Assembly: GCF_024662215.1 (NCBI RefSeq)
Contig: NZ_CP096115.1
Location: 1,798,001 to 1,862,000 of the forward strand
Origin: Methanoplanus endosymbiosus
GTDB lineage: Archaea; Halobacteriota; Methanomicrobia; Methanomicrobiales; Methanomicrobiaceae
Reading direction: 5' to 3'
Length of the DNA stretch: 64,000 nt
Part shown: positions 1-64,000 of the stretch, piece by piece
How the letters are laid out: every line of letters begins with the position of its first letter
Numbering within the stretch: the first letter of the stretch is position 1
Made by a program: the position numbers and the translations under genes
The notes under the pieces: model-generated
What the model saw: only the letters and a program-made list of their open reading frames with translations
Databases searched by the model: none
Told to the model about the DNA's origin: nothing

Positions 1-2
1 AA

Positions 3-458
3 AAGACAGAGACTTCACTGAGGATTGACAGCGAGGAGGGCCTTGTAACTGTCAGTGGTGAGGATGCTGTAAATGTCTTAAATACGACGCAGGTAATACG
101 GGCAATAAATCGTGGTTTCTCACCACAGAGGGCACTTACGCTTCTCGAAGATGAGGATATGATGCTGGACATCATTGATCTTACCGCATACTGTAATACC
201 ACTAAACAGATGGAGAGAATCAGAGGAAGAATAATCGGCAGGGAAGGTAAATCCAGAGAGCAGATTGAGGATATGACCGGAGCCATAATGTCTGTACTTG
301 GAAAGACAGTCGCAATTATCGGCGAAGTTGAACAGGTCAGAAATTCGAGAACAGCTGTTGAGATGCTCATTGAAGGGCTGCCTCACGAGAGTGTCTTCTC
401 ATTCCTTGATAAAAAGAATAAAGAAGCAAAGCAGAATATGCTTGAATATTATTATTAA
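3..458 (+). CDS. KH-domain RNA-binding protein (Pno1/Krr1-like), 5'-truncated by window edge
   Basis: The reading frame is open from base 3 with no start, so the N-terminus lies outside the window; 151 residues remain. A KH-type RNA-binding module is visible around ERIRGRIIGREGKSREQIE, which carries the GxxG loop (GREG), and is followed by a beta strand and the helix EQVRNSRTAVEMLIEG. The region before it (INRGFSPQRALTLLEDE) matches the link between two KH domains in the archaeal homologue of the ribosome-assembly factor Pno1/Dim2. Members of that family take part in small-subunit rRNA maturation; this role is inferred from family. The gene ends 172 bases before hel308, with an AT-rich stretch between. 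The family call is good; a more general KH protein is the alternative. Confidence 0.8.
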   Translation, partial: KTETSLRIDSEEGLVTVSGEDAVNVLNTTQVIRAINRGFSPQRALTLLEDEDMMLDIIDLTAYCNTTKQMERIRGRIIGREGKSREQIEDMTGAIMSVLGKTVAIIGEVEQVRNSRTAVEMLIEGLPHESVFSFLDKKNKEAKQNMLEYYY

Positions 459-630
459 GATTATAGGTGGCAGCATTCTGATGCACCGCATTATAGTCCA
501 GTCTGATAATAAAATATACTTTCCCGGATATGAAGCCAACATTTCCACTCCAGAAAAAACAATTTTTTAAAAGCTTTTTCCTAAATACACCCCCAAATAT
601 AGGATTTAGACAGGAAATGAGGGGGTCTCT

Positions 631-3045
631 TTGAGAATATCCTCATTACCCATAGGTGCTGCTCTTGCTGAGGCATATGAAAAAAGAGGGATCACTGATC
701 TCTATCCTCCGCAGGAGGAATGTGTCAGCAGCGGACTCTTTGAGGGCGCAAACCTTCTGATCTCTATTCCTACTGCCAGCGGAAAGACTCTCGTTGCCGA
801 GATGGCAATGCATCATCATATCTCCGGCAATGGAAAATGCCTCTACGTAGTTCCACTCAGAGCACTTGCAAGCGAAAAATTTGACGAATTTTCAGAACGC
901 GGAGCAAAAATCGGGATTGCAACCGGAGATCTTGACAGAAGGGACGATTATCTCGGAAGAAATGAAATTATTATCGCAACAAGTGAAAAGGTCGATTCAC
1001 TCCTCAGAAATGGTGCGGGGTGGTTAAAATCTGTTTCATGCCTTATTCTTGATGAAGCACATCTCATTGATTCACCTGACAGGGGTGCAACACTTGAGAT
1101 GGTGATAACAAAACTCCGTTATTTAAACCCGGAAATGCAGATTATAGCCCTTACTGCGACTATAGGCAATCCAAAAATTTTTGCAGGATGGCTGAATGCT
1201 ACCCTTGTTAAATCAGAATGGCGGCCGGTTGACCTGAAAGAGGGTATTTTTTACCGGAATTCCATCTTTTTTGGTGAGGAACTAAAAGCGATAACTCCTG
1301 TAACAAAGCATGAGGATGTTAACCTCTGCCTTGACTGTATTAAAGACGGAGGGCAGTGTCTTGTCTTTGTAAATTCAAGGAGAAATGCCGAGAGTTTTGC
1401 AAAGAGAATGGCTCAGGCTCTAAAACCGGAGAAATCTGAACTTCCTGACCTTAAAAAGAAACTTGAAGAGGCTGCTGATACAGAAATGGGTAAAACACTT
1501 GCCGTATGTGCAGGCTATGGCGCGGCTTTTCATCATGCAGGAATGAAGAGGGAACAGAGGGCTATTATTGAGAAAAATTTCCGTAACGGAAATATTAAGG
1601 TTATATCATCAACTCCGACTCTCGCCGCAGGACTTAATCTTCCGGCAAGGCGCGTAGTTATCAGGGATTATCTGAGGTTTAAAGCCGGAGAAGGGATGCA
1701 GGCAATCCCTGTAAGGGAGTACAGGCAGATGGCCGGAAGAGCCGGAAGGCCGCATCTTGATCCTTATGGTGAGGCAGTTTTGATTGCAAAGAGTGAAGAG
1801 GTGGGTGCGGGCCTTTATGAGGAATTTATTGAGGCTCCGGCTGAGGATGTCAAATCAAGGCTTGATGACAATTATATACTCACCGGGCAGGTGCTCTCAC
1901 TCATTGCAACTGGTTTTGTTAAAAATAAGGAGGAACTGGCTGAATTTCTTGACAGGACTTTTTACAGGTATCTTAACAGAAGCATGAAACACCTTGAAGA
2001 GACTCTTGACGAAATTATTGACTTTTTAGTCTCTTCCGGAATGATAACCGTAATTGATGACTGTCTCTCTGCAACTCGATATGGATCACTGGTATCACGG
2101 CTTTATATTAATCCCTACAGCGCTGATATCATTACAACTGAACTGAAATATAGTGACAGGACAGAAGCAGAAATAACTGACGATCTTACGATAACTGAAC
2201 TGAAACATACCAAAGATTCTGAGGAAATAAAGAGTTTTACTGATATCGGACTGCTTCAGATGCTCTGTGTTACTCCGGATATGTACACGCTTTTTGTCCG
2301 GAAAAGTGATATTCCAATGCTTGAGATATTCCTTTATGAGCATGAGGATGAATTGTGGTCCGGAGTATCGTATGATTCAATGGAGGAGGATTTCCGGGTA
2401 TTAAAAACAGCAATGATGCTGAATGACTGGATCTCAGAGGTTAATGAGGAGACTGTCTGCAAGAGATATAATATAGGGCCGGGAGACATTCACAACTCTG
2501 TTGAGTCCATAAACTGGCTTTTATATTCAGCGTCAGGAATTGCTGCGATGATGGCACCTTTACATAAGAAGCATCTCTATGATCTCTCTCTCAGAATGAA
2601 GCACGGGATTAAAAAGGAACTTCTTCCTCTGGTTAAATTCAGGAATATCGGAAGGGTCAGGGCAAGAAGGCTTTATAATAACAATATCAGAACTGTCACT
2701 GATCTCAAAAAAGCCGGTTATGATAAGGTTTCCCTGGTTATAGGACAGAAGAATGCAAAGAGCATCTTTGATGAGATCATAAGGTCTGAAGGAGATGATG
2801 GTAATGTCAATAGAACTCATGATGACGAAATATTTAATAAAAATCTGAAAGAAAAGAAAGTATCTCAAAATAAAGCAGGAGTAAAAAATAATAGGAAAAG
2901 TGAAGTTCAGGAAGCATCGTCCGGTATCTTACAGGCAGGAAATAATTCCGTGAAAGTGGATGATGATTCCGGTAAAGAAGAGAAAAAAGCTGGAAAAAAG
3001 GTTAAAAAGAAGGGATCTACACAATCCTCTCTTTTCAGTTTTTAA
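631..3045 (+). CDS. hel308: ATP-dependent DNA helicase Hel308 with C-terminal PIP-like tail
   Basis: Superfamily 2 helicase of the Hel308/Hjm family, which unwinds lagging strands at stalled forks. At 804 residues it is somewhat longer than usual (about 700-750). Visible motifs are the Q motif near residue 28 (YPPQEE), Walker A TASGKT (48-53), DEAH (141-144), TAT (175-177) and motif VI QMAGRAGRP (about 363-371). A helix-hairpin-helix-like segment (FRNIGRVRARRLY) lies near residue 670. The last 90 residues are charged and low-complexity and end in QSSLFSF, which fits a PCNA-interacting peptide. The start is TTG at 631, chosen because GAGGGGG stands 5-6 bases upstream and homology begins at once. 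cgi121 lies 301 bases downstream on the same strand. Confidence 0.92.
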   Translation: MRISSLPIGAALAEAYEKRGITDLYPPQEECVSSGLFEGANLLISIPTASGKTLVAEMAMHHHISGNGKCLYVVPLRALASEKFDEFSERGAKIGIATGDLDRRDDYLGRNEIIIATSEKVDSLLRNGAGWLKSVSCLILDEAHLIDSPDRGATLEMVITKLRYLNPEMQIIALTATIGNPKIFAGWLNATLVKSEWRPVDLKEGIFYRNSIFFGEELKAITPVTKHEDVNLCLDCIKDGGQCLVFVNSRRNAESFAKRMAQALKPEKSELPDLKKKLEEAADTEMGKTLAVCAGYGAAFHHAGMKREQRAIIEKNFRNGNIKVISSTPTLAAGLNLPARRVVIRDYLRFKAGEGMQAIPVREYRQMAGRAGRPHLDPYGEAVLIAKSEEVGAGLYEEFIEAPAEDVKSRLDDNYILTGQVLSLIATGFVKNKEELAEFLDRTFYRYLNRSMKHLEETLDEIIDFLVSSGMITVIDDCLSATRYGSLVSRLYINPYSADIITTELKYSDRTEAEITDDLTITELKHTKDSEEIKSFTDIGLLQMLCVTPDMYTLFVRKSDIPMLEIFLYEHEDELWSGVSYDSMEEDFRVLKTAMMLNDWISEVNEETVCKRYNIGPGDIHNSVESINWLLYSASGIAAMMAPLHKKHLYDLSLRMKHGIKKELLPLVKFRNIGRVRARRLYNNNIRTVTDLKKAGYDKVSLVIGQKNAKSIFDEIIRSEGDDGNVNRTHDDEIFNKNLKEKKVSQNKAGVKNNRKSEVQEASSGILQAGNNSVKVDDDSGKEEKKAGKKVKKKGSTQSSLFSF

Positions 3046-3346
3046 TATTTGGAATATTTTACTCTCTTAACATTTGCATGCAGGCAAAATAACACACAAT
3101 ATTCAAAATATATTATAGAAACTACCACATTATTCTGTAAATTAGCAGAATGATATTTTATAATAACTACAGATTAAAATCTTAGAAGAGGTCTCAGAAA
3201 TTTGGAGAAGAAGTTTTTCTGCTCCGGAATAATTTCTTTATTCCTGATGACAACTTTATATTAACCAAATGATGTAAAAGATCGTTTTAATTGATTCAGG
3301 TTATATCTTTAAGAATTTGAATTTATGATAATACAGGAGGGCTGAT
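3046..3346. other. AT-rich intergenic region with probable cgi121 promoter
   Basis: This 301-bp stretch holds no convincing reading frame. A TATA-like sequence (TTATATCTTTAAG, starting at 3301) lies about 46 bases before the cgi121 ATG, and a strong Shine-Dalgarno (GGAGGG, 3337-3342) lies 4-5 bases before it. The downstream gene therefore seems to have its own promoter instead of relying only on hel308 readthrough. Confidence 0.5.
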
Positions 3347-4201
3347 ATGAAATATACCATTTTACAGGCAGAAGTTGTTATATCTGACGAAAAGGATTTT
3401 TTAAGTAGTATAAGACAAATTTCAGTCGAAAATGATGTTTATATAACTTTTTTTGATGCAGACTATATTGCGGGGAAGGAACATATTGAATCTGCATTTT
3501 TACATGGTTTAAGAGCATTTTATGAAGGAGATAATATTTCCAGGACACCTGATATGGAGGTTTTGCTGTATGCTGCCGGAACAAGACAGTGTAGTTGCGC
3601 AGTTAAGATTGGCCTTAAAAAGGGAGTGAAAGAGTATTATATCCTCATCTTTGATTTCTTGGAAAGTCAAAAAATTTCGGATGAAAATTTAAGTGAAAAT
3701 TCAGGATTGGAATTATCCTGTTCCAGGCTAAACTCAGGTGCTGACACTAATAAAAAGGATTCTAAATTCAAAAATGAAAATTCGGATATTAATAGTGATA
3801 AAAATTTAAAATTAAAAGAAGAAAAATTTTTGAGTGATGTTCCGGATTTTTTTTTGATGGATGCGATGCCCGACAAAATACCGTTTGTTCAACGATATTT
3901 TCAGGGTTATAATAATTTTTTAGAACAATTTGCAGAAGTTGTGGCTTCTTTAGAAGATATATCCTGTAAATTTCTGGATATTAACCTATTACAGAATAAT
4001 ATATCAGAAAAGAAAAGATCTGATTTGTTTCCGTCAGGAAATTCAGAAATAAAAGGGAATTCAGATACTATGAAAAGCTCTGAAGGAAAATCTGTGAAAG
4101 ATTTTTTTGAGATTACTGAAAAAGAGATTTTAGCTGCTCCGGAGAGAGAGATTGTGGATTTTGTTCTTGAAAGAGTGGCATTACTTGAGATTAGTAAATA
4201 A
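3347..4201 (+). CDS. cgi121: KEOPS complex subunit Cgi121 with large low-complexity insertion
   Basis: Cgi121 is a small subunit of the KEOPS complex, which helps make N6-threonylcarbamoyladenosine at position 37 of ANN-decoding tRNAs. Residues 1-105 carry family hallmarks: a DADYIAGKEHIESAFLHGL segment (38-56) and MEVLLYAAGTRQ (70-81). The end (ITEKEILAAPEREI then LERVALLEIS, 256-283) matches the usual Cgi121 C-terminus. The two parts are separated by about 145 extra residues (105-250), rich in Ser, Asn, Lys and Asp, with one more ordered patch (DVPDFFLMDAMPDKIPFVQRY, about 165-185). Archaeal Cgi121 is normally about 150 residues, so 284 is unusual. The insert keeps the frame open, so it looks like real protein, not decay. 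Start at ATG 3347 follows GGAGGG. Confidence 0.82.
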   Translation: MKYTILQAEVVISDEKDFLSSIRQISVENDVYITFFDADYIAGKEHIESAFLHGLRAFYEGDNISRTPDMEVLLYAAGTRQCSCAVKIGLKKGVKEYYILIFDFLESQKISDENLSENSGLELSCSRLNSGADTNKKDSKFKNENSDINSDKNLKLKEEKFLSDVPDFFLMDAMPDKIPFVQRYFQGYNNFLEQFAEVVASLEDISCKFLDINLLQNNISEKKRSDLFPSGNSEIKGNSDTMKSSEGKSVKDFFEITEKEILAAPEREIVDFVLERVALLEISK

Positions 4202-4670
4202 TTTTTATTTTCATTTTTTTCCTTAGTTTTTCCTGAAAAGTTTAAGATTTTTTTAAAATTTTTTAAAATCTGTTATTTTTTTGCTCCTTACATTTTTTTA
4301 GAGGATGAATTAACAGATATTAGGAACATCAACAGGAGACCTGCAAAAATTTAAATTTTTGCCGGATTTCTTCATTTTTTGATCTTTTTTGAATATTTTT
4401 TTGGTTTTTCAGGTAATTTACATCATATTTTCTTTGAATTTTTTAAATTTTTGTAAATTTTTTTCCTGTTTCTCCACACTTTTGTTTCAAAAAGTAACAA
4501 ATTTGTTATAAAATTTTAAATTTTCTCGGTAATTTACCTGAAATTTTGAAATCTTTTTTTGGGTTAGCTTAAAATTAAAACTCTTAATTTCCATTATTTT
4601 TTTAATTTAAAGCATTTTTAATATTTTTTCTAAAACTTAATGAATAATAGGTGAAAAAAAAATCTGACTC

Positions 4671-4699
4671 TACCCCCACCCCTTTATTTCCTATGGAAC
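4671..4699 (-). promoter_or_regulatory. Origin recognition box-like element (left)
   Basis: Read on the minus strand, this contains GGAAATAAAGGGGTGGGGG, the A-rich then G-string layout of an archaeal ORB bound by Orc1/Cdc6. Bases 4671-4691 are an exact reverse complement of 7363-7383 (21 bp). The dyad half is weaker here (CCATA in place of CCAGT). The G-string points left, away from the AT-rich core. Confidence 0.75.
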
Positions 4700-4910
4700 T
4701 TTTTTTTAGGATATGGGTCGGCGGAAAATACCTGTGGCAAAAAAACAGGTAACAGAAAATAGTCATAAGTAAATATGCAAGTAATAGTATATATAGTACA
4801 GAGATCTTGTTTTAATTTGAACCTAATCTGAATCTGATTGATAACTGAGAAAAAAAATTTAAACTTAAACAAAAATTTTTTAAATTTAAGCTAACGCGTA
4901 ATTATTTTTA

Positions 4911-5190
4911 AATTATAACTTTTAAACGCGAATTATAACTTTAAAACCTGAATTATTAAATTTAAACTTGAATTATAACTTTTAAATGCGAATTATTACT
5001 TTAAAACCTGAATTATTAGATTTAAACTTGAATTATAACTTTTAAATGCGAATTATTACTTTAAAACCTGAATTATTAGATTTAAACTTGAATTATAACT
5101 TTTAAATGCGAATTATTACTTTAAAACCTGAATTATTAGATTTAAACTTGAATTATAACTTTTAAACCTGAATTATTAGATTTAAACGCA
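4911..5190. repeat. Nested 20-bp/60-bp tandem repeat array in the origin
   Basis: Fourteen consecutive units of exactly 20 bp, all beginning AATTA and carrying a TTTAAA or TTAAAA core, are arranged in three alternating types: AATTATAACTTTTAAATGCG, AATTATTACTTTAAAACCTG and AATTATTAGATTTAAACTTG. The three types together form a 60-bp higher-order unit, present in four copies (4911-5150, the first slightly diverged), followed by a hybrid unit (5151-5170) and a last unit (5171-5190). One further 20-bp unit (7100-7119) lies across the IS66 element, so the ancestral array had at least 15 units. No spacers occur, so it is not a CRISPR array. A role as unwinding element or protein-binding iterons is inference. 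Confidence 0.93.
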
Positions 5191-5194
5191 AATT

Positions 5195-7095
5195 GTATCA
5201 TATCCAAAATCGGAGAAATAGGTTAAAAATGAATTTTTATAAGTTGGATGAAATGTATCTGTGTTGACCTACCGGTACATTTGAAAGGTCCTCTTTTGCA
5301 GCAACTGAATTTTTACCCTCTATTTTAAGATCATCCAAGGTTGCTTTCTGGTTTTTGCATGCTATTATCTCAGCAAGTGATTTTTGTCTATGACCATTTA
5401 TGATCAAACCGGCTATATGATCAAAGGGATTTATGTCCAACTTCTTAGCAGTTTTAACAATTGTTAAATTTCTGTCTACAACATTTGTTCCTTTCTCATT
5501 TCTTGTAAATAAGCTTATATCACGATGTCTGACCTGTGCTCGTGCTCCAAGCTCAGCATCATTATTATGAAGAGGGACGTGAGGGTGATCTAAGAATGTG
5601 AGTAAGAAGTCTTTATTCCGGTGTGTCTTCTCAATTCTTAGGTTCAACTCTTTATATTCAGTCTCGCTGTTAAATAACTCATCAAAGTCCTTTCTAATTT
5701 TTAATGCCCACTCTGGAGATGGATTGTCTTTATATGCTCTCATCTCTCTGTAAAATGCCCAAAACCGATCCATGAAATCTTCATGGACTTTTCTCATTAC
5801 AGCAGTTTTAGGTTTTAATTTTTTATAGTGTCTGGCTTCATGAACCCAACATAACTGGTGTTCTTCAGTGATATTGTCGTATTGGGGTGCATCATCTGTA
5901 AGAAGAATTTTTGGAACTGGGTAATCTTTCTGTGATCTGTAATAAGCAATCAATCCAGCCTCAGTAACTCGCTTTTTAAGCGTTTTAAACCCTTCTTGAC
6001 CAAATAACTCAACCAAACTATTTTCTAATTCAAATTCACTAAAGCAAGAGTTGTAAATATTTTCTCTAAGTTTTTTGATCCATTTTTTTGCGGTTCTAAG
6101 ATTGGATAAATGTTCAAAGGCAAACTCATTGAATAGGTACTTGGGTTCTAAAACTTCCATAATGTGCTTAACTATGCTAATTCTATCCTTTTTTGGAGAA
6201 GTTCTAAATGCTGTGAAATTATGGTTTGAAAAGATATGTGTATTATATTGAGTGCCATTTACATTAGCTCCAGTTGTATCTGTCTGGAGGTAATCGGAGG
6301 ACTTTATTCCTTCTTTTAGTATATCTTCCGATTCTTTATCTAAAACCTCATTCTTTTCAGTTAATTTCCTTGAGATTGTAGATTGGGCTATAAAGATACC
6401 ATGGTTATTTAAAAAGGCTCTAATTCCATTTTCACTCATTCCACAAATTGCTTTGCATTCAATAATAAGTGCCTTTATTCCAGGACCAAATTCTCCACCA
6501 TATCCTTGAGGTCGATCAGTTAAGAGATATCTTCCTTCTGAAGGGGAATAATATTTTTCAAGTAAAAACTTTGTATTTCTCGGACGAATTTCAATGTCCT
6601 GTATGATTAATTCAGAAAAGCCTTTAAAAACTGCATCTTTCGGAAGTTTATTTTTGTCAGAGTACCAGATCTTTTCTTCATGGATTTCGATTTTATGATT
6701 ACGTTTTCCTCTGCCTTTATTTGGATTATTTTGATCTGATTTCTCTTTTTTTGAGCGTTCCTCCTCAGTAGAATGATTTTTATTGCCAGAACCCCCTTTT
6801 CTTTTTCCTTTTTTTGCGGCTTCCGGCCTACCCTGTTCACCAATTAGATGATTGTAATCATCTCTGAGTTGAAGATGCTCTTCATATAATTTATCGTATT
6901 TTGCAGATAGTTCCTCAAAGGCTGAGATGAGCAAATATATTATGTCTTTATCCGGAGAATTATCTATCCGATCAGGAGTTATTACGGATTCTAATTCTTT
7001 GAAGATACCATTTGACATAATGTATTCTATATTTTGAATTTATAAGTACAAATTATTATCCATTATCACATTACCTCACATTATGGATATGATAC
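5195..7095 (-). mobile_element. IS66-type insertion sequence, complete with inverted repeats and 8-bp target duplication
   Basis: The ends are the 12-bp perfect terminal inverted repeats GTATCATATCCA (5195-5206) and TGGATATGATAC (7084-7095). They are bordered by an 8-bp direct repeat CGCAAATT (5187-5194 and 7096-7103), the target-duplication length known for IS66. The element is 1901 bp and carries a single transposase gene on the minus strand, without the accessory tnpA/tnpB genes found in many IS66 members; single-gene members are known. Joining the flanks across one copy of the duplication restores an uninterrupted 20-bp repeat series. The intact frame, perfect duplication and matched ends suggest a fairly recent insertion. 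Confidence 0.92.
5237..7018 (-). CDS. IS66-family transposase (TnpC-like)
   Basis: A 593-residue DDE-type transposase. The N-terminus has a short coiled-coil (SAKYDKLYEEHLQLRDDYNHL) and a strongly basic Lys/Arg/Asn linker (about 65-110), the layout of IS66 transposases. Putative catalytic residues are the Asp in YLQTDTTGANVNG, the Asp in ILLTDDAPQYDN and the Glu in HNNDAELGARAQVRHR. The last motif plus the downstream LDINPFDHIAGLI segment matches the IS66 C-terminus. The ATG at 7018 lies 66 bases inside the right terminal repeat. The frame is complete with no frameshift, so it may be active. Subgroup assignment is not firm. Confidence 0.88.
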   Translation of the reverse strand: MSNGIFKELESVITPDRIDNSPDKDIIYLLISAFEELSAKYDKLYEEHLQLRDDYNHLIGEQGRPEAAKKGKRKGGSGNKNHSTEEERSKKEKSDQNNPNKGRGKRNHKIEIHEEKIWYSDKNKLPKDAVFKGFSELIIQDIEIRPRNTKFLLEKYYSPSEGRYLLTDRPQGYGGEFGPGIKALIIECKAICGMSENGIRAFLNNHGIFIAQSTISRKLTEKNEVLDKESEDILKEGIKSSDYLQTDTTGANVNGTQYNTHIFSNHNFTAFRTSPKKDRISIVKHIMEVLEPKYLFNEFAFEHLSNLRTAKKWIKKLRENIYNSCFSEFELENSLVELFGQEGFKTLKKRVTEAGLIAYYRSQKDYPVPKILLTDDAPQYDNITEEHQLCWVHEARHYKKLKPKTAVMRKVHEDFMDRFWAFYREMRAYKDNPSPEWALKIRKDFDELFNSETEYKELNLRIEKTHRNKDFLLTFLDHPHVPLHNNDAELGARAQVRHRDISLFTRNEKGTNVVDRNLTIVKTAKKLDINPFDHIAGLIINGHRQKSLAEIIACKNQKATLDDLKIEGKNSVAAKEDLSNVPVGQHRYISSNL

Positions 7096-7355
7096 CGCAA
7101 ATTTTTAATTTTAAACCTGAACTGTTGCATATAAGGAAGATCCAATATTACTATTAGACCATTATTTTTTGAATATTACATTTTTATTGCGATTTTGAGA
7201 CCCACATATTTAAAAAAACTGATTTAATTATACACTAAATATAAGCTGAATTTTTTTGATTATCACCTGAATTTTTCTAAATTCCACATTATTTTTCTGA
7301 ATTTAATTTATTAAATTTACAAAAACCTGAAAAAACTGCCTAATCTTAATAATTT

Positions 7356-7381
7356 TTCCAGTGGAAATAAAGGGGTGGGGG
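7356..7381 (+). promoter_or_regulatory. Origin recognition box-like element (right, first)
   Basis: The sequence TTCCAGTGGAAATAAAGGGG followed by TGGGGG has the dyad (TTCCAGTGGAA) and G-string of a full archaeal ORB. It is the inverted partner of 4671-4699 and shares an 18-bp core with 11445-11462. Its G-string points toward orc1/cdc6. Confidence 0.82.
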
Positions 7382-7439
7382 TACATTTTTTTCAAAAAAA
7401 TTTCAGAAAAGAGACAAAATTTTCTGAATATTTCAAAAA

Positions 7440-7461
7440 CTCCAGTGGAAACAAAGGGGTT
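7440..7461 (+). promoter_or_regulatory. Origin recognition box-like element (right, second)
   Basis: CTCCAGTGGAAACAAAGGGG followed by TT is the closest match in the window to the published archaeal ORB consensus. It lies 84 bp from the previous box in the same orientation and about 420 bp before the orc1/cdc6 start. Confidence 0.85.
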
Positions 7462-7493
7462 AAATGCTATAGGAATGAGATTAGTAATAACAA

Positions 7494-7510
7494 CCGGTAA
7501 ACTTTACCGG
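7494..7510. promoter_or_regulatory. 17-bp perfect palindrome CCGGTAAA-C-TTTACCGG
   Basis: An 8-bp perfect dyad with a single-base centre lies 33 bp beyond the last ORB-like box in AT-rich DNA. It could be an operator for orc1/cdc6 or an extra origin site. No function can be read from sequence alone. Confidence 0.55.
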
Positions 7511-7878
7511 CAATGATATCTCCGGAATTTTTACAAATTTTTTAGTCCAGGCTGTTCTGAAAAAAATATCAGGAATATGACAGTTTAAGGATTAAAATAC
7601 AATTCCTCTGGATTACAAAATTAATTTCCAGAATCTTATCAGCAATATTACCTATAACATCAGACTATGTAACAGGCGAAAATGTTTATGTCAGGGATGC
7701 GCAGTTTCCTGTTAATAACAATATTTTCATTAAAAAAAGGTAAAAATTATCTGATAACAGATTCTGAATTGAATTATTTAAAAATTTAATTCAAAAACTC
7801 ATTCAAAAACTCAGTTTAAAAATTTAGTTTAAAAATTTAGTTCAGGAAGGATAATTCATAAAATGAGGAGGAACAATA

Positions 7879-9198
7879 TTGACTAACAACCCGGAGAGCA
7901 AAAATGGGAAAAATCCGGGTAATAAAAAATCCGGTTCATCAGGACTTTTTAACAAGTATCTGAATAACAGAGGAATTTTTAGAAACAGAGAAGTACTCAG
8001 GCACTCTTTCAGACCAAATAATCTCCCTCACAGGACACCACAGATTGATTCAATTGCAGCGATTCTTGCTCCATCCATAAGAAATGAAACACCATCAAAT
8101 ATTCTTATTTATGGTAAAACAGGAACAGGAAAAACCGCATGTGTAAAATATGTCGGTGCTGAACTTGAAACTGCGTGCCGTGAACTTGGAAAGAGATGTA
8201 ATGTCATACATCTGAACTGTGAACTCATCGATACTCAGTACCGGGTGCTTGCCCAGATTGCTAACGAAATAGAAAATCTGGACAACAAACCAAATGACAA
8301 GCCGCGTACAAGCATTCCAATGACTGGCTGGCCAACTGATCAGGTCTATGCAGAACTTAAAAATCTGCTGGAATCACTTGGCGGAGTTAATGTAATTGTA
8401 CTTGATGAGATTGACAAACTTGTCAAAAAAAGCGGTGATGAGATTCTTTATAACCTTACAAGGTTTAATGGTGAACTGAGAAATGCAAAGATAAGTATGA
8501 TTGGAATTTCCAATGATTTGCGATTTACCAATTTTCTTGATCCAAGAGTTCTATCGTCCCTTTCAGAAGAGGAACTGGTATTTCCTCCCTATAATGCCCC
8601 TCAGCTCTGTGACATTTTACAGGAAAGGGCAGATGTTGCCTTTGAAGAAGAAGTTTTAGATCATGGATGTATTCCTCTATGCGCTGCACTTGCTGCCCAA
8701 GAACACGGAGATGCAAGAAGAGCGCTTGATCTGTTAAGAATATCCGGGGAACTTGCTGAAAGAGAAAACGCACCTAAAGTATCTGAGGCTCATGTAAAAT
8801 CTGCCCAACAGAAGATTGAAACTGACAGCCTGATTGTCTGTGTCTCTTCACTGCCTACTCAGAGTAAAGCCGTTCTTTATGCAATGCTGATTTTATCCGA
8901 TCTTAACCGGCCTGTTTTCACCACCGGAGAAGTGGCTCAGGTTTACAGGGATGTTGCACAGGCACTTGATGTAGATGTTTTAACTCACAGAAGAATTACA
9001 GATCTGATCTCAGAACTTACCATGCTTGGTGTAATCAATTCAAGGGTAGTATCAAGAGGAAGGTACGGCAGAACCAAGGAGATGTGGTTTGGAACCGGAA
9101 CTTCCGGAATACGGGAAACACTTTCAAAAGACGAGAGATTTGAGGAAGAAAGACTTCATCAGATTGATATAGGCAGATTCAGAACCCTTTTCAGATAA
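7879..9198 (+). CDS. orc1/cdc6: Orc1/Cdc6 replication initiator
   Basis: A 439-residue AAA+ initiator that binds origin recognition boxes and loads the MCM helicase. Walker A is GKTGTGKT (79-86), Walker B VIVLDEID (about 171-178), sensor 1 GISND, and sensor 2 lies in HGDARRALDLL. The C-terminal 120 residues form the winged-helix DNA-binding domain (GEVAQVYRDVAQ through HRRITDLISELTMLGVI). The first 35 residues are a Gly/Asn/Lys-rich tail. TTG at 7879 is taken as start because GAGGAGG ends 7-8 bases upstream and no ATG lies near. It lies directly beside the candidate origin, the usual arrangement for an archaeal initiator and its own origin. Confidence 0.95.
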   Translation: MTNNPESKNGKNPGNKKSGSSGLFNKYLNNRGIFRNREVLRHSFRPNNLPHRTPQIDSIAAILAPSIRNETPSNILIYGKTGTGKTACVKYVGAELETACRELGKRCNVIHLNCELIDTQYRVLAQIANEIENLDNKPNDKPRTSIPMTGWPTDQVYAELKNLLESLGGVNVIVLDEIDKLVKKSGDEILYNLTRFNGELRNAKISMIGISNDLRFTNFLDPRVLSSLSEEELVFPPYNAPQLCDILQERADVAFEEEVLDHGCIPLCAALAAQEHGDARRALDLLRISGELAERENAPKVSEAHVKSAQQKIETDSLIVCVSSLPTQSKAVLYAMLILSDLNRPVFTTGEVAQVYRDVAQALDVDVLTHRRITDLISELTMLGVINSRVVSRGRYGRTKEMWFGTGTSGIRETLSKDERFEEERLHQIDIGRFRTLFR

Positions 9199-9369
9199 AC
9201 TCTCTCTTTAAATAAAAAAACCCCTTCCCGGATAAAGAAATAGTTTTTTTCTGCTCCGGTTTTAATTTCAGTTTCAGTTTTCGATTTTTCTGTTACCTTC
9301 TTTTATCAGGAGTTATGCGGAACAAAAATCAGAACCAATAGCATCTATTAATCAGTATTAAAACAAAAA

Positions 9370-9395
9370 ACTCCGTTGACAAATATTGTCGGAGT
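9370..9395. promoter_or_regulatory. Dyad overlapping the Shine-Dalgarno of the Lrp-type gene
   Basis: ACTCCG and CGGAGT flank an inner palindrome (GACAAATATTGTC), giving an almost continuous inverted repeat that ends 6 bases before the ATG at 9402. The right arm contains the GGAG Shine-Dalgarno (9391-9394), so an mRNA hairpin would pair it with CTCC. It could equally be an operator for Lrp autoregulation. The dyad is directly visible; the function is inferred. Confidence 0.6.
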
Positions 9396-9401
9396 CAGAT
9401 A

Positions 9402-9893
9402 ATGGATGAAAATGACAGGATGATATTATCCATACTTGAGGAAAACTGTAAAATTTCAGAGCAGGTCCTTGCAGATATGACAAATCTCAGCCGGGAAGAG
9501 GTCATATCACGAATAAAGAAGCTTGAGGAAGACGGAATAATTAAAAATTATGTAGCGTGCATAGACTGGGAAAAAGCCGGAAACGGAATAGTGGCAGCTA
9601 TAATTGAACTTAAAGTCTCACCGGAGAAGGATTACGGATATGACAAAATCGCCGAAAAAATCTCAAAATTCCGGCAGGTAAAATCCCTTAGGCTTGTAAG
9701 CGGAGCGTATGATCTTGAAATTCTTGTAACCGGCAGGGATATACACGAAATAGCAAGATTTGTATCAGGACAGATTGCACCACTTGAAAATATCAAAGAG
9801 ACAGGGACAATTCTTATAATGAAAACTTATAAGGAGAACGGCCAGCTTTACTTTGAGAAAAAACAGGTTGAAAGGCTCCCGTATTCATTTTAA
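9402..9893 (+). CDS. Lrp/AsnC-family transcriptional regulator
   Basis: A 163-residue protein with an N-terminal AsnC-type helix-turn-helix (DENDRMILSILEENCKISEQ to EVISRIKKLEEDGIIKNY, residues 2-49). A RAM/ligand-binding domain follows (AAIIELKVSPEKDYGYDKIA to MKTYKEN), including the RLVSGAYDLEILVTG strand-loop that binds amino-acid effectors in the family. Lrp proteins form dimers or octamers and sense amino acids. The next gene is an aminotransferase on the same strand, 281 bases away, and is a plausible target. The start ATG 9402 follows GGAG, which is buried in a dyad, suggesting autoregulation. Confidence 0.88.
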   Translation: MDENDRMILSILEENCKISEQVLADMTNLSREEVISRIKKLEEDGIIKNYVACIDWEKAGNGIVAAIIELKVSPEKDYGYDKIAEKISKFRQVKSLRLVSGAYDLEILVTGRDIHEIARFVSGQIAPLENIKETGTILIMKTYKENGQLYFEKKQVERLPYSF

Positions 9894-10174
9894 CTGTCTT
9901 AAAACGTTTAATGTCCGTTAAACCGTATTAGTCAGCTAAATTCAGATTAGTCAGTTGAGCCTGTATTAGTGTTAAATCTTTGACATTATCAACTAAATCT
10001 GAAAGTGTGAAAATGTTAAATTATAAGTAAATGCTGAAAAATCCTGGAAAATCCACGCTCATAAATTTATGGCAGACATATTTTTGGGTTTTAAACTTTA
10101 ATCAGGGTTTAATAAATATGATAAATAATACCACATAAACATCAGGGATAAGAGAAAAACCGGAGAAATAAATT

Positions 10175-11332
10175 ATGAGAGACTTTCGCTCAGCCAGAGT
10201 ACGCGAGATACCGCCTTCAGGGATAAGAAAATTCTTTGACATCGCCCAGGAGATGGAGGATGTGATATCACTTGGTGTCGGAGAACCGGACTATGATACA
10301 CCATGGAATGTAAGGGAAGCAGCAATCAGTTCAATTGAGAAAGGTTATACAGCGTACACCTCAAACAGCGGCTTAAATGAACTCAGAGATGAGATATCAG
10401 TCTACCAGAAGGAGAGGTTTGGTGTTGATTACAATCCTAAAAATGAGGTACTGGTCACCACCGGAGCATCAGAGGCACTTGATATAACAATAAGAACGGT
10501 TGTCAATCCTGGTGATGAGGTGCTTGTCGCAGAACCGGCATACATAGCATACTGTTCAGGAGTCATACTGTCCGGAGGCGTGCCGGTATATGTACCATGC
10601 CCTGCAAAGGAGAATTTCAGGCTTACACCTGACAGCCTTATGGAGAAGATAACTCCAAAATCAAAGGCATTACTCTGTAATTTCCCGAACAACCCTTCCG
10701 GAGGTGTGATGACTGTGGATGACTACAGGGCAATAGCAGATATCATTGTTGATCATGATCTCCTCCTCATCTCAGATGAGATCTACAATGAGATAACCTA
10801 TGAAGGAATGCCTTCATCTGCCGCCTGTGTTGAGGAACTTCGTGAGAGGACAGTGATAATAAACGGTTTTTCAAAGGCGTATTCTATGACCGGATGGCGC
10901 ATAGGATATATCTGCGCTCCGGAAGAGATCGCGGCAGCTGCACTGAAGATCCACCAGTATGTAATGCTCTCTGCACCTACTATGTCCCAGTATGCAGCTA
11001 TTGAAGCAGTTAAAAATGGCTGGGACGCAAGAAATGAGATGGTCAGGGAGTATAACATAAGGCGCAACCTTTTCGTAAACGGAATGAGGCGTGCCGGACT
11101 TGAATGCCATATGCCCAAAGGTGCAATATATGCTTTCCCGTCTGTTGAGTCCACAGGACTGTCAGATCAGGAATTTGCAGAACGCCTCTTAAAAGAAAAA
11201 CATATAGCCGTAGTTCCGGGCAGCATATTTGGCCCTTCCGGCACAAACCATCTCAGATGCTGTTATGCAATTTCAAGGGATAATCTTGTAACAGCGATTG
11301 AGAGAATCGAAGAGTTCGTGAATGAACTTTAG
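10175..11332 (+). CDS. Class I/II PLP-dependent aminotransferase (aspartate/aromatic type)
   Basis: A 385-residue fold-type I aminotransferase. Visible signatures are GVGEPDYDTPWNV near residue 33, the NFPNNPSGGVM segment near 170, SDEIYNEITYEG near 200, and the PLP-lysine motif GFSKAYSMTGWRIGY (Lys at about 234). Near the C-terminus RCCYAISRDNL carries the substrate-carboxylate arginine. This subfamily covers aspartate, alanine and aromatic aminotransferases; the exact substrate cannot be read here. An Lrp-type gene lies upstream, supporting an amino-acid role. A TATA-like stretch (TTTAATAAATATGATAAATAA, about 10107-10127) lies upstream of the start at 10175. Family call firm, substrate uncertain. 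Confidence 0.9.
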   Translation: MRDFRSARVREIPPSGIRKFFDIAQEMEDVISLGVGEPDYDTPWNVREAAISSIEKGYTAYTSNSGLNELRDEISVYQKERFGVDYNPKNEVLVTTGASEALDITIRTVVNPGDEVLVAEPAYIAYCSGVILSGGVPVYVPCPAKENFRLTPDSLMEKITPKSKALLCNFPNNPSGGVMTVDDYRAIADIIVDHDLLLISDEIYNEITYEGMPSSAACVEELRERTVIINGFSKAYSMTGWRIGYICAPEEIAAAALKIHQYVMLSAPTMSQYAAIEAVKNGWDARNEMVREYNIRRNLFVNGMRRAGLECHMPKGAIYAFPSVESTGLSDQEFAERLLKEKHIAVVPGSIFGPSGTNHLRCCYAISRDNLVTAIERIEEFVNEL

Positions 11333-11444
11333 GCTTTATAACTGAGACTTAAAAACGCTAAATGAATTTTAAAATAGACAGAGGATTTTGTAACGGACTA
11401 TCTCTGCAAACTCCGGTACTCACAGGGGATACAATCATCTGCGG

Positions 11445-11465
11445 CACCCCTTTATTTCCACTCGA
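11445..11465 (-). promoter_or_regulatory. Distal origin recognition box-like element
   Basis: On the minus strand this reads AGTGGAAATAAAGGGGTG, identical over 18 bp to 7360-7377 in the origin. It lies between the aminotransferase and pdxS, about 2.2 kb beyond the end of orc1/cdc6, with its G-string pointing back toward the origin. A chance 18-bp match is very unlikely in this window. Confidence 0.72.
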
Positions 11466-11614
11466 AATCGAGAATAAAATGCCCTTATTGGGATAATGTT
11501 GGTTATTTAAAAATATTTTTTTTAATTATAATATTAAAAACCTCTAAATGCCATTTGGGTGAGTCAGTGATGACTACCCTATATTTATTTCATTGCATGT
11601 TCAAACTAAATGCC

Positions 11615-12511
11615 ATGAAATTAGAAGACCTCAGGTTTGGAACCGAGCTTTTAAAGAGAGGGTTTGCATCTATGCAGAAGGGTGGCGTTATTATGGACGT
11701 TGTCAATGCAGAACAGGCAGAAATTGCTGAATCTTCCGGAGCAATTGCAGTGATGGCACTGGAACGTGTCCCGTCCGATATCAGAAAAGCCGGCGGCGTT
11801 GCAAGAATGGCAGATGTGGCAAAGATCGAAGAGATAATTGAAGCCGTATCTATCCCTGTGATGGGCAAGGCGCGTATCGGTCACTTTGTAGAAGCACAGG
11901 TTCTTGAAGCGATCGGTGTGGATATGATCGATGAGAGCGAGGTTTTAACACCAGCCGATGAAGAGTTTCATATTGACAAGCAGAAATTTACAGTGCCATT
12001 TGTCTGCGGCGCAAGAAATCTTGGAGAAGCCTGCCGGAGAATTGCCGAAGGCGCAGCTATGATCAGAACCAAAGGCGAGGCCGGAACAGGCAATGTTGTT
12101 GAGGCAGTGCGCCATATGAGATCAATATCAGGTTCTATCAGGCAGCTTGAAGGCATGAATGACCAGGAGATTGCAATGTATGCAAGAAAGATCGAAGCGC
12201 CCTTTGCAATTGTTAAGGAATGCGCAACACTTGGCAGGCTTCCGGTTGTGAACTTCTCAGCAGGCGGTATTGCGACACCTTCAGACGCAGCAATGATGAT
12301 GCAGCTTGGTTGTGACGGCGTGTTTGTAGGATCAGGCATATTCAAATCAGAGACCCCTGAAGTAATGGCCCGTGCGATCGTTGAAGCGGTGAACAATTTT
12401 GAAGACCCGCTTGCTATTGCAGGTGCAAGCCGGAATCTTGGTGAAGCAATGCCCGGCCTTGATGTTCACACATTAAGCGATGAAGAGGTGCTCTCAACAC
12501 GTGGCAATTAA
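11615..12511 (+). CDS. pdxS: Pyridoxal 5'-phosphate synthase subunit PdxS
   Basis: The synthase subunit of the glutamine-dependent PLP pathway, condensing ribose 5-phosphate, glyceraldehyde 3-phosphate and ammonia in a TIM barrel. Visible are [20 protein letters not shown] at the N-terminus, [11 protein letters not shown] with the first Schiff-base lysine, and the phosphate-binding [20 protein letters not shown] to FVGSGIF near the C-terminus. ATG 11615 (MKLEDLRFG) is chosen as start because family proteins begin there; the frame is open upstream to TTG 11555, but that adds 20 unmatched residues. A TATA-like sequence (TTAATTATAATATTAAA, 11522-11538) lies about 80 bp upstream. The product is 298 residues, the normal length. 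It overlaps pdxT by 11 bases. Confidence 0.95.
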
Positions 12512-13097
12512 GATCGGTGTTCTGGCTCTTCAGGGAGATGTAGCTGAACATATCCATGCATTTGAAGATGCAATCACTGAGTCAGGCCTTTTTAAAGACT
12601 ATAATGTATTTGCCTTAAAGAAAGCAGAAGAGATACCGTCATGTGATGCAATAGCCATCCCCGGCGGAGAATCAACAACAATTTCAAGGCTCATTGATAA
12701 AAATCACATGAGAGAAGAGTTTGAAAGTTTTAGCGGCGGAATTTTTGCAACCTGCGCCGGTATGGTGCTATGCGCAGGATCTGTCGATGATGATAGATTA
12801 AAGCCACTCTCTCTTATTGATATCAAAGTCGGAAGAAATGCCTTTGGAAGGCAGAAAGATTCCTTTGAAGCTGAAATAGAAATTAAAGGATATAAAGAGC
12901 CTTACAGGGCAATATTCATTAGAGCACCTGTTGTAGAATCAGCAGGTGCGGGTGTTGAAATTCTCGCCGAGATTGATCAGGGCATTGTTGCCGTACGATC
13001 AGGTAAACATATGGCGATCTCATTCCATCCGGAACTGACAGGTGACTTCAGGCTTCACATTGATTTTATTAAAAACCTTAAACTAACGGAAGAATAA
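12501..13097 (+). CDS. pdxT: Pyridoxal 5'-phosphate synthase glutaminase subunit PdxT
   Basis: A class I glutamine amidotransferase that supplies ammonia to PdxS. The triad is visible as the Cys in [11 protein letters not shown] and His-Glu in [22 protein letters not shown] carries the family GGES motif. GTG 12501 gives [14 protein letters not shown], matching the usual beginning, and has GAGGTG (12484-12489) upstream; the in-frame ATG 12480 is possible but would add seven residues. The gene overlaps pdxS, indicating translational coupling and a two-gene operon. The product is 198 residues, normal for the family. No other PLP synthesis gene is present. Confidence 0.93.
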
Positions 13098-13228
13098 TTC
13101 CGATTTATGGAATAATAATTCCATTAAACAGAAATTTCCGGTTAAAAAAACCGGAACAAATATTTATATCAGCTTTTTTATTTCAATACCGGAAGTTTTG
13201 TCAGATGGAATTTACCCTTATGAATTTT

Positions 13229-13343
13229 CTGCTAAATATCTGCCGGATTCCTCTGACTAATATCTCTCTCTGATTTTTCTGTCTGATTTTTCTGTCTGAT
13301 CTCTCTGCTAAATATCTGCCGGATTCCTCTGACTAATATCTCT
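13229..13343. repeat. 39-bp direct repeat pair in the pdxT-purA gap
   Basis: The 449-bp gap 13098-13546 has no gene. It carries two identical 39-bp copies beginning CTGCTAAATATCTGCCGG at 13229 and 13305, 76 bp apart, separated by TCTGTCTGATTTT-type slippage-prone repeats. A second diverged pair (CAGAATGCAGTATTT at about 13391 and 13437) lies closer to purA. This looks like local tandem duplication; no regulatory role can be assigned. Confidence 0.75.
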
Positions 13344-13546
13344 GCTGAATTTTTACTACCTTTTCCGGCTGAATTATCTCTATTTTCCAGCAGAATGCAG
13401 TATTTAAATTTGTGATTTTACCTGTCCTGAAATATGCAGAATGCAGTATTTGAATCTGTTATGTCATCCGTTCAAAGATCTGCGGAATGCGGGTTATCAT
13501 CAAAAGGTTCATCAGGGTATATAACCCCATCTTTAATGAAAAATAA

Positions 13547-14557
13547 ATGAGTTGTACAATAATCGTTGGCGGTTTTTTTGGTGATGAAGGCAAGGGCAAA
13601 ATTGTTGCCCATGTTGCACATAAAGATAAACCCTCAATCATATCACGCGGCGGTGTCGGCCCGAATGCAGGTCACACAGTTCAGGTAGGCGAAAAGGAAT
13701 ACGGTGTAAGGATGATCCCTTCAGGATTTGTATTCCCCGAAGCTAAATTATGCATTGGAAGTGGTGTTCTCGTAAACCCTGAGGTATTCAAAAGCGAAGT
13801 GGATATGGTCGGAGTCGGAGACAGAATTTTTATCGATGGAAGATGCAGTATCATTGAGGAAGAGCATATCCGTCAGGATAAAGCCAATGAGCATCTTTCA
13901 AAGACCATCGGTTCAACCGGAACAGGATGCGGCCCTGCAAATGTTGCAAGGGTAAACAGGGTTGCAAAACAGGCAAAGGATATTCCTGAACTTAAACCTT
14001 ATCTGGCAGATGTCTCACTTGAGATCAATGAAGCTATTGCAAGGGGCGAAAATGTCCTTCTTGAAGGAACGCAGGGCTTTGGAATCTCCCTTTACTTTGG
14101 CACATATCCTTTTGTCACAAGCAAAGATACATCTGCCTCACAGATTGCGGCAGATAATGGTGTAGGCCCTACAATGATCGATGATGTCATTGTTGTTTTT
14201 AAGGCATATCCGACAAGAGTCGGTGAGGGACCTTTTGGAACTGAGATGACCCGTGATGAGTCACACGAACTTGGTATTCAGGAATTTGGAACCGTAACAC
14301 ACCGCGAGAGGAGAATCGGTGTCTGGGACGGCAAGATGGCACGCTATTCCGCAATGATTAACGGATGTACAATTGCAGCCATAACAGGAATTGATCACGT
14401 GGATCCTGAATGCTTTGGCGCAACAGAATATGAGCAGCTTACACCAAAAGCACTTGAATTCCTTAAACAGGCTGAAGAGGATATTGGTGTTCCTGTAAAG
14501 CTCATATCAACCGGCCCTGAGATGACTCAGATCATTGATATAAGGGACAGGAAATAA
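13547..14557 (+). CDS. purA: Adenylosuccinate synthetase
   Basis: It joins IMP and aspartate with GTP to give adenylosuccinate, the first step from IMP to AMP. At 336 residues it is the short archaeal form, about 90 shorter than bacterial PurA. GDEGKGK (12-18) is the GTP-binding loop, and the IMP/aspartate-site segments [23 protein letters not shown] and [12 protein letters not shown] are present. Start ATG 13547 leads directly into the first strand ([14 protein letters not shown]). The downstream Trm112-like gene begins 20 bases after the stop, so the two may be cotranscribed. Confidence 0.95.
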
Positions 14558-14576
14558 ATTTTTTTGAGGAATTAAA

Positions 14577-14786
14577 ATGAAGATGTCAACCTATGAGATA
14601 CTCTGCTGCCCTGTATGCAAGGGAGATCTTACTCTTAAGACTGATAAGAAGGTAATTCTTGAGAGTGGTGAGGAAGATGTAATTGAAGGTACTCTCAGGT
14701 GCGGGAGCTGTGGTGTTGATTATCCAATCAGTGAAGGAATACCGGACCTTCTTCCAAGGGACAGGGATGGAATAGTTTCCGGCTGA
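14577..14786 (+). CDS. Trm112-like zinc-ribbon protein
   Basis: A 69-residue protein with two CxxC pairs (CCPVC near residue 10; CGSC near residue 42) and the closing motif YPISEGIPDLLP, typical of Trm112/YcaR-type small proteins. Trm112 activates several RNA and protein methyltransferases by binding them; the partner here is unknown. ATG 14577 follows TTGAGGAATT at a good distance; a second ATG at 14583 is possible. It sits 20 bases after purA. The length fits the family. Confidence 0.85.
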   Translation: MKMSTYEILCCPVCKGDLTLKTDKKVILESGEEDVIEGTLRCGSCGVDYPISEGIPDLLPRDRDGIVSG

Positions 14787-14890
14787 AGGGTGTGCAATAC
14801 TAAACATACGGGCTACTGTTGTTAAATGCAGAGGCAGAGATATTTCAGATGCTGATATACGGATCAAAATAGTAAATAAAGGCAGTAATT

Positions 14891-15409
14891 ATGGTTGAAT
14901 TCGAGGTAATTATAAACAAGTCCGGAATTAATTCAATAGAAGCACCTGAAGAAGTAGATCTAGAGAACGGTGAAAATATTGTCTTAAATCTGGTCAATAA
15001 CGGAACACCTCTTCATCTTACAGTATCTGCTGTAAACGGCAGAAAATTTACCCCGTTTTTGCATGAAAATTTATTTCTGGAAAATAAAGTCATACTTAAA
15101 ATTCCTGTAATGTCTGATGCGCCAAAAGGCACCTTTAGAATTGAGATTATTACAGGTTACGGTACTGTACGTTATGGCATTGCCATTAATGTGACGGACA
15201 GGGCGATTGAAATTCCGGAGGAGATAGAAGAGATTCCTGAACCTGAGGATCATACTGCTCTTTATATGAAAGCCGGATTTACAGCTCTTATTGGTGCAGG
15301 GTGGGTCTTATATATCTTCGGACTTTATGCTCCGGGAGTTGTCCCCGGCATTATACCGATAATTCTCATAACTGCCGCGGCATACATCGGATGGCAATAC
15401 CGGCCCTGA
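14891..15409 (+). CDS. Membrane-anchored beta-domain protein, function unknown
   Basis: A 172-residue protein I cannot assign. Residues 1-110 alternate hydrophobic and polar residues like an immunoglobulin-type beta sandwich (NIVLNLVNNGTPLHLTVSAV; FRIEIITGYGTVRYGIAINV). A Pro/Glu-rich hinge (EIPEEIEEIPEPED) leads into two C-terminal hydrophobic segments (about 128-170). There is no signal peptide, so the beta domain is probably cytoplasmic unless the membrane pair inverts. The gene overlaps cbiB by 19 bases, suggesting cotranslation; no cobalamin-related motif is seen. Confidence 0.7.
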   Translation: MVEFEVIINKSGINSIEAPEEVDLENGENIVLNLVNNGTPLHLTVSAVNGRKFTPFLHENLFLENKVILKIPVMSDAPKGTFRIEIITGYGTVRYGIAINVTDRAIEIPEEIEEIPEPEDHTALYMKAGFTALIGAGWVLYIFGLYAPGVVPGIIPIILITAAAYIGWQYRP

Positions 15410-16314
15410 TTATCTGGCTGTCACTCTTATTTGACAGAGTTGCAGGTGACCCTCCAAACAGGTACCACCCGGTTGCCTGGCTTGGCAGATTTATCAGTTT
15501 ATGGGGAAGACCTGAGATATATCCGGCATGTTTACAGAGATTATCTGGTCTTATCTTCTCTCTGGTAACTGCGCTCTTATTTGCACTGCCGTTTTTTCTC
15601 TTTGATCTCTTTACATACGGAATAATTGCTGTCATTGCAGGTGCTGCGCTGTTAAAGATCTGCCTGGCCCTGCGCTGCCTTGAAGAGCATGTTGAATCTG
15701 TCACTGAGGCAGTGCTAATGGGGGACGGACGCAGTGAGGCAGGTATGCTTGTATCGAGAAATACCGCTTCGCTCTCTGAAGAGGAACTGCTCTCAGCTGC
15801 ATATGAATCAATGGCTGAAAATCTGGTTGATTCTGTAGTCTCGCCTCTCTTTTATTACACAGTTGCCGGACTTGGAGGCGCAGCATTCTTCAGGGCGTAC
15901 AATACCATGGATGCAATGCTTGGCTATAAGGATGAGAGGAGGTATCTTGGCTGGTTTCCGGCAAGGATGGATGACCTGCTTAATTTTATACCGGCAAGGA
16001 TTGCAGGATTATCACTTATAATTTACTTCTTTTTTAATGGAAGCTTAAAGGAAGCGTGGCTCTGCATGAGGCGTGATGCAAAAAAGAGGCCGGGGATAAA
16101 CGGTGGCATCCCTATGGCACTTATTGCAGGCGGCACAGGAATCCGGTTTGAAAAACCCGGCTGCTATACCATTGGGGACCCTGTCAACACTCTTTCTGAA
16201 TCCGGAAAAGATATTGTAACAGCTGTCAGGTATGCAACACTGATCTCGGCCCTTATATTTTCAGCTGTAATTGTACTGTCAGGAGATATTGTGCTGAATA
16301 TTTTATTCAGATGA
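15391..16314 (+). CDS. cbiB: Adenosylcobinamide-phosphate synthase CbiB
   Basis: A membrane enzyme that attaches the aminopropanol arm to adenosylcobyric acid in cobalamin synthesis. Signatures are DPPNRYHPVAWLGRFIS near the N-terminus, SLSEEELLSAAYESMAENLVD, YKDERRYLGWFPARMDDLLN and the C-terminal FEKPGCYTIGD. Several hydrophobic helices are present. ATG 15391 is chosen (MAIPALIIWLSLLFDRV) because family homology begins there; an upstream in-frame ATG would run far into the preceding gene. The product is 307 residues, the normal size. Other cobalamin genes are absent nearby. The next gene is convergent. Confidence 0.92.
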   Translation: MAIPALIIWLSLLFDRVAGDPPNRYHPVAWLGRFISLWGRPEIYPACLQRLSGLIFSLVTALLFALPFFLFDLFTYGIIAVIAGAALLKICLALRCLEEHVESVTEAVLMGDGRSEAGMLVSRNTASLSEEELLSAAYESMAENLVDSVVSPLFYYTVAGLGGAAFFRAYNTMDAMLGYKDERRYLGWFPARMDDLLNFIPARIAGLSLIIYFFFNGSLKEAWLCMRRDAKKRPGINGGIPMALIAGGTGIRFEKPGCYTIGDPVNTLSESGKDIVTAVRYATLISALIFSAVIVLSGDIVLNILFR

Positions 16315-16342
16315 TATGTCTGATTCTCTTTTAACGGCTAAA

Positions 16343-17161
16343 TCATCTTCTGATCTCTGATGATAGATCTTTAAGGCCTCTGTAGTATATATCTGCAATA
16401 TTTTTTATGAAAACCGCAATTTTGGGATTTATTATAATTATTGCATATCCGACTGCGATAAGAGTAAGAAGGGAAAGTCCGAACTCAGATATGATATTGT
16501 GCGCCCAGAAGTAACTCTCATAGCCAAACTGACCGTTTGATGCGATCTCCGGAAGGAAAGGAAACCACTGTTCAGTATATGAAATTATTACAAAGACATT
16601 TCTTATAAGATTCATCATCATGATAAAGGCAACAACAGTTACAACCGAGATTATTTTCTGTTTTGTATTGGATCTGGCCGTAAAAACCGCGCCTGTCATT
16701 ATCGCTATCGCCTGAATGCCTGTGCATCCGAGTACAATCTCCACCCTGAAGATGTCATGCATAAACATATTCCATTCCGGAAGACTGTAAGCGAATCCAA
16801 GGGCTGTGAAGAGAAATCCGGTCATCTCTACATTGAGAAGTATTAGTGCATCTCCAAGAAGGGGTATATAGGCAAAAGGGGCAAAGATCAGGTAAGCTAT
16901 TGATGCACCCCTTGTAAGCATTATTATATTTTCATCCTCTGCGAGGCATCTTTTTACTGTAATAAAAAGTACAGGAAGTGCGAGAAATGCTACTATAGGA
17001 TATGCGATATTGTTTTCTGAAAAATACTCCGGAAAATTAGCAAATACTGATGCAACAAGGAATATCCACCCTACAGAAGCAAATATTTTTTTGTACTTCC
17101 CAGGGAAGAGAAATAGAAGAAAACCTGCAAATGAGATTGATGCAAGCAAGGTCTGAATCAT
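16343..17161 (-). CDS. artA: Archaeosortase A-like transpeptidase
   Basis: A polytopic membrane protein of the exosortase/archaeosortase family. Archaeosortase A processes proteins with a C-terminal PGF-CTERM signal and links them to lipid. The three active-site signatures are visible in order: Cys in VLGCTGIQAIA, Arg in MMNLIRNVFVI and His in FWAHNIISEFG. About eight hydrophobic helices are present. I place the start at ATG 17161 (MIQTLLASISFAGF); the frame extends to a TTG at 17272 with a poor leader. No PGF-CTERM substrate is encoded in this window. The histidine-kinase gene next door is divergent. Confidence 0.88.
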   Translation of the reverse strand: MIQTLLASISFAGFLLFLFPGKYKKIFASVGWIFLVASVFANFPEYFSENNIAYPIVAFLALPVLFITVKRCLAEDENIIMLTRGASIAYLIFAPFAYIPLLGDALILLNVEMTGFLFTALGFAYSLPEWNMFMHDIFRVEIVLGCTGIQAIAIMTGAVFTARSNTKQKIISVVTVVAFIMMMNLIRNVFVIISYTEQWFPFLPEIASNGQFGYESYFWAHNIISEFGLSLLTLIAVGYAIIIINPKIAVFIKNIADIYYRGLKDLSSEIRR

Positions 17162-17315
17162 CTGTCTGTTTAAGTTTGATCTTTGACGCAATAATATTTG
17201 CCTGAAATAACTGTGAAAAGTTATGCAATATAATATTTTTGGTGCATTAACGCATATCAGAAAGAAGAACAATTAAGTATATTGGAGGATTATAATATCA
17301 TAATCTGGTGTAATT

Positions 17316-18494
17316 ATGTCAAGACAAATTGAAGAGAGTAAGCGGGAACTTTCAAGGGTTATGGAACTCTTAAAGGATGAGCCAAGAGGGCTTTCAATAA
17401 CAGATATTTCAAGACTGCTTAATATGAACCGGAATTCGGTTTCCAAATATCTTAATATGCTGCTGATATCCGGAAAGGTCGATATGAGAAGTATTGGTGT
17501 TGCAAAGGTCTATTTTTTATCTCACAGAGTTCCGATCTCTGCGATGCTTGATTATTCCTCCGATGCAATTGTGGTTCTGGATGAGAAACAGAAGGTTGTC
17601 CAGGCCAATGATAACTTCATCTCATTCACCGGATATAACAGGAATGAACTGATTGGGATGAGAATTCCTGATTCATCCCTTCCTGTTATAACAAATCCAA
17701 CAGTCCTTAAAACAACAAATGATCTTCTGAGGGGCGAGGGTGAAGCAAAGGAGATAGAGTGGGAGGATGAATCCGGAGATTTTTTCTACCTTGTAAAATT
17801 AATACCAACAGTCTTTGATGAGGGTAATCCGGGAGTTACTATCATTCTTGAGGATGTAACCGAGATCAGAAAGGCTCTGCGTGAAAAGGAGATGCTCATT
17901 GATGAGATACATCTGAGGGTCAGGAATAACCTTCAGGTAATCTCCAGCCTTCTTAACATGCAGTCTCAGGGCATTGAGGGTGAGCAGTCAAAAGAAGCAC
18001 TCTCAGAAGCTCAGAGAAGGCTCTCTGCACTGGCGCTTGTCCATGAAAATCTTCATTATTCATCAGATCAGCAGCATATCAATGTGGCTGAGTATGTAAA
18101 AAGTCTTGCAGAGGATATCTCTTCCGGCCTTAGTACTGACTGCTCAGGAATTAATGTTGAGATCAATGCAGATATGGATCTTGGTATGGATCTCTCTATA
18201 CCATTCGGAATGATGGTCAATGAACTCCTGACAAACTCCTTTAAGCATGCCTTTCCGGATAAGAGGGGTGGCAGAATAATACTTACGCTTAAGAAGGTGA
18301 CACCATCAGTTTATACTATGACCTTTGAAGATGATGGAGCAGGTTTTCCGGTGGATTTTGACAGGATGAATATCACAACTCTCGGTCTTTCACTGGTTAA
18401 AAATATTGCAGAGAGGCAGCTTTCCGGGTCAATGGACATCATCAGCGGAAACGGCACCAAAATAATAATTAATTTTTCAGAGGAGAATAACTGA
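17316..18494 (+). CDS. HTH-PAS-HisKA_2 sensor histidine kinase
   Basis: A 392-residue soluble kinase with an unusual front end. Residues 5-70 form a winged helix-turn-helix (DEPRGLSITDISRLLNMNRN then SKYLNMLLISGKV). A PAS domain follows (about 72-185; DAIVVLDEKQKVVQANDNFI), then a HisKA_2-type dimerization region (about 193-275; EIHLRVRNNLQVISSLLNMQ) and an ATPase domain with N box (NELLTNSFKHAF) and DDGAGFP. In the H box the usual HH is HL, so only the first histidine remains. No membrane segment is seen. The response regulator begins 9 bases after the stop, so the two form an operon. Whether the N-terminal domain binds DNA is unknown. Confidence 0.88.
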   Translation: MSRQIEESKRELSRVMELLKDEPRGLSITDISRLLNMNRNSVSKYLNMLLISGKVDMRSIGVAKVYFLSHRVPISAMLDYSSDAIVVLDEKQKVVQANDNFISFTGYNRNELIGMRIPDSSLPVITNPTVLKTTNDLLRGEGEAKEIEWEDESGDFFYLVKLIPTVFDEGNPGVTIILEDVTEIRKALREKEMLIDEIHLRVRNNLQVISSLLNMQSQGIEGEQSKEALSEAQRRLSALALVHENLHYSSDQQHINVAEYVKSLAEDISSGLSTDCSGINVEINADMDLGMDLSIPFGMMVNELLTNSFKHAFPDKRGGRIILTLKKVTPSVYTMTFEDDGAGFPVDFDRMNITTLGLSLVKNIAERQLSGSMDIISGNGTKIIINFSEENN

Positions 18495-18503
18495 GGGGCA
18501 ATT

Positions 18504-18884
18504 ATGAAAGAATTCTCTATTTTGATTGTTGAGGATGATGCGATAATATCAATGGATATTGAGCAGAGGGTGCAGAAGCTTGGCCATAAAGTTGTCGGAG
18601 TCGTTGACCGTGCGGAGAAGGCCTTCCGTACAATTATCGAAAAAAAGCCGGACCTGATTCTGATGGATATCAATCTCAAGGGTGAGATGGACGGAATTTC
18701 AATTGCTGACAGGCTGTACAAGGAAATGAACATCAGGGTTATCTACATTACAGCATATTCTGACGCAGGTATGAAGGAAAGGGCAGAAAAAACATATCCT
18801 CTGGGTTATATTATCAAACCAATCCGTGAAAATGAACTTAACAGAGTGCTGGAAGCTGTAGCATCTGAACTGTCAGGAAATTAG
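18504..18884 (+). CDS. Single-domain response regulator (receiver only)
   Basis: A 126-residue CheY-like receiver. The acidic pair DD is in LIVEDDAIIS (residues 10-11), the phospho-acceptor Asp in PDLILMDINLKG (about 55), Thr/Ser in VIYITAYSD and Lys in GYIIKPIRENE. There is no output domain; the ILMDINL sequence and IKPIRE ending are typical of receivers paired with HisKA_2 kinases. It directly follows the kinase gene and is its likely partner. Output must pass through another protein or back to the HTH-bearing kinase, which is speculation. Confidence 0.92.
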   Translation: MKEFSILIVEDDAIISMDIEQRVQKLGHKVVGVVDRAEKAFRTIIEKKPDLILMDINLKGEMDGISIADRLYKEMNIRVIYITAYSDAGMKERAEKTYPLGYIIKPIRENELNRVLEAVASELSGN

Positions 18885-19366
18885 TGCAGGTTAACCTAAG
18901 TTGGCAGTTCATCTTTAATGCCTCCGGGGATGTTTTGGTTTATTGAATTTTAAGGGAACAAGGTATTCATGTGCCTTACATTTCTGCCTGCATACAGATA
19001 ATGGATGAAATGGAACAGGTGTTCAGTTCAGGCGTAATACGCAGAGAACAAAATATATTTCATGAAAGTCGCTTTAAATGGTTTGAAAAATTAAATCAGG
19101 TTTTTAAAAAGTCATTTGTGACTTTTTTGTATGTTATGGAGGTGTAATGGTTTTTTCCTGATTTCTGCACTGGTATCTTCACCTGTGCTATAATATAAGA
19201 TTAGTTCAGGACTATATAAAAGATCTAAATACTATGAATCATATGGTTTAACCTGGTGGTTATCCCTGCTCATCGTCTAAATTACTGGTAGGTGTTTCAC
19301 GGGATGAAAACGGAACTGTTGCTGGTAGTGGTTATTCCTTTGTATCGTCCAAGTCACTGAATGGTA
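18885..19366. other. Intergenic region between convergent two-component genes
   Basis: This 482-bp stretch has no supported gene. It holds a strong hairpin (19106-19128) and, near 19255-19370, two diverged copies of a roughly 39-bp sequence beginning GGTGGTTATCC and AGTGGTTATTC. A 48-codon frame (19001-19147) is open but has no ribosome-binding site and runs through the hairpin, so I do not call it. Confidence 0.5.
19106..19128 (+). terminator. Terminator-like hairpin with T run
   Basis: AAAAAGTCA pairs perfectly with TGACTTTTT across a TTTG loop and continues into a T run. It lies about 220 bases after the response regulator stop and could end transcription from both directions. Confidence 0.45.
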
Positions 19367-20767
19367 TTAACCTACAGGAAATTTCATCTTAATCATATAA
19401 TTTTTTTCATCTCCCTGAATTGGTTCAATACTGAACTGGCCTTCAAACTGTCCAATAATTATATTTTTCACAAGTTCAATTCCAAGAGATCTCTCAGACT
19501 CTCCGGAGAGGATCTCCTGAATTTCGGCCTCTTCCGGTCGGCTGCCACTGTCGCTGTATGTTATTTCGGCAAAATTCCGGTTGCATTTAACTGATATCAT
19601 TATCCTGCCTTTTTCTGAATCCTTAAATGATTTCTTTACAGAATAGATCAGCAGTTCATTTATGGCAATACTAAGCGGCACTGCTATATCAACCGTAAAT
19701 GTACATTTTTCAGCGTTAATCTGATTTTCAATCTCTTTTTCCGGAGCATAATTCTGAATTGTCTGCCGGAATAATTTTTCAAAATGTGATCCTGCTTCAA
19801 TGCGGGAGTAATTGTCAGATTCATATACGCTCTCATGCACCATAGCCATTGAAAAGATTCTGCTCTCTGCCTCTTTCAGTGCAGATGCCGATTTACTCGT
19901 ATCCTCTTCTGAAATCTGCATTCTAAGGAGGCTTTTAATAATCTGGAGATTGTTCTTTACTCTGTGATGCATCTCTGAAAGCATAAGATTTTTCTCTTTC
20001 AGGGAGTTCTGCATCAGTGAGAGCATATTTTTTGAATCTGTAATATCAATCAGGAGCAGAAGAATCTGGTCCATGTAAAATGAAGGAAGCATAATGAGGT
20101 AAAAATATCTGTTGATGGATTCTATGTAAATGTCAGTCTCAGAACTTGTTTTCCATCTGCTGACAACTCTTAATCTTTCAGGGCAGAGACTACAGATTTC
20201 AGGTATGCTTTTGCATATATCTTCTTCGTTATATTTGGCAATGCCGGATTTTTGATGCATAAAAGTCTCTTTGAATACACCATTTGTTTTTATTATCTTA
20301 AATCCCGGTTCTTCTTTATTTTTATCAATTATCGCAACCGGAAATCTCACGCTCTCAAAAATATCATTAAATATCCTCTTCATTCTTGAGATGCCTACTC
20401 CTGAATTGTAAAGGGATGTAATATCGGCTATTGTGTATAGCAAAATTTCGCTTTCCGGGCCGACTGTTGTATTATGGATTTCATAGATTCTGTCTTTTAG
20501 TCTGATATATTCAGTATTTCCGGTTTTTTCCGGAATAAAATCCTCAATTTTTATTTTTTCTTCATTTTCGGTTTTAATTCTGCTGAAAAGTTCTGTAATA
20601 TTTTCTCCACATATGTCATTATTTTCATCCCCAAAATTTTTTAAAGCCTCTTTATTTGTCCAGATAATGCTGCCTTTTTTATCGGTTGCAATCAGGGAGA
20701 GTACAATACTATTCAGTATTTTAGGATAGTATTTTACAGAAAAATCAGTATTATTTTTATCTATCAT
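19367..20767 (-). CDS. PAS-containing HisKA_2 sensor histidine kinase
   Basis: A 466-residue kinase with no membrane segment. An N-terminal PAS-like domain (about 14-115; NSIVLSLIATDKKGSIIWTN) is followed by a second PAS-like region (about 130-245) holding a Cys pair in EICSLCPERL. Next come the HisKA_2 phospho-acceptor (SEMHHRVKNNLQIIKSLLRM, both histidines present) and a divergent ATPase domain (NELLIYSVKKSF as N box; SLGIELVKNIIIGQFEG). The ATPase G1 box is degenerate (YSDSGSRPEE). The C-terminal half is clearly related to the kinase at 17316, which is convergent to it; both could use the same receiver. Signal unknown. Confidence 0.87.
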   Translation of the reverse strand: MIDKNNTDFSVKYYPKILNSIVLSLIATDKKGSIIWTNKEALKNFGDENNDICGENITELFSRIKTENEEKIKIEDFIPEKTGNTEYIRLKDRIYEIHNTTVGPESEILLYTIADITSLYNSGVGISRMKRIFNDIFESVRFPVAIIDKNKEEPGFKIIKTNGVFKETFMHQKSGIAKYNEEDICKSIPEICSLCPERLRVVSRWKTSSETDIYIESINRYFYLIMLPSFYMDQILLLLIDITDSKNMLSLMQNSLKEKNLMLSEMHHRVKNNLQIIKSLLRMQISEEDTSKSASALKEAESRIFSMAMVHESVYESDNYSRIEAGSHFEKLFRQTIQNYAPEKEIENQINAEKCTFTVDIAVPLSIAINELLIYSVKKSFKDSEKGRIMISVKCNRNFAEITYSDSGSRPEEAEIQEILSGESERSLGIELVKNIIIGQFEGQFSIEPIQGDEKNYMIKMKFPVG

Positions 20768-20984
20768 ATTTTATTACATCTCTCATTTTTTCCTGAGATA
20801 GGGGCAGGCTTATATTATTGTCTATAGTTCATTCATTAATTTAAAAATCTTCCTCTCAGCTGACGGTTTTTCCGGACGGGAAAGTAAAATTTTGTAATGC
20901 AAAAGTTATTTGTCCGGGTATCTGATTGTCAGGAGTGTTTACATGGTTATTGTGATGGATGAAATTTTAAAAAATTTAGCGTAA

Positions 20985-21011
20985 ATCCCCTTGGTCTTTA
21001 GCCAAGGGGAT
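20985..21011 (+). repeat. Left hairpin of tnpB element, TCTTTAG loop
   Basis: ATCCCCTTGG and CCAAGGGGAT form a perfect 10-bp stem with the 7-base loop TCTTTAG. It is followed by GTAAGCGAC, loosely like the GTAGTTGAC after the right-end copies. It may be the true left end or a relic of an earlier insertion. The rest of 20768-21082 holds only short frames. Confidence 0.75.
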
Positions 21012-21082
21012 GTAAGCGACATCATCTTTGTTCTCATATATATATTTCGTAATTGTAGTTTTACCAAAAAATATATGGGGGG

Positions 21083-22216
21083 TTGAAATCAAACCAAATA
21101 TATATGTTGAGAGCCTACAAATACCGAATCTATCCTAACAAAGAACAGGAGAAAATGTTCTTTCAGCATTTCGGTGCCTGTAGGTTTATCTACAATTGGG
21201 GTCTGGAAAATAAGATCCGAACTTATGAAACAGATGGAAAATCAATATCGAGATTTGAATTACAAAAAATGCTGCCTGATTTGAAATCAGAGCATGATTG
21301 GATGAAAGATGTTAATTCGCAATCAATACAGAGTGCATTGTTAAATCCTGAGAATGCATTTACTCGTTTCTTCCGGGAAAAGAAAGGATTTCCAAAATTC
21401 AAATCCCGAAAAAATCCAGTGCAGTCATTTTCAGTTCCACAACACTACATTGTGAATTTTGATACCCATAAAATTAAATTACCTAAAATTGGATGGGTTA
21501 AAACAAAATTACACAGGAAATATGAAGGAGCTGAAAAAACAGCAACTGTGTCAGTCACATCAACGGGCAAATTTTTCATTAGTATTTTGGTAGATGATGG
21601 ACAGGAACAACCTCCTGTACAACATTTTGATGCAGATACAACTGTGGGTATTGATGTAGGTATCAAAGATTTTGCAACACTCTCCAATGGTGAAAAGATT
21701 GAGAATCCCCGATATTTGAAGCAGTCACTTCTCCGACTGAAAGTGTTACAAAAACGATTGAGTAGAAAACAAAAAGGTTCTAACAACAGAAATAAAGCAA
21801 AAAATGCAGTAGCAAAAATTCATGAAAAAATTCACAATCAAAGAAGCGATTTCCAGCACAAACTCTCTTTTAGATTAGTATGCGAGAACCAAGCAATTGC
21901 ACTGGAAACTTTGAATGTTAAAGGGATGCTAAAAAATCATAAATTGGCACAACATATTGCTGATGCATCATGGAGTTCATTTGTTACTCAATTGGAATAT
22001 AAGGCACAAAAACAAGGTAAAACTATCTTACAGATAGGACAATTTGAACCATCTACAAAAATCTGTAGTGAATGTGGATATTACAACCGTGATTTGACTT
22101 TATCTGATAGAGACTGGATTTGTCCGGATTGTGGGATACATCATGACCGGGATATTAATGCCGCAATAAATATCAGGAAATTTGCTTTAGATAGACAGAA
22201 TCTAATTGGAATATAA
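21083..22216 (+). CDS. tnpB: TnpB-family RNA-guided nuclease (IS200/IS605)
   Basis: A 377-residue TnpB protein. TnpB proteins are RuvC-type nucleases guided by an RNA made from the element's 3' end. An N-terminal helix-turn-helix (ACRFIYNWGLENK) is present. The RuvC acidic residues are Asp in GIDVGIKDFATL (about 190), Glu in ALETLNVKGML (about 274) and Asp in HHDRDINAAINI (about 357). The zinc ribbon CSECG to CPDCG lies between the last two. All catalytic residues are intact, so activity is plausible. ATG 21083 may be replaced by ATG 21101 (MLRAYKYRIYP), where family homology begins. No tnpA accompanies it. Confidence 0.93.
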   Translation: MKSNQIYMLRAYKYRIYPNKEQEKMFFQHFGACRFIYNWGLENKIRTYETDGKSISRFELQKMLPDLKSEHDWMKDVNSQSIQSALLNPENAFTRFFREKKGFPKFKSRKNPVQSFSVPQHYIVNFDTHKIKLPKIGWVKTKLHRKYEGAEKTATVSVTSTGKFFISILVDDGQEQPPVQHFDADTTVGIDVGIKDFATLSNGEKIENPRYLKQSLLRLKVLQKRLSRKQKGSNNRNKAKNAVAKIHEKIHNQRSDFQHKLSFRLVCENQAIALETLNVKGMLKNHKLAQHIADASWSSFVTQLEYKAQKQGKTILQIGQFEPSTKICSECGYYNRDLTLSDRDWICPDCGIHHDRDINAAINIRKFALDRQNLIGI

Positions 22217-22281
22217 TATCTTTGCACCCTTGGAACGAGGGGAAGGGCCTGTGGACTTACGAACAATGGTTTGGGGTATGA

Positions 22282-22320
22282 AGCAGGAAGCCTCTGGGTC
22301 TTTAGCCCAGAGGTAGTTCA
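22282..22320 (+). repeat. Right-end hairpin of tnpB element, candidate omega-RNA 3' end
   Basis: AGCAGGAAG precedes the stem CCTCTGGG/CCCAGAGG with loop TCTTTAG, and GTAGTTCAC follows. The same layout occurs at 52807 and 52895. In TnpB systems the guide begins just past this end, so the roughly 16 bases after 22320 (TTATATATTTTTATCC from 22322) would be the guide; that is inference from family. Confidence 0.72.
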
Positions 22321-22321
22321 C

Positions 22322-22714
22322 TTATATATTTTTATCCACGTCTTTGATTTTTTTAAAGCCGGACAGGCTATCCATAAATATTTCACCTTTATCTGTCAGC
22401 CTGTAAATAATCCAGGTTCCGTGGGCCTCACCTGTGATAAGCCCGGAGTTTTGCAGTATTTTAAGGTGGTATGATAGTTTTGAATCCGGAATTTCAAGTA
22501 CCTGTTTAATGATACAGACACACAGTTTATGGACCTTCAGCATTTCCAGAATTGTCATTCTTATTGGATCTGATCCTGCTGAAAAAAGCCCGCTCATCTC
22601 TGAAATCTTATCTTTGTCAGGTATTGTCTCTATTATTCCTTTTATACCGCCGCAATCACACAGAGTTTTTTCAATACTGCATGGAAGATTTTTATCAAGT
22701 CCAAAATTATCCAA
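22322..22714 (-). CDS. ArsR-family metal/redox-type transcriptional regulator
   Basis: A 130-residue winged-helix protein. The DNA-binding core is GLFSAGSDPIRMTILEMLKV through IPDSKLSYHLKILQNSGLI, then a wing (GTWIIYRLTDKG). It is Cys-rich: CVC sits at the start of the first recognition region (KLCVCIIKQV), and the N-terminal arm has C12, C19 and C21 (CSIEKTLCDCGG), suggesting metal or thiol sensing. It follows the ABC transporter genes on the same strand, 137 bases after the ATPase gene, so it may be the last gene of that operon and its regulator. The tnpB element ends at its stop codon without disturbing the frame. Confidence 0.85.
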   Translation of the reverse strand: MDNFGLDKNLPCSIEKTLCDCGGIKGIIETIPDKDKISEMSGLFSAGSDPIRMTILEMLKVHKLCVCIIKQVLEIPDSKLSYHLKILQNSGLITGEAHGTWIIYRLTDKGEIFMDSLSGFKKIKDVDKNI

Positions 22715-22851
22715 ATTATATCACCATTAAAGACAGAAAATTAATTCCGGAGTCCTGTACAGTTTTTATAACTGTTCATATTTAACAGGATTTCTTAAGG
22801 CTGATATGGCTGAAGTTACACTTTTAAAAATAAGTTAATTGTGGCAGTTTT

Positions 22852-23610
22852 TCAGTCAGCTATCGGTACTACTACAGATCCACCTGTAACACTTTCAACT
22901 GCCACACTGACTCCATATACTGCCCTGATGTTCTCAGGGTTTATTATCTCAGACCCTCCGGCGGCAAAGACCCTGTTGTCTTTCAGCATGAGAAAGCGGT
23001 CTGAAAACCTCAGGGCGGTGTTTATATCATGCAGGGTCATGACTGCTGAGACGTTATGCCCTTTTACAACCTCACATATTATTTTAAGGATCTCCTGCTG
23101 GTTTCTGAGATCAAGGCTGCTTGTCGGTTCATCGAGAAGCAGAAGTTTTGGCTCCTGTACTATGGAGCGGGCAATTGATATCTTCTGAAGTTCTCCGCCG
23201 CTCATCTGGTCGATGTAACGCATTGCAAGGTCCTCCATCTTCAGTCTTTTTATCACGGCATCGACAATTCTTATATCTTTTTCAGAGGTGCTCCAGACAA
23301 TGTGAGGCCTTCTTCCGAGAAGAATGGCATCATATGCAGTGAGCCGTCCTTTTTCGCAGTGCTGGGGAACGTATCCTACTTTTTTTGCAACTTCCGGCAG
23401 GCTAATTTTCATGATGTCCTGATTTTCAACCATGATGGAGCCTGATTTTGGATTGTGTATTCTGTTTATACACTTCAGAAGGGTTGTTTTGCCAACACCG
23501 TTTGGTCCGAGAATTGTGAGGATTTCATTGGGCCTTACGGAAAATGAGATGTCGTTTAAGACTTCCCTGCTTTTGTAGTTAAATTCCACTCCGTTAATGT
23601 CAAGAATCAA
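22852..23610 (-). CDS. ABC transporter ATPase (iron-chelate/cobalamin type)
   Basis: A 252-residue ATPase of the FecE/BtuD group. Walker A is GPNGVGKTT (about 34-42), the Q loop lies in YVPQHCEKG, the signature is MSGGELQKISIARS, Walker B is LLLLDEPTSSLD and the switch histidine is in VMTLHD. Its ATG overlaps the stop of the permease gene by 4 bases (ATGA), giving tight coupling. Together with the permease and binding protein it forms a complete importer. Substrate is either an iron chelate or a cobamide; the sequence does not settle this. Confidence 0.92.
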   Translation of the reverse strand: MILDINGVEFNYKSREVLNDISFSVRPNEILTILGPNGVGKTTLLKCINRIHNPKSGSIMVENQDIMKISLPEVAKKVGYVPQHCEKGRLTAYDAILLGRRPHIVWSTSEKDIRIVDAVIKRLKMEDLAMRYIDQMSGGELQKISIARSIVQEPKLLLLDEPTSSLDLRNQQEILKIICEVVKGHNVSAVMTLHDINTALRFSDRFLMLKDNRVFAAGGSEIINPENIRAVYGVSVAVESVTGGSVVVPIAD

Positions 23611-24677
23611 TTCGTATGCCCCCTTATAAGAAGATAGATAAATACCGGTGCTCCCATGAATGCTGTGAGAATCGCAACCGGAAGTATATGCGGTGCAAGA
23701 ATGAGCCTTGCTGCTGTGTCGGATGCCAGCAGGAGTATAGCCCCGCAGACGAGAGTTCCCGGAATCAGGAATCTATGATCGTCTCCGATAATCCTTCGTG
23801 TGATATGCGGGCAGACAAGTCCGACAAATCCGATAACTCCGAGGAATGATACAATTACTGCTGAGAGGAGGGATGATATTACCATGCCAAGAAGCCTTAT
23901 CCTCTCAACATTTACTCCAAGACCCTTTGCAGTCTCATCTCCGGCATCAATTGCATTATAATTCCACATATTCATGATGAAGTAAGCCGAGCAGGCTATT
24001 GTTAAAATACCCATAAATGCAAGTTCACCCCAGTCAGCCCTGCCGACATCACCAAATGTCCAGAATACAACTGCTGCAAGCTGTACATCGTCTGCAAAGT
24101 ACTGAAGAAACATTGTTCCGGCAGTGAAGAGCGATCCTATTGCAACACCTGCAAGGACCATGACTTCGGGTGAAGCACCACGGACTTTAGATATCAGGAG
24201 TATGATTCCGGTTGCGACCATTGAAAAGATAAATGCGATTATGGTGGTGATGTACGGATTGTTCAGGACTACAGCATTCACTCCGGAACTCTGCATGGTT
24301 CCGGTACCGAGGATTATTACAGAGAATGCGGCCCCGAATGCTGCTGCGTGTGATATTCCGAGGGTGAAGGGTGAGCCGAGAGGGTTTCTCAGAATTGACT
24401 GCATTGCAACGCCTGCAACCGCAAGCCCTGCACCGGCAACAATTCCGGTAAGAGCCTGAGGCAGTCTTATATTCCATATTATTGTCTGCCACTTTGATGA
24501 TGATGTTATTCCAAGAAGAGTTTCAAGTACATCAAGCGGAGGTATTCCGACTGCACCGACCGATATTGAATATATGAGAAGAATAAAGAGCAGAACTATT
24601 CCTGCAATAATATAGGTTATTTTTCTGCCTGTGTATCTTTTGTATTCTTCCGGAATTTTTCCGCCGTTAAGATGCAT
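23607..24677 (-). CDS. FecCD/BtuC-type ABC transporter permease
   Basis: A 356-residue integral membrane protein with about nine or ten hydrophobic helices. Family signatures include IRLPQALTGIVAGAGLAVAG, NPLGSPFTLGISHAAAFGA and GFVGLVCPHITRRIIGDDHR, the last being the coupling helix that docks on the ATPase. Two copies form the translocation channel in this family. The binding-protein gene lies 40 bases upstream, the ATPase gene overlaps downstream. Start ATG 24677 is followed by a 22-residue charged tail before the first helix. Confidence 0.93.
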   Translation of the reverse strand: MHLNGGKIPEEYKRYTGRKITYIIAGIVLLFILLIYSISVGAVGIPPLDVLETLLGITSSSKWQTIIWNIRLPQALTGIVAGAGLAVAGVAMQSILRNPLGSPFTLGISHAAAFGAAFSVIILGTGTMQSSGVNAVVLNNPYITTIIAFIFSMVATGIILLISKVRGASPEVMVLAGVAIGSLFTAGTMFLQYFADDVQLAAVVFWTFGDVGRADWGELAFMGILTIACSAYFIMNMWNYNAIDAGDETAKGLGVNVERIRLLGMVISSLLSAVIVSFLGVIGFVGLVCPHITRRIIGDDHRFLIPGTLVCGAILLLASDTAARLILAPHILPVAILTAFMGAPVFIYLLIRGHTN

Positions 24678-24717
24678 AATCTGTCCAGTACTGTAAAAAT
24701 AGATTTATATCCGGAAA

Positions 24718-25857
24718 TTACTCTATATCCAGTTTTTTAAAGACTTTATTGTCAAATTCACCATCCATCTCATCAAAGACCGGTTCTCCTATGAGATAGG
24801 TATAGATCTCATCTGCCTTTGCCTCAGGATCTATGTCGCTGAATGTCTCAGGGTAGAGAATTTTTCCTGTGTAGTAGGCATCTGCAATCTCACTTCCATG
24901 GTTTATGGAGTACCAGTTGTATGGTAACACGCCGTACACTTCTCCGGATTTAACCGCACTTAACTGCTGGTAGGAAGGGTCGTCTTTCAACTCAGTTATT
25001 GCATTTGGATCGGTCTGGAGGGTTGAGAGGTCAACAAAGATAATTTCAGGGTCCCATTCAACGATCTTCTCCTTAGCAACATCTGCATGCTCTGTTCCCA
25101 TCTCTCCTGCAACGTTGAGTGCATTTATGAATAGGAATGGTGGGTATGCAGGTTCTGTCGACTGGAAGCCATGAGGTCCGCGATATGCTATGCCGCCAAC
25201 ATAGGCTGTTTTTTTGTCTTCATCCGGAATATTTTCAGTTCTTTTATTGAGATCATCAGTTGTCTCATCAAAGAATGTTATTAGATCTTCCGCTCTCTCT
25301 CTCTGTCCTGTAACTTCACCCATAATCCTCAGGGTTTTGTCCATATCGTCCCTGTAAACTCCAAGTGTTCCGTAGTTGAGGGCAACAACAGGTATTCCTG
25401 TCTTTGATGACAGCTCATCTGCATCGCTTGCAGAGGTCACAAATGTTTTAAAGATGACCTGGGGGTCTGCTGCAACAATCTTTTCAGGGTCGTCATTGCC
25501 CCTGAATTCTCCGATTAGAGGATATTCTTTAAACTGAGGGTTTGCAAGTGAGTACGGCCTTGCATCAAACATTGTCTCCTTTATTTCAATGTCATCCACA
25601 CCGACAATTTTATCCTGTGCCTGAAGGTATGTAAGGTATCTCAGGCATCCTGGTCCTGAGCATACTATCCTGTCAGGATTTTTTGGAACGCTTACTTCTC
25701 TTCCGAGTGAATCTGTAATGGTAATGGTATCACTTTCTGCTGTTCCAACTGTATTTTGTGTGTTTTCTGAAGCATTGCCGGTGCATCCACAGGTAAATGT
25801 AAGCAGAAGGCATGCAAGAACTGCCAGTGCTGTAGCCGGTTTTAATAATTTTTTCAT
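24718..25857 (-). CDS. ABC transporter substrate-binding lipoprotein (iron-chelate/cobalamin type)
   Basis: A 379-residue periplasmic-binding-type protein, first gene of the importer operon. The N-terminus is a lipoprotein signal (KKLLKPATALAVLACLLL) with lipobox-like TCGC and Cys about 25 residues in, for anchoring outside the cell. The mature part begins TITITDSLGREVSVPKNPDR, the usual opening of siderophore/B12-binding proteins; PDRIVCSGPGCLRYLTYL and GEFRGNDDPEKIVAADPQVI follow. ATG 25857 is preferred; an in-frame GTG at 25866 closer to AGG is an alternative. The upstream 250 bp is AT-rich and likely contains its promoter. A downstream ArsR gene hints at metal control. Confidence 0.9.
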   Translation of the reverse strand: MKKLLKPATALAVLACLLLTFTCGCTGNASENTQNTVGTAESDTITITDSLGREVSVPKNPDRIVCSGPGCLRYLTYLQAQDKIVGVDDIEIKETMFDARPYSLANPQFKEYPLIGEFRGNDDPEKIVAADPQVIFKTFVTSASDADELSSKTGIPVVALNYGTLGVYRDDMDKTLRIMGEVTGQRERAEDLITFFDETTDDLNKRTENIPDEDKKTAYVGGIAYRGPHGFQSTEPAYPPFLFINALNVAGEMGTEHADVAKEKIVEWDPEIIFVDLSTLQTDPNAITELKDDPSYQQLSAVKSGEVYGVLPYNWYSINHGSEIADAYYTGKILYPETFSDIDPEAKADEIYTYLIGEPVFDEMDGEFDNKVFKKLDIE

Positions 25858-26117
25858 AAATAACACGTACCTTAATAGTAATAGATCTTAATCGATGTAG
25901 TTAATAAGAATTTCTAAAAATGTATGAATTGTTAGGATAAATTTTTAATATTTATTAATTTGATTATAATTAATACAGATTACTTAATAATCGTGCTGCA
26001 TTTGTTGTTTTACGGGAATTTTGGTTTTTTATTGTAAACCTAAATTTTGTGCCTGGAACAAAACCTTAATGTATTTTTGCGCATATGAGTAATATATACA
26101 AACGAGGTGAAAGAAAA

Positions 26118-26390
26118 ATGCCAGGATTTGACAGAATGGGGCCCCAGGGAAGAGGGCCAATGACAGGAAGAGGAATGGGACAGTGCCGGTCTGAAAATAT
26201 TCAGGGAGCGTCCGCTCAGGCTGACACAGAAGGAAAAACAGATAATATTGGTGTTATCGGAACTCCTGGCAATGCTGCTCCGGCAGGAGGCGTTGTTTAC
26301 GGTGTTGGCCGCGGTGGTGTTCCACGTGGTTGCGGAATGGGATTTTGCGGCGGACGTGGAGGAAGAGGCAGGGGAAGAGGAAGATTCTGA
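26118..26390 (+). CDS. Gly/Arg-rich DUF5320-type small protein
   Basis: A 90-residue protein opening MPGFDRMGPQGRGPMTGRGM, the hallmark of the small DUF5320 family, and ending in a Gly-Arg run (FCGGRGGRGRGRGRF). Cys residues occur at GQC and at GCGMGFCGG. Members are common in archaea and anaerobes, often near dinitrogenase-iron-molybdenum cofactor-like or P-loop MRP proteins; none is nearby here and the function is unknown. ATG 26118 is used because GAGGTGA stands 8-9 bases upstream; the ATG at 26085 lacks a site. The middle (residues 25-60) is poorly conserved spacer. Confidence 0.82.
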   Translation: MPGFDRMGPQGRGPMTGRGMGQCRSENIQGASAQADTEGKTDNIGVIGTPGNAAPAGGVVYGVGRGGVPRGCGMGFCGGRGGRGRGRGRF

Positions 26391-26445
26391 AGAGGATCTC
26401 CTTTTTTTCTGAAAAATAAGTCTATTTTAATATCGTATTTATTTT

Positions 26446-26479
26446 CATATGATTCAGATTCCTTAATCTGATTCATATG
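26446..26479. terminator. Bidirectional terminator-like hairpin between convergent genes
   Basis: CATATGATTCAGATT and AATCTGATTCATATG form a 15-bp stem with one mismatch and a CCTT loop, placed between the stop of the DUF5320 gene (26390) and the stop of trmO (26483). AT-rich flanks follow on both sides. Confidence 0.6.
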
Positions 26480-26482
26480 ATA

Positions 26483-26917
26483 TTATTTTATATTCAGTCC
26501 TTTTGCTTCCCTGATACAGTCTATGGAGGGGACGTAGGGCTTTATGTCTATTACCGGAGTGTTATTGAGAGCGTCAAGTCCTGAAACTTTGATTATACCG
26601 TCTTTTACTGATATTATCCGCGCTATATCAAAACCAACTGGGTTTGGCCTGTGGGGTGACCTTATGGTGAATACAGGTTTTGATTTTTTTGCTCCCGGAG
26701 GTGTGCCTGACATGATCTCTCTGTCAGCCTTATCAAACCAGAGGAGGACTATAAGGTGTGTGGTGCCTTCAAATGTTCCAAGACCTTCCCGGAATTTTTC
26801 ATAAATCTCAATCTCCATCTCTTCGTCCGGTTTTAATGCGCCCTGCCTTGGCGCATCTCCGGGGTTTTTGTACGGCGATTTTACAATCCCTATGGGGTAA
26901 ACTTCATATTTATCCAT
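26483..26917 (-). CDS. trmO: tRNA (t6A37) N6-methyltransferase TrmO
   Basis: A 144-residue protein of the TrmO/TsaA (VirR/YaeB) family, which methylates t6A at position 37 of tRNA using S-adenosylmethionine. Signatures are YPIGIVKSPYKNPGDAPRQG at the N-terminus, LIVLLWFDKADR and the conserved RSPHRPNPVGFDIARI. It ends IDIKPYVPSID, as in the family. This is the short core form without the extra C-terminal domain of bacterial TrmO. The neighbours are unrelated. Another t6A-pathway gene (cgi121) lies far to the left and mtaB to the right. Confidence 0.9.
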   Translation of the reverse strand: MDKYEVYPIGIVKSPYKNPGDAPRQGALKPDEEMEIEIYEKFREGLGTFEGTTHLIVLLWFDKADREIMSGTPPGAKKSKPVFTIRSPHRPNPVGFDIARIISVKDGIIKVSGLDALNNTPVIDIKPYVPSIDCIREAKGLNIK

Positions 26918-27015
26918 ATTTTATCTCTCTGATTAAGGAATTTCAAATCCGGAAGTTCGTATTTCCGGCTGCTTATATTATTAATTCTTACTGCGGATCC
27001 TGATTTTCACTGTAG

Positions 27016-27633
27016 TTATCTGTTTATTCCGAGGTATTCGTCATAGCAGGGGATACATACTATTTTTCCATCCTGAACTCTGGCCCTTGATTCGGATACT
27101 GTCTCACCGCATGAACTGCATTTAACTGAGCTGAATATTCTTGCCCTCTCCGGGATTTCCGGTTTAATATGTTTAATTTCAAATATTTCCTCTGCGGGTG
27201 ATGTGAGGTAGATGTCAATCAGTTTCAGTCTTGCTCTGTCAAATGCTGCGGTTTCGGCGGGAGTTGCATTTCCGGCAAAGACATTTGCCCGTGCTTTCAT
27301 CGCTTCGGGATCGATCTTATCCATTGATGACGTATCTTTCAGGACGATTCTTACTGCATCGCTGCTGTCTCTTAAGATAAATGTATAGACCTGTTTGCCG
27401 TAATCCCTGAATATGAGATTTCCCTTTCCCATTGTGCATCCGGTGACGAACTGCACTCCGTCAACGCTGCATGCGTCATTTTCTGCAATGCAGACGAGTT
27501 CTTCGTCTTCTGCTCTGTCAGAAAGGAGTTCTTTCATTGCGATCTCTGAGGCGCGGTAGCCTATTGCAAGGCCGGGGCAGTTGTGACCGTGGAATTTTAT
27601 TGCATCTTCGTATGGTTTTATTGTGATTTCCAT
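27016..27633 (-). CDS. FmdE-domain protein with C-terminal zinc finger
   Basis: A 205-residue protein. Residues 1-140 match the FmdE domain: FHGHNCPGLAIGYRASEIAM with the metal-ligand-like His and Cys, ENDACSVDGVQFVTGCTMGK with two Cys, and LIFRDYGKQVYTFIL. The C-terminus adds a four-Cys finger (CSSCG then CIPC). FmdE proteins are named for association with molybdenum formylmethanofuran dehydrogenase, but many are stand-alone and of unknown function. No other fmd/fwd gene is present. The gene is followed on its left by trmO on the same strand, about 100 bases away. Confidence 0.88.
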   Translation of the reverse strand: MEITIKPYEDAIKFHGHNCPGLAIGYRASEIAMKELLSDRAEDEELVCIAENDACSVDGVQFVTGCTMGKGNLIFRDYGKQVYTFILRDSSDAVRIVLKDTSSMDKIDPEAMKARANVFAGNATPAETAAFDRARLKLIDIYLTSPAEEIFEIKHIKPEIPERARIFSSVKCSSCGETVSESRARVQDGKIVCIPCYDEYLGINR

Positions 27634-28723
27634 AACAGATAATTTGGGTTTTTATTACTAAATATGATGTTTGTTTTAAGATTTAATAAATCAAATAACT
27701 AAAAAAATGTAAACTACTCATTTTTGACCCTTCTATTTGTAAGTAAAGATTTCATATTGAGATCATCTGGTTCCTTACGAATGTCATCTGTCATATTCAT
27801 ATGGCAGACTTTAATTTCTTCCCCAAAGTCAATATCAGTTCTCCCCACTCTCTTAAGTTTCCTTCATATTTCATCAGTTAAGTAAAATTTAATTCTAAAA
27901 TTCTCCTGTTTATCCCCTAAACTTAGTTACTATTTGCCATAAGCTCAGTAATTTATTACAGACTAAAGATCAAATCAACTTTTAAGTCTTGTAGTTCAGG
28001 CTCATTTCAGTAGAGAACCTTCAAAAAGAATGAAAATAGAAGTAATGTGATCGATTTGATATAGTAGAGAGATATGCAAAGCTATTGCTGCCCCCCGAAA
28101 TAGTTCATATTGTAGCTTATAACTGCCCTTTCGCGGATCTGAGATCCAAAATCCTGGATTGGTACAAAAATCCCGATTTGCCACACATTTTACCCAAAAA
28201 ACATCTCGGATTTCCAGAGGTGAGAAGTAAAACCGGAATATCATTTTACTCAATCATGAATAATAATTCCATCTATAATCTGATAAATATGGCCTTAATG
28301 TATAAATTAATTCCAGATATGAGGATTTAAGGTTCAATTTGATCATTTGCCTTTTGATATGGGCGAAAGCGGTGTTATAATTTAGATTTAGAGAAATGAA
28401 GTGTGTGTAATTCTCATCAAATGGTCTGAAATATATCCTGATAGAATCGTGTCCCAAATTTCAAACCATGGTTCATTAATCCTGTGACATCTCTTTTCTT
28501 TCATTATATTTGTGAGAATTCTTTTTGAATAGGATTCATATGTCATCAGTTAAGGTTTATCTTATCCGATGACATATGTAATATACTCTTTAATAAAGAT
28601 GGTCAATCAGTTTATTATTTGATTTTTTTCTCTTTTAACCATGTAATGCTGAAATATTTATGATTGTATTCGGTTGCTTCCAAATAGGATATATAGTTTC
28701 CAAAATAATATATTACTTATTCC
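27634..28723. other. 1.1-kb AT-rich intergenic region before the glycan cluster
   Basis: No gene is supported here. Two open frames of about 80 codons (28085-28330 plus; 28002-28253 minus) overlap each other, lack ribosome-binding sites and resemble nothing I know. An 11-bp inverted repeat (CATATGTCATC at 28537-28547 and GATGACATATG at 28568-28578) surrounds a 20-base loop. CATCAGTTAAG occurs twice (about 27874 and 28545). A TATA-like AATAATATATTACTT near 28704 would give a leaderless transcript for the next gene. It may be decayed transferred DNA. Confidence 0.5.
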
Positions 28724-29461
28724 ATGTCTGGCTTCAGTATTAAAACAGGCCCAGCTTTAGATAAAGATGTGGCTATTGTTGTGCCCTGCTATAATGAAAG
28801 TGAAAATATTCCAAGAATAACCAAAAAAATTTTCGAATTAAAGAGAGAAGGAGTTCTTATTGGGATTGATTTTGTTTTTGTAAATGACGGAAGCAAAGAT
28901 GACAGTCTTGATCTGATTAAAAATTACTCTTCAGAATATGAATGGTTCAGATTCTGCAACCATGAGGTAAACCGGGGTTTTGCCCATGCGCTTAAAACCG
29001 GAAGAGAGTATGCAATAAGAGATGGTTATAATATAATTGGACAGATTGACTGTGATCTGACTCATCCCCTTGAAATGATTGGTGGTATGAAAGATGAACT
29101 TGCCCTGTGCGATATGGTGATTGCAAGCCGATATGTAGGTGATGGGGGAATGAAAAATGTACCATTACAGAGAGTATTGTTAAGTCGCACTGCACAGATA
29201 TTTTTCAGGACTGTTTTCAGGATAAGAACAAAGGATGCAACAAGTGGATTCAGACTTTGCAGAAAGGAGATATTTGAGAAGATAGATCTTGAAATAGATA
29301 CTTTTGCAGTACAGCTTGAACTGACAATAAAAGCTGAGAGAAATAAATTTAGAATTTCTGAAGTTCCTTTTGTCCTAGTAAACAGAAGGTTCGGATCTTC
29401 GAAATTTAATTTAAATCAGTTTCTTGTTTATATCAGTTCAGTAATTAAATTAATATTCTGA
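28724..29461 (+). CDS. Family 2 glycosyltransferase (dolichol-phosphate sugar transferase-like)
   Basis: A 245-residue GT-A enzyme. AIVVPCYNESENIPRI (17-32) is the nucleotide-sugar-binding start, FVFVNDGSKDDSLDLI the second strand, and QIDCDLTHP carries the DxD-type metal site. ASRYVGDGGMKNVP and TSGFRLCRKEIFEKIDLE match polyprenyl-phosphate mannosyl/glucosyltransferases. No C-terminal membrane helices are present, only a hydrophobic tip. It probably charges a lipid carrier in surface glycan synthesis. It is first in a three-gene cluster; the methyltransferase follows after 13 bases. Confidence 0.88.
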   Translation: MSGFSIKTGPALDKDVAIVVPCYNESENIPRITKKIFELKREGVLIGIDFVFVNDGSKDDSLDLIKNYSSEYEWFRFCNHEVNRGFAHALKTGREYAIRDGYNIIGQIDCDLTHPLEMIGGMKDELALCDMVIASRYVGDGGMKNVPLQRVLLSRTAQIFFRTVFRIRTKDATSGFRLCRKEIFEKIDLEIDTFAVQLELTIKAERNKFRISEVPFVLVNRRFGSSKFNLNQFLVYISSVIKLIF

Positions 29462-29474
29462 TCAGGAGTTAAAT

Positions 29475-30173
29475 ATGTCTGAAGAAGTATGGGAAAATGT
29501 CTGGAATCGTGAACATATCAGAAGCGATTATAGTCTGAAATATATTGATTTCATAAAAGAATTTGAGTCTTCACTTCCGGAAAAACTGAATATAATTGAG
29601 GTAGGGTGCGGTACCGGACAGACTCTTGAAGTATTTTCTGATAATAATGTAACTACTGGCATTGATATCTCTAAAAACGCCTTAAAGCAGTCAAAAGGGA
29701 GATGTAACAGTCAAATACTTGGAGATATGTTTTATATCCCTTTTAAGGACTGTTCTTTTGATCTTGTTTATAATTCAGGTGTTATTGAACATTTCCCGGA
29801 TCCTCAGAATTCTGCCGCTGTTCGTGAAATGGGGAGGATTACAAAGAAAGGGGGTTATGTCATGATTATTGTTCCGAATTCATATTGTATCTGGTACAGA
29901 GCATGGAAATCTCTTGCTTACAGGGTCCAAAAATTTGAATTCGGGTATGAAGAAGATTATTCTGTCAAAAGGCTGACCAGCCTTATAAAAGATTCATGTG
30001 ATGATCTTGAAATTGAAAGAATATTTGGTCTTCAGGCACTTTTCCCGCTTGCTACCAATAAGAGTGAGATTCTTCCTGAGAATTTCAGAAAAAAATTAGG
30101 TCGAATAGAGGATTTCCTTCCTAAAAAAGAGTACTATGGTTATGCTGTTGGTGTAATAGCAAGGAAAAACTAA
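29475..30173 (+). CDS. Class I SAM-dependent methyltransferase
   Basis: A 232-residue methyltransferase. Motif I is IIEVGCGTGQTLEVF (about 36-50), motif II TTGIDISKNAL, and the motif IV region is SFDLVYNSGVIEHFPDP. It lacks membrane segments. Placement between a glycosyltransferase and a flippase-like gene, with a short spacer and GGAG upstream of ATG, suggests a substrate in the glycan or lipid-carrier pathway; the true acceptor is unknown. This Methyltransf_11/25-type core is too general to assign more. Confidence 0.85.
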   Translation: MSEEVWENVWNREHIRSDYSLKYIDFIKEFESSLPEKLNIIEVGCGTGQTLEVFSDNNVTTGIDISKNALKQSKGRCNSQILGDMFYIPFKDCSFDLVYNSGVIEHFPDPQNSAAVREMGRITKKGGYVMIIVPNSYCIWYRAWKSLAYRVQKFEFGYEEDYSVKRLTSLIKDSCDDLEIERIFGLQALFPLATNKSEILPENFRKKLGRIEDFLPKKEYYGYAVGVIARKN

Positions 30174-30204
30174 AGCCTGTTATTTAATATAAAAAGGAAG
30201 ACAG

Positions 30205-31164
30205 ATGAAAAAAATAAAATATCTGCTCACAATTATCGGCATAATCTTATTTTTGTATATACTGCTGAATGTGAATGTACCATACCTTTTAAAGATATTA
30301 TCTAATATTGATACTTATTTCCTGACAATTGCATTAATTATATATTTTGTCTGTCTTTTTTTTAAGATATTAAAATGGAAGTGGATAACAAATATAATCG
30401 CTCCTCAATTTTCATTTTTTTCTGCTTCTGTCTCTTATCTGACGGGATTTGCCTTCTCTACAGTTACTCCTGCTAAAATGGGTGATATATTAAGAATATT
30501 TTATGTTAAACAAGAAGGAGTCGAGTATGGAGATGCTCTTTCAGCACTTGTTATGGATAGAATAATTGACATTCTGATGCTTTTTATTATTGGAATTACA
30601 GCCTTAATTTCATTTTCTCAGTTTTATGGAATACAAATTATTCCTATTGAGGTAGTTGCATCTGTTTTACTTATAATAATACTCTTTGTCCTGATGATCT
30701 CAAGTAGGAAGTCTTTAAGATTACTATTAATTCCTGTATATAACTTATTAATTCCGGAAAAATGGAAGAATTGTGCTCTTGAGCAATTTAGTCATTATTT
30801 TAATGGTATTAACCGGCTCATCTCCTCCCCTGGTAAAATGTCAAAAGCAATAGGTTCAGGGCTTGTTTCGTGGATTTTGCCGTTTTTTTACTCATATTTT
30901 CTGGCTTTATCAATAGGTGTGGAACTCCCTTTTATCTTTTTTGTAGTTGTTATACCGATTATAGCAGTAATTGAACTTCTGCCGCTTAGTGTTTCAGGAA
31001 TCGGAACAAGAGATCTGGCCTTAATATTCTTCTTTGGATTGTATAATATTCCGGCAGAGGCAGCAGTTGCATTTTCTATATTATATCTTTTCATATGCTT
31101 CTGGATGCTTGGAATTATTGGTGTGGTTGTCTGGTTGAGATATCCTGCTGATATTGATTACTAA
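30205..31164 (+). CDS. Flippase-like membrane protein (LPG synthase TM/UPF0104 family)
   Basis: A 319-residue protein with about eight hydrophobic helices. FKILKWKWI, the loop FAFSTVTPAKMGDILRIFYVK and LVMDRIIDILMLFIIG match the lysylphosphatidylglycerol-synthetase membrane-domain family, as does LLPLSVSGIGTRDLALIFFF near the C-terminus. In glycan clusters such proteins are thought to move lipid-linked sugars or influence their membrane use; direct proof is limited. GGAAG stands just before ATG 30205. It ends the plus-strand half of the glycan cluster. Confidence 0.87.
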   Translation: MKKIKYLLTIIGIILFLYILLNVNVPYLLKILSNIDTYFLTIALIIYFVCLFFKILKWKWITNIIAPQFSFFSASVSYLTGFAFSTVTPAKMGDILRIFYVKQEGVEYGDALSALVMDRIIDILMLFIIGITALISFSQFYGIQIIPIEVVASVLLIIILFVLMISSRKSLRLLLIPVYNLLIPEKWKNCALEQFSHYFNGINRLISSPGKMSKAIGSGLVSWILPFFYSYFLALSIGVELPFIFFVVVIPIIAVIELLPLSVSGIGTRDLALIFFFGLYNIPAEAAVAFSILYLFICFWMLGIIGVVVWLRYPADIDY

Positions 31165-31596
31165 TAATAAATTGGAAACAATTGGATATATCAAGCGGGA
31201 TTTCTTCAAAGTTTCCACCTTTAATTCATTTGTTTATATTAACATGAAGTTGCTCCTGTGCCCTTATTCGACGAGAAGTTCATGGTAAAACAAATAAAAG
31301 CCCTTTTATGTTTGGTGTGGGTGAAATTTGATCCGTCGAATTACTAATTCAGCCACAAATGGACTCGCTGTTTAATTGCTCCGGAATATAGAAAAAACTC
31401 TATGAATTCAGCATTTGGCTAAAATAATCTATTATAATCATGCAAAAAAACAAGTTATTTGTTGGAACCTCTGGTAACTAACCACAGGATTTAGCTAGGA
31501 GCTGCATTTACCTGAATTCCACCCATTAAGTTATGAGTGGGTGGAAATCCATGATATAAGTTTCAGATATTCGTAGTGGTGTGGGTTGTTAATATA
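31165..31596. other. Intergenic region between convergent glycan genes
   Basis: This 432-bp stretch has no gene. Two imperfect hairpins are visible: CCTCTGGT/ACCACAGG near 31470-31490, and TTCCACCCA/TGGGTGGAA near 31516-31536. The second lies about 60 bases beyond the stop of the minus-strand gene and could serve as a terminator. Confidence 0.45.
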
Positions 31597-33120
31597 TTAT
31601 GGGTTGGATTTAAGTAGGTAAATACCCATATGTTGCCCTAAAACATTTCCATTATCTTGTAACCACTTTAACGTACCTCCACTAGGGTCCGCAGCCATAA
31701 TATCTCCGGTCATTATGTAATACTTTGTTTTCTCCGGATATTTTTTATTAATATCCATAAGTGTTTCATGTGATGATGCTAATAGTTCAATAGTTCGGTC
31801 CGAGCTGTTTGAATAGTAATAGTTTAATGGCTGCACCATATATCCTGGTATTACAACAATAATATCTCCATTTTCAGTTATACCATTAAGGTTTTCTGAA
31901 AAACCTTTCCAGTCATTTTTTGAATATCCTGTATAGTATGTAGCCATAAATGGTATGTTTATCAAAATCAAAAAGGCCATAAATACATAAATAAATTTAT
32001 TGTTTTTAATAATATTTTTTAAGGGTACATAACTTAATCCTATTCCAATATAAAAAACAGGAAGCAGGTATATAAGATATCTGGGATTCGTCGGAATTTT
32101 TGCAGATATTATCACACTAAATATCAGAGGGACAATTATCAGTCCTAAGATAAGAATGGAGTAACTTAAATTTTCTCTCATTAAATATAACGTCCCTATC
32201 AAAAAAAGAAGAATAAACATTACTGCAATATACCAGTTATAACCTGAGAAGTATTCGAATGACGCACTGATTAATGAAATGCCTAATATTCCACTTGTGG
32301 GTGCTTTTTCGGATAGTGCAAGATATCTCTGATAAAGAACAAATATCAATGGAAGAGATATTATTAAAAATGATAGCAAGCCTATAAGAAAAATCTTACA
32401 TGAAGATTTATTATTTCTAAATTCTTTATAATTTGTAATAATAGCGTGAATCATCAAAATTCCGGTGCCTATAATTACATAGTAATGTGACCAGAGAGCC
32501 AATGCAGATGTAAGACCAAAAATTATCCACCATTTAACATTTTTTTCTTTAAGTGCATATAAATAGCACAATAGTGATAATGAAAAAAAGAAGAGAGTCA
32601 TTGTATATGAGCGTGCATCCTGCGAATAAAATATGGCAAATGGAGATATTGTTATAAGCAGGGCGCTAATTATTCCTACTTCTCTGTTTTTGATCTCACA
32701 TCCAATAAGGTAAAATATTGGTATTGCCAAAATACCAAAAACTGCTGGCCAGAATCTGAGGATAAATTCAGTTTCACCAAAATTCAACATAAGATGTTCT
32801 ATCCAATAAAAGAGAGGGGGGTGGAATTCAGAGATAATTGATGACTCAAAAATTTCAAAGAGACTTCTTCTGGCATAATTAAGTGTTGTTGCTTCATCCA
32901 GCCATAATGAATTAAAGCTTAGATTATATAACCTAAGTATAATTCCGATAATGATAAGTCCAGTTAGTATCTGAACGAAGCGATTATATCTGATTCCATT
33001 TATAATATTTTTTGCGTTTAGGTCTCTATAGCTATTTATACTGTATTTCTCTTCTATAAATACAGTATTATCATTCTTTACTTCTTCACCTTTCTTTTTC
33101 CTGCCTGATTTCTTCCCCAT
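31597..33120 (-). CDS. GT39/ArnT-like membrane glycosyltransferase
   Basis: A 507-residue protein with a charged N-terminal tail and about eleven or twelve membrane helices. The first outer loop has SLWLDEATTLNYARRS with the catalytic-type Asp-Glu pair, followed by EFHPPLFYWIEHLML and YSQDARSYTMTL, a pattern shared by protein O-mannosyltransferases and ArnT-type enzymes using polyprenyl-phosphate sugars. A final soluble loop (EKTKYYIMTGDI) ends the protein. It faces the GT2/methyltransferase/flippase genes, making a coherent lipid-linked sugar cluster. Acceptor unknown. Confidence 0.88.
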   Translation of the reverse strand: MGKKSGRKKKGEEVKNDNTVFIEEKYSINSYRDLNAKNIINGIRYNRFVQILTGLIIIGIILRLYNLSFNSLWLDEATTLNYARRSLFEIFESSIISEFHPPLFYWIEHLMLNFGETEFILRFWPAVFGILAIPIFYLIGCEIKNREVGIISALLITISPFAIFYSQDARSYTMTLFFFSLSLLCYLYALKEKNVKWWIIFGLTSALALWSHYYVIIGTGILMIHAIITNYKEFRNNKSSCKIFLIGLLSFLIISLPLIFVLYQRYLALSEKAPTSGILGISLISASFEYFSGYNWYIAVMFILLFLIGTLYLMRENLSYSILILGLIIVPLIFSVIISAKIPTNPRYLIYLLPVFYIGIGLSYVPLKNIIKNNKFIYVFMAFLILINIPFMATYYTGYSKNDWKGFSENLNGITENGDIIVVIPGYMVQPLNYYYSNSSDRTIELLASSHETLMDINKKYPEKTKYYIMTGDIMAADPSGGTLKWLQDNGNVLGQHMGIYLLKSNP

Positions 33121-33164
33121 TTATATCAACAATATCTTTGATCTATTTAATAAAAAGACATTTG

Positions 33165-33572
33165 CTATGCATTTTCAGAGATCTCTTCATCGGCCTCACT
33201 CCATTCCGGATCGGCAATTGCAAGGAAAATCAGATCAGAATCTCCGGAATTTTCAATATACTGAACAGCTCCCGGCGGGATATAGACTGCCTGTCCGGGA
33301 TATACCTCAGCCTCCTCCCCGTCAATATGCATAATTCCCTTCCCTGAAAGAATGTAATAGACCTCGCTTGACTCCTTAAGCCTGTGCGGAACTGTTTTTT
33401 CATATGCAGGCACAACTGCATGTGCGATACTGTATCCTGCTTTCAGATCAAAGTCCTCATTTTTCCGGTGTAAAAGCTCGCACAATATACATCCGTCTGC
33501 GGAACGGAAGTATTTCTGATCCTTAATGTCCTTTATTAACACTGAAGAGATTTTGTTTCCTGAACTGATCAA
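33165..33572 (-). CDS. Cupin-domain protein
   Basis: A 135-residue single-cupin protein. The first cupin motif is KTVPHRLKESSEVYYILSGKG, holding His and Glu ligands, and the second is PGQAVYIPPGAVQYIENSG; in the second motif the usual His is Gln (AVQYIE), so metal binding may be altered. Small cupins act as isomerases, dioxygenases or sensors, and no substrate can be inferred. A Cys pair lies at GCILCELLHR. The gene is divergent from the cyclophilin gene with a 44-bp gap that must contain both promoters. Confidence 0.86.
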   Translation of the reverse strand: MISSGNKISSVLIKDIKDQKYFRSADGCILCELLHRKNEDFDLKAGYSIAHAVVPAYEKTVPHRLKESSEVYYILSGKGIMHIDGEEAEVYPGQAVYIPPGAVQYIENSGDSDLIFLAIADPEWSEADEEISENA

Positions 33573-33616
33573 TTTTTGTTTTGTAAGTTCAAATATTAAG
33601 GCAGGAGTTAATATTT

Positions 33617-34102
33617 ATGTCAAAGAAAGTAAAATTTGAGACAAACCTCGGCGACATCATCATAACACTCTATGATGACATGCCAATTACAGCCGGAAAT
33701 TTTGAGAAGCTTGTGTCTGAAGGATTTTATGACGGAATTATATTTCACAGGGTCATAAGCGGATTCATGATTCAGGCAGGATGTCCGAGGGGCACAGGAA
33801 CCGGAGGTCCGGGTTACGAAATCAAAGATGAGTTTGTAAAAGGGCACTCCAATGTAAAAGGTACCCTTTCAATGGCAAACACAGGGCGGCCTAATACTGG
33901 TGGAAGCCAGTTCTTCATCAATCTTGTAAACAATAACTTCCTTGACTGGGATAACACTTCAACACCTTCCAAACATCCGGTATTCGGAGAGGTCTCAGAG
34001 GGTATGGATGTAGTAAATAAAATTGCCAAACTTCCGACTGACAGAGGCGACAAGCCAAAGAAAGAGGCTAAAATAATCAAGGCAACTCTTATTGAAGAAT
34101 AA
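33617..34102 (+). CDS. Cyclophilin-type peptidyl-prolyl cis-trans isomerase
   Basis: A 161-residue cyclophilin that accelerates proline isomerization during folding. Active-site signatures are [20 protein letters not shown] (catalytic Arg in FHRV), [20 protein letters not shown] and [14 protein letters not shown]. No signal peptide, so it is cytoplasmic. The family-typical start ([19 protein letters not shown]) and GGAG upstream of ATG 33617 agree. Confidence 0.95.
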
Positions 34103-34207
34103 TAAGAGTTTTTAAAGTTTAATATTTTTTGCACTTTGTGGTTATATCTGTTCTAATGGATAATCCACTATTGTGCTTTTATTATTGCTGCAAAGACTGC
34201 TCCGGCA

Positions 34208-35737
34208 ATGGTATCTCAGATAAAATCAGACTATTATAAAGATATGAACAGCATCACCACAGCAATTATTACGAGATTCCTGGAGGCAGGGCTTCAGGTA
34301 CATCCTGAGGTGGTTGTGTATCTCCAGCAGTCGGGTGATGTCACATTAATTGATAAGATAATATCAAATGTACCTGAGAAGGCACCTGTTGCACTTCCCT
34401 GCCATATCCCCGGATATAGTCAGGATGGATTTGAACCTCCAAGGCCCCGTCTTAAGGACTCCGGAAGCACAGATAATCTGCCTCCGGTAAAGGCAGAGAG
34501 GGATGGTACACGCTTTACAACTCCGGGTGATGTTGATGTTGTCAGGGGTATGGGTGTTGAGGAGAAGGGGGGAGTTGACTATACCGATTTTACATATTAT
34601 TTCAGAAACCGGTATGATAAACTATCCAGATTCCTCCGTGGAAGGGGTGATCCTATGCCAATATCTGCCCTTACTCAGACTTCCAGATATCAGCAGCAGG
34701 AGGTCGCTGTCATCGGGATGGTGGTGGAACTGAGGAATACTGCCAAGGGTCACAGAATGGCAGTCATTGAAGATCCGACTGACAAAATCAATGTCCTCTT
34801 CAATAATAAGAGAGATGTCTTTGAAGAGGCTGAGAAGCTCATTCCTGATGAGGTTATACTGGTTAAGGGAAAGCTTTCAAGTGACGGCAATCTCTTCTTT
34901 GCTGATACAATGCACAGACCTGATATTCCGCTTAACAACGCACCTTTTAAGAGTGAAACTCCCGGAAAGGCTGTTTTGATATCTGATGTCCACGTAGGAA
35001 GTGATACATTTCTTGAAGAGGAATGGGAACGGTTTTCAGACTGGCTCTATGAGTTTGATGCCCGTTATCTTCTGATTGCAGGTGATGTTGTTGATGGTAT
35101 AGGAATTTATCCCGGACAGGAGAAGGAACTCACCATCAAAAGTATTGACGGGCAGTATGAGGCATTCGGAAAGATGCTCAAGAAACTTCCGAAGGATATT
35201 CAGATAATTCTCTCCCCTGGAAACCACGATGCAATCAGGGGTTCAGAACCTCAGCCCGGTCTTCCTGAGCGGTTTTCAAGGCACTTCTCCGAGAATGTCA
35301 TACTCGTTAAAAATCCGGCCTTTGTCAGACTTCAGGGTGTGGGTGTACTTATGTACCACGGCAGAAGTTATGATGACTTAATCTCCATGATTCCTGGTGC
35401 ATCATACACAAAACCGGCGGATATGATGGTAGAGATGCTTAAGCGCCGTCATCTTGCATGCACTTATGGTATGAGAACACCGATTCTTGCAGCAAAAGAG
35501 GATGAACTGGTTATTGATCCCATACCTGAGATTCTGCATACCGGACATGTGCATATCTGCGGTGCTGTAAACTATCGCGGAGTATTATGTATAAATACGG
35601 GCACATGGCAGTCACAGACTTCGTTTCAGAAGCAGATGAATATCCAGCCAACTCCTGCAAGGGCGGTCGTTGTGGATCTCCAGACGCTTGAGCCTAAGAT
35701 ATATGATTTCACAGGCAATATCCCTGTGATGGAATGA
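34208..35737 (+). CDS. polB: DNA polymerase D small subunit DP1 (3'-5' exonuclease)
   Basis: The small, proofreading subunit of the euryarchaeal replicative polymerase D. Residues 1-50 form the N-terminal helical domain (ITTAIITRFLEAGLQVHPEV). An OB fold follows (about 155-215; QQEVAVIGMVVELRNTAKGH), then a calcineurin-like phosphoesterase domain: DVHVGSD, AGDVVDGIG, SPGNHDAIR, MYHGRSYDD and TGHVHICG, which hold the metal ligands. At 509 residues it is in the usual range. The catalytic subunit DP2 is not in the window. The start is uncertain: ATG 34208 has no clear site and ATG 34244 is possible. Confidence 0.94.
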   Translation: MVSQIKSDYYKDMNSITTAIITRFLEAGLQVHPEVVVYLQQSGDVTLIDKIISNVPEKAPVALPCHIPGYSQDGFEPPRPRLKDSGSTDNLPPVKAERDGTRFTTPGDVDVVRGMGVEEKGGVDYTDFTYYFRNRYDKLSRFLRGRGDPMPISALTQTSRYQQQEVAVIGMVVELRNTAKGHRMAVIEDPTDKINVLFNNKRDVFEEAEKLIPDEVILVKGKLSSDGNLFFADTMHRPDIPLNNAPFKSETPGKAVLISDVHVGSDTFLEEEWERFSDWLYEFDARYLLIAGDVVDGIGIYPGQEKELTIKSIDGQYEAFGKMLKKLPKDIQIILSPGNHDAIRGSEPQPGLPERFSRHFSENVILVKNPAFVRLQGVGVLMYHGRSYDDLISMIPGASYTKPADMMVEMLKRRHLACTYGMRTPILAAKEDELVIDPIPEILHTGHVHICGAVNYRGVLCINTGTWQSQTSFQKQMNIQPTPARAVVVDLQTLEPKIYDFTGNIPVME

Positions 35738-36155
35738 ATCAAAATCGGGCATCCGTTCGGGTTATCTGCTGATATAAAGATTATATCCCGTTATTTCAAT
35801 GAATTGTTGAAATTTTTCATCTCCAGTACTTTAAATTAAGTGCTCGATTAATATTTAAAATTGATGAATATTGTTTTAAAAATGTCTTACTGTATACCCC
35901 TAAATTGAATATTATATCCAAATGTCCTGCATTTCAAATTTGAGGGATAAAAATGTATTTTGTAAACCGATTTTGGTTAACACCATTTTATCCCACTTGA
36001 ACCACAACACACTGCTTCATATTTCATGAATAAATGTCTGAATAAATGAGTTTGAATCGAAATTATACCGTTTCCAGTAAAGATATTGTAAAATTTAAAA
36101 TAGCTACCGCTAAACCTGGCCATCTGCATACTCAATTCATGAAGATGTCTGAATA
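35738..36155. other. AT-rich flank between DP1 and the ISH3-like transposase
   Basis: This 418-bp region holds no supported gene. It probably contains one end of the transposase element, but I could not find an inverted-repeat pair with the other side (37314-37500). Composition falls clearly in AT content compared with polB. Confidence 0.45.
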
Positions 36156-37313
36156 TCAGCTTATGGCAATTTCATTAAGGCTCAATAAATGGAAATGCTC
36201 CCAAGCCTCTTTAATTAAGATAGTGATAAAATGGTGCAAGGGAAATCGATCTCTATAAATTACCTTTGGTCCCCTCTGAAGTTTTGCAAATCTCTTCCAT
36301 TTGATTGAAACCCAATGGTTCTGTATTATAAAAGAGATTAAAAAATAATAAAACCTAACTACCGGATCCTTAGTGGATGTCCTTGCACCACTTTTATTAG
36401 CAAGGACATATGTGGACTCAATGGCAAATCTGTGTTTATACAATCTTCTAATCGATTTTGGAGATTTACATACCTTATAAACTACAAATGCTCGATGAAG
36501 TACACCATTTTTGCCTTTCTTTCCCATTTGATAGACAATACAGTCAACTATTTCTATCTCCAATGGGAACTTTGATTTTGAATTTAGGGTGTGTTTAAAG
36601 GATTTTGATTTTTTACCTTTTAGATTCTTTTTGAGTTCCTCACCATGTTGCTTCACCGGCATGAGGTGTGGGACATCTGATTCTTTTAGGTAGCTAAAGA
36701 TTTTACCTGTGTAGAACTCCCTGTCTAACATTAAACATTTTATTTTCAGACCTAAACTCCGAATTAACTCAACACATGTTTTTATTCCATCTAAATTATT
36801 ATCATTATCTTTCCAGGGAATAACAAGAAAGGTGAGGTGCTTATCCTGGTCCACAATCGATAAAGTCATGTAAGCAAAGAACTTGGTTGTCGATGCTTTC
36901 TTCTTGTTGCGTATAATATTAGGATCTTCTTCTTCGTCTTTAACCCCATAATATGGCTTGAGGGTTTTATCAATAGCAAAATTGTAAGCCCTGCCTTCTA
37001 TAATTATGCCTTCCCCTGCCAATAAAAGTATTTTAGAGGAATCTGATTCTAATTTCTCCATGTCAATATTATGTAAATATTTCAGACAGGTTGTATGGGA
37101 TGGCAAACCATCTGTCATTTTTACAAGTCCTGAAATCGAATTTTTAGAACATGCCGCTGCTATTGTTCCTCTTACAATTGTTTTTGAATCATAATATCTG
37201 CCATCTGGAAAGGAGATATGATCCTCAATAATATCACAGATCAATTCAAGTTTTCCAAGCTTCAGTCCTGTATCTGACTGGATTTTGCTGTTTTTTTGAC
37301 CAAATATTGCCAC
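36156..37313 (-). CDS. ISH3/IS4-like DDE transposase
   Basis: A 385-residue transposase. FAIDKTLKPYYGVKDEEED carries the first Asp and the PYYG motif, KIKCLMLDREFYTGKIFSYL the second Asp, and RLYKHRFAIESTYVLANK the YREK-like Glu region. This order and DPVVRFYYFLISFIIQNHW match the archaeal ISH3 group. The start is GTG 37313, with no strong ribosome-binding site. The frame is intact. Terminal inverted repeats were not found by eye, so the element may be degraded at an end or I may have missed them. It lies in an AT-rich island between polB and unrelated membrane genes. Confidence 0.85.
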   Translation of the reverse strand: MAIFGQKNSKIQSDTGLKLGKLELICDIIEDHISFPDGRYYDSKTIVRGTIAAACSKNSISGLVKMTDGLPSHTTCLKYLHNIDMEKLESDSSKILLLAGEGIIIEGRAYNFAIDKTLKPYYGVKDEEEDPNIIRNKKKASTTKFFAYMTLSIVDQDKHLTFLVIPWKDNDNNLDGIKTCVELIRSLGLKIKCLMLDREFYTGKIFSYLKESDVPHLMPVKQHGEELKKNLKGKKSKSFKHTLNSKSKFPLEIEIVDCIVYQMGKKGKNGVLHRAFVVYKVCKSPKSIRRLYKHRFAIESTYVLANKSGARTSTKDPVVRFYYFLISFIIQNHWVSIKWKRFAKLQRGPKVIYRDRFPLHHFITILIKEAWEHFHLLSLNEIAIS

Positions 37314-37757
37314 AAGGATGATGTTTTGGAGGCAATATATATCTATTGATTGGCAATTGGTACATCAAAAAAACAAGATCATATTGAACATTTGTCTGAT
37401 TCAGATTGTGCAAACATTCCACGGCACGCAGCAGAGGTTTTGACACAATATAATATTGAGAAGTACTTAACTATTTGAGTTTAGGCAGAAAACTCCGGGG
37501 TCTTATGTGATGAAATTTGCGGAATCTTTAAAGTACTGATCTCCGGAAACTATCGCAAACCCTCTTTTTAATTGCGGGCAAAAGTGCTCATAAACCATAT
37601 GTGGGTTTATTGATTGGCCATTCTTTTTTCAGGATGAAGATCTCTCCTCAGGAAAACAACCTGTTCGAATGGTTATTCTGATTCATCTTTATGTGGCAGA
37701 AATATCTGAATTATGCAGATATAATTTAATACAGGCAAAACAGTATTTCAGGTTATA
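37314..37757. other. Intergenic region upstream of tandem membrane-protein genes
   Basis: No gene is supported in these 444 bp; a 66-codon minus-strand frame overlaps the transposase start and is not convincing. A 7-bp dyad (ATAAACC/GGTTTAT) lies near 37593-37613. An AT-rich TATA-like stretch (ATATAATTTAATA, about 37720) is the likely promoter of the next gene. Confidence 0.45.
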
Positions 37758-38261
37758 ATGAATGAGAAAAATCTGAAGATCATTCTTGCCGCATTTCCGG
37801 TTGTGATAATTATTATTGCTGTAATTATTCCGCTCTACACAACCGGCTGGGACTTTGAAAAGGCGCTTTACGGCACAGATCCGACTGCCGTTATAGAGTC
37901 ATTTGAGATGAAGGGGCAGGATATGACTGGTGGCTACTTTACTCCGCAGAACTATACTCTGTCTGATGACGGCGGGAGTCTTACTCTCACCGGGATTATG
38001 AAAAATCCTTACTCTGAAGATATAACAATAACAAAACTTGGCTACAGCATAATAATCGGGGGTGATCCGGCAGAACTGAAACTTACCCGCAGTGTGGTAA
38101 TTCCCGCGTCCGGCACAGGTGAGGTCGTCCTCTCTGCCCCGGTAAGTGAGAGCCAGTTAAGTTCCCTTACCTCTGGTGAAAAAGTTGCCTATGGTGACAG
38201 TCCGCTTTCAGATATGGCAATTGATATGTCAGGAATAAAAGTTGTATCGGAGGGTAAGTAA
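37758..38261 (+). CDS. Membrane-anchored protein of unknown function
   Basis: A 167-residue protein I do not recognise. One N-terminal membrane helix (LKIILAAFPVVIIIIAVIIP, 6-25) is followed by an extracytoplasmic domain rich in beta-prone segments (GGSLTLTGIMKNPYSEDITI; TKLGYSIIIGGDPAELKLTR), which resembles LEA14/WHy-like lipid-associated folds in general shape only. No lipobox or Cys is present. The next gene starts directly after the stop with no gap, so both are cotranscribed and probably interact. The start ATG 37758 follows CAGG weakly. Confidence 0.7.
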   Translation: MNEKNLKIILAAFPVVIIIIAVIIPLYTTGWDFEKALYGTDPTAVIESFEMKGQDMTGGYFTPQNYTLSDDGGSLTLTGIMKNPYSEDITITKLGYSIIIGGDPAELKLTRSVVIPASGTGEVVLSAPVSESQLSSLTSGEKVAYGDSPLSDMAIDMSGIKVVSEGK

Positions 38262-38873
38262 ATGCCGGATAAATTCACAAATTCTGTAACTCAGGGGACG
38301 AAGTCTGCACAGAATGATGATGAAGATTGCGGATTTAACTATCCGGGTATCATTGCCGGAATTCTGATGATAATTCTGCCTTTTACCGGTAAGTGGTGGC
38401 AGCTGACATTTGGGGATGGTGCCCTTTATATCGCTGCATCTCCGTTTGGACTTACAGTTTACTCATTTGGAGAAGCGATTATATCTCCGCTGATAACCTC
38501 TCTGACTATGGCGCTTACGGGGATTATAATAGTATTCGGAATAATTCTCATTGTGGGATCGGTATTTGCCAATATGCCGGAGAAGAGGAATATATCTGTA
38601 ATTCTTATAAATTCCGGCTCTCTGAAGGCAGTTTTTGTGGTACTGGTCTTCTTTGTTGCAGTCATAACCGCAGGAATAATCTTCTCGCAGTACTTCTCCT
38701 TATATGGTTTTTCCGGAAGTTTTCCCATTCTGTCAGGATATTCTGCTATGGCAATGAATTCGGGTGGATTTTCGGTGATAATTCCTGTAAAATCTGAACT
38801 GTCTCCAGCACTTCTCTTTGCTGTTGCAGTGGCAGTTGCAGGTCTTGCAACCCGTTATTACGGGAAAAAGTAA
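38262..38873 (+). CDS. Polytopic membrane protein of unknown function
   Basis: A 203-residue protein with a charged N-terminal tail (1-25) and about four or five membrane helices (IIAGILMIILPFTGKWWQL; MALTGIIIVFGIILIVGSVF; AVFVVLVFFVAVITAGIIF; ALLFAVAVAVAGLATRYYG). It ends in KK. No catalytic motif is visible. Its ATG follows the previous stop immediately, with the AGGGTAAGTAA end of that gene serving as ribosome-binding site. The pair looks like a dedicated two-component membrane module; the role is unknown. Confidence 0.7.
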   Translation: MPDKFTNSVTQGTKSAQNDDEDCGFNYPGIIAGILMIILPFTGKWWQLTFGDGALYIAASPFGLTVYSFGEAIISPLITSLTMALTGIIIVFGIILIVGSVFANMPEKRNISVILINSGSLKAVFVVLVFFVAVITAGIIFSQYFSLYGFSGSFPILSGYSAMAMNSGGFSVIIPVKSELSPALLFAVAVAVAGLATRYYGKK

Positions 38874-39152
38874 TTTTTTGGCCTCCGGCCACTCTTTTTT
38901 TCTGCCCGGTATTTCGCAACAGAGTAGATTTTATATATTATGCTGTCTTTTATTTGTGGTAATGTGTGGTGAATGTTTTTTCGCCGGTGAATGTTTTTAT
39001 CGTTAACAGCCACCGCTCTATCCTCCGCACAGAAGTTGCTTTCTGTTTCTTGAAATCGCAACCATTAGCAGCATTGGCTTTTGTCTTTACTTTTACATTT
39101 TATTATTATTTTAGCTGGTGCTGCGGCTTTTTGTATGTCTTCTGAATAAAAT

Positions 39153-39215
39153 GACATCCGAAAAGCCGCCTTACAGCTTGGCGTTTTAAAATAATTTTAT
39201 GGCTTTTCGGATGTC
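39153..39215. promoter_or_regulatory. 15-bp inverted repeat upstream of the aromatic operon promoter
   Basis: GACATCCGAAAAGCC (39153-39167) and GGCTTTTCGGATGTC (39201-39215) are perfect inverted copies with a 33-bp loop. The right arm ends directly before a TATA-like sequence (TTAATTTATATGT, 39218-39230) and 37 bases before the first ATG of the operon. It is a candidate operator or a terminator of upstream transcription. The remaining part of 38874-39251 holds nothing else I can name. Confidence 0.65.
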
Positions 39216-39251
39216 CCTTAATTTATATGTAAGTTCATGGAATGATTAAAC

Positions 39252-40049
39252 ATGATGGGAAAAGAAATCCGGCTTGAAAGGATAATGAAGAGAGAGTCCG
39301 GCACTACCGTTATAGTGCCGATGGATCACGGTGTCTCATCCGGGCCTATTCCGGGTCTTATTGATCTTGAAAGGAGCGTTGATCTCATTGCACTTGGCGG
39401 TGCAAATGCTGTAATCGGTCATATGGGCCTTGCACTTCATGGCCACAGAAGAGGTGGCCCGGACATCGGCCTTATACTACACCTCTCTGCAAGTACAGAT
39501 TTAGGTCCTGATCCTAATAACAAGGTGATGGTAAATACCGTTCAGAATGCCCTTAAAATGGGTGCGGACGGAGTATCAATGCATGTAAATATCGGTGCTG
39601 AATCAGAGGCGAGAATGCTTTCTGATCTTGGAAGTACAGCAATTGAGTGTATAGAATGGGGCATGCCACTTCTTGCAATGATGTACCCGAGGGGCAAAAA
39701 AATAAATGCCGATAATATGACCAATTCGATAAAGATCGCCGCAAGGGTGGCCTCTGAACTTGGTGCTGATATCGTTAAAACGGTGTACACCGGAGATCCT
39801 GACTCATTCCGGGAGGTTACAGACGGATGCCATGTTCCGGTGGTCATCGCCGGCGGTTCAAAGATGGGTGATATCGAGACGTTAAGGCTCATTGAGGGTG
39901 CAATGGAAGGCGGGGCTGCGGGTGTATCAATCGGCAGGAATGCTTTTCAGCATGCACACCCGGACAGGTTTGTCCGTGCGGCTGCAATGATTGTACATGA
40001 GAAGAGAAGCGCCGAAGAGGCGATTGAAGTAATAAAGAAAGGGATCTGA
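39252..40049 (+). CDS. ADTH synthase (2-amino-3,7-dideoxy-D-threo-hept-6-ulosonate synthase), copy 1
   Basis: A 265-residue class I aldolase-fold enzyme that makes ADTH, the first committed compound of the archaeal route to 3-dehydroquinate. Signatures are GKEIRLERIMKRESGTTVIV, PMDHGVSSGPIPGL, ADGVSMHVNIG, and the Schiff-base lysine in ADIVKTVYTGDP; the phosphate-binding VVIAGGSKMGD and GVSIGRNAFQH follow. It is the first of eight tightly spaced genes. A related copy follows 4 bases later. Start ATG 39252 aligns with the second copy (MIGKEIR), favouring it over ATG 39255. Confidence 0.9.
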   Translation: MMGKEIRLERIMKRESGTTVIVPMDHGVSSGPIPGLIDLERSVDLIALGGANAVIGHMGLALHGHRRGGPDIGLILHLSASTDLGPDPNNKVMVNTVQNALKMGADGVSMHVNIGAESEARMLSDLGSTAIECIEWGMPLLAMMYPRGKKINADNMTNSIKIAARVASELGADIVKTVYTGDPDSFREVTDGCHVPVVIAGGSKMGDIETLRLIEGAMEGGAAGVSIGRNAFQHAHPDRFVRAAAMIVHEKRSAEEAIEVIKKGI

Positions 40050-40053
40050 GATT

Positions 40054-40836
40054 ATGATTGGAAAAGAGATCAGGCTTGAGAGGATAATGAACAGGAATAC
40101 GGGGAGAACAGTCATAATCCCTATGGATCACGGTTTTACACTCGGACAGATCGAAGGCCTCGGTGATATGCCTAAGATTATATCCGATGTATCTGATGGC
40201 GGTGCGAATGCCATAGTTCTTCACAAGGGAATGGTCAAGGCGGGGCACAGGAAGCACGGGCGTGACATCGGACTTATTGTTCATTTATCTGCAAGCACAT
40301 CCTTAAATCCCGATCCCAATGACAAAGTGATGGTATGCACAGTTGAGGAAGCCATCGGCATAGGTGCGGATGCGGTATCCATTCATATCAACCTCGGTGC
40401 TCCTCATGAGTCAAAGATGATTGAGGAGGCCGGAAAGGTCTCAAGGGAATGCGCCCGCTGGGGAATTCCGCTTCTTGTTATGATCTATCCAAGAGGAGAA
40501 GGGGTTGATCCAACGTCCCTTCAGTCTGTCGGCCACTGCGTCAGGGTTGCCGAGGAACTTGGGGCAGATCTCATAAAGACCAATTACACAGGCGACCCTG
40601 AGACATTCAGAAAGATAACATCGTCATGCTCAGTGCCCGTACTTGTGGCCGGCGGTGAGAAGGCAGGGGATCTTGAGACTCTCAGAACTGTCAGGGAATC
40701 TGTCCTGGCCGGAGGTGCAGGTGTGTGCCTCGGCAGAAATTCATTCCAGAGGAAAAATCCGGCAGAATTCATAAGTGCACTCTGCAAAGTTGTTCACGAT
40801 GAGGCAATGCCGGAAGAAGCGGTAAAAAATCTCTGA
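40054..40836 (+). CDS. ADTH synthase, copy 2 (tandem paralogue)
   Basis: A 260-residue paralogue of the preceding gene, in the same order with GKEIRLERIMNRNTGRTVII, PMDHGFTLGQIEG, ADAVSIHINLG, the lysine in ADLIKTNYTGDP and VLVAGGEKAGD. Active-site residues look intact. The two copies differ through the middle and at LIYPRG/MIYPRG-type loops, so this is an old duplication, not a recent one. The family also contains fructose-bisphosphate aldolases; one copy may have that activity. The DHQ synthase gene begins 11 bases downstream. Confidence 0.88.
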   Translation: MIGKEIRLERIMNRNTGRTVIIPMDHGFTLGQIEGLGDMPKIISDVSDGGANAIVLHKGMVKAGHRKHGRDIGLIVHLSASTSLNPDPNDKVMVCTVEEAIGIGADAVSIHINLGAPHESKMIEEAGKVSRECARWGIPLLVMIYPRGEGVDPTSLQSVGHCVRVAEELGADLIKTNYTGDPETFRKITSSCSVPVLVAGGEKAGDLETLRTVRESVLAGGAGVCLGRNSFQRKNPAEFISALCKVVHDEAMPEEAVKNL

Positions 40837-40847
40837 GGGTGACAAAA

Positions 40848-41834
40848 ATGAAGGAATTCTGGGTTGATCTCAGCAAGTGGGATAAGGATCTGGCAACCGC
40901 TGCGATAGAGGGCGGAGCCACAGGAATCTTATGCAAAAAGGCAGAAGATGTCAGGAAACTTGGGCGAATAAAAACCATCTCATCTGATGGTGATCTGGTT
41001 CCTGGCAGAGATGTCTTTGAAATTCATATTAAGGATACAGAAACAGCAGAGAAGGCTGCTGAACTTTCAAAGAAGGGTTACACAATAGTCCATACCACGG
41101 ACTGGACTGTAATTCCGCTTGAAAACCTTGTTGCCGGTTCTGACCGGATAATTGCCTCTGTTGAGGACGCTCCGGAGGTAAAGACAGCTCTTGGGATTCT
41201 TGAAAAAGGGGTTGCAGGTATTCTTCTGAAAAATCCAACCCATGAGAAGATAAGGGAGGTTTCCGCAATCACCACCGGAGGCGGGGGAAGTATTGGTCTT
41301 GAGGTATTCACAGTTACTTCAGTCACCGATGCCGGAATGGGTGACAGAGTCTGTGTGGATACATGTACTCTTATGAAAGAGGGCGAGGGTATGCTTATTG
41401 GAAATACATCGTCGGCATTTCTGCTTGTACATGCGGAAACTCTTGAAAATCCATATGTTGCGCCGAGGCCGTTCAGGGTCAATGCCGGAGCAGTGCATGC
41501 CTATGCTATGATGGAGAACAAAAAGACCTCATACCTCTCTGAAGTAAAGTCAGGCGACCGGGTTTTAATCGCAGACAGGGATGGCGGAATATCCGGTGCG
41601 ACTGTCGGCCGGGTCAAGATAGAGAAGAGGCCGATGCTTCTTATTAAGGCAGAATCCGGTGGTAAAGAGCATACCATGATACTCCAGAATGCAGAGACCA
41701 TCCGGCTTGTAAAAGAGGGCGGCACCCCCGTCTCTGTCATATCTGTAAAACCGGGCGACAAAATCCTCGGTCATATCGAAAAGGGCGGACGGCATTTCGG
41801 AATGGCTGTTGATGAGAGCATACTGGAGAAGTAA
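40848..41834 (+). CDS. 3-dehydroquinate synthase II
   Basis: The archaeal NAD-dependent enzyme that converts ADTH to 3-dehydroquinate; it is unrelated to bacterial AroB. KEFWVDLSKWDKDLATAAIE at the start and GVAGILLKNPTHEKIREV, DRVCVDTCTLMKEGEGMLIG, VNAGAVHAYAM and the C-terminal KPGDKILGHIEKGGRHFGM are family features. ATG 40848 is chosen with GAGGGTG upstream; a GTG at 40839 in frame is an alternative. Length is 328 residues. It follows the two ADTH synthases, completing the archaeal entry into the shikimate pathway. Confidence 0.94.
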   Translation: MKEFWVDLSKWDKDLATAAIEGGATGILCKKAEDVRKLGRIKTISSDGDLVPGRDVFEIHIKDTETAEKAAELSKKGYTIVHTTDWTVIPLENLVAGSDRIIASVEDAPEVKTALGILEKGVAGILLKNPTHEKIREVSAITTGGGGSIGLEVFTVTSVTDAGMGDRVCVDTCTLMKEGEGMLIGNTSSAFLLVHAETLENPYVAPRPFRVNAGAVHAYAMMENKKTSYLSEVKSGDRVLIADRDGGISGATVGRVKIEKRPMLLIKAESGGKEHTMILQNAETIRLVKEGGTPVSVISVKPGDKILGHIEKGGRHFGMAVDESILEK

Positions 41835-41847
41835 TCCGGAATTTCAG

Positions 41848-42687
41848 ATGAAAGTCGGAATCATTGGCGGCACGGGTGGTATGGGCCGCCTCTTTGCCCC
41901 TCTTTTTGAGAGAGCCGGTTTTTCTGTCATTGTTTCAGGCAGAAGTACGTCTATCTCAAACCGGGATATTGCAGAAGAATCTGATATTGTCATAATTTCG
42001 GTTCCGATTCATGAGACAATATCTGTTATAGAGGAGATCTCACCGTACTTAAGGGCAGATCAGATCCTCTGTGATTTTACATCGGTCAAGGAAGGACCTG
42101 TAAATGCCATGTTAAAGACTGAGGCAGAGGTTCTCGGCCTTCACCCGATGTTTGGTCCGTCTGTCTCTTCACTGTCGGGGCAGACAATAATCTCAGTTCC
42201 CGCAAGGTGCAGGCAGGAGAGTGCTGATATTCTGTATAATGTATTCAGAGATGAAGATGCCACAGTCATTGAGATGGATGCCGGAGAGCATGACCGGGTG
42301 ATGGGTGTTGTACAGGGCCTTGTCCATTTCGCAACTATTTGTGTGGCTGATGCCATCCGGAATTCCGGTATTTCTCCCGAAGTTATAATTCCGGTTATGA
42401 GTCCGGTGTACAGGATTGAGATGGGTATTATAGGAAGGATACTCGGCCAGAGTCCTGAACTCTACGGCGATATTCTTATGATGAATTCAAAGTCTGCTGA
42501 GATGGCAGGGAAGTTTTCCGAGTCATCCGGTGAGATGCTCAAATACATCAGAGAAGTGGATTATGAATCCTTTAAGGAACTTTTTGAGAAGAACAGAGAG
42601 TTCTTCTCCGGGTATATCCCTCAGGCTACGAGGGATACAGATCTTGTAATTGACGCACTGGCAAAGTCCGGGAGGCCGGTTAAATGA
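41848..42687 (+). CDS. tyrA: Prephenate dehydrogenase
   Basis: A 279-residue NAD(P)-dependent enzyme that makes 4-hydroxyphenylpyruvate for tyrosine. The dinucleotide-binding loop is GIIGGTGGMGRLF (residues 4-16), SDIVIISVPIHETI the second half of the fold, and LGLHPMFGPSVSSLSGQTII with DRVMGVVQGLVHF the substrate site. There is no fused chorismate mutase. ATG 41848 is used because the Rossmann strand begins at once; the upstream frame overlaps the previous gene. It overlaps pheA by 4 bases. The operon also needs chorismate mutase, which I do not see here. Confidence 0.92.
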   Translation: MKVGIIGGTGGMGRLFAPLFERAGFSVIVSGRSTSISNRDIAEESDIVIISVPIHETISVIEEISPYLRADQILCDFTSVKEGPVNAMLKTEAEVLGLHPMFGPSVSSLSGQTIISVPARCRQESADILYNVFRDEDATVIEMDAGEHDRVMGVVQGLVHFATICVADAIRNSGISPEVIIPVMSPVYRIEMGIIGRILGQSPELYGDILMMNSKSAEMAGKFSESSGEMLKYIREVDYESFKELFEKNREFFSGYIPQATRDTDLVIDALAKSGRPVK

Positions 42688-43511
42688 AGATAGCAGCACT
42701 TGGCCCTGAAGGGACGTTCAGCCATGAATTAGCAGTTAAGATCTCCGGAGATTCTGAAGTAGTCCTCTTTCCGACAATAAAGAGAGTATTTGCTGAAGCG
42801 GAAAAAGGTGAATGCTTTGGTCTCGTTCCGGTTGAGAACAGCGATGCCGGTGGGGTTGGTGAGACTCTTGACGGACTTATGGATACGGGGTGCAGGATTG
42901 CTGCTGAGTATTATATGCCTATACGGCATAATCTGGCATCTGATGGCGTACCGGCAGGTGGGTGCAGAGTTCTTTATGCCCACCCGCAGTCACATGCACA
43001 GTGCAGCAGGTTTATCGAAGATCTTGGCATTCCCGTAATTCATACGGCAAGCAATGCAGACAGTGCACGGCTTGCCCTTCAAAACCCCGGTTCATGTGCA
43101 GTTACATCAGTATCTGCCGCAAAAAATTTTATGCTCGATATTATCCGGCCGGATATCCAGAATTCTGATAATAATATTACCAGATTTCTCCTGATCTCGC
43201 CTGATAAAGGAGAATATCCCGGCGGAATTTCTGAGGTCCGTAAAACGGTTTCTGCTTCCGGCAGAAGAAAATGCAGTATAATAATTGACCCGGAGACTGA
43301 CAGGCCCGGACTTTTGTACAATATTCTGGGTGTTTTTGCAGGTGAAAAAATTAACCTGACAAGAATTGAGTCAAGGCCCTCTAAGAGGGGTATTGGGAGT
43401 TATGTCTTCTTCATAGACTTTGAAGCTGAATCAGGGGAGAAACTAATATCTTCACTGAAGAGAATTGCAACAGTGAAGGAACTTGGATGTTACGTAATGG
43501 AGGAGGTGTAA
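42684..43511 (+). CDS. pheA: Prephenate dehydratase with ACT domain
   Basis: A 275-residue enzyme that makes phenylpyruvate for phenylalanine. The catalytic domain (1-180) starts KIAALGPEGTFSHELAVK and includes GLVPVENSDAGGVGETLDGL and the catalytic TR of DNNITRFLLIS. The ACT domain (about 195-275) carries DRPGLLYNILGVFAGEKINL and the ESRPSKRGIGSYVFFID motif that binds phenylalanine, so feedback inhibition is expected. No chorismate mutase domain is fused. It overlaps tyrA by 4 bases and aroA by 25. Confidence 0.94.
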   Translation: MKIAALGPEGTFSHELAVKISGDSEVVLFPTIKRVFAEAEKGECFGLVPVENSDAGGVGETLDGLMDTGCRIAAEYYMPIRHNLASDGVPAGGCRVLYAHPQSHAQCSRFIEDLGIPVIHTASNADSARLALQNPGSCAVTSVSAAKNFMLDIIRPDIQNSDNNITRFLLISPDKGEYPGGISEVRKTVSASGRRKCSIIIDPETDRPGLLYNILGVFAGEKINLTRIESRPSKRGIGSYVFFIDFEAESGEKLISSLKRIATVKELGCYVMEEV

Positions 43512-44791
43512 AAACGGGCTTAAAAATTAAAAAGGCGGGAGCTGTTGATATTGAACTCAGAGCGCCGCCGTCAAAGAGCTATACTCACAGGGCACTCATA
43601 TGTGCGGCACTTGCTGAGGGAGAGTCATTTATCAGAAATCCTCTGGATTCAGAGGACATTGATGTAACTGTGAATGCCCTTATACGGCTTGGGGTATCGT
43701 GCAGAAAGACAAAAGAGGGTATTGCTGTTGATGGATGCGGAGGTGTGCTTCCGGATGTTGGTGAGGTGACAATTGACTGCAAAAATTCCGGTACAACACT
43801 AAGGCTGTTATCAACCCTCTCTCTTCTCTCACCCGGAAGAGTGACCCTTACAGGCACGAAGAGGATGAGGGAGAGGCCGGTAGGCGATCTTGCGGATGCG
43901 ATAATACAGGCCGGAGGAGATGTTATCTTCACCGGAAATGAAGGCTTTCCCCCTCTGAGGATTTCAGGCACACTTTCCGGGGGCAGAGTCATCGTTGATG
44001 CTTCAAAGTCAAGCCAGTATGTATCCTCGCTTATGCTCTCAGGCCCTTATTCAGATTATCCAATGAATATTATGCCTAAAGGGAGCATTGCCTCAAAGCC
44101 TTATCTCAGGATTACAGCTGATGTCATGAGAGCATTTGGCATTATTCCCCGTGATGAGGGTGACGGGAGTATTCTGATCCCACAGGATGTATATTCTGTG
44201 TCAGATTATTCTGTCGAGGGGGATTACTCCTCTGCATCATATCTTTTTGCAGTTGCCGCAGTATGCGGCGGGCGTGTGAAAGTCAGTAACCTGAATCCTT
44301 ATTCCATTCAGGGCGACAGGGCATTTTTAGGGATGCTCAGAGATATGGGCTGTGATATTGACCTGGATTCATATCCGGATTCTGTTGTGGCTGAATGCAG
44401 GAAGAGACTGAGTGGTATTGAGGTTAATATGTCCGGATCTCCGGATGTTATCCAGACGCTTGCTGCTGTGGCACTCTTTGCAGACGGTCCCACAACAATA
44501 CACGGCATTAAGAATCTGAAGTATAAGGAGAGTGACAGAATCCGGGCAGTTATTAATATGGCTGAGGCATGTGGCGGGGCTGTTGAGGCAGGAGACGATA
44601 CCATTGTTATATCTCCGGCTGAGTTCCGTGAATGCAGGATTGATCCTGCTGATGATCACAGAACAGCGATGTCTGCGGCAGTTATAGGTCTTGGTGCAGG
44701 AGGAGTTGAGATTGATTCCCCTGAATGCGTCTCGAAGTCATACCCGGAATTTTTCAGTGAGTTAAGGAGGGCTGGCTTATTGCACGAATAG
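43487..44791 (+). CDS. aroA: 3-phosphoshikimate 1-carboxyvinyltransferase (EPSP synthase)
   Basis: A 434-residue enzyme joining shikimate 3-phosphate and PEP. Signatures are APPSKSYTHRALICAALAEG (PEP/S3P site), NSGTTLRLLSTLSLLSPG, TGTKRMRERPVGDLADAI and the C-terminal YKESDRIRAVINMAE and DDHRTAMSAAVIGL. The start is ATG 43487, 25 bases inside pheA, with AAGGA upstream; between it and the first conserved residues no other start codon exists in frame. The stop at 44791 overlaps the shikimate kinase/dehydrogenase start region, continuing the coupled operon. Confidence 0.94.
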   Translation: MLRNGGGVKTGLKIKKAGAVDIELRAPPSKSYTHRALICAALAEGESFIRNPLDSEDIDVTVNALIRLGVSCRKTKEGIAVDGCGGVLPDVGEVTIDCKNSGTTLRLLSTLSLLSPGRVTLTGTKRMRERPVGDLADAIIQAGGDVIFTGNEGFPPLRISGTLSGGRVIVDASKSSQYVSSLMLSGPYSDYPMNIMPKGSIASKPYLRITADVMRAFGIIPRDEGDGSILIPQDVYSVSDYSVEGDYSSASYLFAVAAVCGGRVKVSNLNPYSIQGDRAFLGMLRDMGCDIDLDSYPDSVVAECRKRLSGIEVNMSGSPDVIQTLAAVALFADGPTTIHGIKNLKYKESDRIRAVINMAEACGGAVEAGDDTIVISPAEFRECRIDPADDHRTAMSAAVIGLGAGGVEIDSPECVSKSYPEFFSELRRAGLLHE

Positions 44792-46182
44792 TTCTTACAG
44801 GATTCAGGGGCAGCGGAAAGACAACTGTCGGCGGACTGCTCTCACTGAAGCTGAATCTCCCCTTCATTGATACTGACAATCTCATTGAGGAAGAGCGGGG
44901 CATGTCAGTATCAGATATATTCGAGGAGTTTGGTGAGGAGGATTTCCGGCTTACAGAATCTTCTGTGATCTCAGAACTTCCACCTGGTGACTGTGTTGTC
45001 TCAACAGGCGGTGGCGTTGTCCTTGACCACGATAATGTCAGGCATCTCAGGAAGAACTCCCTTGTATTTTTCCTCAATATTACCCCTGAAGAGTCTGTAC
45101 AGAGAATTACCGGGAGTGAAAGACCGCCGCTGACCTCCCTTCCGCTTGACCATGAGGTTGCTGTGATTATGAAGGATCGGATGCCGGCGTACCTCAGATC
45201 TTCGGATTTCTGCATTGACGGAGAACAGAGTCCTGAGAAGATCTCTGATGAGATAGCCGGGATTGTGGAGTCCGGAGATCTGACTATTCCGGGGAGGGAA
45301 TTACTGCAGAAATTCTTCAGAAATTCCATAATGCCTTCGGAGGATGAGAGGGGACTTGCCCTTGATGTTGTCGGTGAGAAGAGTCCTGTCAGTCTCTGTG
45401 CAATCTCCGGCAATCCCTGCATGCACTCTAAAAGTCCGGCAATATACAGGAAGATCTTTGAAAATTATGGAATTTCCGGATTTTATACATATATGGAGGC
45501 CGGGGATTTTAGTGAGATTATCAGAACTGCCGAAATTTCAGGGGTGAGAGGGCTTAGCATCACTATTCCTTTCAAGGAGGATGCTGTGGATTTCATGACC
45601 GAAATATCACCTGATGCTGCGGCAATAGGTGCTGTAAATACTGCTGTTAATTTCTGCGGTAAATTTTATGGCTTTAATACCGACTGGATTGGAATTGCAG
45701 AACCTTTAAAGAGGTCGTTTAAGGATGCCGGCGGGAGCATAGAAGGAAAGAGTGCGGTGGTTATTGGTGCAGGCGGCGCTGCCCGTGCGGCGGTCTATGC
45801 CCTTATTGTACTTGGTTTTGATGTGACTGTCCTGAACCGCAATGAGAAGAAAGCAGCTTTACTTGCGGAGTCTTTTGAATGCCGGTCAGGCGGGTTAAAT
45901 GAGATACATAACTGTGTCTTTGATGTCATCATCAATGCAACTCCTGTCGGGATGAACAGGGCCGGAGGTCTTATTGTACCTGAATCTACCTTCAGAGAGG
46001 GCATGAGGGTCTTTGATCTCGTGTACACTCCGCCTGATACGGAACTTCTGAAGATGGCTGAGAAGAAGGGTTGTATCTGTATCTCCGGCGCGGAAATGTT
46101 TGTGTATCAGGCAGTTGAGCAGTTTTTCCTCATGTTTGGTTTCAGACCGGAAGAAGAGGTTATCCGTGAGGCTATGCAATGA
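44779..46182 (+). CDS. aroKE: Shikimate kinase-shikimate dehydrogenase fusion, apparent AUU start
   Basis: A 467-residue bifunctional enzyme. Residues 1-165 are a bacterial-type P-loop shikimate kinase: GFRGSGKTT (8-16), DTD (31-33), STGGGVV (75-81), a lid with GSERPPLTS and RMPAYLRSSD. Residues from about 204 are shikimate dehydrogenase: AISGNPCMHSKSPAIYRKI, catalytic Lys in TIPFKED (about 266), GFNTDWIG and VVIGAGGAARA (328-335). The first in-frame ATG (44902) would delete the P-loop. Upstream, the frame is open only from 44761 and has no ATG, GTG or TTG. ATT 44779 stands 8 bases after AAGGAGG (44764-44770) and gives IARIVLTGFRGSGKTT, a normal kinase beginning. Archaea usually have an unrelated GHMP-type shikimate kinase. 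Confidence 0.88.
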   Translation: MARIVLTGFRGSGKTTVGGLLSLKLNLPFIDTDNLIEEERGMSVSDIFEEFGEEDFRLTESSVISELPPGDCVVSTGGGVVLDHDNVRHLRKNSLVFFLNITPEESVQRITGSERPPLTSLPLDHEVAVIMKDRMPAYLRSSDFCIDGEQSPEKISDEIAGIVESGDLTIPGRELLQKFFRNSIMPSEDERGLALDVVGEKSPVSLCAISGNPCMHSKSPAIYRKIFENYGISGFYTYMEAGDFSEIIRTAEISGVRGLSITIPFKEDAVDFMTEISPDAAAIGAVNTAVNFCGKFYGFNTDWIGIAEPLKRSFKDAGGSIEGKSAVVIGAGGAARAAVYALIVLGFDVTVLNRNEKKAALLAESFECRSGGLNEIHNCVFDVIINATPVGMNRAGGLIVPESTFREGMRVFDLVYTPPDTELLKMAEKKGCICISGAEMFVYQAVEQFFLMFGFRPEEEVIREAMQ

Positions 46183-47201
46183 ATACCTTTGGCAGATTTT
46201 TCAGGTTTACAACATTTGGTGAGAGCCACGGTAAGGCGCTTGGTGTTGTTGTTGACGGCTGTCCTGCCGGTATTGAATTTTCAGAGAAGGATATGATGCC
46301 GCTCCTTGAGAGAAGAAGGCCTGGCCTCTCGCCGCTGTCAACTCCGAGGTCTGAATCCGATACCCCTGAAATACTCTCAGGTGTTTTTGAAGGTGTGACA
46401 ACCGGAATGCCGGTTGCCATGATTGTCAGGAACAGAGATGCGAGAAGCGGAGACTATGAATCTGCAAAAGAGCTGTTCAGGCCCGGACATGCGGATTACA
46501 CCTATCATGCCAAATACGGAATCCGGGACTACCGCGGCGGCGGGCGCAGTTCGGGCAGGGAGACGGTTTCAAGGGTTATGGCAGGTGCCCTCGCGATGAA
46601 GATGCTTTCCGGAAGAGGGATGTCGTTTGAAAGCCGGATTGTATCAGTTCATGGCATATCTGATCCTGAACTCTTTGAGGAGGAGATTCTCTCTGCAAAA
46701 TCGGCGGGAAATTCAGTCGGTGGCGTTGTTGAGGTTACTGTAAAGGGATGTCCTGCCGGAGTTGGCGATCCGGTATTTGGAAGGCTTGATGCCGCTCTTT
46801 CGGGTGCGATGATCTCGATTGGTGCTGTGAAGGGTGTTGAGATTGGGGACGGTTTCTCTTCAGCAGACGTGTACGGGACTGAGAATAATGATCTTATGGC
46901 TGCTGATGGTGCCGGAAATCCGGTATTTCTCTCTAATCATGCCGGAGGAATTCTCGGTGGCATCTCAACCGGAGAGGATATTGTCATCAGAATTGCTGTA
47001 AAGCCCACACCCTCTGTATCGTCTGAGCAGAGGACTGTTGATATTTACGGGAGTAACAGGTTAATCTCAACCGGAGGAAGGCATGACCCCTGCATAGTGC
47101 CGAGGATTACTGTTGTTGCGGAAGCAATGGCGGCGGTTGTAATTGCCGATTCGTATCTGTCAATGAGGGCATATGGCTCATTTGAAGGATCGGAAAAATA
47201 A
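46179..47201 (+). CDS. aroC: Chorismate synthase
   Basis: A 340-residue flavin-dependent enzyme that makes chorismate from EPSP. FTTFGESHGKALGVVVDGCP at the N-terminus, RRRPGLSPLSTPRSESD, the flavin-site region DYRGGGRSSGRETVSRVMAG and RHDPCIVPRITVVAEAM near the C-terminus are all family signatures. It overlaps aroKE by 4 bases and is the last operon gene; the following gene is on the other strand. A T-rich run (CCCTTTTTTTG, about 47213) may end transcription. Confidence 0.95.
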   Translation: MNTFGRFFRFTTFGESHGKALGVVVDGCPAGIEFSEKDMMPLLERRRPGLSPLSTPRSESDTPEILSGVFEGVTTGMPVAMIVRNRDARSGDYESAKELFRPGHADYTYHAKYGIRDYRGGGRSSGRETVSRVMAGALAMKMLSGRGMSFESRIVSVHGISDPELFEEEILSAKSAGNSVGGVVEVTVKGCPAGVGDPVFGRLDAALSGAMISIGAVKGVEIGDGFSSADVYGTENNDLMAADGAGNPVFLSNHAGGILGGISTGEDIVIRIAVKPTPSVSSEQRTVDIYGSNRLISTGGRHDPCIVPRITVVAEAMAAVVIADSYLSMRAYGSFEGSEK

Positions 47202-47252
47202 CCGTAAAATAACCCTTTTTTTGAAATATTACTCTGAATAAAGATTTTGTTT

Positions 47253-47741
47253 TCAAATCTCAACAGAGTTTCTGCATATTGTAATATCCTTTTCAGTGTC
47301 AATCAGAATAAATATCCACTTTCCCTGTGCGAGACCTGAAACATTGCCGGATTCAGGGTTTTTTGCAGAGAGTGTAAAATTTTCTTTGATTTTATGATAG
47401 AAGAGATAGGCGGTATCTCCGGTTCTGAAGTCTGTAAGGCAGTTTCCTTTTGCTACTGTATGCATCTGGCCGTTGGGGTCAGTAACTTTAATCTCAGCCT
47501 CATCACCTGTGCGGACAAGAATATCATCACCTGCAACATTGAATACCTTAAAGTAATACTGAGAATCCTCGGTTTTAACCGGTTCAATCTTAAAGTAAGC
47601 CTGTTTAGGGCTTTCTTCCCAGACCGGAATACTGAATACATATATCCCTGCAACTGCTATGAAGGCAACTGCAAGCCCCACCATCAGAAGCGTGCCTAAT
47701 ACTGGTGCTTCCGCCCTTTCATGATCAAATTTTTTCATCAT
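47253..47741 (-). CDS. Archaeal type IV pilin-like protein
   Basis: A 162-residue protein with a prepilin-type start: a short basic leader (MMKKFDHERAEAP) and a hydrophobic helix (VLGTLLMVGLAVAFIAVAGI), as in archaeal class III pilins (DUF1628-type). Cleavage by the prepilin peptidase would fall just before the hydrophobic stretch. The C-terminal part is beta-rich (ILVRTGDEAEIKVTDPNGQM) and ends with a Cys-containing tail. Other pilus genes are absent, so it is an orphan pilin or pseudopilin. Convergent with aroC. Confidence 0.85.
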   Translation of the reverse strand: MMKKFDHERAEAPVLGTLLMVGLAVAFIAVAGIYVFSIPVWEESPKQAYFKIEPVKTEDSQYYFKVFNVAGDDILVRTGDEAEIKVTDPNGQMHTVAKGNCLTDFRTGDTAYLFYHKIKENFTLSAKNPESGNVSGLAQGKWIFILIDTEKDITICRNSVEI

Positions 47742-47946
47742 CTCTCCCTCCCATTTTCCATTTTTATTCTGAAATTATTTAAATTTAAAATATTATTCTG
47801 GCCTGAAATTTTTATCCGGGTATATAATTATACAGGACGATGCTAAGATTTATAATTTTGGCGCATTTTTTGGAGATCCGCAGTTGTGCTGTTCACTATC
47901 TGAGATGTAATTCATGATGCCGTGAACATTAATGGAGGATATTTAC

Positions 47947-49248
47947 TCATATCTTCCTGAAGATGATATGCTCAAGTATCAGAACACTCACAACTCCGGC
48001 AACAAATCCGTTGGCGACAACCGGGCGTATAAGTAAAGGCAGTGCATCTGCGGCATCGGGCGGCAGGAATGATATCAGGTTTCCTAAAATGATCGGAAAA
48101 CCTATGATAATTCCGTTATCAAAGTCAAACGGCTTACCTCTCAGGTCCCTGAAGAATACATACAGGGCGGCAGAAAACTGCGATGACATGACAAAGAGAA
48201 GCAGGCACCCTATGATTAGTGTTGGAATGGCGGCCATCAGGGGCACTGCTCCGGGAATAACTGCAAGTAATACCAGAATTGCACCTGCCGGAATCAGGGT
48301 ATACCGTGACGCATTCTTAGTATCAAGTATCATGCCGGCGCTTGTGGAGTAATTGACACCGCCGACAGCACCGAAAAATCCGGAGACTGCGTTAATAATT
48401 CCGGTAAAGAACACCCCCCGTCTGTACCTCTCTCTCATACCTTCGGCTTCTGTTATATCACCTATTCCCTGAATAGAACCAATATCATTCACAATAAGAG
48501 CAAGATAGCAGATTAAAAATGAGATTATCACTCCAGGCTCAAAATCCGGATGAATCATTAACGAGTTTATTTCAGGTGTATAGGCTGTGGCAGAAAGTCC
48601 GGATTCCAGAAATGATGTGAATTCCAGAGGAAATATGATGAAATATACCGCCGTTCCGATGATTATAATCCAGAGCAGAATTGTTGCCTTCCATACTCCC
48701 TTAAGAATCCGGTTGGCATAGATTATCAGCATCATTGCAAAAAAAGCAAAAATCAGTTTTAAAAAGACTGTCCCGTCGCTGCAGTTTCCGATAATCAGAT
48801 CAAGTATTGTTGGTATGAGTGTGAAGGCTATCAGCATAAGAACAACTGTAATCACCCGTGTGGTAAACATCCGCCCGATATACTGCAAAAGCCCTGCGGC
48901 AGCAATAAGGGAGCCGATAACCGCACTAATTACAATGGCAGTATAAACTGAATCCGGAGAATAACCGGCAGATGAAATAGTCCCTACAAGAAGCACTGCT
49001 GCCGGACCAAACACCACTGGTAGTCTGTGTCCTGCGATAACCTGTATGACAAGAGCGATCCCGGTTATGAACATAAGCTTTTGCAGGTAAAAAATCGCTT
49101 CACCCGGATTATCAGTGTGCATCCCGGAGATTATCATTCCTATAATCAGCACAAATGATAGCGAAATAGCCGCCCACATAATCCCGGTGGCGACATTCTC
49201 CCCAAAGGGTGGCTTTTCATCTACATCATATCTGAATTTCATCTGCAA
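47947..49248 (-). CDS. NCS2-type nucleobase (xanthine/uracil) permease
   Basis: A 433-residue membrane protein with about 12-14 hydrophobic segments. It opens with KPPFGENVATGIMWAAISLS and has HRLPVVFGPAAVLLVGTISS, a re-entrant-type segment, and GAVGGVNYSTSAGMILDTKN, corresponding to the substrate/ion site of nucleobase:cation symporter-2 proteins. The usual NCS2 Q-H motif is weak, so the nucleobase cannot be predicted. A related sulfate permease-like fold is the alternative. No purine or pyrimidine salvage gene is adjacent. Confidence 0.75.
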   Translation of the reverse strand: MQMKFRYDVDEKPPFGENVATGIMWAAISLSFVLIIGMIISGMHTDNPGEAIFYLQKLMFITGIALVIQVIAGHRLPVVFGPAAVLLVGTISSAGYSPDSVYTAIVISAVIGSLIAAAGLLQYIGRMFTTRVITVVLMLIAFTLIPTILDLIIGNCSDGTVFLKLIFAFFAMMLIIYANRILKGVWKATILLWIIIIGTAVYFIIFPLEFTSFLESGLSATAYTPEINSLMIHPDFEPGVIISFLICYLALIVNDIGSIQGIGDITEAEGMRERYRRGVFFTGIINAVSGFFGAVGGVNYSTSAGMILDTKNASRYTLIPAGAILVLLAVIPGAVPLMAAIPTLIIGCLLLFVMSSQFSAALYVFFRDLRGKPFDFDNGIIIGFPIILGNLISFLPPDAADALPLLIRPVVANGFVAGVVSVLILEHIIFRKI

Positions 49249-49381
49249 ATTCAGTTTATACCCCTAAATTAATACCTCTTGTCATAATCCTGCGGTCAGT
49301 AGACCGGACGCTGCTGAAACTGCCTGAAATGTCTGTGTTAAAAAAAGAAATATTCTGGGATAAAATCCCTTTCTGGTAATA

Positions 49382-49987
49382 TTACTGCTGTTCCTCACTC
49401 ATTGAGGATGAGATCTCCTCTGGTGTCTTTCCCCTGAACATAAGGCCGGTAATTATCATTACAATTCCCCATGCAACAGCAAAGACCCCAAGAATCCAGA
49501 CCATTGTTTCAGTGCCGATTCCGGGGAACATCATTATGTAAAATCCTACAAAGAGTGACAGTAATCCCGCAATGACAAGAAGAATCTTATAGCCGACTCC
49601 TCCGTTTCCGGTAAAGGCCATCCAGAAATCTGTAAATCCGGTCATAAGTGCCCAGAATGCTATCAGATATGTTACCAGAAGCCATGCGGAAAGAATATTT
49701 GATATTGCGAAAAATCCGAGGATTATTGCAAGAATTCCGAGAATGATTAGAGCCGCGGATGCACCTGCACCTTCATGTGACTGTGCCCCCTGAATAATCG
49801 TAATAATTCCATAGACTATTACAAGTGCCCCGATGAAGTACCCAAAGAAGAGAATTACAAACGGGGTCCATATCAGCGCTGCTGTGCCCATTATAAGTGC
49901 AAAGAGACCCATCAGGACAAAAGTCCACCAACCGGGTGTGAAATTCATTGCACCGGCAAAAGTTTTAATTTCAGTCATTTTAATCAA
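49382..49987 (-). CDS. HdeD-like (DUF308) membrane protein
   Basis: A 201-residue protein with six hydrophobic helices arranged as three repeated pairs, typical of the HdeD/DUF308 family (WWTFVLMGLFALIMGTAALI; GFFAISNILSAWLLVTYLIA; GYKILLVIAGLLSLFVGFYI). Bacterial HdeD relates to acid stress, but family function is generally unclear. The C-terminus is Ser/Glu-rich (TPEEISSSMSEEQQ). ATG 49987 or the internal ATG at 49978 could serve as start. Neighbours are unrelated membrane genes. Confidence 0.85.
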   Translation of the reverse strand: MIKMTEIKTFAGAMNFTPGWWTFVLMGLFALIMGTAALIWTPFVILFFGYFIGALVIVYGIITIIQGAQSHEGAGASAALIILGILAIILGFFAISNILSAWLLVTYLIAFWALMTGFTDFWMAFTGNGGVGYKILLVIAGLLSLFVGFYIMMFPGIGTETMVWILGVFAVAWGIVMIITGLMFRGKTPEEISSSMSEEQQ

Positions 49988-50135
49988 CCTTATGCTCTAT
50001 TCTAAAGCATTAAGTAATATAATTGTTCGCATCCGGAAATTTATTCCGGATTAAACAGACAATATCGGGGTGATTTTTCCTTTAAACAGACAAATCAGAG
50101 ATAATTATTATAATGGTGAGGAATAATGAGATAAT

Positions 50136-50489
50136 ATGGCGTTCTGGATTCCGGCATTTGCCGGGTTTCTCGTTATGATACTGCTTTCACTGCTCTTTGG
50201 GCATGCACATCCTATGGCATCATTTGCCGCACCTGTAATAGGCGGCTTCATAGCCGGAATACTGGTCGGTGAGGGGACGATGGAGGGAGCTAAGGCAGGA
50301 TTCACCTCCGGAATATTTGGTGCAATTATCGCGTCCATTCTGATTCTTGTCGGAGGGTTTGCATTTTTCGGCATAGGCGGACTTGCGGTTGGCATTATTG
50401 TTGACATAATTATTATTCTGGTGTTTTCGCTTTCATTAGGTATTCTGGGGATTATTGGCGGTGCTATTGGCGGGCTTTTTTCCCGTTGA
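50136..50489 (+). CDS. Small Gly-rich membrane protein (DUF5518-like)
   Basis: A 117-residue protein with four hydrophobic helices and many Gly residues (FAAPVIGGFIAGILVGEGTM; GAKAGFTSGIFGAIIASILI; GGLAVGIIVDIIIILVFSLS). The GGF-AG-LVG then EGAKAG layout recalls the archaeal DUF5518 family. No catalytic residue is visible. It is divergent from the HdeD-like gene, with a 148-bp gap. Function unknown. Confidence 0.75.
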   Translation: MAFWIPAFAGFLVMILLSLLFGHAHPMASFAAPVIGGFIAGILVGEGTMEGAKAGFTSGIFGAIIASILILVGGFAFFGIGGLAVGIIVDIIIILVFSLSLGILGIIGGAIGGLFSR

Positions 50490-50642
50490 TCTGATTGTGT
50501 AAATGAGGTGTACAGATACTTCAAATCTGATTTTTTTGCCTGAATCAGAGTATTCTGTAATTATTCATATTGTATTCATTCTCCGTTTATTTGTGGCATA
50601 TACGCAGAGATATATCTCTTTTCAGGTGTAACATAATATTTA

Positions 50643-51104
50643 ATGGAGATCGGAATTTACAGGGATTCTGATTTTTCAGGCATTATTAATCTTGACAGCC
50701 AGACAAATGATGAAAAATATACACCTCAGGTATATTTCCGCCATGCAGCGTCAATACATGCAGACACTTATCTTGTTGCACGGGATAAAGACGGAACTGT
50801 TGCCGGATACTGTATCGGGGGCATTATACCTAAAAAACCGGATGAGGGCTGGATTTTGAGGATTTATGTCGACTGCCAAAGGAGGCACGGCGGAATAGGA
50901 AGGAAACTTCTTGAAGAGACCATCGGGGTGCTTGAAAAGTCAGGAGTTAATAAGATCTATCTTACAGTGTCTCCGGTTAACGGGCCGGCTCTGTCATTAT
51001 ACCGGAAATACGGTTTTTCTCCCGAAGAGAGAATTAAGGATTATTTCGGAGAAGGTGAGGATCGGTTTTTAATGGTCAGGAATAAAAGTCCTGCTGAGGT
51101 TTAG
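50643..51104 (+). CDS. GNAT-family N-acetyltransferase (RimI-like)
   Basis: A 153-residue GNAT enzyme. The acetyl-CoA loop is QRRHGGIGRKLLEE (about 78-91), preceded by the strand WILRIYVD and followed by IYLTVSPVNGPALSLYRKYG, which holds the usual Asn/Tyr region. The ending (YGFSPEERIKDYFGEGEDRF) resembles RimI/Ard1-type N-terminal protein acetyltransferases. The substrate is not certain. A TATA-like sequence lies in the AT-rich 150 bp upstream; the ATG at 50643 has no Shine-Dalgarno, so the transcript may be leaderless. Confidence 0.87.
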   Translation: MEIGIYRDSDFSGIINLDSQTNDEKYTPQVYFRHAASIHADTYLVARDKDGTVAGYCIGGIIPKKPDEGWILRIYVDCQRRHGGIGRKLLEETIGVLEKSGVNKIYLTVSPVNGPALSLYRKYGFSPEERIKDYFGEGEDRFLMVRNKSPAEV

Positions 51105-51157
51105 CGGATAATGTCCTGATGTCCGTGGCAGAGATCCGGTCTGAACCTCCGGTAATC

Positions 51158-52810
51158 TCACATGGCCTCAATTTTTCTGAATCTGAATATTATTCTCCAG
51201 TCCTGCTGTTCACGGAGTGTTATCTCGTTAATCTCCTGCAACAGATCACATAATTCTGACATTGTATCGGCGTGTTGGATCTCGTTTTTAACTGAGGAGA
51301 GGTGCCTTACAGTATGTGAATACCTCTCTGAATTTCTGAGATATTCTCTCTGCATTCTTATTGCACCTATTGCAGAACCTACGGCCGGCAGGGAGATCGT
51401 CAGAAATGCAAGTGCCATAGGGATTCTGGCATCGTAATATGACTCCCAGTGTCCGATTCCCGTAGCGTGCATTACCGCGAGAATCAGGGTCAGGATAAAG
51501 AGAATTTCCCCTGTTTTTGCGAGCAGTCTGTATTTTTTTGCTGAATCCAATCCGAATTTTTCGTAATAGCCAAGTCTGTTATTCACCCAGGCTGAGAGGA
51601 AGAACTTTCGGAGCGGTTCAAAAGGGACATCTATTCTGCAATATTTCAGTGGTACAGTCTCAATAATCTCCTCAAATGCCATAACCATCCAGTCATTCGG
51701 CCGGTGGGCAAGGCTCATATGTGGTGGTGTATCCGGTTTTTCACATGTTGTACAGATTACGCAGAGGAAGAATGCCGCACGTATTCTCTCTGCAAGGAAG
51801 TTGTAGTCTATCCACTTCCTGTGGTAGTCACCATATCTTGATCCCATCATCAGGGTAATAATCAGTGCGATCTCTGCGACTTCAATCCATACAAGATATG
51901 GCTTATCGGGGAAAAAAACAGTCTGCATGGCGATTGTCGCAACTGCAAGAGCAGCAAGGATGGATACTAAAATCCCTGTGATTCTGTAATACCTCTTGTA
52001 CATTTTCATAAGAACCTTAGTTCTGGTAAAATGGGGCAGAAGGGTCATATACAAAGGTTCAAGGTTCTTCTCATGAAGTCCTGCTTTTTCAGCCTCTTTC
52101 ATTAAGGCTTCCCTGTACCTGTTCTGGTTTTTCATAAAAGTGCGGGCACTGAACTTCTCAGTATTGAAGGTATTGAGATCACGGTAAGACTCAAAGATCC
52201 GGTCATCATGTGGCAGGTCATAAGTATGGCCGTTTTGTGGGTCTATTGAGACGATTGTTCTTCCATACCTCCTTGCAAGTGAGAACATGCTGCCCTTTCT
52301 GTATTCCTCTGAATCAGGTTCATACTCACCTACCACAATAACAAGATTTGAGTCATTTATGAGGGCATCATATACGGGATCAAATCCGGGTCTGGAATCT
52401 TCAAGTTCAAATGAAACCGTTTTGCAGGAGGGGCTTCTTTCAAAATGAGACTTTCCCTCTCCCTTTACTTTGGGATGTCTTACAAGTACGATCTCCGGTT
52501 CGGAGCACCTGTTCCAGACGGCATCTGCAAGTACCATCTGAAGTATTTTATGTTCTTCCCCCGGACAGAACGGTATTAAAAAGCGGTACCTGTGTGGTGT
52601 ATTGGAGAGTAGTTTCTCAGTTTTGGTAAGGACCCTTTTAAATCCCTCAACTACAAGTGCCAGGTCATAGTCCTTCCTGCTTGCAATCAGGCCTATTCCT
52701 ACTGTTGTTCTTAGAGGTCCGGGAGTGACAAGCGGAGTGTCATTGTCCTGTTCCTGCATATGCATAGCCTTTGCATCTTCGAGAGGGTGTTTTTCTTTAC
52801 GGATTTTCAT
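51158..52810 (-). CDS. Large membrane protein with SLOG-like sensor and SLATT-like domains
   Basis: A 550-residue protein. Residues 35-195 look like a Rossmann-type nucleotide-sensing domain of the SLOG/TIR-like kind: TTVGIGLIASRKDYD, FLIPFCPGEEHKIL, INDSNLVIVVGEY and GSMFSLARRYGRTIVSID. Two membrane hairpins follow (about 275-325 and 432-485). After the first is SRYGDYHRKWIDYNFLAERI; after the second a long helix ending EITLREQQDWRI, which resembles the SLATT signature near the C-terminus. Such sensor-plus-SLATT proteins are predicted effectors of nucleotide-signalled defence. No nucleotidyltransferase gene is adjacent, so the role is inference. The 5' leader carries two tnpB-type hairpins, one beginning at the start codon. 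Confidence 0.68.
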   Translation of the reverse strand: MKIRKEKHPLEDAKAMHMQEQDNDTPLVTPGPLRTTVGIGLIASRKDYDLALVVEGFKRVLTKTEKLLSNTPHRYRFLIPFCPGEEHKILQMVLADAVWNRCSEPEIVLVRHPKVKGEGKSHFERSPSCKTVSFELEDSRPGFDPVYDALINDSNLVIVVGEYEPDSEEYRKGSMFSLARRYGRTIVSIDPQNGHTYDLPHDDRIFESYRDLNTFNTEKFSARTFMKNQNRYREALMKEAEKAGLHEKNLEPLYMTLLPHFTRTKVLMKMYKRYYRITGILVSILAALAVATIAMQTVFFPDKPYLVWIEVAEIALIITLMMGSRYGDYHRKWIDYNFLAERIRAAFFLCVICTTCEKPDTPPHMSLAHRPNDWMVMAFEEIIETVPLKYCRIDVPFEPLRKFFLSAWVNNRLGYYEKFGLDSAKKYRLLAKTGEILFILTLILAVMHATGIGHWESYYDARIPMALAFLTISLPAVGSAIGAIRMQREYLRNSERYSHTVRHLSSVKNEIQHADTMSELCDLLQEINEITLREQQDWRIIFRFRKIEAM

Positions 52811-52858
52811 AAGAACGTAGCAGGAAACCCCTGTGTCTTTAGCTCAGGGGTAGTTGAC
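52807..52858 (+). repeat. Solo tnpB-type end hairpin, copy 1
   Basis: A 52-bp unit (TCATAAGAACGTAGCAGGAA, then a hairpin, then GGTAGTTGAC) with stem ACCCCTGTG/CTCAGGGGT, one mismatch and the loop TCTTTAG. The layout matches the right end of the tnpB element at 22282-22320. It begins over the start codon (52808-52810) of the minus-strand membrane gene and so makes up its immediate 5' leader. Confidence 0.82.
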
Positions 52859-52894
52859 CTCTTGATGTGTACTTCAGTTTTAAGCAGGTCTCCG

Positions 52895-52947
52895 TTCATA
52901 AGAACGTAGCAGGAAACCCCTGAGTCTTTAGCTCAGGGGTAGTTGAC
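52895..52947 (+). repeat. Solo tnpB-type end hairpin, copy 2
   Basis: A nearly identical second copy 88 bp downstream of the first, with a perfect 9-bp stem ACCCCTGAG/CTCAGGGGT and loop TCTTTAG, preceded by AGAACGTAGCAGGAA and followed by GTAGTTGAC. Together the copies occupy much of the 346-bp gap 52811-53156; no tnpB or tnpA gene is present. The rest of the gap is AT-rich promoter-like sequence for the plus-strand gene at 53157. Confidence 0.84.
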
Positions 52948-53156
52948 TTCCTGCTTTATTCCGAATTTCTTTATGTGTCCCGTATTTTCCTGATATTCTG
53001 TAGATATGTTTCAGCTTTAATTAAACGTATCTTCCTTTTAGTTTCAGGATAGATCAGTTCACAGTGCAGAATCCGATATTGCATAATAACCGGTATATCT
53101 TATCTGTCCTGATGATCACTCTTTTTTCCCGCCGGATATAATAATTAACTGACTAT

Positions 53157-54368
53157 ATGGAATTTTTAAGAGAGAGAAAGGTTCATTTTGAGACCTATGG
53201 CTGCACCTTCAATTATGCTGATACAGGAAAACTAATGGATATAGCCCTTTCCCAGGGTTGTACAGTTGTCCCTGCAGATGAGGCTGAGACTGTTGTTATC
53301 AACACCTGTACGGTCGTCGCCCAGACCGAGAGGGCAATGATTAGAGCAATTCAGGACTACAGCGATCGTGAAGTTATTGTAACGGGGTGTATGCCGGTTG
53401 TTCAGTCAGAACTGCTGAGAAGTGTCAGGCCTGACCTCAGGATCATTCTTCCGGAGGAGATTTACAGGCATTCTGACAGGATAGGTCATTCTGTTGACGG
53501 TGGTGTCGGTATTGTACAGATGGGGACGGGCTGCCTTGGCTGCTGTACGTACTGTATTACCAGGTCTGCCCGTGGAGAACTTAACAGCAATTCAGTTGCT
53601 GATATTGTCTCTGAAACTGAGAAGCTGGTATCTGAGGGTGTTCATGAAATTCAGCTTACCGGTCAGGATGTAAGTGCCTATGGTTATGACTGTGGTGTAA
53701 ATCTCGGCATTCTCTTAAAAGCCATGGCAGAAGTAGAGGGTGATTTTGAGATCCGGGTTGGGATGATGAATCCTAAGACTATTCTGCCATATCTGGATGA
53801 GATAACTGACGGGTTTCTCTCTCCCAAAGTGTTTAAATTTGTTCATATACCTGTCCAGTCAGGTTCTGATAAAGTCCTCTATGATATGAAGAGGGGTTAT
53901 ACTTCAGCAGATTTTGAGAGGATTGTGGCAGAGTTCCGGAAGAAAATTCCGGATATCCGGGTTTCAACCGATCTGATAGTCGGATTCCCGGGTGAAACCG
54001 ATGAGGACTTTAAAGAGACCCTTGAGATGGTTAAGAGGGTCTGCCCGACCAAGGTCAATATCACAAGATTTTCAGTGCGTGAAAATACTCCGGCAGCAGA
54101 ATATAAGGATATGCCGGACTGGATGAAAAAGGAGAGATCAAGGGCGCTTACTGTTGCAGTGCATGAGATTTACAACCGGAATAATGAGTCTTTGATCGGA
54201 AAGGTAATTCCTGTATCTGTTACTGAGAAGAAGAAGGCCGGTACGGTCATCGCCCGTGACAGATCATACAATAATATTGTTGTTATGGGAGACCATAACA
54301 TCGGTGAGTCCTTTGATGCAGAGATCACCGGGCACAGAACCCATTATCTGATCGGTGAGAAGATCTGA
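53157..54368 (+). CDS. tRNA t6A37 methylthiotransferase (MtaB/CDKAL1-like)
   Basis: A 403-residue radical-SAM enzyme that adds a methylthio group to t6A37 of tRNA. The N-terminal UPF0004 domain has its three Cys (ETYGCTFNYAD, INTCTVV, VTGCMPV). The radical-SAM cluster is GCLGCCTYCITRSARGE (CxxxCxxC), followed by QLTGQDVSAYGYD and HIPVQSGSDKVLYDMKRGY. A C-terminal TRAM domain is present (LIGKVIPVSVTEKKKAGTVI to AEITGHRTHYLIG). Length fits archaeal members. Start ATG 53157 is close to a TATA-like region, so the transcript may be nearly leaderless. Confidence 0.94.
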   Translation: MEFLRERKVHFETYGCTFNYADTGKLMDIALSQGCTVVPADEAETVVINTCTVVAQTERAMIRAIQDYSDREVIVTGCMPVVQSELLRSVRPDLRIILPEEIYRHSDRIGHSVDGGVGIVQMGTGCLGCCTYCITRSARGELNSNSVADIVSETEKLVSEGVHEIQLTGQDVSAYGYDCGVNLGILLKAMAEVEGDFEIRVGMMNPKTILPYLDEITDGFLSPKVFKFVHIPVQSGSDKVLYDMKRGYTSADFERIVAEFRKKIPDIRVSTDLIVGFPGETDEDFKETLEMVKRVCPTKVNITRFSVRENTPAAEYKDMPDWMKKERSRALTVAVHEIYNRNNESLIGKVIPVSVTEKKKAGTVIARDRSYNNIVVMGDHNIGESFDAEITGHRTHYLIGEKI

Positions 54369-54428
54369 TCTGCGGGTTACTGCCGGTTTATATATTCTTT
54401 TTTTTATGAGTCTTTTATTCTTTTTCTG

Positions 54429-54929
54429 TCAGTCTCCAAACATATTGAACATCGGTTTTGTAGGGTCATACTCCTCATCCATCCCGAATATGAGCTTATG
54501 GGTCCCTGTAAATTCCTTCCCATCCTCACTTTTGTAGCTGAGGTATATATTTGCGCTTCTTTCGAGATTTTCTGCGCTGTAATCAAAGATCCCGTCAGGT
54601 TCGATATTTCCGGCTGAGAAACTTATGTTTTTCTTCTTTATCTCCCCTTTTACATCAAATGCAGGTTTGTTTCCGATATTTGTAAGGACAATCTTTCTTT
54701 TGTCGTCTGATACATAAGGGATTATAATTGGCCTTTCTCCTACTTTTTTTCCGGAGTCACTGATTACAAAGGCCATTATTATTGTTCCGGTAATTATGAC
54801 CCCAAAACCTATGAAGAGCGGGTTTATTATACCAAGGAATGCTGTTGCCGCAATACATATTCCTGTAACGGCAATCCTGAACATATTCATTAAAAGGTAA
54901 TTGGACGGAAGATATATTTCAGTTTCCAT
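54429..54929 (-). CDS. Membrane-anchored protein of unknown function
   Basis: A 166-residue protein not recognised. A helical hairpin near the N-terminus (MFRIAVTGICIAATAFLGII; IGFGVIITGTIIMAFVISD, about 16-57) is followed by a beta-rich domain (KIVLTNIGNKPAFDVKGEIK; ANIYLSYKSEDGKEFTGTHK), reminiscent of an immunoglobulin-like or CARDB-type fold. There is no Cys or catalytic motif. It ends with DPTKPMFNMFGD. It is convergent with mtaB and divergent from the next gene. Confidence 0.7.
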   Translation of the reverse strand: METEIYLPSNYLLMNMFRIAVTGICIAATAFLGIINPLFIGFGVIITGTIIMAFVISDSGKKVGERPIIIPYVSDDKRKIVLTNIGNKPAFDVKGEIKKKNISFSAGNIEPDGIFDYSAENLERSANIYLSYKSEDGKEFTGTHKLIFGMDEEYDPTKPMFNMFGD

Positions 54930-55046
54930 GTGTTTGCAGCATGGGGCTGCTCAATATGATACATAGATCTGATTTTTTATGCCACATACAGATTATACAC
55001 ATCAAAGAAAGAGTGTTTTTTACTATTCCGGTCAATTCTTTGATCA

Positions 55047-55592
55047 ATGGATATAATTGAGGAAGGTTTTGACTGCATTGTCAGTAAATTAAAGGAAGCA
55101 AAGAAGGATGAGAGTGAACTGGCCGGGAAAATAAAGGATAATGAGGTTCTTCTTCTTGCGCGTATGGGTGAGAAGGCAGCGCAGCTTGTGGAAAGTTACG
55201 GGCTTAATATGCTTCTTCGTGCAAAAAACGATGGCAAGGGAGAACTTTATGACACCATCTATTACGACAATAAGATGTTCATCCTTGCAAAGAGCGATCC
55301 CCTGCCTTTCAGGCCGGACAATTCTTCTATGCCTGTCTCAGATCAGTTCTGCGTCCTTGATTCGGAGGGGAAGTTCTTTGAGATCTATTATTCTACCCAT
55401 GAATACATGACCGATTCATACGCTGAAGAGATGACTCCTGAAAAAGCTGTTGATATTTACGGATATGAGATCACTTTTATGCTCTATAAGGCATTTCAGC
55501 AGTACCTCAAAGAAGAGCAGGATCTTGTGCATTCACTTGAGAAGACGATTGCATTTGTCTTTAAGGAAGATTCAGTAGAGAATCCAGCCTGA
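55047..55592 (+). CDS. Conserved-looking hypothetical protein
   Basis: A 181-residue acidic, soluble protein I cannot assign. The N-terminus is helical and charged (EEGFDCIVSKLKEAKKDESE), the middle alternates strands (DNKMFILAKSDPLPFRPDNS; FCVLDSEGKFFEIYYSTHEY), and the C-terminus is helical (ITFMLYKAFQQYLKEEQDLV). No membrane or signal segment. Codon use and base composition match its neighbours, so it appears to be a real gene. A tRNA gene follows on the opposite strand. Confidence 0.72.
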   Translation: MDIIEEGFDCIVSKLKEAKKDESELAGKIKDNEVLLLARMGEKAAQLVESYGLNMLLRAKNDGKGELYDTIYYDNKMFILAKSDPLPFRPDNSSMPVSDQFCVLDSEGKFFEIYYSTHEYMTDSYAEEMTPEKAVDIYGYEITFMLYKAFQQYLKEEQDLVHSLEKTIAFVFKEDSVENPA

Positions 55593-55856
55593 AAATCCCT
55601 TTTTTTACTAACACAGGCTGTACTGTCCTGCTACAGTGAGGAAATATTTACTGATCCTGAACTGAGAAGGGATGATTAAGAAATGTGCGCCGATGGTGGC
55701 AGATCGTTTCTCCGTGCCGGAAGATTGGGCAGGCATTCACGGCTGAGATTTTTATCCGGACTTAAACGCCGGACTGACCGAAAATATCAGATTATCATTT
55801 TTCAGGTGACTTTACAGTTTAAACTGATGAATAAGTAAAAATCACAAAAAGTGTAG

Positions 55857-55929
55857 TGGGCCCGGTGCGACTCGAACGCACGACCTCCCGGTTATCAGCC
55901 GGGTGCACCACCGACTATGCTACGGGCCC
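55857..55929 (-). tRNA. tRNA-Ile (anticodon GAT)
   Basis: On the minus strand a 73-base cloverleaf can be drawn: acceptor GGGCCCG/CGGGCCC with discriminator A, a D arm closed by GCA/TGC, anticodon stem CCCGG/CCGGG around loop CTGATAA (anticodon GAT), variable loop AGGTC, and T arm GTGCG/CGCAC with loop TTCGAGT. CCA is not encoded. There is no intron. A TATA-like AAAGATATAAC (minus strand, near 55965-55976) lies about 40 bases upstream of the 5' end. This tRNA decodes AUU/AUC and is a t6A37 substrate. Region 55593-55856 holds no other gene. Confidence 0.96.
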
Positions 55930-56313
55930 TGATTGCTGTTGCCTAGATACATTGGATCGGGTTGTTGTTATATCTTTTGATTTTGATCTGACATCTCCGG
56001 GTGTCATCAGGAGATTATATTCCCCCTGTTTCCTTTAGGAAATTCTGATGAATTTCAGACCGGAATTACAGTATTTATCTGTTAATAATTCCTCATTTTG
56101 GCCTGTATTATTGTCTGTAATCTTAAATGGGCGGATAATCTGGCGTATATACTCTGTCATCGGCCGGGTAATTCCTCCCGGGTTTTTGGTATATTCTGCT
56201 GCCTTTAATATATAATTCCATCAAACAGTTCTGGAGAATATTCCTGAAAATAATCCGGCGGGGATGCAGGAGCGCCATAATTTTTCCGGAAAGTAAACAG
56301 GGATCTGATTAAT
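55930..56313. other. Intergenic region between tRNA-Ile and sbcD
   Basis: These 384 bp hold no gene. They contain the tRNA promoter on the minus strand and, on the plus strand, TTTAATATATAATTCC (about 56204-56219), a TATA-like site about 95 bases before sbcD. CCGGGTAATTCCTCCCGGG (near 56164) forms a short hairpin. Confidence 0.45.
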
Positions 56314-57543
56314 ATGAGAATACTTCACACATCCGACTGGCATATTGGCCATAATCTCTATGGCAAAAGCAGATATGAGGAATTTGAAGCCTTTTTTGAC
56401 TGGCTTATCGACTGTATAGATAGGGAGCGCATTGAAGCCCTCATAGTTTCGGGGGATATATTTGATACCACAAATCCATCCAACCGCTCACTTGAGATAT
56501 ATTACAGATTTTTATGGAGATTGTCTGAGACAGACTGCCGGTATGCAATAATTACCGGGGGCAATCATGACTCCCCCTCTCTTCTGAACGCGCCAAAGGA
56601 GATACTCAGATGTATGGATCTGCATATCTTCGGGGCAGTGACAGATGAAATTTCTGATCATATAGTTGTCCTGAACAACGCAGAGGGTAATCCCGGTGCA
56701 GTTGTCTGTGCAGTGCCATATCTCAGGGACAGGGATATAAGACGGTATAAACCCGGACAGGATGCCGAAGAGAAGGGCCTTGAACTGATAGCTGCAATTG
56801 GTGAATTTTACAGAAGGATAGCAGATGAGGCAGAAAAAACCGTTGAAAAATCCGGTTATGACCTGCCGGTGATCGCAACCGGACATCTCTTCGCTGCCGG
56901 AGGAATGACCACTGAGGGGGATGGCGTGCGGGACATCTATGTGGGAAAGCTGTCAGCCTTCAGCCCGTCAGGTTTTCCGGATACCTTTGATTATGTGGCG
57001 CTTGGCCATCTGCATATGCCGCAGAAGTCAGGAAAAGAGCATATCAGGTACAGCGGCGCTCCTCTGCCGATTGGATTCTGTGAGGCAAAGAGAAGGAAGT
57101 CTGTAGTGGTTGCTGATTTTTCATCCGGAAAAACACCAGTTATTGAGGAGATAACCGTGCCCTGCTTTATGCCGCTGTATTCCCTTCAGGGTGACAGTGC
57201 TGAGATTACTGATAAGCTCAGAGATCTCATATTTGCTGCTGAAAAATGCTGTGTTGAGATAATTTATGTGGGCAGGGCATCAGCAGTTGAGGTGAACAGG
57301 CGCTTTACTGATATGGTGAAGGATACGCCTGTAGATATACTCCGGATTAAGAATCTGCAGATTGCAAGGGACTCTGAGGCCTCATGTGATTCCTGCATAA
57401 CTCTTGAGGATCTCGATGAAAATGAGGTCTTCAGGCGCTGTCTTGCAGTAAATGACGTTTCTGAGGAGGATTATGGAGAACTTCTCAGTGCATATGGTGA
57501 AATTCTTGCCGAGATTCATGAAGGGGACCATAATGCAGAGTAG
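56314..57543 (+). CDS. sbcD: Exonuclease SbcD (Mre11-like nuclease)
   Basis: A 409-residue metallophosphoesterase, the nuclease subunit of SbcCD. Metal-ligand motifs are in order: LHTSDWHIGH (D8, H10), SGDIFDTTNPSNRS, TGGNHDSPS, ATGHLFAAG and LGHLHMPQ. ISGxP-type YSGAPLPIGFCEAK then follows, as in bacterial SbcD. The C-terminal cap domain (about 290-409) is divergent. The complex opens hairpins and blocked DNA ends. sbcC begins 9 bases after its stop. Length is typical for bacterial SbcD, unlike archaeal Mre11 paired with HerA-NurA, neither of which is present. Confidence 0.93.
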   Translation: MRILHTSDWHIGHNLYGKSRYEEFEAFFDWLIDCIDRERIEALIVSGDIFDTTNPSNRSLEIYYRFLWRLSETDCRYAIITGGNHDSPSLLNAPKEILRCMDLHIFGAVTDEISDHIVVLNNAEGNPGAVVCAVPYLRDRDIRRYKPGQDAEEKGLELIAAIGEFYRRIADEAEKTVEKSGYDLPVIATGHLFAAGGMTTEGDGVRDIYVGKLSAFSPSGFPDTFDYVALGHLHMPQKSGKEHIRYSGAPLPIGFCEAKRRKSVVVADFSSGKTPVIEEITVPCFMPLYSLQGDSAEITDKLRDLIFAAEKCCVEIIYVGRASAVEVNRRFTDMVKDTPVDILRIKNLQIARDSEASCDSCITLEDLDENEVFRRCLAVNDVSEEDYGELLSAYGEILAEIHEGDHNAE

Positions 57544-57552
57544 GTGGCTGAT

Positions 57553-60500
57553 ATGAAAATTCTGAAGTTACGTTTTAAAAACCTCAATTCTCTCTACGGA
57601 AAGTGGGAGATCGACTTTACAGTGCCTGAATATGAGTCAGGCGGAATATTTGCAATAACCGGCCCGACAGGTTCGGGCAAGACAACCATACTCGATGCCC
57701 TCTCCCTTGCCCTCTATGGTGAGACTCCCCGGCTTGGAAAGATCTCACAGTCCACAAATGAGGTGATGTCGAGGCTCTCATCCGACTGCTTTGCCGAGGT
57801 GGAATTTGAATCTGCCAAAGGGTGCTTCTGCTGTAATTTTTCCCAGAGAAAATCCGGCAATAATCCCGGTGGAAAACTCCAGGGGCCTAAGCATGAGATA
57901 TCTGATCTGAAATCCGGAAAGATAATCGAGGATAAAAAATCGAAGGTGCCTGGTGTTGTCGAAGAGATGACCGGCATGGATTATGACCGCTTCAAGCGCT
58001 CAATTATGCTTGCACAGGGTGACTTTGCGGTCTTTTTAAATTCACGTCCGGCAGATCGTGCACCCGTTCTTGAGCAGATCACCGGGACTGAGATCTACAC
58101 CGAAATTTCGGTAAAGGTGCATGAGAGAAAGAAATATGAGCAGAATATCCTTGACGGTATGCAGGAGTCACTCAGGGCCATAAACATCATCTCTGATGAG
58201 GAGGAGTCGGACCTGAAGGAGAGGTTTAATTCACTGAATCAGGAAGGTTCACTTGTCAAAGCGAAGCTTGATGAGACTGACAGGTTTATCCGGTGGGTTG
58301 AGGATATCTCAAATATTGAGGCTGAGATCTGCCGCCTGAATGAGGAGCAGGAGGAGGTAGCAGTTCTGAGGGATAATTCAGCAGATGATCTTGAAAGGCT
58401 TACACTCTTTAAAAAAGCCTCGGAATTTAAAAATATATATGAAAATCTCCGGCAGAAGAGGGCAAAACAGTCTGAGGAGAGTGTGACCTTTGATGATTTA
58501 AATGCTGTATTTCCGGAGCTGAAGGATAAATATGATCTCTCTCTCTCTGAGTATGAGACAGCACTTACAGAGAGGTATTCTGCTTCAAAAAATCTTGATG
58601 ACAGCCTTGAAGTCATCAAAAAAGCCAGAAAATCTGATATAATTATTGATGGCTGCCTGAAGAATATATCCTCTGCCATAAAGAGCCTTGAGGAGCTGAA
58701 GGTGAAAGAGGAGGTATATAAAGCAAAGATCTCACGAATATCAGAGAATATCTCATTTCTGGAGTCTGAAGCGGAGAGACTGTCACAATACCTCTCTGAA
58801 AATGAGGGGCTTAAAACCCTCAGGGGAAATATGGCTCTCACAGAGGAGAAGGCAAAGAAGTACACTGCATGCCTCAGGGAGGAGTCCGGACTGGCTCTTA
58901 AGCTTAAAAAATCCCAGAAAGATATTGCTGAAAAGAAGAAGCAGATCTCCGGCAGGCAAAAAGAGCTTTCAGATATAAACGTCAGGCTTTCGGAATGCAG
59001 GGCTGAAAATGAGAAAATATCGGAAGAGATACAGAGTCTTCTTGCCGGCAGAAAGATCAGTGGTTTTTATGAGCTTGACAGGGAGTACTCCGGATTGTCA
59101 TCACATCTTAAAGAAGCCCTCCGGTATGCTGACGAAGCAGAAAATGCTGCCAATAAGCTCTCTTCTATTGCAGAAGATAGTGAAAGGGACAGTGCAGAGC
59201 TGATAACACTCAAAGATAAGTATTCTCTTCTCTCAGGCAGGAAGAATGAAAAATCTGAATATATCAGGGTGCTGGAGGAGAATTATGCACTTGCATCAAA
59301 GATTAAAAGCCTTGATGATGAGAGAAAGAAGCTCGTTTCAGGAAGACCATGTCCGCTCTGCGGCTCTTCGAAACATCCGTATGCAGCAGAAATTCCTGAA
59401 TCTGACGGGACGAAGTCTAAGATTGAGGCTGAAAAACTGCTTCTTGAGGAGATTTCCTCTCAGATTTCCGGAACTTTCTCTGATATAGCTGTTCTTGAAT
59501 CTAAGATTAAAGGGGATAAGAAGAGATCTGAAGAGCTGTTATCCGGAATAACGGAGCTTAAAGAGGGCCTTGCAGAGTGTCTGCAAAATGCCGGCATGAA
59601 CCCTGAAGAGACTGGCAGGGATGAGATCCGGAAGAAGGCCCTCTGCTGTGAAGATAAACTTGCAGAGATCCGGCTTGTTATCAGGGATTATGAACCTCTG
59701 CATAATAAACTCGGTGAGGCTGAAAAGATGCTCTCCGGACTTTTGGATAGGTCAGCGGCTGCTGAGGGTGAGATTAGGGAAGCAGAATATCTCCTTAAGG
59801 AGGGTGAATCTGCGGAAGAGAAGATCTCCGGAGATCTCATACAGATGAGGGGTGAGTCTGAGAGCCTTGCGGGTGTGCTTGAGAATGAATATCGTACATA
59901 TGCTCCCGGAGAGAGTATGCCGGAGAAGAGAAGTGAAATCCCGGCTCTCTTAAAAGAGATTCTTCTGACATACAGTACAAAAGAGAAGGAGCATGAGGCT
60001 TCCGCGAAGAAGCTCTCCCACTGCCGTTCAGATCTCGATAAATTCTCGGCACTGCTCTCGGAGGCCGTAGGTAGGAGGCAGGAGAAGTCTGAAGAAGCCG
60101 GAAAGCTTGAATCGGAAGTGGAACTGCTGAAATCTGAGAGATTTGATCTTTTTGGGGATAAAAATCCCGATGAGGAGGAGATGAGGCTTAAATGTCTTGC
60201 AGAAGAGGCTGAAGCCCTCCTTATCAGGAAGCGTGAGGAGAAGGAGAATCTCTCTTCAGAAGTGATAAAGCTTGAGAGCAGAATTGAAGGCTTTGAGAAG
60301 ACAATTTCCGTCCTGAACTCTGAAATTGCGGATTTAAACGAGACCTTCCTCTCAACAATCCACAGTGCCGGTTTTGAGTCTGAGACCGCTTTTGAAGAGG
60401 CAATCATTCCGGAATCCGAAGCTGAAAGAATCTCGGCAGTGGAAGAGGAGATCAAAACCGGAGAGATGAGGGTTGCACATCTTCTCTCTGAAAAGTCCGG

Positions 60501-61221
60501 CATTCTTGCTGCTGAAAGGGAGAAATGCCTGACAGAGATGGGGGCAGATGAACTCCGTGAGGTTCATACAGCGCTTACTGAGAGGCAGAGGGATATCGAT
60601 CGCTCAACCGGAGAGGTATCAGTGAGGCTGAAGACGAATGATGAACAGAAAGGTTTCGCATCTGGAAAATTACAGGAGATTGAAGAGCATAAGAAGGTTC
60701 TTCTCCGGTGGGAGAAGCTCAATGAGCTTATCGGCTCACATAACGGGAGCAAATTCCAGAGGTTTGCGCAGGGGCTTACCTTTGAGATCCTCGTGGTTCA
60801 TGCGAACAATCAGCTCAGGAAGATGAGTGACCGGTACATACTTGTCAGAAGTGACTCAGACCCGCTTGAGCTCGGCATAATTGACAACTATCAGGCAGGA
60901 GAAGTCAGATCTACCAAAAACCTCTCCGGAGGGGAGAGTTTTATTGTCAGCCTCGCCCTTGCACTTGGCCTCTCTGATATGTCAGGGAGCAGGGTCAGGG
61001 TGGATTCTCTCTTCCTTGATGAGGGATTTGGGACACTTGATGAAAATTCCCTTGATATAGCCCTTGACACACTCTCAGGCCTTCAGCATGAAGGTAAGAC
61101 AATCGGTGTAATATCTCACGTTCCTGCTCTTAAGGAGAGAATTTCAACCAGAATCAGGGTGCAGAGAAAGAGCAGCGGGAGAAGTGTAATCAACGGGCCG
61201 GGATGCAGTGGGACGGCATAA
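57553..61221 (+). CDS. sbcC: Exonuclease SbcC (Rad50-like SMC ATPase)
   Basis: A 1222-residue SMC-type ATPase. Walker A is ITGPTGSGKTT (about 34-44), followed by LDALSLALYGETPRL. Long coiled coils run from about 190 to 1000 with a zinc hook CPLCGSSKHP near residue 600. The C-terminal half has the signature NLSGGESFIVSLALALGLSD and Walker B SLFLDEGFGTLDENSLD. The length and CPLCGS hook are of the bacterial SbcC kind; archaeal Rad50 is usually about 880-1000 residues. ATG 57553 (MKILKLRFKNLNSLYG) is preferred over GTG 57544. The charged coiled coil yields many false frames on the other strand. Confidence 0.93.
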   Translation: MKILKLRFKNLNSLYGKWEIDFTVPEYESGGIFAITGPTGSGKTTILDALSLALYGETPRLGKISQSTNEVMSRLSSDCFAEVEFESAKGCFCCNFSQRKSGNNPGGKLQGPKHEISDLKSGKIIEDKKSKVPGVVEEMTGMDYDRFKRSIMLAQGDFAVFLNSRPADRAPVLEQITGTEIYTEISVKVHERKKYEQNILDGMQESLRAINIISDEEESDLKERFNSLNQEGSLVKAKLDETDRFIRWVEDISNIEAEICRLNEEQEEVAVLRDNSADDLERLTLFKKASEFKNIYENLRQKRAKQSEESVTFDDLNAVFPELKDKYDLSLSEYETALTERYSASKNLDDSLEVIKKARKSDIIIDGCLKNISSAIKSLEELKVKEEVYKAKISRISENISFLESEAERLSQYLSENEGLKTLRGNMALTEEKAKKYTACLREESGLALKLKKSQKDIAEKKKQISGRQKELSDINVRLSECRAENEKISEEIQSLLAGRKISGFYELDREYSGLSSHLKEALRYADEAENAANKLSSIAEDSERDSAELITLKDKYSLLSGRKNEKSEYIRVLEENYALASKIKSLDDERKKLVSGRPCPLCGSSKHPYAAEIPESDGTKSKIEAEKLLLEEISSQISGTFSDIAVLESKIKGDKKRSEELLSGITELKEGLAECLQNAGMNPEETGRDEIRKKALCCEDKLAEIRLVIRDYEPLHNKLGEAEKMLSGLLDRSAAAEGEIREAEYLLKEGESAEEKISGDLIQMRGESESLAGVLENEYRTYAPGESMPEKRSEIPALLKEILLTYSTKEKEHEASAKKLSHCRSDLDKFSALLSEAVGRRQEKSEEAGKLESEVELLKSERFDLFGDKNPDEEEMRLKCLAEEAEALLIRKREEKENLSSEVIKLESRIEGFEKTISVLNSEIADLNETFLSTIHSAGFESETAFEEAIIPESEAERISAVEEEIKTGEMRVAHLLSEKSGILAAEREKCLTEMGADELREVHTALTERQRDIDRSTGEVSVRLKTNDEQKGFASGKLQEIEEHKKVLLRWEKLNELIGSHNGSKFQRFAQGLTFEILVVHANNQLRKMSDRYILVRSDSDPLELGIIDNYQAGEVRSTKNLSGGESFIVSLALALGLSDMSGSRVRVDSLFLDEGFGTLDENSLDIALDTLSGLQHEGKTIGVISHVPALKERISTRIRVQRKSSGRSVINGPGCSGTA

Positions 61222-61329
61222 CCCTCAGATTATTTTTTTATATGCTGAGTCCTGAAAATCTTCAAATCCGAGTCTGATCTCTCCGAGTCTGATCCCTCCG
61301 GGCTCTGACTATCAGACTTAACAGGCAGT

Positions 61330-61578
61330 TCATCCGGCATGCTCCCACAGAGGTATTCCGGCATATGAGATTTTTATGATGCGGTGATATGGTATTATTT
61401 TAATCCCTTTTTCTGTCTCAACTTCAAACCAGTCCCTGTCAGGTTTTCTGATATATTCTCCCTCTGCGATCGAGAGATCTCCGGGTGCGCCACGATCTCT
61501 GTAATATATGGTTGCTTTTTTCATGTCAAACTCCGGATCATGCCAGATCCGGAGAAGAAGGCTGTGGCTTGTTCGCAT
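61330..61578 (-). CDS. DUF504/UPF0248 family protein
   Basis: An 82-residue protein. LLLRIWHDPEFDMKKATIYY, the central RDRGAPGDL and IIPYHRIIKISYAGIPLWE match the small archaeal DUF504 (UPF0248) family, sometimes found next to RNA-processing genes. Function unknown. The start ATG 61578 includes the whole conserved block; an internal ATG at 61524 would cut it. The gene is convergent with sbcC and divergent from the acyl-CoA synthetase. Confidence 0.83.
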   Translation of the reverse strand: MRTSHSLLLRIWHDPEFDMKKATIYYRDRGAPGDLSIAEGEYIRKPDRDWFEVETEKGIKIIPYHRIIKISYAGIPLWEHAG

Positions 61579-61668
61579 AATGGTGATAGTGGCGCTGATT
61601 TTATTTCAGGTTTGCCGGGGTGAGGATCTGCCACAGTTAAAAATACCAGATGTGATCTAATCAATGAT

Positions 61669-63738
61669 ATGAATGGGCATCTGTTATCCGAACCGGAATG
61701 TTATGATCTCCTGAACCGTTATGATATCCGGGTTCCGGATTACTGTCTGTCAGAATCTGTTGGTGAGGCCCTCTCTTCTGCTGAAAAAATAGGCTATCCT
61801 GTCGTTTTAAAGATTGTATCGCCCGATATTTCACATAAGAGTGATGTCGGCGGGGTGGTTACCGGAATTTCCTCTCCGGAAGAACTTGAATCTGAATATG
61901 AGAGCCTCCTGATTCGTATAAATAAGAGGATTCCTGATGCTGAAATTTCAGGTGTGCTGGTATCTGAGCATGTGGAAGAAGGGCCTGAGGTTATCATCGG
62001 TGGTAAGCTGGACTCTGTATTTGGCAGGGTGATCACCTTCGGGACTGGCGGGACACTTGTTGAGCTTATAAAGGACATCTCAGTCCGTCTTCTTCCGGTT
62101 GACAGAACCGGGATATCTGAGATGATCGATAAGACTAAGATCTCTGCCATTATCGGGGGATACAGGGGCGGTGAGGAGTATGACCGCTCTGCACTTGAGG
62201 AGATAATTGCTGATGCCGCCCGCATGTTTCTTGAAAATGAGGATATTATCTCCTTTGACATAAACCCGCTTATTCTCCATTCCAACGGGGCTGTTGCTGT
62301 GGATGCAAGGATAATTATCAGTGATGAAAAGATTCCGGCTGACACTCCGGCTTCCACGCCACCCCTGTTGTCAGCTCCTGAAAAATTTACCTCACCACAG
62401 AGCATTGCTGTAATTGGAGCGTCCTCATCTCCGGGCAAGCTCGGATATTACCTCATGCACAATCTTCTCCCGTTCTCAGGTGATATTTACCCTGTAAACC
62501 CCAGAGGCGGCTCAATACTTGGCAAAGAGGTATTTAAAAACATCTCTGATATTCCCGTTATCCCTGACTGGGCAGTGATAGTGGTTCCTGCAAAGTCTGT
62601 CCCTCAGGTTATGAGGGATGCAGGGGAGAAGGGAATAAAATCAGCAGTGATAATCTCTGCCGGTTTTAAAGAGGCCGGATATGAGGGCGCAAAGCTTGAA
62701 GAGGAAGTTGTCAGTATTGCAAAAGAATATGGCATCAGGTTTGCCGGACCAAACTGCCTCGGCATAATGCTTCCGTATGAAGGAATAAATGCAACCTTTG
62801 GCCAGAAGATGCCAAAACCAGGGCCTGTTGCATTCATATCCCAGAGCGGCGCGATAATTACGGCGGCAGCAGACAGGGGAATTGTCGGTAATACGGGGCT
62901 TTCAACCGTAATTTCGGTTGGAAACCAGGCAGATCTTAATTTTTCCGATTATCTTGGGATGCTTCTTAAAGACTGCAGAACAAAGGCGGCCGTATTCTAT
63001 ATTGAAGGGCTTAAGCCGGGGCGTGAATTTACAGAGATGGCAGGGAAGCATGCAAAAGAGCTGCCTGTAATTGTACTTAAGGCCGGAAAGACAGAGATGG
63101 CAAAGAAGGCGGCAATGTCACATACCGGCTCGCTGGCAGGCAGTTATGAGATCTATAAGGAAGCGTTCAGGGAGGCCGGTATAATAAATGCCTTCTCACT
63201 CAGCAGCGCTTTCTCTGTGGCAGGACTTCTGGCATCTGAAGGATGGCCCAAAGGCAGGAGGGCGGTTGTTGTTACGAGCGGTGGCGGTTTTGCAGTACTC
63301 TCAGCCGATTTTGCGGGTGAAAACGGTATAACACTGATCCCCCTTCCGGAGAGGATGAAAGAAGAGCTTGACAAATTTATGCCTGAAGGCTGGAGCGGAC
63401 AAAATCCGGTGGACATCATAGGGGATGCCGGAGCTGAGAGATATGCAAGGGCACTTGATATTCTCATCAGGTACCAGGACTTCTGGGACATAGCCTTTGT
63501 TGCTGCGTCTCCTGTAACCTCCATTGACCCTATAAAGCTTGCAAAGGAGATTGTCCGGTTCTCAAAACAGACCGGCAAGATGGTTGTCGGATGTATGATC
63601 AGCGGTGAGAGTATGCAGCCCGGAATCAGTATCCTGAATGAGAATCATATTCCAAACTTCGCTGAGCTGTATGATGCTTTTAAAGCGGTAGGGCTTGCAC
63701 TTGAGGCAGGGGAAGGTGCGGGTATCTTTGATGAATAA
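61669..63738 (+). CDS. ADP-forming acyl-CoA (acetate/aryl acid) synthetase, beta-alpha fused
   Basis: A 689-residue single-chain NDP-forming acyl-CoA synthetase, which interconverts acyl-CoA, ADP and phosphate with acid, CoA and ATP. Residues 1-225 are the ATP-grasp (beta) part with IGYPVVLKIVSPDISHKSDV and GTGGTLVELIKD; residues about 240-365 are the CoA-binding Rossmann domain (SIAVIGASSSPGKLGYYL), and the rest is the ligase domain with GPNCLGIM, ISQSGAI and the phospho-histidine motif MSHTGSLAG (about 485). The beta part comes first, the reverse of the order in many fused family members. The iorA start 136 bases downstream supports a role in aryl-acid metabolism. Confidence 0.92.
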   Translation: MNGHLLSEPECYDLLNRYDIRVPDYCLSESVGEALSSAEKIGYPVVLKIVSPDISHKSDVGGVVTGISSPEELESEYESLLIRINKRIPDAEISGVLVSEHVEEGPEVIIGGKLDSVFGRVITFGTGGTLVELIKDISVRLLPVDRTGISEMIDKTKISAIIGGYRGGEEYDRSALEEIIADAARMFLENEDIISFDINPLILHSNGAVAVDARIIISDEKIPADTPASTPPLLSAPEKFTSPQSIAVIGASSSPGKLGYYLMHNLLPFSGDIYPVNPRGGSILGKEVFKNISDIPVIPDWAVIVVPAKSVPQVMRDAGEKGIKSAVIISAGFKEAGYEGAKLEEEVVSIAKEYGIRFAGPNCLGIMLPYEGINATFGQKMPKPGPVAFISQSGAIITAAADRGIVGNTGLSTVISVGNQADLNFSDYLGMLLKDCRTKAAVFYIEGLKPGREFTEMAGKHAKELPVIVLKAGKTEMAKKAAMSHTGSLAGSYEIYKEAFREAGIINAFSLSSAFSVAGLLASEGWPKGRRAVVVTSGGGFAVLSADFAGENGITLIPLPERMKEELDKFMPEGWSGQNPVDIIGDAGAERYARALDILIRYQDFWDIAFVAASPVTSIDPIKLAKEIVRFSKQTGKMVVGCMISGESMQPGISILNENHIPNFAELYDAFKAVGLALEAGEGAGIFDE

Positions 63739-63874
63739 ATAATTCCGGGATTTTCTCTATTTCCTGGTCATGTTAACCAAAATTCCGGCCTGGATCTCCC
63801 TCTCTGAAATATCCGGATATTTTCCGTCATATTAAATGCCACCCGGATACAGACATTATCAACAGGTTTGAAAT

Positions 63875-64000
63875 ATGTCTGAAAGATATTTGCTTGGAAA
63901 TGAGGCTATAGGTCGTGCATGCCTTGAGGCAAACCTCGATTTCGCAAGCGGTTATCCGGGAACCCCGTCTTCTGAGATAGTGGATTTTTTACGATACCAA
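63875..64000 (+). CDS. iorA: Indolepyruvate:ferredoxin oxidoreductase alpha subunit, 3'-truncated by window edge
   Basis: Only 42 residues are inside the window. MSERYLLGNEAIGRACLEAN followed by DFASGYPGTPSSEIVDFL matches the beginning of IorA, including the conserved GYPGTPSSE turn of its pyruvate:ferredoxin oxidoreductase-like domain. IorA with IorB oxidises aryl pyruvates to aryl-CoA with ferredoxin; methanogens can run it in reverse to make aromatic amino acids from aryl acids. It lies downstream of an ADP-forming acyl-CoA synthetase on the same strand, which would supply or use the aryl-CoA. Confidence 0.9.
   Translation, partial: MSERYLLGNEAIGRACLEANLDFASGYPGTPSSEIVDFLRYQ

Follow-up and report, generated by a model that had tools for sequence, protein, structure and literature searches.

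Archaeal unwinding elements are usually described merely as "AT-rich". What is already known from archaea, as outlined in part of a review (PMC4010727), is the ORB origin, in which Orc1/Cdc6 boxes stand around an AT-rich unwinding region. Already known from bacteria, according to passages of PMC5043065, are AT-rich unwinding repeats, namely the repeated 13-mers of E. coli oriC and plasmid RK2, and plasmid iterons, which are direct repeats of roughly 17–22 bp, usually in helical phase. The locus in Methanoplanus endosymbiosus described here shares with the archaeal ORB-type origins its divergent Methanomicrobia-type ORBs, an adjoining orc1/cdc6 gene and a very AT-rich stretch. It departs from them in that its AT-rich stretch takes the form of a regular 20/60-bp tandem array and in that the ORB bracket has an IS66 element within it. 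As in oriC and RK2, AT-rich direct repeats lie where the duplex would be expected to open, beside the boxes for the initiator; here, however, the units are 20 bp long and present in 14–15 copies, the initiator system is archaeal, and the repeat sequence is not conserved even in the sister species. The likeness to iterons lies in the direct repeats of about 20 bp near helical phase (1.90 turns per unit), while no Rep-type initiator was identified here and the units do not resemble ORBs.

The array lies in a 64-kb window, by which we mean the whole stretch of DNA that was analysed. An earlier note on this DNA had claimed fourteen 20-bp units of three types forming a 60-bp super-repeat, each unit starting with AATTA and centred on a TTTAAA-type core. 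Repeat finding and unit comparison confirmed this: the 14 units are each exactly 20 bp long with zero indels, the types alternate as A-B-C, and all of the units (14/14) have AATTA at the start and TTTAAA within. Tandem Repeats Finder reported the array with a period of 60 bp (4911–5186; 4.6 copies, 96% match, 0% indels, score 494) and with a period of 20 bp (4911–5187; 13.9 copies), and found no second array of comparable strength in the window. The A-B-C order holds without exception across units 1–12. Three 60-mers, at 4971, 5031 and 5091, have the same sequence, from which the first 60-mer (4911) departs at 3 positions. Unit 13, an A/B hybrid, combines a type A front with a type B tail, equivalent to the loss of 20 bp from the super-repeat, and unit 14 is of type C with the tail CGCA. 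The three identical 60-mers and the hybrid unit show recent duplication and deletion in unit steps. Since only about ten substitutions are present across the units, the absence of indels is uninformative. The search for the 20-mer elsewhere in the genome, which the earlier note had set, placed the array at a single site of the 3.16-Mb genome when a 321-bp query covering it was used. A degenerate 20-mer pattern found nothing above control elsewhere in the genome, but it also missed the array itself, so the 321-bp query is the better test. A further degenerate tandem repeat cluster (periods 13/26/37 and 46 bp) occupies window positions 13224–13490, between the ORFs 12480–13097 and 13547–14557.

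Table 1. Features of the predicted origin region, in window coordinates
Feature	Position	Strand	Basis
Left ORB, TCCATAGGAAATAAAGGGGT + G-string, outward-pointing	4678..4697	-	Consensus PMC4164010, 2–3 departures
Non-coding block, M. limicola-like, with hairpin ACCTGTggcaaaaaaACAGGT and TATA-like tatatatag	4698..4810		By eye; in aligned flank 4217–4855
Array, 14 × 20 bp, types A-B-C, 60-bp super-repeat	4911..5190		Repeat finding and unit alignment
Left IS target duplication CGCAAATT	5187..5194		8 bp
15th unit, first 4 bases (AATT)	5191..5194		Flank joining
IS66-family insertion sequence	5195..7095	-	Transposase domain, inverted repeats, target duplication
21-bp imperfect terminal inverted repeats of IS	5195–5215 / 7075–7095		End comparison
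IS66 transposase	5237..7018	-	DDE_Tnp_IS66 domain
Right IS target duplication CGCAAATT	7096..7103		8 bp
15th unit, remainder TTTAATTTTAAACCTG	7104..7119		Flank joining
Right ORB 1 with G-string	7357..7376	+	ORB motif match
Right ORB 2	7441..7460	+	ORB motif match
orc1/cdc6 initiator gene	7879..9198	+	ORF and domain

The features around the array are collected in Table 1. The Methanomicrobia ORB consensus, as given in part of PMC4164010, is TCCA[GC]T[GT]GAAA[CT][AG]A[AT]GGGGT. The ORBs are divergent around the array, beside orc1/cdc6, and their G-strings face outward. Upstream lie genes for an archaeal Ski2/Hel308-like helicase (631–3045) and a CGI-121-family protein (3347–4201). GC and TA skews, noisy and taken from sampled stretches, are mostly negative below 1.68 Mb (1.15–1.56 Mb) and take positive values beyond about 1.80 Mb, the site of the window. 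The chromosome's remaining orc1/cdc6 locus, at about 1.759 Mb, was considered as a second origin and rejected, as it has neither ORB nor array. Because of the ORBs, the cdc6 neighbour, the skew and the lack of ORB and array at the second orc1/cdc6 locus, the array locus is, by prediction only, the best candidate chromosomal origin. The placement of the array "inside the origin" is a prediction drawn from the ORB bracket, the adjoining cdc6 gene and the noisy skew. The non-coding block next to the left ORB has a very similar counterpart in Methanoplanus limicola (locus L122, about 6182–6300), and its TATA-like box faces the array; it is possibly a promoter or a small RNA. A search for RNA families in window positions 1–20000 returned none.

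The array extends past 5190 into a 15th unit, which is split by an insertion sequence absent from the earlier note's account. The features of the IS66 family are present, namely a DDE transposase with the DDE_Tnp_IS66 domain, terminal inverted repeats and an 8-bp target duplication, and nothing notable sets the element apart from the family except its position inside a predicted origin. Full near-identical copies number nine in the genome (the window copy and eight further ones), which suggests recent transposition. The ends are common to all eight copies compared, and 8-bp target duplications are present in 7/8. At one copy (L119) the target duplications do not match, which suggests a rearrangement there. 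When the flanks of the window copy are joined, an intact 15th unit is obtained (AATTTTTAATTTTAAACCTG), and the element therefore landed in a pre-existing array. That the array is part of the insertion sequence was ruled out, since the ends are fixed by eight copies. A mobile origin of the array was also rejected, given no plasmid match (the low-complexity filter of BLAST may hide one) and no match to viral contigs. The insertion displaced the right ORBs by 1.9 kb. It is a natural spacing mutant in which the ORB bracket is 1.9 kb longer, so the tolerance of ORB spacing is directly testable.

The Cdc6 proteins of M. endosymbiosus and its sister species M. limicola are 95% identical. The M. limicola origin aligns to window positions 4217–4855 (68%) and 7307–7814 (76%), and between these two blocks nothing is alignable. 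M. limicola keeps the ORBs and flanks, and its arrays (11 bp × 9.4 and 127 bp × 5.9) are unrelated in sequence to the 20/60-bp array; neither a relative of the 20-bp unit nor the insertion sequence was found in its origin. The comparison with related genomes, set beforehand, therefore went against the array as such: the exact array is absent from the ORB-bracketed homologous predicted origin of M. limicola, and its letters are not conserved. Arrays of other sequence fill the same bracket in M. limicola and in many relatives. The segment between the initiator boxes has thus been replaced fully between sister species while the boxes were retained, and such turnover helps to tell the required from the changeable parts of an archaeal origin. 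Intergenic arrays with periods of 20, 30 and 40 bp also occur in M. limicola at locus L161 (1672–1920, 4069–4272 and 5276–5414). Because similar arrays occupy ordinary intergenic sites of this species far from the origin, arrays are not exclusive to origins.

A low-stability AT-rich segment is present between the ORBs. By nearest-neighbour energies, the array contains the 200-bp stability minimum of the 464 kb sampled (400 kb of the genome plus the 64-kb window, about 460 kb), none of the 459,800 windows being lower (0/459,800). The array is also lowest at 280 bp in the 400-kb sample, and at 100 bp it is matched by a T-rich block (4564–4663) just beyond the left ORB. A superhelical-opening model, which is a rough one-bubble approximation, spread opening over 4200–5100 with the largest share at 4900–5000. 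In 48/55 related origins the 100-bp minimum of stability falls within the ORB bracket; in both Methanoplanus loci it falls just outside. Arrays of relatives are less stable than the remaining bracket in only 11/20 cases. The suggestion in the earlier note that the array may serve duplex unwinding finds support in the calculated stability (the least stable 200 bp sampled) and in the placement between divergent ORBs.

We lean towards reading the array as a minisatellite, young and AT-rich, that occupies the unwinding segment bounded by the divergent ORBs of the predicted chromosomal origin. The 20-bp unit was probably duplicated in tandem, its copies diverged into three types, and a 60-bp block was then duplicated. 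Tandem duplication in this lineage would have produced a 280-bp AT-rich block that should open more easily than the other sampled stretches. Orc1/Cdc6 bound at the flanking ORBs would distort the DNA, and the very unstable array would be the preferred place of strand opening for MCM loading. If selection acts at all, its probable targets are composition and distance rather than the unit sequence; the array is probably easily melted spacer DNA that turns over fast, not a conserved control code. We infer that the strands would open at the array in vivo and that tandem order may matter beyond AT-richness.

Arrays are widespread in the order. A divergent ORB bracket is recognisable in 70/76 sampled species of Methanomicrobiales. 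When an array was counted at a score of 60 or more (at least one per bracket), 34/70 brackets contained a tandem array and about half were without one. Arrays cover 13.4% of the bases in the 70 brackets versus 2.6% of sampled intergenic DNA, a comparison that is not fully matched across the order because the intergenic control (800 kb, six genomes) comes from the window's own family only. For the six family genomes alone, bracket coverage is 28% versus 2.6% intergenic, and four of the six drive the difference. Among segments of at least 300 bp, a strong array was present in 10/50 versus 6/77, which is marginal (Fisher p = 0.056). Array sequence varies by lineage: it is AT-rich in Methanoplanus, mixed or pyrimidine-rich in Methanoculleus, where many arrays are not AT-rich, and GATC-rich in Methanofollis. 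Within a mostly open-access literature, represented in part, no paper was found that describes tandem arrays recurring and rapidly changing in Methanomicrobiales origins. We regard the order-wide enrichment of lineage-specific arrays as a more interesting result than the array itself, and the 70 brackets form a ready comparison panel.

The arrays may instead be neutral minisatellites, raised by slippage or recombination near the origin and functionless, with a low stability that mirrors the AT-rich parent spacer. Such an account agrees with the change of both sequence and period between sister species, with the arrays at non-origin intergenic sites, with the half of ORB brackets that lack arrays, and with the periods across many origins, which fit random integers (null fraction 0.22, maximum R 0.31, with the 10–11-bp scan included). 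It sits less well with the enriched coverage of ORB brackets over intergenic DNA and with an array more unstable than other sampled stretches of equal length, neither of which proves selection. We judge this account unlikely, yet give it real weight.

A functional role wider than unwinding was also considered, in which the ORB brackets of Methanomicrobiales are platforms for lineage-specific repeated motifs that help to regulate initiation, a different factor reading each of them. The 20/60-bp AATTA/TTTAAA units here, the GATC clusters of Methanofollis and the other arrays of Methanoculleus and elsewhere would be examples, even though they share no conserved sequence or period. We consider it improbable.

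Each 20-bp unit could alternatively bind an initiator, a histone or another factor, in the manner of an iteron, the spacing aligning the bound copies. This would suit the absence of indels from the fourteen units, all of which carry AATTA and TTTAAA, the usual helical phasing of bacterial plasmid iterons (in the relevant part of PMC5043065) and the one histone gene of the genome. Set against it are the sister origin, which lacks a related unit, the dissimilarity of the units to ORBs on inspection, the small number of substitutions (about ten), at which a lack of indels says little, and the failure to find a candidate binding protein; the chromatin protein MC1 was not found in the genome. A protein array of this kind is possible but unsupported, and we hold it to be very doubtful. 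Averaged over origins, autocorrelation peaks near 10–11, 20–22 and 40–43 bp; a genome-wide 10–11-bp periodicity is already known, as part of PMC7537859 reports. The phase-locked index at 10.5 bp showed no excess in origins over intergenic controls (p = 0.31), and a larger origin set gave p of about 0.02 by a Rayleigh approximation. A phasing p of about 0.018 leaned on related Methanoculleus arrays. Helical phasing common to origins was rejected, being not significant against intergenic controls or random integer periods.

The least probable reading by far is a static curve of phased AT cores wrapping the origin, for although the array reaches the 99.5th percentile of window curvature over 120 bp, it falls to the 92nd over 270 bp, with about one-fifth to one-third of the curvature of the bent controls, equally strong bending is seen in 15% of periodic shuffles, and the strongest curvature of the window lies elsewhere. 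The De Santis parameters, which pass the GA4T4C/GT4A4C control, give the array a value of 116 over 270 bp, against 372 for GA4T4C (bent) and 90 for GT4A4C (straight). The intrinsic bending proposed earlier was not borne out in any strong form, the predicted curvature being only moderate. At 10.5 bp per turn, 20 bp make 1.90 turns and the units therefore drift around the helix; the AT cores lie on "one face of the helix" locally but not along the whole array. In both 120- and 270-bp windows, the strongest De Santis curvature was at about 4282–4460, a T-tract-rich stretch outside the left ORB.

Two further observations concern other genomes. In one of them (G018), AT-rich arrays of 10 bp × 14.5 and 20 bp × 3.7 lie near a second orc1/cdc6 gene (L181, 1080–1338). 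In Methanofollis, a Dam-like D12 methyltransferase was present in only 3/6 genomes searched. All sampled Methanofollis species (8/8; L212–L219) have 30–68 GATC sites per ORB bracket upstream of cdc6, mostly 6–11 bp apart. The density in the bracket is 50–79 per kb, or 13–20 times the mononucleotide expectation, versus 9–18 per kb in the flank, and these clusters recall the enterobacterial oriC with Dam/SeqA.
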